Positions 1 to 35,109 of a stretch of DNA of 35,109 bases are shown here, piece after piece. Location of the stretch: assembly GCA_015490675.1 (NCBI GenBank), contig WFXI01000236.1:1-35109 (forward strand). The letters run 5' to 3'. A program made the translations under genes and the position numbers. Below the pieces are notes generated by a model. That model was not told where the DNA came from, made no database searches, and saw only the letters and a list, made by a program, of their open reading frames with translations. The number at the start of each line of letters is the position of its first letter. Within the stretch, counting starts at the first letter, position 1. Source of the DNA: Hydrogenothermaceae bacterium. GTDB taxonomy: Bacteria; Aquificota; Aquificia; Aquificales; Hydrogenothermaceae.

Positions 1-1
1 A

Positions 2-151
2 GAAGGGCAAGAGATGGTAATGCCAGGAGATAATGTAGAGTTAACAGTAGAGTTAATGGTGCCAGTAGCTATAGAAGAGCAAATGAGATTTGCTATTAGA
101 GAAGGTGGTAGAACTGTTGGTGCTGGTGTTGTTACTGAAATCATTGAGTAA
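2..151 (+). CDS. tuf: Elongation factor Tu, C-terminal fragment (truncated by window start)
   Basis: Frame 2 reads [49 protein letters not shown], the classic EF-Tu C-terminus; stop TAA 149-151; directly upstream of rpsJ. Confidence 0.97.
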
Positions 152-164
152 GAGGTGATAAGGG

Positions 165-476
165 ATGGAACACGAAAAAATTAGAATAAAATTAAAAGCT
201 TTTGACCATGATGTTTTAGACCAATCAGTAAAACAAATAATAGAAACTGTTAAAAGAAGTGGTGGGGTTATTAAAGGCCCTATCCCACTTCCTACTAAAA
301 GAAAAGTGTGGTGTGTATTAAGGTCTCCACACAAATTTGAACAATCAAGAGAACACTTTGAAATGAGAATTCACAAAAGATTAATAGATATTGAAAATGC
401 AACTCCACAAACTATAGAAGCATTAATGGACATCAACCTACCTGCTGGTGTTGATGTAGAAATCAAATTAAGTTAA
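165..476 (+). CDS. rpsJ: 30S ribosomal protein S10
   Basis: Protein [31 protein letters not shown]...[17 protein letters not shown]; operon position. Confidence 0.98.
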
Positions 477-493
477 GAAAAGGAGTGAGAGCA

Positions 494-1177
494 ATGCCAA
501 AGGGCATAATAGGAAAAAAAGTTGGAATGACAAGAGTTTTTAAAAATGGGAAGGCAATACCTGTAACAGTAATTGAGGTAGAGCCTAATTATGTTGTTGG
601 AATAAGAACTGAAGAAAAAGATGGATACAATGCTGTTGTTTTAGGAACAGGTGAAAGAAAAGAAAAAAGAACTCCAAAACCTTTACTTGAAGTTTTCAAG
701 AAAGCAGGAGTTAGACCTTTAAGAAAATTAAAAGAATTTCCTTTAAAAGATGGAGAAGAAGTTCAATTAGGACAGGAAGTTAAAATAGAAGATGTATTTG
801 AAGTTGGAGACTTAATAGATGTATCTGGAATTTCTAAAGGTAGAGGTTTTGCTTCTGCTATGAAAAGATGGGATTTCTCAGGATTTCCAAAATCTCACGG
901 TGCTAGATATCACAGAGCTGTTGGTTCTGTAGGTGCCTGTGAAGACCCAGGTAGAGTTTGGAAAACAAAAAGAATGGCAGGACACTATGGAAATGAAAGA
1001 GTTACTGTATTAGGTCTTGAAGTTGTAGATATAATCCCTGAGAAAAATGTAATTTTAGTAAAAGGCTCTGTTCCAGGAGCTCCAAAGTCATTTGTTGAAT
1101 TAAAATCAAGCGTAATTCTAAATAGAAGAAAAGGAAAAAGAAAATTAGAAAAAGCTAAAGCTGCTTATGCATCATAA
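494..1177 (+). CDS. rplC: 50S ribosomal protein L3
   Basis: MPKGIIGKKVGMTRVF...GHYGNERVTVLGLEVV; the ORF track starts at GTG 485, but ATG 494 is better placed after SD AGGAG (481-485). Confidence 0.97.
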   Translation: MPKGIIGKKVGMTRVFKNGKAIPVTVIEVEPNYVVGIRTEEKDGYNAVVLGTGERKEKRTPKPLLEVFKKAGVRPLRKLKEFPLKDGEEVQLGQEVKIEDVFEVGDLIDVSGISKGRGFASAMKRWDFSGFPKSHGARYHRAVGSVGACEDPGRVWKTKRMAGHYGNERVTVLGLEVVDIIPEKNVILVKGSVPGAPKSFVELKSSVILNRRKGKRKLEKAKAAYAS

Positions 1178-1204
1178 GCAAATAGAAAAGAGGTGAAGTA
1201 GAAG

Positions 1205-1828
1205 ATGGAAGCAAATGTAGTTAACATAAAAAATGAGCAAGTTGGAACAATAAACTTAAAAGAAGAAATTTTTAACACTGAAGTTAAAGAGCATACTGTT
1301 TGGGAAGTTATTAGATGGCAATTGGCTGCTAGAAGAGCAGGAACTGCTTCTACTAAAACCAGAGCAGAGGTTAGAGGCTCTAGAAGAAAAATACTTCCTC
1401 AAAAAGGAACTGGTAATGCAAGACACGGAGATAGGAAAGCTAACTTAATGGTAGGTGGTGGTGTAGCACACGGGCCACATCCTAGAGATTACTACTATGC
1501 ATTACCTAAAAAAGTTAGAAAAAAGGCTTTAAAAGGAGTTCTTTCTGCAAAATTAAAAGACGGAGAAATAATATTTATTGAAGATTTTACTTTTGAAGCT
1601 CCAAAAACTAAAAATGCCGTTGAAGTTTTAAAGAATTTTGGACTAGATAAATCAAAAGTTTTACTTGTAATAGCAGAAAAAGATGAAAATGTAATCAAAT
1701 CATTTAGAAATATTCCTAAAGTTAAAGTTTTATTGGTAGATGGATTAAATACTTATGACATTCTGAATGCTGAAAAGGTTTTAATCACAAAATCAGCAGC
1801 AGAAAAAATTAATGAGAGGTTAGGATAA
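1205..1828 (+). CDS. rplD: 50S ribosomal protein L4
   Basis: L4 signature TKTRAEVRGSRRKILPQKGTGNARHGDRKANLMVGGGVAHGPHPRDY. Confidence 0.97.
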   Translation: MEANVVNIKNEQVGTINLKEEIFNTEVKEHTVWEVIRWQLAARRAGTASTKTRAEVRGSRRKILPQKGTGNARHGDRKANLMVGGGVAHGPHPRDYYYALPKKVRKKALKGVLSAKLKDGEIIFIEDFTFEAPKTKNAVEVLKNFGLDKSKVLLVIAEKDENVIKSFRNIPKVKVLLVDGLNTYDILNAEKVLITKSAAEKINERLG

Positions 1829-2121
1829 TGAAGACTCCACATGATATTCTAATTCGTCCTGTTCTAACGGAAAAGGCTGTAAACCAAAATGAAAAGGAAA
1901 ATAAACTAGTGTTTGAAGTGGCTTTAGACGCTAATAAGATAGAAATAAAAAAAGCTGTTGAAGAAGTATTTGGAGTTAAAGTTAAAGAAGTTAGAACTAT
2001 GATTGTTAAACCAAAAAGAAAAAGAGTTGGTTTCAACAAACCAGGATTTACAAAAAAATGGAAAAAAGCAATAGTAAAAGTTGAAAGTGAAAAACCAATA
2101 AATATTGCTGAATTAGTTTAA
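1828..2121 (+). CDS. rplW: 50S ribosomal protein L23
   Basis: MKTPHDILIRPVLTEKAV...; operon order. Confidence 0.97.
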   Translation: MKTPHDILIRPVLTEKAVNQNEKENKLVFEVALDANKIEIKKAVEEVFGVKVKEVRTMIVKPKRKRVGFNKPGFTKKWKKAIVKVESEKPINIAELV

Positions 2122-2134
2122 GAGGTGAAAGAAG

Positions 2135-2959
2135 ATGGGAGTTAGAAAATTAAAACCTGTAACAAACGGAACTAGACACGCAGTTTTATACGATTTTGCA
2201 GAAATTACTAAAACTGAGCCAGAAAAATCATTAGTTGAGCCTTTAAAGAAAAAGGCAGGAAGAAACAATCAAGGAAGAATTACTGTTAGACATAGAGGTG
2301 GTGGACATAAAAGACTTTATAGGATAATAGACTTTAAAAGGGATAAATGGGGTGTTCCAGCAAAAGTTGCAGCTATAGAATATGACCCTAACAGAAGTGC
2401 TAGAATAGCTCTTCTTCATTATCTTGATGGTGAAAAAAGATATATTATCTGGCCTGAAGGTTTACAAGTTGGGGATATGGTTGTAGCTGGACCTGATGCA
2501 GAAATAAAAACAGGAAACGCCTTGCCTCTAGAAAATATCCCTGTTGGTACATTTGTACATAATGTAGAACTTACTCCAGGAAAAGGTGGACAGCTTGCAA
2601 GAGCTGCTGGAATGTCTGCACAAATTCTTGGAAGACAGGGAGACTATGTTCAATTAAGACTTCCTTCTGGAGAAATTAGATTAGTTCATAAAAAATGTAT
2701 GGCTACTGTTGGTGTGGTTGGTCTTGCAGAACACGAACTTGTAAAACTTGGAAAAGCAGGAAGAAAAAGATGGCTTGGAATTAGACCAACTGTTAGAGGT
2801 ACTGCAATGAACCCTGTTGATCACCCTCACGGTGGTGGTGAAGGAAAAACATTTGGTAAACATCCAGTTTCTCCTTGGGGTCAACCTACAAAAGGATACA
2901 AAACTAGAAGAGGTGCTAAATACTCTGATAAATTCATAATTAAACGCAGAGGTAAATAA
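2135..2959 (+). CDS. rplB: 50S ribosomal protein L2
   Basis: [26 protein letters not shown]...[19 protein letters not shown]. Confidence 0.99.
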
Positions 2960-2961
2960 GG

Positions 2962-3261
2962 ATGGGATATAAAGGAAAGTGGAACGAAAGAAATAAAAAC
3001 CCATATGTAAATGAAAAGATTCTCAAAAAAATAAGAAAAATGAATGAAACTGGAGAAAGAAAAGTAATAAAAGTATGGGATAGAGCTTGCACAATTACTG
3101 AAGAAATGGTTGGGCATACAATTGCAGTATATAATGGAATGAAATTTATCCCTGTATACATCCAACCAGAAATGGTTGGACACAAACTTGGAGAGTTCTC
3201 TTTAACTAGAACTTTTAGAGGACACCCTGACAAATCAGGAAAAGCAGTTAAGAAAAAATAA
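2962..3261 (+). CDS. rpsS: 30S ribosomal protein S19
   Basis: [50 protein letters not shown]. Confidence 0.97.
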
Positions 3262-3274
3262 GAGGTGAAGACAG

Positions 3275-3628
3275 ATGGCTACTACAGTAAACAACAATGA
3301 AGCCAGAGCAGTTTTAAGATATGCAAGAATATCTCCTACAAAAGTAAGACAGGTTATCAATTTAATTAGAGGAAAAGATGTAGGAACTGCTTTAGCAATT
3401 TTAGGTGAATTAAACAAAAGAGCAGCAAGAATAGTAGAAAAACTATTAAAAAGTGCTATAGCTAATGCTGAAATGAAAGGAATGGATATTGATAACTTAT
3501 ATATAAAAGAAATAAAAGCTGACGATGGCCCTATTTTAAAAAGATATATGCCTAGAGCATATGGTAGGGCTACAATGATAAGAAGAAGATATTCTCATAT
3601 AACAATTAAATTAGCTGAAAGGCAGTAA
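3275..3628 (+). CDS. rplV: 50S ribosomal protein L22
   Basis: [26 protein letters not shown]...[21 protein letters not shown]. Confidence 0.97.
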
Positions 3629-3642
3629 AGGAGGAAATAACG

Positions 3643-4329
3643 GTGGGTCAGAAAGTTCATCCAATAGGTTTTAGATTAGGTATTACCTCTGACTGGCAAT
3701 CAAAATGGTATACAGATAAGAAAAACTATGCAAAAACTCTTCATGAAGATATAAAAATTAGAAATTTCATTAAAGAAAAATACAAAGCTGCTGGAATTTC
3801 AAAAGTATTTATAGAAAGACTTGGAGACAAACTTAGAATTAAAATACTCGCAGCAAAACCAGGAATTGTTATTGGAAGAAAAGGTTCAGAGGTAGAAGAA
3901 CTTAACAAAATAATACAGGCTTTAACAGATGCTAAGGAAATAACAGTTAATGTTGACGAAGTAAAAGTTCCAGAATTGGATGCTCAGCTTGTGGCTGAAG
4001 ACATAGCTTTACAACTTGAAAGAAGGGTTTCTCATAGAAGAGCAATGAAGAGAGCTATTGACAATGCAATGAGAGCAGGAGCTAAAGGAATAAAAACTCA
4101 GGTTGGTGGTCGTATCGGCGGAGTTGATCTTGCTAGAAAAGAATGGATTTTAGAAGGTAGAATGCCACTTCAAACTTTAAGAGCAGAAATAGATTACGGT
4201 TATGCAAGAGCTTCTACTAAGTATGGAATACTTGGAGTTAAGGTTTGGATTTACAAAGGTGATAAACTTGATGCTCAGAAAGAAGAAGTATTAAACAAAA
4301 TAGAAGAAGAATTAAAAGTAGAAAAGTAA
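3643..4329 (+). CDS. rpsC: 30S ribosomal protein S3 (GTG start)
   Basis: [23 protein letters not shown]...[13 protein letters not shown] start after SD AGGAGG. Confidence 0.98.
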
Positions 4330-4351
4330 AAAATAATAGGAGGATTACATA

Positions 4352-4771
4352 ATGTCTCTTCTACAACCTAAAAAGTTAAAATGGAGAAAACAGCAAAGAG
4401 GAAGAATGAAAGGTAAAGCTTCCCGTAGAAACAGGGTAGCTTTTGGAGAATATGGATTACAGGCTTTAGAACCTTGCTGGTTAACATCTAGACAAATTGA
4501 AGCTGCCCGTATTGCTATCGTTAGGGAAGCTAAAAAAGGTGCAAAAGTTTGGATTAGAGCTTTCCCTCACAAACCTGTTACTAGGAAACCTGCTGAAACT
4601 AGAATGGGTAAAGGAAAAGGTGATTTAGACCATTTTGTATCTGTTGTAAAACCAGGACATATCTTATTTGAACTTGCTGGTGTTCCTGAGGAAGTTGCTC
4701 AGGAAGCTTTCAGAAAAGCAGGTTATAAACTCCCTATTAAAACAAGACTTGTAAAAGCAGAAGGGGTGTAA
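4352..4771 (+). CDS. rplP: 50S ribosomal protein L16
   Basis: [25 protein letters not shown]...[24 protein letters not shown]. Confidence 0.98.
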
Positions 4772-4773
4772 GA

Positions 4774-4986
4774 ATGAAGGCAAAAGAATTAAGAAAATTA
4801 TCAAATGAAGAACTCCAAGAAAAATTAAAAGAATTAAAGCAAAAATTAATGAAATTAAGATTTCAAAACGAAATTGGAGGATTAGAAAAACCTTCAGAAA
4901 TCAAAGCTACAAAAAGAGATATAGCTAGAATTCTTACTATACTCAGAGAAAGAGAGCTAGAAGCTCAAAATGCGGAGGTTAAATAA
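4774..4986 (+). CDS. rpmC: 50S ribosomal protein L29
   Basis: [31 protein letters not shown]...[15 protein letters not shown]. Confidence 0.96.
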
Positions 4987-5237
4987 TGGCTGGAAGAAGG
5001 GAATTCGTAGGAAAGGTTGTTAGTGATAAAATGGACAAAACAGTTGTTGTTGCTGTAGAAAGACAGTTCTCTCACCCTCTATATGGGAAAAGGGTTAAAA
5101 GAACAAAAAAATACTATGCTCACGATCCTGAAAATAAATTAAAAGTTGGTGATGTAGTTAGAATAAGAGAAAGTAGACCTTTATCTAAATTAAAAAGATG
5201 GGTTGTTGTTGAAGTTTTATCTTCACAAAATCAGTAA
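4986..5237 (+). CDS. rpsQ: 30S ribosomal protein S17
   Basis: [45 protein letters not shown]. Confidence 0.97.
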
Positions 5238-5244
5238 TACTATA

Positions 5245-5273
5245 TTGATTTAATTTTCATAAAATTATAAAAT
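5245..5273 (+). promoter_or_regulatory. Candidate internal sigma-70-type promoter in rpsQ-rplN gap
   Basis: TTGATT (5245-5250), 17-nt spacer, TAAAAT (5268-5273), in an 83-bp gap inside an otherwise very compact operon. Confidence 0.45.
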
Positions 5274-5320
5274 ATTATTTTGTCCCTATTTTTTAAGAAT
5301 TTTACAAGGGGTGTAGTGTA

Positions 5321-5701
5321 ATGATACAAAGAGGAACTTATTTAAATGTTGCTGATAATTCAGGTGCTAAGAAAGTTCAATGTATAGGTATTCCAAAGAA
5401 AGCGAATTTTGGTGCTCAAAAGAATACAGCAACTTTAGGCGATGTAATAACAGTTACGGTAAAATCTGCTTTACCTACAGGAACTGCTAAAAAAGGAAAA
5501 GTTTACAAAGCAGTTGTAGTAAGAACTGCTAAAGAAGTTAAAAGACCAGATGGAAGCTATGTAAAAGCTGATGATAACGCAGTTGTTTTATTAAACAATA
5601 ACTTAGAACCAATAGGAACTCGTATTTTAGGACCTGTTGCAAGGGAAATTAGAGCAAAAGGATTTTACAGAATCGTTTCTTTAGCACCGGAGGTAATATA
5701 A
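5321..5701 (+). CDS. rplN: 50S ribosomal protein L14
   Basis: [24 protein letters not shown]...[19 protein letters not shown]. Confidence 0.98.
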
Positions 5702-6058
5702 ATGGTAAAAACTAGATTAAAAAGAGGCGATACAGTAGTAGTTATTGCTGGAAAAGAAAAAGGAAAAACTGGAAAAATAAAACAAATTATCAGAAAAAAC
5801 GGAAAAGTTAGAGTTATTGTTGAGGGTGTTAATATTGGGAAAAAACACCTCAAACATATAGAAGGTGTTCAAGAAGGTGGAATAGTAGAAATTGAAAGAC
5901 CTATTGATATATCAAATGTGGCATTTATAGACCCTAAAACAGGTAAACCTACTAAAATTGGATACAAGATTATAGAAGAAGGAAATGTTATTAAAAAAGT
6001 TAGATTTGCAAGAAAAAGTGGTGAAATTATAGACACAGTTTGGGAAAAAACTAAGTAG
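5702..6058 (+). CDS. rplX: 50S ribosomal protein L24
   Basis: [30 protein letters not shown] motif; order. Confidence 0.97.
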
Positions 6059-6070
6059 AGGTAATAAGAA

Positions 6071-6637
6071 ATGGCAGAAGCAACTACAAAATATATTCCA
6101 AGATTAAGAAAAAAATATGAAGAAGAAGTTGCACCAAAATTAATGGAAAGATTTGGATATAAATCTCCAATGCAAATACCTAGAATTAAGAAAATCGTTG
6201 TAAATATGGGTGTTGGAGAAGCAGTTCAAGATATTAAACAATTAGATAAAGCTGTTGAAGATTTAACTTTAATTACAGGACAAAGACCTGAAATTAGAAG
6301 AGCTAAAAAATCAGAAGCAGGATTTAAATTAAGAAAAGGATTACCTGTTGGTGCAAGGGTAACTTTAAGAAAAGAAAGAATGTGGGACTTTTTAGATAAA
6401 TTAATATCTGTTGCTCTTCCAAGGGTTAGAGACTTTAGAGGTCTAAACCCTAAATCCTTTGATGGAAGAGGAAATTATGCTTTTGGTGTAAAAGAACAAA
6501 TAATATTCCCTGAAATAGATTATGACAAAGTAGATAGAATTAGAGGAATGGATATTATTATTGAAACAACTGCAGAAACTGACGAAGAAGCAAAATACTT
6601 ATTAGCATTACTTGGACTTCCAATTAGAGCATCTTAA
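6071..6637 (+). CDS. rplE: 50S ribosomal protein L5
   Basis: [18 protein letters not shown]...[36 protein letters not shown]. Confidence 0.98.
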
Positions 6638-6652
6638 GGAGGAATTATACAA

Positions 6653-6841
6653 ATGGCAAGAAAAGCATTATGGGCTAAATCTTTTTTAAAGAAGCCTAAG
6701 TACTCAACAAGAAATCACTCTAGATGTCCAATTTGTGGAAGACCTAGAGGATTTTTAAGACAATTTAACATGTGTAGAATATGCTTTAGGGAAAGAGCTT
6801 TAAGAGGCGAAATTCCAGGCGTAAGAAAAGCTAGCTGGTAA
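6653..6841 (+). CDS. rpsN: 30S ribosomal protein S14, zinc-binding type Z
   Basis: 62 aa with [20 protein letters not shown] zinc ligands. Confidence 0.97.
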
Positions 6842-6852
6842 GGAGGAAAAAG

Positions 6853-7263
6853 ATGATAACAGACCCTATCGCAGACATGCTTGCAAGAATAAATAATGCA
6901 ATCAAAGCAAGAAAAAGCGAAGTTTACATCCCTAATTCAAAAATAAAAGAGCAAATTGCAAGAATTTTAAAAGAAGAAGGATACATAGAAGATTACATAG
7001 TTTCTGATGAAAATAAAAAAGGAACTCAAAATACTTTAATTTTAAAATTAAAATACTTAGGACCTAGGAACACAAAACCTGTAATCTCAGGATTACAAAG
7101 AGTTTCTAAACCTGGTCGTAGGAAATATGTTGGAGTAGATGAAATTCCTTATGTTAGAAAAGGTTTAGGAACTGCTATTTTATCAACTAATAAGGGAATT
7201 CTCACAGACGCTCAAGCTAGAAAAGAAAGAGTTGGTGGTGAAATTCTCTGCTATGTTTGGTAA
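6853..7263 (+). CDS. rpsH: 30S ribosomal protein S8
   Basis: [24 protein letters not shown]...[11 protein letters not shown]-type C-terminus. Confidence 0.97.
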
Positions 7264-7286
7264 ACACTTTTAAGGAGGCTAATTAA

Positions 7287-7832
7287 ATGTCAAGGATTGG
7301 TAAAAAACCAATAGAAATACCAAATGGTGTTGAAGTAAAAATAGAAGATGGAAATGTTGTTACTGTAAAAGGACCTAAGGGACAGTTAACACAAAAATTT
7401 AACCCTGAATTAAAAATAACAGTTGAAGATAATCAAATCAAAATAGAAAGACCAAATGATAGCTCTTTTATGAGGGCTATACATGGAACAACTAGAGCTT
7501 TAATTGCAAATATGGTTAAAGGAGTAACAGAAGGCTTTACTGTAGAACTTGAAATTATAGGTATTGGTTATAGAGCAGCTATGAAAGGAAAAGCTCTAGA
7601 AATGCAACTTGGTTACTCTCATCCTGTTGTTTATGAACCACCTGAAGGAATCACAATTTCTGTTGAAGGGAATACAAATATTAAAGTATCTGGAATTGAC
7701 AAACAACTTGTAGGTCAGGTTGCTGCTGAAATAAGAGATTTTAGAAAACCTGACCCTTACAAAGGAAAAGGAATTAGATACAAAGGTGAACAACTTAAAT
7801 TAAAACCTGGTAAAGCAGCTGGTAAAAAATAA
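7287..7832 (+). CDS. rplF: 50S ribosomal protein L6
   Basis: [19 protein letters not shown]...[16 protein letters not shown]. Confidence 0.98.
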
Positions 7833-7851
7833 AATTTAAGGTGAGGAAAAA

Positions 7852-8223
7852 ATGGCAGTAAAAACAAGAAGACAAAAAAGAATAATAAGACATAAAAGAA
7901 TTAGAAAAAAAGTTTTTGGAACAGCTGAAAGACCAAGAATGGCATTCTACAAAAGTTTAAATAACCTTTATGTTCAAATAATTGATGATGAAAAGGGACA
8001 TACTTTAGTTAGTGCTTCAACAATAGATAAGGATTTTGTTGAAAAGTATGGATTTAGAGGTGGTAAAAACAAAGAAGTAGCTAGAAAATTAGGTGAATTT
8101 ATTGCTGAGAAAGCTTTAGCAAAAGGAATTGAAAAGGTTGTTTTTGACAGAGGTGGTTTTATATACCACGGTAAAGTTAAAGAATTTGCTGAAGCAGCTA
8201 GAGAAAAAGGACTAAAGTTTTAA
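7852..8223 (+). CDS. rplR: 50S ribosomal protein L18
   Basis: [35 protein letters not shown]...[28 protein letters not shown]. Confidence 0.97.
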
Positions 8224-8234
8224 GGAGTAGGTGA

Positions 8235-8819
8235 ATGGGATACAAAAAAATTGAAAGAATCATTGAGGAAAGAATAAAGAAAAATCCAATTGACCCTAAT
8301 TCTTTAGAATTGCAAGAAAAAGTTATAGAAATCAGAAGAACTACCCGTGTTATGGAAGGTGGTAGAAGATTTTCATTCTCTACTTTAGCTGTAGTTGGAG
8401 ATAAAAATGGACATATTGGATTTGGACACGGAAAAGCTAGAGAAGTTCCTCCTTCTATAGCTAAGGCTATTGCCGACGCTAAAAAACACTTAATAAAAGT
8501 TCCTCTTATGGATGGAACTATTCCTCACGATGTTATTGGTGAATATGAATCTGCAGTAGTTCTCTTAAAGCCTGCAAGAAAAGGTACTGGGGTTGTTGCA
8601 GGTGGTCCATTAAGACCTGTCTTAGAATTGCTCGGAGTTACAGATATTCTCTCTAAGATTTTAGGAAGAACTACTAATCCAAATAATGTCGTTAGAGCTG
8701 CTTTTGATGCTTTACTAAAGATAAAATCTCCTGAGGAAGTTGCTAAAGAAAGAGGAATCGACGAAGCTAAAATTAGAGAGAACTACAGAATTTTCGCTGG
8801 AGGTGTTCCTATAAGATGA
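8235..8819 (+). CDS. rpsE: 30S ribosomal protein S5
   Basis: [38 protein letters not shown]. Confidence 0.98.
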
Positions 8820-8995
8820 AGCTAAAAGTTAAATTAGTTAGAGGATTGGCAGGCAAAAAGAAGTTCCAAAAAGACGCTATTCGTTCTTTAGGACTTAGAA
8901 AAATAAATGATGAAAGAATCTTAGAAGATAATCCTATGGTTAGAGGAAATATTGAAAAAGTTAAGCATCTTATTAAGGTGGAGGAAGTAGAATAA
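8816..8995 (+). CDS. rpmD: 50S ribosomal protein L30 (not in supplied ORF track)
   Basis: Manual translation: [63 protein letters not shown] overlap with rpsE stop, TAATG overlap with rplO start. Confidence 0.95.
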
Positions 8996-9447
8996 TGGGT
9001 TTCAAACTACATGAACTTAGACCAAATGAAGGTGCTACTCATAGAAAAAAAAGAGTAGGTAGAGGTATTGGTTCAGGTCACGGAAAAACTTCTACAAGAG
9101 GTCATAAAGGTCAAAAATCTAGAAGAGGATATGGAGAACTTCCAGCATTTTTCGAAGGTGGTCAAACTCCATTTATTATGAGAATTCCTAAAAGGGGATT
9201 TAAAAATCCTAATACTGTAGAATACGAGATTGTTAATATAAAAACATTAGAAGAAAAATTTGAAGCAAATGCAGAAGTAACACCTGAAGTTTTAAAAGAA
9301 AAAGGAATTATCCATTGCACTTCTGCTGTAAAAATTCTTGGAGATGGAGAGTTATCAAAACCTTTAACTGTTAAAGCGCATAAATTTTCAAAATCTGCAG
9401 AAGAAAAAATAAAAGCTGCTGGTGGCTCAGTAGAAGTTATTTCTTAA
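8995..9447 (+). CDS. rplO: 50S ribosomal protein L15
   Basis: [39 protein letters not shown]. Confidence 0.98.
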
Positions 9448-9466
9448 ATTTAAAGAGGGGATGTGA

Positions 9467-11379
<1,913 letters not shown>

Positions 11380-11391
11380 TTTTAGATTATT

Positions 11392-12150
11392 ATGATAGAT
11401 TTAAAGTCTAAAGAAGATATTGAGAAACTGAAAGTTGCGAATAGGATAGTTGCAGAAATATTGCAGATTATAAAGGAAGAAACTAAGCCAGGAATGACTG
11501 GCATAGATTTAGATGAAATTGCAAGAAGGGAAGCTGAAAAAAGAGGCGTAAAACCTGCATTTTTAGGTTTATACGGTTTCCCGGCTGCTTTATGTGTGTC
11601 TATAAATGAAGAAATTGTTCACGGTGTTCCAAAGGATAAACCAATAAAAGAAGGTGATATTGTTAGCATAGATTTTGGTGTTGTTTATGAAGGTTGGTAT
11701 GGCGATGCAGCCATATCGTATGTTGTAGGTAATAAAATAAGTGATAGAAAAAAAAGACTTTTAGAAGGCGTAGAAAAAGCGTTATATGCTGGAATAGATA
11801 AATGTTATCCCGGAAATACTGTTCGGGACATCGCGGCTGCTATTGAAGGCACATTGAAGGAGTATAGACTTGCTCCTATTTGTGATTATGGGGGACATGG
11901 AATAGGTAGAAAACCCCATGAAGACCCCCATGTATCAAATTGTGTTGCTAATGCAGAAAATGTAAAGCTGAAAGCTGGTATGGTTTTAGCTATTGAACCT
12001 ATGGCAACACTTGGTAAAAGGGCTAATTATTACAGAAAGCTCAAAGATGGTTGGACAGTTGTTTCTAAAGAAAAAGCAATTGCTGCACATTTTGAGCATT
12101 CTGTAGCTATTACAGAAGATGGCCCTATTATTTTGTCAAAACTTGATTAA
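11392..12150 (+). CDS. map: Type I methionine aminopeptidase
   Basis: INEEIVHGVPKDKPIKEGDIVSIDFGVVYEGWYGDAA...GHGIGRKPHEDP. Confidence 0.96.
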   Translation: MIDLKSKEDIEKLKVANRIVAEILQIIKEETKPGMTGIDLDEIARREAEKRGVKPAFLGLYGFPAALCVSINEEIVHGVPKDKPIKEGDIVSIDFGVVYEGWYGDAAISYVVGNKISDRKKRLLEGVEKALYAGIDKCYPGNTVRDIAAAIEGTLKEYRLAPICDYGGHGIGRKPHEDPHVSNCVANAENVKLKAGMVLAIEPMATLGKRANYYRKLKDGWTVVSKEKAIAAHFEHSVAITEDGPIILSKLD

Positions 12151-12162
12151 AAAGGGAAGGAT

Positions 12163-12399
12163 ATGGGAAAAAAGAAAAAGGAAGATAAAAAGGAAAAAGG
12201 GATAGTAGTAGAAGGAACTGTAGAAGAAGCTCTTCCTAATGCTATGTTTAGGGTAAAACTTGATACTGGGCATGAAGTTTTAGCTCATGTATCTGGGAAG
12301 ATGAGGATGCACTTTATTCGTATTTTACCAGGAGATAGGGTTAGAGTTGAACTTTCTCCTTATGACCTTACAAGAGGTCGTATTATTTTTAGATTGTAA
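12163..12399 (+). CDS. infA: Translation initiation factor IF-1 (Lys-rich N-terminal extension)
   Basis: [62 protein letters not shown]. Confidence 0.97.
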
Positions 12400-12422
12400 A
12401 AAACTTTTGAGAGGTGTGAAAA

Positions 12423-12536
12423 ATGAAAGTAAGGTCTTCTGTTAAAAAAAGATGTGAAAAATGCAGAATCATAAAAAGAAATGGCAGAGTAATGGTTATT
12501 TGCGAAAATCCAAAACATAAACAAAAACAAGGGTAA
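12423..12536 (+). CDS. rpmJ: 50S ribosomal protein L36, zinc-type (not in supplied ORF track)
   Basis: Manual translation: [37 protein letters not shown]; CxxC...C...H zinc ligands. Confidence 0.97.
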
Positions 12537-12548
12537 TAGGAGGAGATA

Positions 12549-12911
12549 ATGGCTCGTATAGCAGGTGTAGATTTACCAGATAGAAAAAGACTTGAAATAG
12601 CTCTTACATACATATATGGAATCGGAAAAACTAGGGCTAAAGAAATACTTCAAAATACTGGAATTGATGGGATGAAAAGAGTTGGAGAATTAACTCCTGA
12701 TGAGTTAAATGCAATAAGAAAATATATAGAACAAAACTACAAAGTTGAAGGTGATTTAAGAAGGGAAGTTGCTGTTAATATAAAAAGACTTATGGATATG
12801 GGATGTTATAGAGGAATTAGACATAGACTTGGTCTTCCTGTTAGAGGACAAAGAACTAAAACAAATGCAAAAACCAGAAGAAAATTCTCTGGAAGAATTA
12901 AAAGAAGATAA
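12549..12911 (+). CDS. rpsM: 30S ribosomal protein S13
   Basis: [34 protein letters not shown]...[12 protein letters not shown]. Confidence 0.98.
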
Positions 12912-12926
12912 TTGGAGGCTACATAA

Positions 12927-13319
12927 ATGGCTAAGAAAAGAAAAAGAAGTACTAAAAAGGTTAAAAGAACAGTTCCTTACGGAATTGCTCATATTCAAGC
13001 AACATTTAATAATACTATTGTAACTATTACAGATAAAGAAGGTAATGTTTTAACCTGGGCATCTGGAGGAACTGAAGGATTTAAAGGAACTAGAAAATCT
13101 ACTCCTTATGCAGCACAAAAAGCTGCAGAAAAAGCTGCTAAAAAAGCTATGGAAGAATTTGGGATGACTGATGTTGAAGTATGGGTAAAAGGCCCAGGAG
13201 CAGGAAGAGAAACTGCTATTAAAACAATTCAGGCTACTGGTTTAAATGTTAGAGTTATAAAAGATGTAACTCCAATACCTCATAATGGATGTCGTCCACC
13301 AGCTAAAAGGAGGGTGTAA
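12927..13319 (+). CDS. rpsK: 30S ribosomal protein S11
   Basis: [28 protein letters not shown]...[16 protein letters not shown]. Confidence 0.98.
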
Positions 13320-13322
13320 TAG

Positions 13323-13952
13323 ATGGGAAGATATATTGGTCCTTGGACAAAAATTAGTAGAAGACTTGGTGCTTTTGTAGGTGGAAGTTTAAAATCTTTC
13401 CAAAAAAGAAACTTTCCACCAGGACAACATGGAAGAACCCAAGGTAGAAGAAGAAAACTTTCTGACTATGCAATTCGTCTTCAAGAAAAACAAAAATTAA
13501 GATATTTATACGGTGGGATAAGAGAGAAGCAGTTCAAAAGATATTTTGACGAAGCAGCTAGAATTGCAGGGGTTAGAGGCGGAAACACTGGTAATATTCT
13601 CCTCCAGCTCTTAGAAAGAAGACTTGATAATGTTGTTTATAGAATGGGATTTGCTAAAACTAGATTACAGGCTAGACAACTTGTTAGACACGGCCATTTC
13701 CTCGTAAATGGTAAAAAAGTTAATATACCTTCTTACCAAGTAGACCCTGGAGATATTATTGAGCTTAGAGAAAAAAGCAAAAAATCTCCACTATTCAAAG
13801 AAAACTTAGAGCAAAGAGACCCAAGGTCTATTCCTTCTTGGCTTGAAGTTGATAGAGAAAACTTTAGAGGAAAAGTATTAGAGATACCTGAAGAAATTGA
13901 ACTTGAAATTCCTGTTAATGTTCAGCTCATTATTGAGTACTACTCTGCGTAA
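13323..13952 (+). CDS. rpsD: 30S ribosomal protein S4
   Basis: KRNFPPGQHG...LSDYAIRLQEKQKLRYLYGGIREKQF...S4 domain; no zinc Cys. Confidence 0.97.
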   Translation: MGRYIGPWTKISRRLGAFVGGSLKSFQKRNFPPGQHGRTQGRRRKLSDYAIRLQEKQKLRYLYGGIREKQFKRYFDEAARIAGVRGGNTGNILLQLLERRLDNVVYRMGFAKTRLQARQLVRHGHFLVNGKKVNIPSYQVDPGDIIELREKSKKSPLFKENLEQRDPRSIPSWLEVDRENFRGKVLEIPEEIELEIPVNVQLIIEYYSA

Positions 13953-13973
13953 ATTATTGGAGGTAAAACGCCT

Positions 13974-14954
13974 ATGCCATTTTTAGAGTTTATAACTCCC
14001 GATAAAATTTATTGGGATGAAATTTCAAAAACAGATACTTATGGAAAACTTTATGTTGAACCTCTAGAAAGAGGTTGGGGAACTACTGTAGGTAATGCTC
14101 TAAGAAGAGTCTTACTTTCTTCTTTAGAAAGTGGAGCTATTACTGCAGTAAAAATACAAGGCGTTGCACACGAGTTTGCTACTATAGAAGGCGTTATTGA
14201 AGATGTAGCAGAAATAATTCTTAACTTAAAAGAAATTAAGTTCAAAATGGAAGAAGGAATAGACAGTGAATTTGCTATACTCGAAGTAAAAGGTCCAGGA
14301 AAAGTAACCGCTAAAGACATAAAACTGCCAAATGGCATAGAAGTTGTTAATCCTGATGTTCATATAGCTACTATTGATAGTCCTGACACTGAATTAAAAA
14401 TGGAAATCAAAATAGAAAAAGGTAGGGGATATGTAACTGTAGAGGAAATGGAAGCTCCTACTGAAATAGGATGGATACTAATAGATACTGCTTTTTCTCC
14501 AATTACTAAATGTACTTTCCATGTAGAACCAACAAGAGTTGGAGATAAAACTGACTATGATAAATTAATCTTAGAAATACATACAGATGGAAGTATTACT
14601 CCTGATGAAGCTTTAACAAAAGCTTCTAACTTGCTTATTAAACACTTTGAACTTTTACTAAATCCAACTGTAAAAAGGGTTGAAACTGTTAAAAAGGCAG
14701 TTCCTGAAAGTATAGCTCAAAGAATTGAAGAAGATAAGTTATCTTTAGCAATTGATGAGCTTGATATTTCTTCTAGAGCTACAAATACTCTTAAAAAACT
14801 TGGAATTCAAACAATTGGTGATTTAGTTAAAATGACAGAAGAAGATTTAAAAGAAGCTAAATCTATTGGTAGAAAAGCTTTAAAAGAGATAAAAGAAGCA
14901 TTAGCAGACTTAGGATTAGAGCTTGCTCCTTCAAAACCTGCAGAAAAACAATAA
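13974..14954 (+). CDS. rpoA: DNA-directed RNA polymerase subunit alpha
   Basis: EPLERGWGTTVGNALRRVLLSSLESGAITAVKI...IQTIGDLVKMTEEDL alpha-CTD. Confidence 0.98.
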   Translation: MPFLEFITPDKIYWDEISKTDTYGKLYVEPLERGWGTTVGNALRRVLLSSLESGAITAVKIQGVAHEFATIEGVIEDVAEIILNLKEIKFKMEEGIDSEFAILEVKGPGKVTAKDIKLPNGIEVVNPDVHIATIDSPDTELKMEIKIEKGRGYVTVEEMEAPTEIGWILIDTAFSPITKCTFHVEPTRVGDKTDYDKLILEIHTDGSITPDEALTKASNLLIKHFELLLNPTVKRVETVKKAVPESIAQRIEEDKLSLAIDELDISSRATNTLKKLGIQTIGDLVKMTEEDLKEAKSIGRKALKEIKEALADLGLELAPSKPAEKQ

Positions 14955-14969
14955 AAGAGGTGAAGATAG

Positions 14970-15344
14970 ATGCGTCATAGAGTAAAAACAAAAAGTTTTC
15001 ATAGACCTAAAGAACAAAGAGAGCATTTATTTGTTAATTTAGCGTGTGCATTGATTGAAAATGGTAGAATACAAACAACAGAAGCAAAAGCTAAAGCTTT
15101 AAGACCTTTCATTGAAAAGTTAATAACTCTTGCTAAAAAACAAACAGTTCATTCAAGAAGATTAATTAATTCTAGATTAAAACATCACAAATCTGCTGCA
15201 GACAAGTTATTTAAAGAACTTGCTCCACTTTATCAAGATAGAAACGGTGGATATACTAGAATATACAAATTAGATAAAAAAAGAAGAGGAGACGACGCAG
15301 AACTAGCTATTATAGAGCTAGTTGATTATCCTTTTGAGGACTAA
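14970..15344 (+). CDS. rplQ: 50S ribosomal protein L17
   Basis: MRHRVKTKSFHRPKEQREHLFVNLACALIENGRIQTTEAKAKALRPFIEKLITLAK. Confidence 0.97.
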   Translation: MRHRVKTKSFHRPKEQREHLFVNLACALIENGRIQTTEAKAKALRPFIEKLITLAKKQTVHSRRLINSRLKHHKSAADKLFKELAPLYQDRNGGYTRIYKLDKKRRGDDAELAIIELVDYPFED

Positions 15345-15346
15345 AA

Positions 15347-15652
15347 GTGTTTATATTAGGAAATTTTTTAGAGGCGGTGGCCAAAGTATTGGACATCGCC
15401 CTTACTATTTATATGTGGATAGTAATTATCTCTGCTTTAATTTCTTGGGTAAATCCTGACCCGTATAATCCAATAGTTAGATTTTTAAGAAATGCAACTG
15501 AACCAGTCTACAGAAAAATCAGAAAATATATTCCTACATACTTTGGTGGAATAGATATAGCTCCTGTAATAGTTATTTTATTGATTGTTTTTTTACAAAT
15601 ATTCTTAGTTAACTCTCTCTTAGGTTTAGCTTACAAGCTTAAAGGATACTAA
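15347..15652 (+). CDS. YggT family membrane protein (GTG start)
   Basis: IYMWIVIISALISWVNPDPYNPIVRFLRNATEPVYRKIRKYIP...IDIAPVIVILLI, typical YggT. Confidence 0.9.
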   Translation: MFILGNFLEAVAKVLDIALTIYMWIVIISALISWVNPDPYNPIVRFLRNATEPVYRKIRKYIPTYFGGIDIAPVIVILLIVFLQIFLVNSLLGLAYKLKGY

Positions 15653-16467
15653 TTATTTAGTTTCTCTCTTAGGTATAAAAAGTTATATATGCTATCTTCT
15701 AATTTTGGATTTTCATAAAAGAAAAAGAAAATCCCTACTGGATTTTTATCTTTATGCTCAACTATGAAAATTACTATGCCTTCTTCTGTTTCTATTTTTC
15801 CAAAGTCATTGTCTATATATTTTAAAATCTCCTTGTTACATATATTCTCCTGTGTATATATACACTTTTGTGATTCTAAATCAAAATATGCTACTGCAGA
15901 GGTATTTAACAATTGATTAAAAAGGAAAATAGCTTTCTTTTTATCATTTAGAGAAATTTTGCTAAGTTCTTCTATTTTTATTGGATAGATTTTTTCTTTT
16001 AAACTAGCTACTTGATTTAATTTTTGCGAAATTTCTTCATCTTTTCTGGTAATTAAATTTTGTAACCTATTTATAAACTGTATTGCTAAAAGTATTGAAA
16101 CTGTTGCAGGCAACCAAAATAGCAAAATGGAAAATTCTATATATTCAGAAGTATAAAATCCATAAAAAGAGACTACTAGACCTGCAAACAAGAAGGCAAT
16201 TAAATATTTTTTATCTTCTAAGTAAGAAATAAATATAGGATAGAAAAATATTGATAATATTGGATTTGAAGTTAGATATATTACAAATAAGAAAAAGATT
16301 ATATCTGCTAAAATTAAGATGTATTTAGATAAGTCTCTCAAAAAGTAGGCAGAGAAAATATACGCCACAGGAAAAATATAAAGTAAACTGTCTATATCTG
16401 TTCTTTCTAAAAAAGGAATTGCTATTACAATTAACGCAATAACACTTCTTATTAGCAGGTCTTTCAT
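15649..16467 (-). CDS. Uncharacterised membrane protein: about 6 predicted TM helices, coiled coil and GAF-like C-terminal domain
   Basis: The track start at 16497 lies inside the upstream gene; ATG at 16467 (MKDLLIRSV) overlaps the upstream stop as ATGA and follows AAAGGAG. Hydrophobic N-terminus and soluble C-terminus read directly. Confidence 0.75.
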   Translation of the reverse strand: MKDLLIRSVIALIVIAIPFLERTDIDSLLYIFPVAYIFSAYFLRDLSKYILILADIIFFLFVIYLTSNPILSIFFYPIFISYLEDKKYLIAFLFAGLVVSFYGFYTSEYIEFSILLFWLPATVSILLAIQFINRLQNLITRKDEEISQKLNQVASLKEKIYPIKIEELSKISLNDKKKAIFLFNQLLNTSAVAYFDLESQKCIYTQENICNKEILKYIDNDFGKIETEEGIVIFIVEHKDKNPVGIFFFFYENPKLEDSIYNFLYLREKLNN

Positions 16468-17300
16468 ATCATCTCCTTTGCTAAGAAGTTTATACATGCA
16501 AATATGTTTTTAGCAACATCTTGAGAATTATCAACATAAGGATTTTTCTCAAGGCTTTTAAACCAGATTAAATTGTCTATTTTCAAATCTTCAAAAGAAT
16601 TTTCTATGTTGTATGAAATATTTAAATGATTATTGATAATTTCAAGCATTTCTTTGTTTAAATGGATAAACCCATTAGTTTTATAAATTAGCTTTTCTAA
16701 ACCAAATCCTGTACTATCTACTAGTATATTAAAATGTGCGTCTTTGAAATATTCTTTGTAAATTTTTTCTATAAATGTTTTGCTATTTTTATTGAAAAAT
16801 ATAAACCTGACTCTGTATCCTCTTGGATAATTAACTGTTTTTAACTTATTTAAAATTTCTCTAAATATTTTAATATTTCTATTTTCTAGTACTGTAATAA
16901 AAACATTTATAAATCTATATCCATAACCAAAGTTAAAGTAATAGATTTTTTCTTTTTTCCTATGTGTTTTTTCTTTTATTTCCATAGTAAATTTTTCAGT
17001 TTTTAATTCCTCTTTTGTAAAGAAAACAGGAATGTTGGAACAAAAAGTATCTATATTTGAGTTAGTAATTATTCCTAAAGGATGTTCAACTTCCTTAAGG
17101 TAAATAAACTTGTATGGTTTTAGGTCTTTTACAAAAATAAAGCTGTTTCCTTTATAATTGAATTTTTCATAAGAATAGGTAATTGGCATTAATTTTATAT
17201 TTTTAAATTTAAAAGGTTTAAGGCTTGTTATCGTTAGATTTACTTCAAATTCCTGATAGGAAACATCTAAACTTTTTAATAATTTTGTTATACTTTCCAT
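16464..17300 (-). CDS. Hypothetical protein (278 aa), translationally coupled to the downstream membrane protein
   Basis: Long ORF with ATG start; family not recognised. Confidence 0.75.
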   Translation of the reverse strand: MESITKLLKSLDVSYQEFEVNLTITSLKPFKFKNIKLMPITYSYEKFNYKGNSFIFVKDLKPYKFIYLKEVEHPLGIITNSNIDTFCSNIPVFFTKEELKTEKFTMEIKEKTHRKKEKIYYFNFGYGYRFINVFITVLENRNIKIFREILNKLKTVNYPRGYRVRFIFFNKNSKTFIEKIYKEYFKDAHFNILVDSTGFGLEKLIYKTNGFIHLNKEMLEIINNHLNISYNIENSFEDLKIDNLIWFKSLEKNPYVDNSQDVAKNIFACINFLAKEMI

Positions 17301-17357
17301 AAAAATTTTTGTTTTTTATTTTGTAAAGCAAAATTATACACTAAAAGGAGACAGGAA

Positions 17358-18368
17358 ATGATATATAAGGAATTTCTAGATTACAAACTTTCTGAAATAG
17401 GAATAGGAACTTATCTTGGAGATACAGATGAGAAAACGGATAACAATTACTATGAAACTATTAAGCTTGCTATTCAAAAAGGAATAAATGTGATAGATAC
17501 TGCTATAAATTACAGAGGAATGAAAAGCGAAAAAGTTATAGGTAAAGTTTTAACTGAAACAGACAGGAAAAAAGTTATTATTTCTACAAAAGGGGGTTAT
17601 ATAACACCTCCTCCAGAAAAGCAGGACCCTGCTAAATGGTTTAAAGAAGAAATGATAGGGAAAGGTATTATTTCACCTCAAGATTTAACCCAAACTGGAA
17701 ATGTAATAACAGCAAAATATATAGACTGGGCTTTTGAAACCAGTTTAAAAAATTTAAACACTGAATACATAGATATTTACTTTTTACATAACCCTGAAGA
17801 CCAGCTTTTAAATTTTGATAGAGAGAGTTTTTATAAAAAAGTAAGAACTGTTTTTAGACTTCTTGAAGGAAAAATACAAGAAGGAAAATTAAAATATTAT
17901 GGTTTTGCAACCTGGAATGGTTTTAGAGTTTCTCCTGATAACAAACAATACTTATCTTTAAAAGATATTTATGATATTGCTGTTGAAGTAGGTGGAGAAA
18001 ATCACAATTTTAGATTTATACAGCTTCCTTACAATATGGCTATGCCTGAAGCTTACTTTTTTAAAAATCAACTAATAGATGGTGAGTATGTATCTACATT
18101 TGAAGCTTGTCAAAAACTAGGTATTTATACATACACAAGTGCTTCTATAATGCAAACAAGAATTTTAGGTAAAATTCCTGAAGAAATAGTTAAAATATTA
18201 GGAGTAGATTCTCAGGTTTTAGCAGCTATACAATTTGTTAGAAGCACTCCTGGAGTTGGAACTGCGTTAATAGGTATGAGTAAGAAAGAGCATTTAGAAG
18301 AGAATTTGAAAATCGAAGAAATTCCTCCTGTAGAAAAATCAGTTATAGATAGTTTAATGAAACAGTAA
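17358..18368 (+). CDS. Aldo/keto reductase family protein
   Basis: GIGTYLGDTDEKT...INVIDTAINYRGMKSEKVIGKVL...STKGGY...IDIYFLHNPE...VRSTPGVGTALIGMSKKEHLEENL. Confidence 0.92.
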   Translation: MIYKEFLDYKLSEIGIGTYLGDTDEKTDNNYYETIKLAIQKGINVIDTAINYRGMKSEKVIGKVLTETDRKKVIISTKGGYITPPPEKQDPAKWFKEEMIGKGIISPQDLTQTGNVITAKYIDWAFETSLKNLNTEYIDIYFLHNPEDQLLNFDRESFYKKVRTVFRLLEGKIQEGKLKYYGFATWNGFRVSPDNKQYLSLKDIYDIAVEVGGENHNFRFIQLPYNMAMPEAYFFKNQLIDGEYVSTFEACQKLGIYTYTSASIMQTRILGKIPEEIVKILGVDSQVLAAIQFVRSTPGVGTALIGMSKKEHLEENLKIEEIPPVEKSVIDSLMKQ

Positions 18369-18742
18369 TGGAAAATTTAGTATTTGTTTATGGAACTTTA
18401 AAAAAGGGATACAGCAATCATCATTTATTGAAAAATGGCAAATTTCTAGGTGAAGCCAAAACCAAGTATAAATATGCTCTATATGAAAAGGTTTATCCTT
18501 ATGTATCACATAATCCTAAGGTATCAAACATTCATGGAGAAGTTTATCAGGTTGACAATTTTACTTTGAGAAAACTTGATATTTTGGAAGGGCATCCTTA
18601 TGAGTATAAAAGGGAATTAATTCCTGTTATTTTGAATAATAAAGAATTAAAAGCATGGATGTATTTTAATGATAAATATAAAGGTGGGAAATTAATACCT
18701 CAAGGAATTTATAAAAAACAAACGCCCCGTAAAAGGGGCTAA
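18368..18742 (+). CDS. Gamma-glutamylcyclotransferase / AIG2-like family protein
   Basis: VFVYGTLKKGYSNHHLL...GEVYQVDNFTLRKLDILEGHPYEYKRELIPV. Confidence 0.88.
   Translation: MENLVFVYGTLKKGYSNHHLLKNGKFLGEAKTKYKYALYEKVYPYVSHNPKVSNIHGEVYQVDNFTLRKLDILEGHPYEYKRELIPVILNNKELKAWMYFNDKYKGGKLIPQGIYKKQTPRKRG
18724..18739. terminator. Hairpin GCCCC-gtaaaa-GGGGC between convergent genes, probable terminator
   Basis: 5-bp GC stem; T-rich on the minus strand just beyond (GTTTGTTTTTT) and T-rich further downstream on the plus strand (TTATTTTTCTTTT). Confidence 0.6.
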
Positions 18743-18747
18743 AAACC

Positions 18748-19632
18748 TTATTTTTCTTTTGTAGTTGTAGATTTTCTTTGCATTTCTTTAACTTTTTTCT
18801 CTAGACTTTCAAATAAAACTTTTTTAGCAGTTTCTTTTTCAACTTTTTCTTCCAATTTATCAATTTCTTCTATAAGAGGTTTAATCTCTTTTTCTGTTTT
18901 TATATATCCAAGAGCTTGAGCAAGCCTAATTTTTCTTTTTGCTTCTTCTAATAGCTGTTTTGCAGAAATTGGATTGTTTTCAAATCTCTTTTTTGCATCT
19001 TCAATTAACATAATAGCTTCTGCTAAAGGTTTAGGAATAATAACCTCTTCTATTTCAATAGAACCTATTGCCACATTTAAGGCATTTAAAGCGTTTTCTA
19101 TGTCTTTTTTCCCAAGTAATTGCTCTGCAAGTTCTATAGCTTTTGTATACACTTCAAGTGGGAGGTAACTTGTTTGAATTTGAATTTCGTTTCTTAGAGC
19201 CTCAAGTAAATCTCTGGCTGCTGGAATATCATTTTTCTCACAGGCTTTTTTTGCTTGTTGTAAAAGCTTTTTAGCAAGCTTTATATCATCAACTCCTTCT
19301 ATTTGAGCTATTACAACACTGATTGGAAGCCTATCTAATTTGTCTTTGTACTGTTTCTGGAGTTTTTGAAGCTTATTTTTTATTTCTTCAATTTTTTGCT
19401 TAGCTTCTCTGGTCTTTCCGTGAGCTAAGAGAAACACTACTTGCTGAGTATCTTGATATGCTCTTAAAGCTTCTTGAATAACCTTTGCAATTTCTTGTTC
19501 TTGAATAGATTTTGTAGACCTTTCTCCTGCAGATTGCATTAACTCTTTTGTAGCTTTATCTGGAGTACTTGATGCAAGTGCAGATGTTGCAATTATTGCA
19601 GATACTAATAAAGAAACTCCTTTTTTAATCAT
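18748..19632 (-). CDS. YfdX-family protein with N-terminal signal peptide
   Basis: MIKKGVSLLVSAIIATSALAS signal peptide; DRLPISVVIAQIEGVDDIKLAKKLLQQAKKAC...EVYTKAIELAEQLL resembles YfdX family. Confidence 0.75.
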   Translation of the reverse strand: MIKKGVSLLVSAIIATSALASSTPDKATKELMQSAGERSTKSIQEQEIAKVIQEALRAYQDTQQVVFLLAHGKTREAKQKIEEIKNKLQKLQKQYKDKLDRLPISVVIAQIEGVDDIKLAKKLLQQAKKACEKNDIPAARDLLEALRNEIQIQTSYLPLEVYTKAIELAEQLLGKKDIENALNALNVAIGSIEIEEVIIPKPLAEAIMLIEDAKKRFENNPISAKQLLEEAKRKIRLAQALGYIKTEKEIKPLIEEIDKLEEKVEKETAKKVLFESLEKKVKEMQRKSTTTKEK

Positions 19633-19798
19633 TTTTTCCCTCCTTTTCTTCTAGTTCTTTTAACATTTCTTTTATTTTTTGTATAGCTTCTTCTTTTGAT
19701 ACTTCAACCATTATAGTTCCAGTGTTATAAAAAAAACGCCTCCCTTCAGGGAGACTTTTAACATATTCTAAAGTTTTTTCTAATGTTTTTTTATCCAT
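19625..19798 (-). CDS. 57-aa protein resembling the C-terminal half of prefoldin beta (not in supplied ORF track)
   Basis: Manual minus-strand translation: MDKKTLEKTLEYVKSLPEGRRFFYNTGTIMVEVSKEEAIQKIKEMLKELEEKEGKND*; fits snugly between the prefoldin alpha gene (ends 19811) and yfdX-like gene (starts 19632), 8-nt overlap with the latter. Confidence 0.7.
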   Translation of the reverse strand: MDKKTLEKTLEYVKSLPEGRRFFYNTGTIMVEVSKEEAIQKIKEMLKELEEKEGKND

Positions 19799-19810
19799 AG
19801 CTTTTTAACC

Positions 19811-20254
19811 TTACTTAGATTTTTTACCTTCTTCCTGACCTAATTCTTTAGTTCTTTGTAAAAGTTCTTCAGTTTTCTTATATGCTTCTGCAATAGCTTC
19901 CTCTAAACTTTGTCTTAAAGCCTCTAAAGCAGCAATTTGTGAAGCTATTTGTGTTAAAGCTTCATCATGTTTTAGTTCCGCAGATATGCCAGAACCTATT
20001 GAAATTATTACTTTTTCTGGGTCCTCAATTTTAGCTTCTATAGAAGCTATTGAACCTACAGGAATAATAATGTTTTTACCTTTACCCAGGTTTTTTAATG
20101 TTGCTAAAGTTTTAATAATATTTCTATACTCTGTGATTGTTTCATTAATCACAGTAATCTCAGCTCTTAAAGCTTCAATCTGAGCAATGTAACCTTTAAG
20201 CTCTTTGTTTAGGTCTTCCATTGTAGTGACCTTTTTTTCTTTTTTTTCTGCCAT
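19811..20254 (-). CDS. Prefoldin alpha subunit-like chaperone (archaeal type)
   Basis: Long coiled coils flanking a beta-rich core: GKNIIIPVGSIASIEAKIEDPEKVIISIGSGISAELKHDEALTQIASQIAALEALRQSLEEAI; matches the pattern of PfdA/GimC alpha. Confidence 0.8.
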   Translation of the reverse strand: MAEKKEKKVTTMEDLNKELKGYIAQIEALRAEITVINETITEYRNIIKTLATLKNLGKGKNIIIPVGSIASIEAKIEDPEKVIISIGSGISAELKHDEALTQIASQIAALEALRQSLEEAIAEAYKKTEELLQRTKELGQEEGKKSK

Positions 20255-20275
20255 GGCAGTTTACCTCCTTTATTT

Positions 20276-21001
20276 TTATAAAGTTTTTTTCAATTCTGAC
20301 CAACCTGTTGTTTGCTTTTCTCTAGGTAAATAAAGGATGTATCTTGGTCTAATGTCTATATGGTGTTCTTTTAAGAATTTTTCTCTAATTTCTTTTATTC
20401 TCCAGAAATATAAAAGAGTCCCCTTATAGTGATTTTCTGTCCAAAGACCTATCCTAAGTGGAATCTCCCAGTTTTTCATTTCTGAAATTAATGGTGCATA
20501 AAAATTTTCTGCAAGAGGATGGTCTTTTAGCATAGACTTTTCCATATGGGCAAGACCCTCGGCATATGAATGAGCTATAGCTTTTAATTTTTCTATGTCT
20601 TCTACCTCTATTTCCACTTCTAAAGTATCTTGATAGATTTCTGTTTTAAATCCTTTTACATCTATCCAGTCTTTTAAATCAAAAACTTCAATATATTCTT
20701 CTTTTATTTTTTCTGGATTTAGATAAATTTTTTCCTGAATTTTAAGACTTTTGAAAACTGGATACTTATCAAAGACAATTTTCCTTATTTCTTTTACTAC
20801 TTCTTTAGGATTTAAATTTTTATCTAGTAAATACTTTTTTACCTTATTTTCTATTTCTTTATCTTTTTTGATATAGTAATAAATACCTGCTGATTTTAAA
20901 GCTCCTTCAATTACATTTGAAGGAATAAAAGGTCTCCCTTCTTCATCTCTAGGGAAACCTTTTCTGTCAAAAACAAAAGGTGTCCAGTTTAAAAGATACA
21001 T
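20276..21001 (-). CDS. Diverged RAMP-superfamily protein, Csm5-like
   Basis: N-terminal TPFVFDRKGFPRDEEGRPFIPSNVIEGALKSA (cf. TP.hiG..lp.d..g..yIPGSSlKGAlR), later IPLRIGLWTENHYKGT and C-terminal RPRYILYLPREKQTTGWSELKK (cf. PkTR...GWvkL of Csm5). Confidence 0.6.
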   Translation of the reverse strand: MYLLNWTPFVFDRKGFPRDEEGRPFIPSNVIEGALKSAGIYYYIKKDKEIENKVKKYLLDKNLNPKEVVKEIRKIVFDKYPVFKSLKIQEKIYLNPEKIKEEYIEVFDLKDWIDVKGFKTEIYQDTLEVEIEVEDIEKLKAIAHSYAEGLAHMEKSMLKDHPLAENFYAPLISEMKNWEIPLRIGLWTENHYKGTLLYFWRIKEIREKFLKEHHIDIRPRYILYLPREKQTTGWSELKKTL

Positions 21002-21016
21002 ACTAATCCTCCCCCC

Positions 21017-21709
21017 TTACTTAAATGCTGCCAGTAATTTGTCTGCTTTTTCTGCAATGTTAATGTCAAATAGTGCTATTGTTGGAAGTAACCAAGAAAC
21101 TCTAAATCTTGCATCCCCATCTTTGTTTTCTCCCCAGTAAGATAAAGCAACCCTTCCAAATCCTGCGTCTTCTTCTACATCTTTCGCCCCTCTTAAAAAT
21201 CTTCTAGCAACATTTGGAAGTTGTTCATAAGGTACTGGCTTTCCCTCTTGTCCCCTTTGTTTTACTAACTCTGTAGCAGTTCCTACATTTCTAACAGCCT
21301 CTATTAAGTGATGTAACTTGTGTTTTTTGAAGTAAGTTAATAAAATGGCTCCTGCAGGTACTCTTAGAATTTCTATATTACTATCTCCCTCCCTTAATTC
21401 TCCAATTAAATACGCTTTCCCTTCAAACATTTCAATATGAGCAAAAATTTTTTTGTTTTTGGGAAGTTCATGGATTATTTCTTCTACTTCATATTTAATT
21501 TCTTCTTCTTCGTATTTATCCCCCACATTCCTTTTACCTGTCTCTGCCGTAAAGAAAGTAGCTTCTCCATCTTTTTTTCCAAATAAAAGGTCAAACCCCC
21601 ATCTTTTCAAAGCTTTGAGTTTAAATTCTCTTTCTTTTTCAGGTTGCCCTAATGTTTCAAAAACAAGTGTGTTAATAGCCTGTAATTCTCTAAGTTGAAA
21701 TAAATCCAA
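21017..21709 (-). CDS. Hypothetical protein (230 aa), first gene of RAMP/prefoldin cluster (TTG start)
   Basis: TTG at 21709 with upstream SD GGAGGG; stop 15 nt from next gene; contains [14 protein letters not shown] and [27 protein letters not shown]; family not recognised. Confidence 0.75.
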
Positions 21710-21757
21710 TTTTTCCCTCCATTTTATTAAATTTTATAAAAGTTATTATATATTTAT

Positions 21758-21785
21758 AATTTATTTCTAATAATATTTTTGTCAA
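21758..21785 (-). promoter_or_regulatory. Candidate promoter for RAMP/prefoldin cluster
   Basis: Minus strand TTGACA (21785-21780), 16-nt spacer, TAAATT (21763-21758), about 50 nt upstream of the TTG start. Confidence 0.5.
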
Positions 21786-21790
21786 GTAAT

Positions 21791-21809
21791 TTTAGTAATA
21801 TATACTAAA
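21791..21809. promoter_or_regulatory. Operator-like perfect palindrome TTTAGTA-ATATA-TACTAAA
   Basis: 7-bp perfect arms, 5-nt centre, immediately upstream of the TTGACA element. Confidence 0.4.
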
Positions 21810-21821
21810 TTTGTATTTGCA

Positions 21822-21850
21822 AATAAAAAAAGCCTGCACAAGGCAGGCTT
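21822..21850 (-). terminator. Rho-independent terminator of the cytochrome gene/operon
   Basis: Minus strand AAGCCTGC-CTTGT-GCAGGCTT followed by TTTTTT; 8-bp perfect stem, 5-nt loop. Confidence 0.9.
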
Positions 21851-21881
21851 AAATTAGTAGGATTAGCAGGAGCAGGGAGGT

Positions 21882-23912
21882 CTATTTTTGAAGTTTAGAA
21901 TTTAAGTAAAAATCTAGGAGGGTTTTAAATACTGCTACAAGTTGTTTTTCCTCTAACCCTGGGCCTGAAAGTTTTAGGTTATAAAAATCCTCACCTTCTA
22001 AAGAGTTTCCTCCATCTTTTGTTCCAAAAGCTTTATCAAATAAATCTCTACCATAAACAAACTGTTGTGTTAAAACAACCTGTAGATATCTTCCATCAAG
22101 GCCATAAGCTCTATCTTTAGAAGGCATAAAAAGAGATTGCTTTATAGCATTGTTGTTATCTAGATATCCTATCAGATTTTTGTTAGTAAGAATGTTAGTA
22201 GAAGATGTTATTTTTAGATATTCTTTAGCTATATTAAAATCCAAGTTCCCATTTGAGCTAATACATTGATTATTCGTAGAATCATAAGTAACATATCCTA
22301 GTATTCTACAAATACCCTCATTGTTACTTCTAAAATGGTCTATTCCATTTGTCATTGTAAAGTAGAGTTGATATTCTCCATAATCTTTAGGGTCATACTG
22401 CCCTGCTATTAGTCCTAAGTATCCTGAGGCATTCCCATCTTCAATCTGGTTTAGCTTATCAGCCCAGTATTTAATATCATATACATCACTATTGTATCCA
22501 TAATTTGTATCTTTCCAACCTGCAGATTTTGGTAATTTTCTCCAGTAAGAAAATGTGTTATCAACTGTTCCACTTATAGCTCCGTGGCAAGCTATACAGA
22601 ATGCCATTTCTTCTTCTGTTTGAGGTCTTAAATTACCGTTTTTATCCTCTATCCATCCTCCCATTAACCAGGTATCAGGGTCATTTGGCATTAAACCATT
22701 ATCGTAAGGTTTATATGCCAATTCTTCACCTTCTTCTCCTTCCTCAGGAGGATTACTTAAATCTTGCATAGCAATTTTTTTCATATATCTAAATTCTTTT
22801 AATTGTCCTGTTTTTCCTGCAAGTTGTGGATTGTTTTGCCAATCAGGGTCTATATAATAAACAGGATGAGCAAATTCTGTTCCTACAGGATAAAGCCCAA
22901 CTTTTTCGAAGCCTTTATATTGCCATACCTGTATATTAGAAGCATCTCCTACATAATAATCTGGAACCTGTAAAAATTTAATCCCATCTGCTAAAACCTG
23001 ATATTTAATTCTATATTTATCTAATATTTGTGTATTTAGTGTCTCTACTTCGCAGTTATCTGTTACTTGTTTAATGGTACATTCTAAAATAGCAAGGTTA
23101 ACTTTGTATATGTCTTTATTATAGATACCGTTTTCTTTTCTAAATTTTTCAGGAAGTCTTATCATTGCTGAATCAAGTCTTCCATTTGTAGGGAAAAATC
23201 CTGGAAAATGTTTCCAGTCATAGGCTCTCCACCAAGTATTTGTAGTATTATCATGAGTTGTTTCTGAAGTGTAAATAAACCCTTCATTATCTATGTAGTT
23301 TGTTTTTACAAAGGAAGTTCCATTCCATTTATAAAGTGGTGGCATATCTAATTTATATTTTCCAAGACCAATAGGATTATCACTTCCAAGATATAGACCT
23401 TGATTATATGCACTTTCCCAGTTGTTTTTCCTAATCCAATTATCAATAGAAACTATTTTGTTATCTTTGTTATCTTTAACCTGTTTATTTACTAAATCTA
23501 ATTCTGTCCATTTTTTACCATTTGCTAAAATTTTCTCTATTGTTTTTTCTGGTGATACAGCATTTAACCAGGGATTATCATTTGCAGGAAACCTGAGCCA
23601 GTTAATCTGGTTCTCCCAGTCTCCAGCATTATCTACAGGTGTATTTCCTGCATTATGACAAACATAACAAGGATTAGCAAATGCTTCTCCTGTTTTTGCT
23701 TTTCCTGTATCCGTATAACACTCTAATGGTATATATGCTGTTGGATTTTTATATTTTGTAAACCAAGGAAAACCTGCTATCAATCTTGGTGATAAATCTT
23801 TATCTGCATCATATTCACCTACAGGGTCAGATACATCAACTCCTCCAATGTTACAACCTGTAATAAATAACGGTAAAACTAATAAAGCTGACAAACTTTT
23901 TTTAATTGTCAT
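21882..23912 (-). CDS. Diheme c-type cytochrome-like lipoprotein (676 aa)
   Basis: Lipoprotein signal MTIKKSLSALLVLPLFITGC; two CxxCH motifs (CYVCH, CIACH). Confidence 0.8.
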   Translation of the reverse strand: MTIKKSLSALLVLPLFITGCNIGGVDVSDPVGEYDADKDLSPRLIAGFPWFTKYKNPTAYIPLECYTDTGKAKTGEAFANPCYVCHNAGNTPVDNAGDWENQINWLRFPANDNPWLNAVSPEKTIEKILANGKKWTELDLVNKQVKDNKDNKIVSIDNWIRKNNWESAYNQGLYLGSDNPIGLGKYKLDMPPLYKWNGTSFVKTNYIDNEGFIYTSETTHDNTTNTWWRAYDWKHFPGFFPTNGRLDSAMIRLPEKFRKENGIYNKDIYKVNLAILECTIKQVTDNCEVETLNTQILDKYRIKYQVLADGIKFLQVPDYYVGDASNIQVWQYKGFEKVGLYPVGTEFAHPVYYIDPDWQNNPQLAGKTGQLKEFRYMKKIAMQDLSNPPEEGEEGEELAYKPYDNGLMPNDPDTWLMGGWIEDKNGNLRPQTEEEMAFCIACHGAISGTVDNTFSYWRKLPKSAGWKDTNYGYNSDVYDIKYWADKLNQIEDGNASGYLGLIAGQYDPKDYGEYQLYFTMTNGIDHFRSNNEGICRILGYVTYDSTNNQCISSNGNLDFNIAKEYLKITSSTNILTNKNLIGYLDNNNAIKQSLFMPSKDRAYGLDGRYLQVVLTQQFVYGRDLFDKAFGTKDGGNSLEGEDFYNLKLSGPGLEEKQLVAVFKTLLDFYLNSKLQK

Positions 23913-24252
23913 TCTGCCTTCCCCCAGCTTGATAAATTTTACAGTTTTCTTTCAAAGAACAGCTATCACAAAGATAACTACACATATTTATTGTGTCCTT
24001 AAAACTTGAAATACTACTTTTATGACATAAAAAGAGAGGGATACCCCTCTCTTTAGAAACTGTTTTGGCAACTTTTGCAGTGTTGTGGTTTATATTTGAT
24101 GTTATTAACACAATAGCGTCTGAACTTTCTAATATACTCCATATATCTGGATGAGATTTAAAGATAAACTTTGCTTTTAAGCCTTTTTGTTTACAAATTT
24201 TGCTGTATTCCTTTTTTAACTTTGATAAACCTCCTAAAACTGTTACTGTCAT
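23902..24252 (-). CDS. DUF2325-family protein with C-terminal Cys cluster
   Basis: TVTVLGGLSKLKKEYSKICK...DAIVLITSNINHNTAKVAKTVSKERGIPLFLCHKSS typical of DUF2325; C-terminal CSYLCDSCSLKENC. Confidence 0.7.
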   Translation of the reverse strand: MTVTVLGGLSKLKKEYSKICKQKGLKAKFIFKSHPDIWSILESSDAIVLITSNINHNTAKVAKTVSKERGIPLFLCHKSSISSFKDTINMCSYLCDSCSLKENCKIYQAGGRQNDN

Positions 24253-24270
24253 TTTTGTTACCTCTAGGCT

Positions 24271-25539
24271 TTAGAATATAAAGCCCATTCCTAGTTCAAA
24301 CACATCAGGTTCTCCACCACCTTTGTTATCCCTAAACTGATAGTCTGCTTTTAAGATGATGTTAGGGTGTGGTTTAAAGTTGAATCCTACCGTCCAGATT
24401 GTTTTGTCATTTGTTTTATCTGCTGTAAAGCCTGCAGGAACCTTTTCTTGAGTATTAAATCTTTCATATCTTACAAATATTGGAAGTGCAAATTTTTCGT
24501 TTTTTGTAATTAAAGGAAATACATCATAGGCTAAATTTACATAGTATCCATATACTTCCTTACCTATTGTTTGACCTAATGCAGTTGAAATTTTATCTGC
24601 ATCAGATAAGTATCCTTTTACATAAAGTCCTGTAACTTCAAAGTCTTTCCAGTTATATCTCAAGTGAATATCATACATTTGAACTGTTCCGTCTATTTTG
24701 TTTCCACTTGCATCAGTATCTCCTTGTCCAGAGTTTCCTCTATATGCAGAAATACCAGCCATTAATCCATCTATTCCTGTGTAATCAAATCTTCCAACTA
24801 TAGCCAAGTCTTCAGCATAAGCTTTTCCACCACCTTGTCTTCCACCTTTCACCCAGCTATCAGAAGAAAATCCTTTCGTAGTATTGTAATAAAAGCCATT
24901 CACAATACCTAAATAATAGGTAAAGTTATCAGCCGTACTAAACAGCATTATTCCATTTTCGTTCCATGTGGAAGGTATAATTTTTGTTTCAACTTCTGGT
25001 CTGTTTACTGAGTTAAAGAATATAGGTTCGTGTAGTAAGTTTGTTACACCTAAAGGTATAAGCTGGTTTCCTATTCTTATATTGAAATAGTCATTGAATA
25101 AAAGGTCTATATATAAAAACTCAACTTTTACTTCATCAGTATGTTCAAACTCAATTTCAGAGTTTAAAACTATGTTGTCTGTGAACTTATAACCTATATA
25201 TGGAATAAATCTATATGTGTCTGTCATATCTTTTTTTGTTGAACTTTGCCAGTTTTGGTAAATAATCTCACCATAACCACCTATAGATAAACCCTTTGGA
25301 GAAAAGTAAACTTTAGAAGCTGCATATCCCATACCTGCGAACTGTTGTTGCCTTAATTCAGGTATTGCAACTTGTTCTTTTAAATCTGCAATTTCGTCAA
25401 TTAGAAGTTGGTTCTTTTCCTCTAGAGCTTCTATTCTTTTTTTAAGTTCTTCTATAGTTACATCTGTAGAAGCTAAAGTTGTTGTAACTGTTGCTGTAGT
25501 AGCTAATGCTGTTAAAGCTAAGCTTGCCAATTTTTTCAT
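24271..25539 (-). CDS. Outer-membrane porin with N-terminal coiled coil
   Basis: Signal peptide, coiled coil IEELKKRIEALEEKNQLLIDEIADLKEQ, alternating beta-strand pattern, C-terminal ...ELGMGFIF. Confidence 0.85.
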   Translation of the reverse strand: MKKLASLALTALATTATVTTTLASTDVTIEELKKRIEALEEKNQLLIDEIADLKEQVAIPELRQQQFAGMGYAASKVYFSPKGLSIGGYGEIIYQNWQSSTKKDMTDTYRFIPYIGYKFTDNIVLNSEIEFEHTDEVKVEFLYIDLLFNDYFNIRIGNQLIPLGVTNLLHEPIFFNSVNRPEVETKIIPSTWNENGIMLFSTADNFTYYLGIVNGFYYNTTKGFSSDSWVKGGRQGGGKAYAEDLAIVGRFDYTGIDGLMAGISAYRGNSGQGDTDASGNKIDGTVQMYDIHLRYNWKDFEVTGLYVKGYLSDADKISTALGQTIGKEVYGYYVNLAYDVFPLITKNEKFALPIFVRYERFNTQEKVPAGFTADKTNDKTIWTVGFNFKPHPNIILKADYQFRDNKGGGEPDVFELGMGFIF

Positions 25540-25615
25540 CTATAAACCTCCTTTTTGATATTTAGTCTCAATTTCAATTTTGAAGTATAATATAGAAAAA
25601 AGAAACACTTGTTTT

Positions 25616-25642
25616 TATGATAATAAAGGCTTGTTTATCATA
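25616..25642. promoter_or_regulatory. Inverted repeat TATGATAA-N11-TTATCATA in divergent intergenic region
   Basis: 8-bp perfect arms between divergent porin and FMN-binding genes. Confidence 0.4.
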
Positions 25643-25694
25643 TTTTTTGCTGTTGTCAGATATATTATGGAAAAAAATAGAAGGAGGAAGTTAG

Positions 25695-26231
25695 TTGAAA
25701 ATAATAAAAGCCTTATTTGTTTCTGTATTAACTATTTTTAGTTTTTCATTTGCAATGTTACTAATAAAACCTGAAGAGGCAGTAAAAGAAGTTTTCCCAG
25801 ATGCAAAAATAGAAAAGAAAAACATTCTAATTACAAGAGCTAAAAAAGCTAAAATTTCTAAAATAACCAAAAAACCTTTAAAGTCCTCTATATTTACAGC
25901 ATATATAGCAAGGAAAAATGGAAAAGTAATTGGATATGCATTACTTCATTCCCATAGAATTAGGACAAAAAATGAAGTTGCATTAATATCTTTTGATAAA
26001 GATTGTAATGTGATAGATACAGAAATTATAGCTTTTTATGAACCTCCAGAATACATTCCATCAGACAAATGGCAGAAAAACTTTGAAGGTAAGAATAAAG
26101 ATAACCTCCCTGTTTTAAGACAAAATATACCAAACATTACTGGAGCAACCCTTTCTACACAGGGTTTAACGACAGGTGTTAGAGAAGCTATTGCAATTTG
26201 CGAAGTTGTTTTAAAGGAGCAATTTAAATGA
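25695..26231 (+). CDS. FMN-binding domain protein with signal peptide (TTG start)
   Basis: IPNITGATLSTQGLTTGVREAI matches the covalent-flavinylation motif [ST]GATxx[ST]; N-terminal signal peptide. Confidence 0.8.
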   Translation: MKIIKALFVSVLTIFSFSFAMLLIKPEEAVKEVFPDAKIEKKNILITRAKKAKISKITKKPLKSSIFTAYIARKNGKVIGYALLHSHRIRTKNEVALISFDKDCNVIDTEIIAFYEPPEYIPSDKWQKNFEGKNKDNLPVLRQNIPNITGATLSTQGLTTGVREAIAICEVVLKEQFK

Positions 26232-26704
26232 GATTTGTTGTTCAACATAAAAAAGCTGTTTATATAAATTTTCTAGTTATTTTATTCTCTTTGGCTATTT
26301 ATCCATTTCTGGCTCTTTATGTTTTATTTAAATATTTTACAAATGAGCTCTTCCCAAAAGATATAGTCCTTGCTTTACAGGGAAATCCTGAAGAGTTCTT
26401 AGAACCAAAATCTTTAGAAGCTATTATTGAAGCAATTCACATAGAAAGTTTTCTTTCTATAATCTTGTTTTTAACAATATTATCTATCTTCATAAGGGTA
26501 AATATATCTGATAAAGTAAAAATCTTCACAAGTTTGTTTTTATTTTTGTTTTATTTAGGATATATTTTTTCAATTTTTGCTATAAAGTTTGGATTAAATG
26601 CTTTTAGTTATGTATATTTTGCTTCGTTTATTGGATTTATTTCTTTATCTTTTATCGTTAACACTATAAATTTGTTTTCATTTTTAACAGGTAAAATAAA
26701 ATGA
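26228..26704 (+). CDS. Hypothetical integral membrane protein (158 aa)
   Basis: Four hydrophobic segments; ATGA overlap with upstream gene. Confidence 0.75.
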   Translation: MRFVVQHKKAVYINFLVILFSLAIYPFLALYVLFKYFTNELFPKDIVLALQGNPEEFLEPKSLEAIIEAIHIESFLSIILFLTILSIFIRVNISDKVKIFTSLFLFLFYLGYIFSIFAIKFGLNAFSYVYFASFIGFISLSFIVNTINLFSFLTGKIK

Positions 26705-27111
26705 AGGTAATATCTGTTGTAGCAATTCTTTTTGGTTTGATTTGTTTTATACAGATTTTTTCAGGAATTTATCTGTTTTTTATAAGATATCCTATTGAAA
26801 TTTTAAACGAACCTTTAAATAAAAGTTTACTTGGACTTGTAGAAGTAGCTTTCCCACATTTTTTAGCAATTTCATTAACAGTATTTATTATTCTTCATCT
26901 TTTCTACTTTTTCAAAGTGAACTTAAAAATATTTGTTTTTGCATTTATATTTTTCATTTCTGGAATGCTTGATATAATCTCGAATTTTTTAATAGTATAT
27001 CTATCTTCTAAATTTTATCTTTTAAAGCTTATGTCCTTTCTAACATTTGAAATTTGCTTTTTTATAGCCTGTATATCTCTAATACTATTATTTAAGAAAC
27101 GGCTTACTTAA
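26701..27111 (+). CDS. Hypothetical integral membrane protein (136 aa)
   Basis: Four hydrophobic segments with intramembrane His; ATGA overlap with upstream gene. Confidence 0.75.
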   Translation: MKVISVVAILFGLICFIQIFSGIYLFFIRYPIEILNEPLNKSLLGLVEVAFPHFLAISLTVFIILHLFYFFKVNLKIFVFAFIFFISGMLDIISNFLIVYLSSKFYLLKLMSFLTFEICFFIACISLILLFKKRLT

Positions 27112-27481
27112 ATCCTTTTTCTACAGGTAAACCTGCCTTTTTCCATTCTAAAATACCACCTTTTAAGTTATAGACATTTTTTATTCCCATATTTTCTAAA
27201 GCTTTAGAAGCAACAACACTTCTATTACCACTTCTACAATAAACTAAAACTTTTTTATTTCTTAATCCTTCTAAATATATGTATCTAAAAAGCTGAACAG
27301 GAATTAAGTTAGCACCTTTTATGTGTCCTTCTTCTGCGAACTCTTTTGGAGTTCTAACATCTAGAATAACTACATCTTTTTCTTTCATAAGTTTTGCAAA
27401 AGTTTTTGCATCTATGTTTTCAAATGCAAACGAAAAAGATATAGTTAAAAGTGTTATCATATATAAATATATATGTTTCAT
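27104..27481 (-). CDS. Periplasmic rhodanese-domain protein
   Basis: Signal peptide; DVVILDVRTPKEFAEEGHIKGANLIP and active loop CRSGNRS. Confidence 0.92.
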   Translation of the reverse strand: MKHIYLYMITLLTISFSFAFENIDAKTFAKLMKEKDVVILDVRTPKEFAEEGHIKGANLIPVQLFRYIYLEGLRNKKVLVYCRSGNRSVVASKALENMGIKNVYNLKGGILEWKKAGLPVEKGFK

Positions 27482-27585
27482 ACTGTAATCTCCTTATTTT
27501 AATATTCTGATATATTATAACTTGAATAATTTATTTATTGATATAACTTTTTTCAAGCCAAAAACAATACAAAAAGGGGAATTCT

Positions 27586-28932
27586 ATGTATAGAGTTGCA
27601 ATAGTAGGAAGACCAAATGTTGGTAAATCTTCTCTTTTTAATAGGATTGTAGGAAAGAGAAAAGCAATAGTTGAAGATATCCCAGGGGTTACTAGAGATA
27701 GACTAATATCTACAGCAGAATGGAGAGGTATACCTTTCGAAGTTGTAGATACAGGTGGATACATAGACACAGATAAAGACCAATTTGCACCATACATTCA
27801 AGAGCAAGTGAAAAAAGAGCTTGATGATGCAGATGCATTTATTTTAGTTGTTGATTCAAGAACAGGTTTAACAGAAGCAGATAAAGATGTTGCAAGGCTT
27901 TTACATCAAACAAAAAAACCTGTTTATGTTGCTGTTAATAAAATAGATAACCCTTTACAGGAAGACTTAATATACGAATTCTACGAACTTGGTTTTGATA
28001 AAGTATTTCCAGTATCTACAATACAAAAAAACGGAGTGGCAGACCTCTTAGATGCTGTGGTTGAAGATATACCAGATTACGAAATAGAAGCTTCAAAAAA
28101 AGAAATCAAAGAAGAAGAAAAACAAAAATCAGATGAAATTAAAGTTGCAATTGTAGGAAAACCAAATGCAGGAAAATCATCATTGTTAAATGCTATAACT
28201 GGAGAAGAAAGAGCTTTAGTTTCAAATATTCCAGGAACTACAAGAGATACAGTTGATACAGTTTTAGAAATAGATGGGAAAAGATACAGATTTTTAGATA
28301 CTGCAGGCCTAAGAAAAAAATCAAAGGTAGACTACGGAGTTGAGTTTTTTAGTGTAGGAAGAACATTAGATGCAATAAAGAAAGCTGATGTTATAGTTCA
28401 TGTAATAGATGCAAATCAAGGAGCAACAGAGCAAGACCAAAAAATAGCCCATTTAGCTCAAAAATACTACAAACCTGTTGTTATAGCTATAAATAAAATA
28501 GACACAATTCCAAATAAAAGAGAAGTCATAAATGCTTTAATAAATCAAGTTAGAGAGAAATTGTATTTTCTTCCGTATGCACCAATAGTTTTAGTTTCTG
28601 CCAAAAAGAAAAAAGGTATTGATAAACTTTTAAAAGAGATAGAAGAAGTATATGAACAGGTATGGAAAAGGGTTTCAACTGGTAAACTAAATAGAGCTAT
28701 AAAGCAACTTTTATCTTTACAGGCACCACCAACATACAGAGGAAAACCACTAAAAATATACTATGCAACACAGCTAGAGGGAAAACCACCTTGTTTTTTA
28801 ATGTTTGTGAATTATCCAGAAGGATTTAAAGAAAGTTATGTGAAGTATTTAGAAAATAACTTAAGAAAACTACTAGACTTAGAAAAAGCCCCTATAAAAT
28901 TACTCTTTAGAGATAGACATACACAAGATTAA
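27586..28932 (+). CDS. der: Ribosome biogenesis GTPase Der (EngA)
   Basis: Tandem GTPase domains: GRPNVGKSSLFN/DTGGY/NKID and GKPNAGKSSLLN/DTAGLR/NKID. Confidence 0.97.
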   Translation: MYRVAIVGRPNVGKSSLFNRIVGKRKAIVEDIPGVTRDRLISTAEWRGIPFEVVDTGGYIDTDKDQFAPYIQEQVKKELDDADAFILVVDSRTGLTEADKDVARLLHQTKKPVYVAVNKIDNPLQEDLIYEFYELGFDKVFPVSTIQKNGVADLLDAVVEDIPDYEIEASKKEIKEEEKQKSDEIKVAIVGKPNAGKSSLLNAITGEERALVSNIPGTTRDTVDTVLEIDGKRYRFLDTAGLRKKSKVDYGVEFFSVGRTLDAIKKADVIVHVIDANQGATEQDQKIAHLAQKYYKPVVIAINKIDTIPNKREVINALINQVREKLYFLPYAPIVLVSAKKKKGIDKLLKEIEEVYEQVWKRVSTGKLNRAIKQLLSLQAPPTYRGKPLKIYYATQLEGKPPCFLMFVNYPEGFKESYVKYLENNLRKLLDLEKAPIKLLFRDRHTQD

Positions 28933-28980
28933 AAGCTTAATGTTAAAATAATTCTAATTACTACTTTCGAGGTATCTTAT

Positions 28981-30993
28981 ATGTCTGAATGTAAATTTTC
29001 AGATATTGATACTCTATGTGTCAATACTATCAGAGTTCTTTCCTTAGACCAAGTTCAAACTGCAAAATCAGGACATCCAGGAATGCCACTTGGAGCTGCA
29101 CCTGTAGCTTATGTTCTATGGGATAGATTTTTAAAACACAACCCGAAAAATCCAAACTGGTTTAATAGAGATAGATTTATACTTTCTGCTGGACATGCTT
29201 CTGCTCTTTTATACTCTCTGCTCCATTTGTATGGATATGATTTACCTCTTGAAGAATTAAAAAGATTTAGACAGTGGGGAAGTAAAACACCAGGACATCC
29301 AGAATATGGGCATACTCCAGGAGTAGAAGCTACAACTGGACCATTAGGACAGGGATTTGGAATGGGCGTTGGTATGGCAATAGCTGAATGTTATATGGCT
29401 AATTACTTTAATAGAGATGGATTTAATGTAGTTGACCATTATACCTACGCCCTTGTATCAGATGGAGATTTAATGGAAGGAATTTCTTATGAAGCTGCTG
29501 CATTGGCAGGTAGATTAAAACTTGGAAAACTCATCTATATTTATGATGATAATGGAATAACAATAGATGGAAAAACAGATATTGCATGGAATGAAGATAT
29601 AGAACTTCGTTTTAAGGCAGCTGGATGGCATGTAATAACAGTTCCAGATGGAAATGATTTAGAAGCAGTTTATGGAGCTATAAAAGCTGCTCAAGATGAA
29701 AAAGAAAAACCATCTTTAATAAGAGTAAAAACCCACATTGGTTGTTGCTCTCCAAAACAGGATAATCCAGCTGTTCACGGAGCACCTATGTCAGATGAAG
29801 AAGCTAAAGCTACAAAGAAAGCTTTTGGATTTCCTGAAGATAAGATGTTTTATATTCCAGAAGAAGCTTTAAATCACTTTAGAGAAGCTATAGAAAGAGG
29901 AAAAAAGCAGGAAGAAGAATGGAACAAAATGTTTTCCGAATATGAAAGGGCATATCCAGAGCTTGCAAAGGAATTTAAACAATGGATAAATGGAGAACTT
30001 CCAGAAGATTTATTTGATGATATGCCACAATTTGAAGCAGGAAAATCTGTAGCAACAAGATCTGCTTCTGGGGAAGTTTTAAATAAACTTGCAGATAAAT
30101 TACCTAATATAATTGGTGGTTCTGCAGACTTAGCATCTTCAAATAAAGTTGTTTTAAAAGGGAAAGGAGACTTTTATTGCGATAGTCCTTCAGGGAGAAA
30201 TATCCATTTTGGTATTAGAGAACATGCTATGGGAACTGCTGTAAATGGAATGGCACTTCATGGAGGAATAATACCTTTTGGAGCTACATTCTTTGTTTTT
30301 ACAAACTACATGAGAGCATCTATTAGACTAGCAGCACTTATGGACATACACTCTATCTTTGTATTTACCCACGATAGTATTGGTGTTGGAGAAGATGGTC
30401 CAACACATCAGCCTATAGAGCACTTAATGGCATTTAGAATTATGCCAAATATGACCTTAATAAGACCTGCAGATGCAAATGAAACAGTAAAAGCCTGGGA
30501 AATAGCTATAAAAAGGAAAAAACCTGTAATGCTTGTTTTAACAAGACAAAATGTTCCCGTAATTGATAAGTCTAAATACCCTGTTGGAGAAGGGGTAGAA
30601 AAGGGAGCTTACTTATTAGTTGAATATGAAAATCCAGATGTGGTTTTAATTGGTACAGGTTCAGAAGTTCATCTTTGTATAGAAGCTTCAGAGAAATTAA
30701 AAGAAAAAAGTATAAAGGCAAATGTAGTTTCTATGCCTTCTTGGGAATTGTTCTTTGAACAGGATAAAGAATACCAAAATAAAGTAATACCTAAAGATGT
30801 TCCAAAAGTTGTAGTTGAAGCAGGAGTAAAAACTGGTTGGAGAGATGTTGTTGGAGAAAATGCAGTTATAATAGGACTTGAAGGATATGGAGCTTCTGCA
30901 CCTGGAAATGTTCTAATGGAAAAGTTTGGTTTTACTGTAGAAAATGTAGTAAATAATGCTCTAGAAATTCTAAATCAAAAAGTAACTAACTAA
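28981..30993 (+). CDS. tkt: Transketolase
   Basis: [19 protein letters not shown]...[19 protein letters not shown]...[15 protein letters not shown]. Confidence 0.97.
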
Positions 30994-31002
30994 AAAAATC
31001 TC

Positions 31003-31025
31003 AGGGGGGTTTTATTCCCCTTTTT
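31003..31025 (+). terminator. Rho-independent terminator after tkt
   Basis: AGGGGggttttattCCCCT followed by T-run. Confidence 0.65.
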
Positions 31026-31038
31026 CACAAAAATTTCC

Positions 31039-31066
31039 TTGCAAGTTTAACAATTTAATGTATAGT
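31039..31066 (+). promoter_or_regulatory. Candidate promoter of hemN
   Basis: TTGCAA (31039-31044), 16-nt spacer, TATAGT (31061-31066). Confidence 0.55.
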
Positions 31067-31101
31067 ATATTTTTAACCACTAACTATATGGAGATTTAAA
31101 A

Positions 31102-32487
31102 ATGTCTGTTTTGCCTCAAGATGTTAAGTTTGACATAGATTTAATCAAAAAGTATGCAAAACCTGCCCCAAGATACACAAGTTATCCAACAGCTCAAGAA
31201 TTTACAGAAGAATTTACTGCAGAAGACTATAAGCAAAAACTAATAGAGTCAAATGAAAGGAAAACACCTTTATCTTTATATTTTCATATACCATTTTGTG
31301 AGGAAGCCTGTCATTTTTGTGGATGTAATGTAATTATCACACGAAGAAAAGAAGTTTCTAATCCATATTTAGAGCATGTATATAAAGAAATGGATATAGC
31401 TTCTAAATATATAGATAAAGATAGAAAAGTCGTTCAACTACACTGGGGAGGAGGAACACCTAATTACTTAGAAGATGACCAAACAGTCCATCTATTTAAT
31501 GAAATAAAGAAAAGATTTAACTTTGACGAAAATGCAGAAATTTCTATAGAAATAGACCCGAGACATGTAGATAGAGACAGGATATTCTTACTTAGAGAAC
31601 TTGGATTTAATAGAATAAGTTTTGGAATTCAGGATTTTAATCCAAAAGTGCAACAGGCTGTTAATAGAATTCAACCAGAGGAAATGATATTTAATGTAAT
31701 GAGATGGATTAGGGAAGCTGAATTTGAAAGTGTAAATATAGATTTAATATATGGTCTTCCATATCAAACACTGGAAACATTCACAGACACAGTAGAAAAA
31801 ACTATAAAATTAAATCCCGATAGAATAGCAAACTTTAACTTCGCTTATGTACCATGGCTAAAAAGACTTCAAAGAATGATAGACCCAAAAACTTTACCTC
31901 CTCCAGAAGAAAAACTAGAAATTTTAAAAATGACGATAGATAAGCTAACAAAAGCAGGATACATATTTATAGGAATGGACCATTTTGCAAAACCTGATGA
32001 TGAACTTGCCGTAGCACAGAGAGAAAGAACATTGCATAGAAACTTTCAAGGATATACTACCCACGCAGAGGCAGAACTTATAGGTTTTGGAGCAACATCT
32101 ATAAGTATGCTATATGACGCATATGCACAGAATGCAAAAACATTAAGAGATTACTACGAACCAATAGAAAGAGGAGAACTTCCAACTTTAAGGGGAGTAA
32201 AACTAAACGAAGATGATATTATTAGAAGAGATGTAATTATGAGACTAATGTCTCATTTTCAACTTTACAAGGGAGAAATTGAAGAAAAATATAATATAAA
32301 CTTTGATGAATACTTTGCAGAAGAGTTAGAAAGATTAAAAGAGCAAGAACAAGATGGTCTTTTAAAAATATACAAAGATAGAATAGATGTTACCCCAGCA
32401 GGAAGACTTTTAATAAGAAACATAGCAGTTAACTTTGACATTTACACAATGGCTAAAAAAGAAAAAAGATTCTCACAGGCTATTTAA
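31102..32487 (+). CDS. hemN: Oxygen-independent coproporphyrinogen III oxidase (radical SAM)
   Basis: [51 protein letters not shown]. Confidence 0.96.
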
Positions 32488-32498
32488 GGAGAGGATAG

Positions 32499-33158
32499 AT
32501 GAAGATGGTTGTATATTTAGCTTTATTTTTATTTAGCTTTACTTTTGCATATGAAGAAGGACAACTTATAGGTAAAAAAGCTCCAGATTTTACATTTTTA
32601 GGAGAGGAGTGTATTTACTATCCAACAGATATTTATTACAGAGAGAACGGAGAAATTAAGAAAAGATGTAAAGAATACCATCTAAAAGATATACTCAAAA
32701 AAGGAAAACCAGTTGTTATTATATTTTGGGCAATCGGAGATAGGGCTGGAACTTACTATTTCTTACCTGAAATGAATAAACTTTATGATAAATATAAAGA
32801 TAAAGTAGAATTTATGGCAGTATTACTTTCAAAGTCCGACGGTAAGGAAGTTCAGGAAGCAAAAAAATTCATTCCTCTAAAAATTCCAGTTTATAGAGCT
32901 TATAGTGACGCAATAGTTAACTACAATATATCTAAAATTGATGTTCCTTATTTAGTATTTATAACTCCAGATGGAAAAATCCAAAGAGTTTTACTTAGAC
33001 CAGAATCAACCACAAGATTAATAGAAGATAAAGAAGGAGTTCACAATTATAAACCAACAAAAGAACAACTATCTCAAGATAGATTTGCAATTCATAAAGA
33101 TATAATAGCCCAAAGTATCAAAGACATAGAAAAATTCATACAACAACTAATTAAATAA
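32499..33158 (+). CDS. Secreted thioredoxin-fold/redoxin-like protein lacking CxxC
   Basis: Signal peptide; GKKAPDFTF...GKPVVIIFWAIGDRAGTYYFLPEMNKLYDKYKDKVEFMAVLLS...VPYLVFITPDGKI. Confidence 0.8.
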   Translation: MKMVVYLALFLFSFTFAYEEGQLIGKKAPDFTFLGEECIYYPTDIYYRENGEIKKRCKEYHLKDILKKGKPVVIIFWAIGDRAGTYYFLPEMNKLYDKYKDKVEFMAVLLSKSDGKEVQEAKKFIPLKIPVYRAYSDAIVNYNISKIDVPYLVFITPDGKIQRVLLRPESTTRLIEDKEGVHNYKPTKEQLSQDRFAIHKDIIAQSIKDIEKFIQQLIK

Positions 33159-34159
33159 TGAAATTTGTTATCTGGCAAACTGCCTTCTTAGGGGATTTAA
33201 TCTTAACTACTCCCCTTATTTCTTCTTTGAAGGCTTTATATCCAGATAGCCATATATCACTAATAGCAAAGCCTTTTGGAAAAGAAGTTTTAAAAAATAA
33301 TCCTTACTTAGATGAACTAATAATTTTTGATAAAAAAAAGCAGTCTACGTTTTCATTAATAAAAAAACTTAAAGTATCAAAATTTGATATAGCAATTTCA
33401 CCTCATAGGTCTCACAGAGCTTCATATTCCCTATTTTTAGCAAGGATTCCAGAAAGAATAGGCTTTGATAAAGCAGGTTTTTCTTTTTTATACACAAAAA
33501 GGGCAAAACATACATTTGATGGAACCCACGAAATAGATAGGAACTTCAGACTTTTGGAGTTTTTACCTAATTTTGATAAAAATAAACTTCAAAAGTATCC
33601 TCAAATTTTCTTAACAGAAGAAGAAAACAATTTTTATAAAAACTTTACCCTTGAAAAAAACAATTACATTGTAGTTGCTCCAGGTTCAAAATGGCAAACA
33701 AAAAAATGGACAGAAGAAGGTTTTAGAGAAGTTATAAAAAGATTATCAGAGGATTTTAAAATAGTTTTAATTGGAGGAAAAGAAGACATTCAAACATCAG
33801 AAAAAATTTTGGAAGGTTTAAATATTAAAAATATAATAAATATAACAGGAAAAACTAATCTAAGACAAAGTTTTTCAATAATAAAAAATGCGAAGGCATT
33901 AATATCTAATGACTCTGCACCTGTTCATATGGCAGTTGCATTTAACACACCAGTTGTTGATATATATGGTCCAACAACAACAGATTTAGGGTTTTACCCT
34001 TATAGAAATGGAATTGTAGTAGAAATAAAAAACTTAAATTGTAGACCTTGCGGATTACACGGACATAATCAATGTCCAGAAAAGCATTTTAAGTGTATGA
34101 AGTTGATTTCACCAGATATGGTAATAAATTCTCTAGAAAAACTTTTATCAAGGAATTAA
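33158..34159 (+). CDS. waaF: Glycosyltransferase family 9 / LPS heptosyltransferase II-like
   Basis: WQTAFLGDLILTTPLISSLKALYPDSHISLI...PGSKWQTKKWTEEGF...ISNDSAPVHMAVAFNTPVVDIYGPTT. Confidence 0.9.
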   Translation: MKFVIWQTAFLGDLILTTPLISSLKALYPDSHISLIAKPFGKEVLKNNPYLDELIIFDKKKQSTFSLIKKLKVSKFDIAISPHRSHRASYSLFLARIPERIGFDKAGFSFLYTKRAKHTFDGTHEIDRNFRLLEFLPNFDKNKLQKYPQIFLTEEENNFYKNFTLEKNNYIVVAPGSKWQTKKWTEEGFREVIKRLSEDFKIVLIGGKEDIQTSEKILEGLNIKNIINITGKTNLRQSFSIIKNAKALISNDSAPVHMAVAFNTPVVDIYGPTTTDLGFYPYRNGIVVEIKNLNCRPCGLHGHNQCPEKHFKCMKLISPDMVINSLEKLLSRN

Positions 34160-35109
34160 ATGAGATTAACATTTAAAGATAAACAAGAATATAAAAACTA
34201 CTTTTTACCTCTTATAGAAGCAGAAAGAAAAGCAGAAAAAGAATTTCATATTAATGAAATAAAGAAATTATCAGGAAAAGAAAGAGAAAAGAAAGGAAGA
34301 GCAATATTAAACTGTAAAGCAAAATTTTTAGGAGATTATATAGGAGGTTTTTATCTATACAAATTCTCAAGGAGTCAAATGCCTAAACATCAAATAAATG
34401 TTGGAGATTTAGTTCTTGTAAGTAAAAAAAATCCTCTAAAAGATGGAATTGAAGCAACAGTTTTAGAGAAAGGAAGTAAATATTTAACTTTAGTTATATC
34501 TCAAAAATTAAATGTAAAACCAAAATATAGAATAGACCTTTATGTAAATGACATTACCTTTAAAAGAATGGAAGAAGCTTTAGAAGATTTTACCAACAAC
34601 AAAAACACCTTTAATGAAGAGATAATTTTAGGCAAAAAGAAGCCAGAATATACAGATAACAATTTAAATATAGAGTTTCAAAACAAAAACTTAAATCAGT
34701 ATCAAAAAGAAGCAGTAGAAAAATCAATCTTTGCAAAAGAACTTTTTCTGATTCACGGTCCACCAGGAACAGGTAAAACAACAACTTTAATAGAAAGTAT
34801 TATTCAGCATATAAAATTAGGAAAGAAAATATTAGCCACTGCAGATAGCAATACTGCTGTAGATAATTTAGTTGAGGGACTTTTAAAATACAATGTTAAT
34901 CTAGTAAGAATAGGACATCCAGCAAGAGTTAGAGAAGATATTTTGTCTCAATCTTTAGATATAAAGTTAACCAAGCACAAAAAATATCAAAAAATTAGAG
35001 AATTAGAAAATAAAATTCAAAAACTAAAAGCAGAACAAGAACAATTCCAAAAACCAGTTCCATCAAAAAGAAGAGGGTTAACAGATGAAGAAATTGTTAT
35101 GTATGCAAA
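34160..35109 (+). CDS. SF1 DNA/RNA helicase (IGHMBP2/AAA_11-like), truncated at window end
   Basis: Manual translation from ATG 34160: MRLTFKDKQEYKNYFLPLIEAERKAEKEF...LNQYQKEAVEKSIFAKELFLIHGPPGTGKTTTLIESI...ATADSNTAVDNLVEGLL. Confidence 0.88.
   Translation, partial: MRLTFKDKQEYKNYFLPLIEAERKAEKEFHINEIKKLSGKEREKKGRAILNCKAKFLGDYIGGFYLYKFSRSQMPKHQINVGDLVLVSKKNPLKDGIEATVLEKGSKYLTLVISQKLNVKPKYRIDLYVNDITFKRMEEALEDFTNNKNTFNEEIILGKKKPEYTDNNLNIEFQNKNLNQYQKEAVEKSIFAKELFLIHGPPGTGKTTTLIESIIQHIKLGKKILATADSNTAVDNLVEGLLKYNVNLVRIGHPARVREDILSQSLDIKLTKHKKYQKIRELENKIQKLKAEQEQFQKPVPSKRRGLTDEEIVMYA

Follow-up and report, generated by a model that had tools for sequence, protein, structure and literature searches.

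A candidate CRISPR-independent cassette of UPF0128, a Csm5-derived RAMP protein, prefoldin and YfdX in Hydrogenothermaceae and other Aquificota

The window, that is, the whole stretch of DNA that was analyzed, covers 35,109 nt of a Hydrogenothermaceae bacterium (assembly GCA_015490675.1, contig WFXI01000236.1, positions 1 to 35,109 of the forward strand). An earlier note on this DNA had placed five open reading frames on the minus strand at 18748-21709, and all five were found there. In the order of reading they encode a 230 aa UPF0128/TIGR00703 protein (21017..21709), a 241 aa orphan RAMP protein of the Csm5 type (20276..21001), a 147 aa prefoldin subunit alpha (19811..20254), a 57 aa mini prefoldin beta (19625..19798) and a 294 aa member of the YfdX family that seems to carry a signal peptide (18748..19632; Pfam YfdX, E = 2.7e-21). 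Their tight spacing, also described in the note, holds: going from UPF0128 to YfdX, the first four genes are separated by 15, 21 and 12 nt, and the last two overlap by 8 nt. The UPF0128 start codon is TTG, and relatives use the same codon as ATG, GTG or TTG.

A candidate promoter region lies upstream of UPF0128 on the minus strand (21730..21790, with TTGACA at 21785), and a terminator-like hairpin on the same strand, GCCCC-N6-GGGGC followed by T-rich DNA (18724..18739), sits on the boundary of the cassette. Both signals are present as had been proposed, yet neither is commoner than chance (10 promoter-like sites vs 12 expected; 3 terminator-like sites vs 2.4 expected). A single transcript is better backed by the conserved gene order and by the empty site in related genomes than by these signals. 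Another hairpin, inside the mini prefoldin gene (19738-19755), was rejected as a terminator and treated as a coding by-product; in related genes it comes with the conserved LPEGRR motif, and the T run is mostly missing. A search for structured RNA in the window gave no Rfam match. Upstream in the window, a plus-strand ribosomal protein operon of the S10/spc/alpha type with secY, adk, map, infA and rpoA (165-15344) ends ~3 kb before the cassette.

The extent of the cassette (18722..21821) is given by two genomes of the same genus in which the site is empty. In one of these (locus L244) the positions matching 18722 and 21821 are only 19 nt apart, and in the other (L246) the same block is missing together with a neighbouring cyclotransferase gene. 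Next to the cassette, at 21882-23912, lies a 676-aa lipoprotein-like ORF with CxxCH motifs and no Pfam match, possibly a multihaem cytochrome; this gene is missing with the cassette at both empty sites and is found elsewhere in genome G002.

From its single sequence the second gene product gives weak matches (Pfam, 0.23; PADLOC Csm5, 5e-4), and its assignment as an orphan Csm5-like RAMP becomes firm through structure and profiles. The AlphaFold model, built from 37 relatives, has a mean pLDDT of 94.9. When this model was compared to the PDB in Foldseek, the first 21 places were all taken by Csm5 chains, with a lowest E of 8e-8 and a highest TMq of 0.62, so that the structure search, which the earlier note had named as a test that could refute it, returned the RAMP fold. 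Comparison of the orphan RAMP family with 23 Csm5 proteins of Aquificota in hhalign gives an alignment of 245 columns with a probability of 98.3. It begins at Csm5 column 89, about 88 N-terminal Csm5 columns being missing from the orphan family. At other loci in Aquificota, the orphan RAMP profile matches long genes of genuine Csm5 (4e-7 to 3e-4), which NCBIfam confirms as Csm5. Reciprocally, TIGR01899 matches orphan RAMPs below its cut-off, with the best score among the relatives in genome G061 (27.5 of 38.3 bits, E 1e-6); for the RAMP of the window itself NCBIfam lists no TIGR01899 match at E up to 1, short of the equivalog cut-off. Structure and hhalign together thus define a RAMP/RRM-derived fold of the Csm5 type.

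With Csm5, the type III-A effector subunit, the protein shares this fold, the profile alignment from about column 89, and conserved positions of the RxG, GW and helix Glu kind. Unlike Csm5, it lacks the N-terminal part (241 aa vs 344-466 aa), is encoded outside any CRISPR locus, is paired with UPF0128 and has lost the motif PG[ST]xIKGAIR, which is found in 19/23 Csm5 and in 0/37 orphan RAMPs. Judging by RAMP structures, this motif probably contacts the crRNA. The orphan family has no invariant His and has nearly invariant blocks of its own (KKDxxxE, WT, LLFFW and DIRP). Since fold and profiles match Csm5 while the motif is lost and other blocks are conserved, the second gene is a descendant of Csm5 and not Csm5. 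Genome G016 (L088 7332-9873) offers a natural near-deletion: only 65 aa of the RAMP are left there, next to UPF0128, both prefoldin genes (alpha and mini beta) and YfdX.

As the note had stated, the locus has no CRISPR context. Cas10, other Csm genes and a repeat array are all absent nearby, the other four genes show no convincing match to cas families, the flanking genes are ribosomal or housekeeping genes, and no array-like repeat was found between positions 16 and 26 kb of the window. One possible option is that the protein still serves type III-A CRISPR as an accessory, for example by providing an alternative cap or by inhibiting the Csm backbone, and its Csm5 homology and the genuine Csm5 found in 20 of the 48 genomes that carry the orphan RAMP would fit such a role. 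However, the other 28 carriers, among them near-complete genomes such as G018, have no Csm5 above the cut-off, and across 136 Aquificota genomes the orphan RAMP and genuine type III-A Csm5 occur independently (p = 0.35). Dependence on type III CRISPR is rejected by this statistic, and as cas genes are also absent from the identified neighbourhoods and the conserved Csm5 motif is gone, we regard an accessory role as very improbable.

The first gene, called unknown in the earlier note, belongs to a named family. The window protein is a full-length member of UPF0128/TIGR00703 at about 1e-97 (Pfam 7.7e-97; NCBIfam 9.9e-98; 326 bits vs a cut-off of 155.4), and it is also the closest partner of the RAMP. 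The family is known only as uncharacterised, and it is found in Methanocaldococcus jannaschii as well. Its AlphaFold model has a pLDDT of 95.0 and gave no convincing match among PDB and viral folds. UPF0128 as a second RAMP was considered and rejected, on that fold search and on a negative profile comparison with the RAMP family (probability 0.5). In several genomes of genus g12 there are two UPF0128 paralogues (L099, L100 and L111), the second ~40% identical and on a very long tree branch. In the open-access papers that were searched we found no relevant work on UPF0128, on its pairing with the RAMP, on prefoldin with RAMP proteins or on prefoldin in Aquifex.

For the third and fourth genes, family matches confirm the assignments as prefoldin alpha (TIGR00293, 3e-27; 95.3 bits vs a curated cut-off of 53.9) and as a mini prefoldin beta (Prefoldin_2, 7e-7, over profile positions 26-77 of 106). 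The mini beta is not a full-length, two-armed subunit: at 57 aa it reaches 22.5 of the 73 bits of gimC_beta, and it keeps the hairpin region with both coiled-coil arms shortened. The length of beta is 49-71 aa in the family of the window and in Desulfurobacteriaceae, and 90-99 aa in genera g12 and g18. Canonical prefoldin hands its clients to group II chaperonins. No thermosome model scores above its cut-off in any of the 136 Aquificota genomes, and the weak matches look like GroEL, so that no group II partner was found in these genomes. The prefoldin thus resembles archaeal prefoldin (GimC, alpha2beta4) in its normal-length alpha and in its beta hairpin, and differs from it in the bacterial host, the absence of an archaeal-type chaperonin, the beta of ~50-70 aa in the family of the window and the tie of its genes to RAMP and UPF0128. 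Based on this absence and on the loss of the Csm5 motif, the locus encodes neither a CRISPR effector nor a canonical prefoldin-thermosome pathway.

The distribution of these genes over the 136 Aquificota genomes was compared by Fisher tests, which are uncorrected for phylogeny. RAMP is carried by 48 genomes, UPF0128 by 46 and prefoldin alpha by 47. RAMP and UPF0128 occur together in 44 genomes, singly in 4 and 2, and are both missing in 86 (p = 1.7e-28, phylogeny uncorrected); for RAMP and prefoldin the counts are 46, 2, 1 and 87 (p about 1e-32, likewise uncorrected). The almost complete coincidence of all three gives p values of 1.7e-28, 1.2e-32 and 2.2e-32, with the same limit. Among the exceptions, G109, G112 and G128 involve fragments or incomplete assemblies, the RAMP is broken or shortened in G048 and G016, and in G038 an intact RAMP stands by itself.

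Could such a pattern come from shared ancestry and habitat, with lateral transfer among vent bacteria and no functional link? The uncorrected tests leave room for this explanation, as does the reduced certainty of the carriers outside Aquificota, which are metagenome-assembled. Several observations speak against it. Near-complete genomes within the genera g1, g7 and g18 differ, with RAMP, UPF0128 and prefoldin switching on and off together, and with such concordance in at least three genera, common descent by itself accounts poorly for the pattern. Genus g12 has all the genes, mostly at separate places, so that linkage alone does not explain their joint presence either. The tight, overlapping order recurs in unrelated phyla, the same genes are found rearranged in an operon of g18, and prefoldin alpha above the cut-off is restricted, among Aquificota, to genomes that carry the cassette or a remnant of it. 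Of the explanations discussed here we find this one the hardest to credit. The evidence that these genes form one system is strong, and it is their function that has to be inferred.

The check that the earlier note had asked for, whether the genes are kept together in related genomes, was passed: the cluster recurs far beyond chance, with its order either unchanged or rearranged, in a large number of genomes. In the family of the window and in Desulfurobacteriaceae-type loci the order is UPF0128, RAMP, prefoldin alpha and mini prefoldin beta, followed by YfdX and/or two membrane proteins; YfdX is missing from some clusters, for example in Desulfurobacteriaceae. By hydropathy, the two membrane proteins have one N-terminal transmembrane helix (c6) and three or four helices (c7). 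c6 is present in 35 of the 48 RAMP genomes vs 6 of the 88 others (p = 1e-15) and is absent from the genome of the window. Neither c6 nor c7 (L094, L118 and other Persephonella-type loci) has a Pfam match; in several phyla both show a strong linkage to the module, and they may represent new families. DUF1931, a histone-fold family, and UPF0114 are often beside the cassette, UPF0114 in Persephonella-type clusters. The g18 operon, again tight and overlapping, runs prefoldin alpha, c6, c7, UPF0128, RAMP, prefoldin beta and DUF505. This last gene (~650 aa; Pfam E 9e-254 in L210) ends the operon after prefoldin beta (L210 5157-7127; L211 8051-10012). In G001 a fasciclin-domain gene stands between RAMP and prefoldin alpha (L082 9582-10076).

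Outside Aquificota, one scan of GTDB for UPF0128 gave 59 loci, all bacterial and all metagenome-assembled, many of them presumably from vent metagenomes. They belong to WOR-3, Bacteroidota/Chlorobiota/Kapaibacteria, Campylobacterota, Thermodesulfobacteriota, Myxococcota-type Deltaproteobacteria and Methylothermaceae. In most loci RAMP is directly downstream of UPF0128, 35 of 36 pairs being spaced by -4 to 50 nt, and the distances of the two families correlate (r 0.59, Mantel p 0.0005). No RAMP was found in the Deltaproteobacterial and Methylothermaceae genomes with UPF0128. Binning errors are possible in such metagenome-assembled carriers; the pair stands in unrelated chromosomal contexts, each repeated among several genomes, which speaks against such errors for Campylobacterota and Bacteroidota. 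In several Campylobacterota genomes (L163, L165, L166, L171 and L172) the pair is flanked by a DEAD-box helicase region on one side and by an inositol monophosphatase/HtrA/response regulator region on the other. Prefoldin alpha above the cut-off was found in only 1 of the 25 searched pair-carrying genomes outside Aquificota, a WOR-3 carrier. Because the pair is adjacent across phyla and mostly without prefoldin, the core is UPF0128-RAMP and prefoldin is an addition.

The earlier note had suggested that a reduced prefoldin chaperones the assembly of an RNA- or protein-binding RAMP, which is partly supported. The association of the genes stands. A need for prefoldin is not supported, since Campylobacterota and Bacteroidota/Chlorobiota genomes carry the pair and no prefoldin, and RNA binding finds no support, since the basic PG[ST]xIKGAIR of Csm5 is absent. 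A wider form of this idea is the main rival to our reading: RAMP and UPF0128 would still bind RNA in a CRISPR-independent particle that binds RNA or protects it (in heat, for example, mRNA or tRNA), and prefoldin would help to assemble or recycle this particle. The RAMP fold is that of an RNA-binding superfamily, and the family has six almost invariant basic residues (K45, K46, R183, K203, R206 and R218); the conservation of K45/K46, R183, K203 and R206 leaves nucleic-acid binding possible. Against it are the loss of the motif in all 37 relatives, the lack of an invariant His and the same prefoldin-free carriers. Taken together, we judge an RNA particle to be rather unlikely.

Another hypothesis is that the genes serve anti-phage defence, as an uncharacterised island whose sensor derives from Csm5. 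The patchy distribution, the presence or absence as a block and the spread across phyla would suit such an island, and RAMPs are otherwise immune proteins. Yet the other genes have no convincing PADLOC match, the cassette encodes nothing recognisable as an effector such as a nuclease, TIR or HEPN protein, several partners are chaperone-like, and nothing was found in the phage, plasmid and viral contig collections. This role, like that of a CRISPR accessory, is less likely than RNA binding, and we consider it improbable. A viral or plasmid origin was rejected on the same searches, with 0 UPF0128 relatives in phages, plasmids and viral contigs and 0 RAMP relatives in viral contigs.

A stress role is suggested by the fifth gene and some of its companions. 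YfdX is found near the module in Aquificota, WOR-3 and Kapaibacteria, and near UPF0128 in Deltaproteobacteria, where a DUF308 (HdeD-type) protein stands beside the two. YfdX is reported to have chaperone-like activity (PMC4941729), and YfdX with HdeD makes up a cell-envelope-stress module on which heat resistance from the tLST island depends (PMC8290217). This recurrence, together with the role of YfdX in that island, is why a proteostasis or envelope-stress reading is favoured; UPF0114 in the Persephonella-type clusters also counts in its favour. It draws on a subset of the loci, as YfdX is absent from some clusters, and the Campylobacterota and Bacteroidota pairs have no prefoldin and, Kapaibacteria apart, no YfdX alongside. 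With the tLST stress island the cassette shares YfdX, in some relatives the DUF308/HdeD-type membrane protein, lateral spread and chaperone-like members. It differs in that none of ClpK/ClpG, small Hsp20, FtsH, DegP and KefB was identified in the cassette, which instead has UPF0128, RAMP and prefoldin; the tLST core hsp20-clpG/ClpK is thus not among the identified cassette genes.

A possible mechanism that fits these data is as follows. The adjacent and often translationally coupled UPF0128 and Csm5-derived RAMP would most probably form one cytosolic complex, in which crRNA-type binding has presumably been lost and which may act as a repurposed scaffold or sensor. In Aquificota this core would be joined by a dedicated prefoldin with a cut-down beta and by secreted or membrane proteins including YfdX, and in many relatives by the two membrane proteins, UPF0114 and the histone-fold protein. 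Prefoldin would hold unfolded protein in the cytosol and YfdX in the periplasm, and the module may protect the cell under thermal or envelope stress. As a whole, this reading of a CRISPR-independent, laterally mobile cassette for stress protection is offered tentatively, with a likelihood that we place a little short of even. Its evolutionary part is probable: a CRISPR effector subunit was domesticated as an obligate partner of UPF0128, and an archaeal-type prefoldin, once a co-chaperone of the thermosome, was captured, shortened and made a dedicated part of this complex. The component families are known, and we could find no known kind of system that the core pair with its tie to prefoldin matches.

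To our knowledge, proteins of the Csm5 family have so far been met in CRISPR effectors alone. If one of their descendants has become fixed in a cassette free of CRISPR, this would be a clear case of exaptation. Such a cassette would address why some bacteria keep prefoldin without its archaeal chaperonin, and which partners the uncharacterised UPF0128 family has. As it is acquired and lost as a unit in bacteria of hydrothermal vents, it points to a cell system that has not been described before and that may protect against stress.
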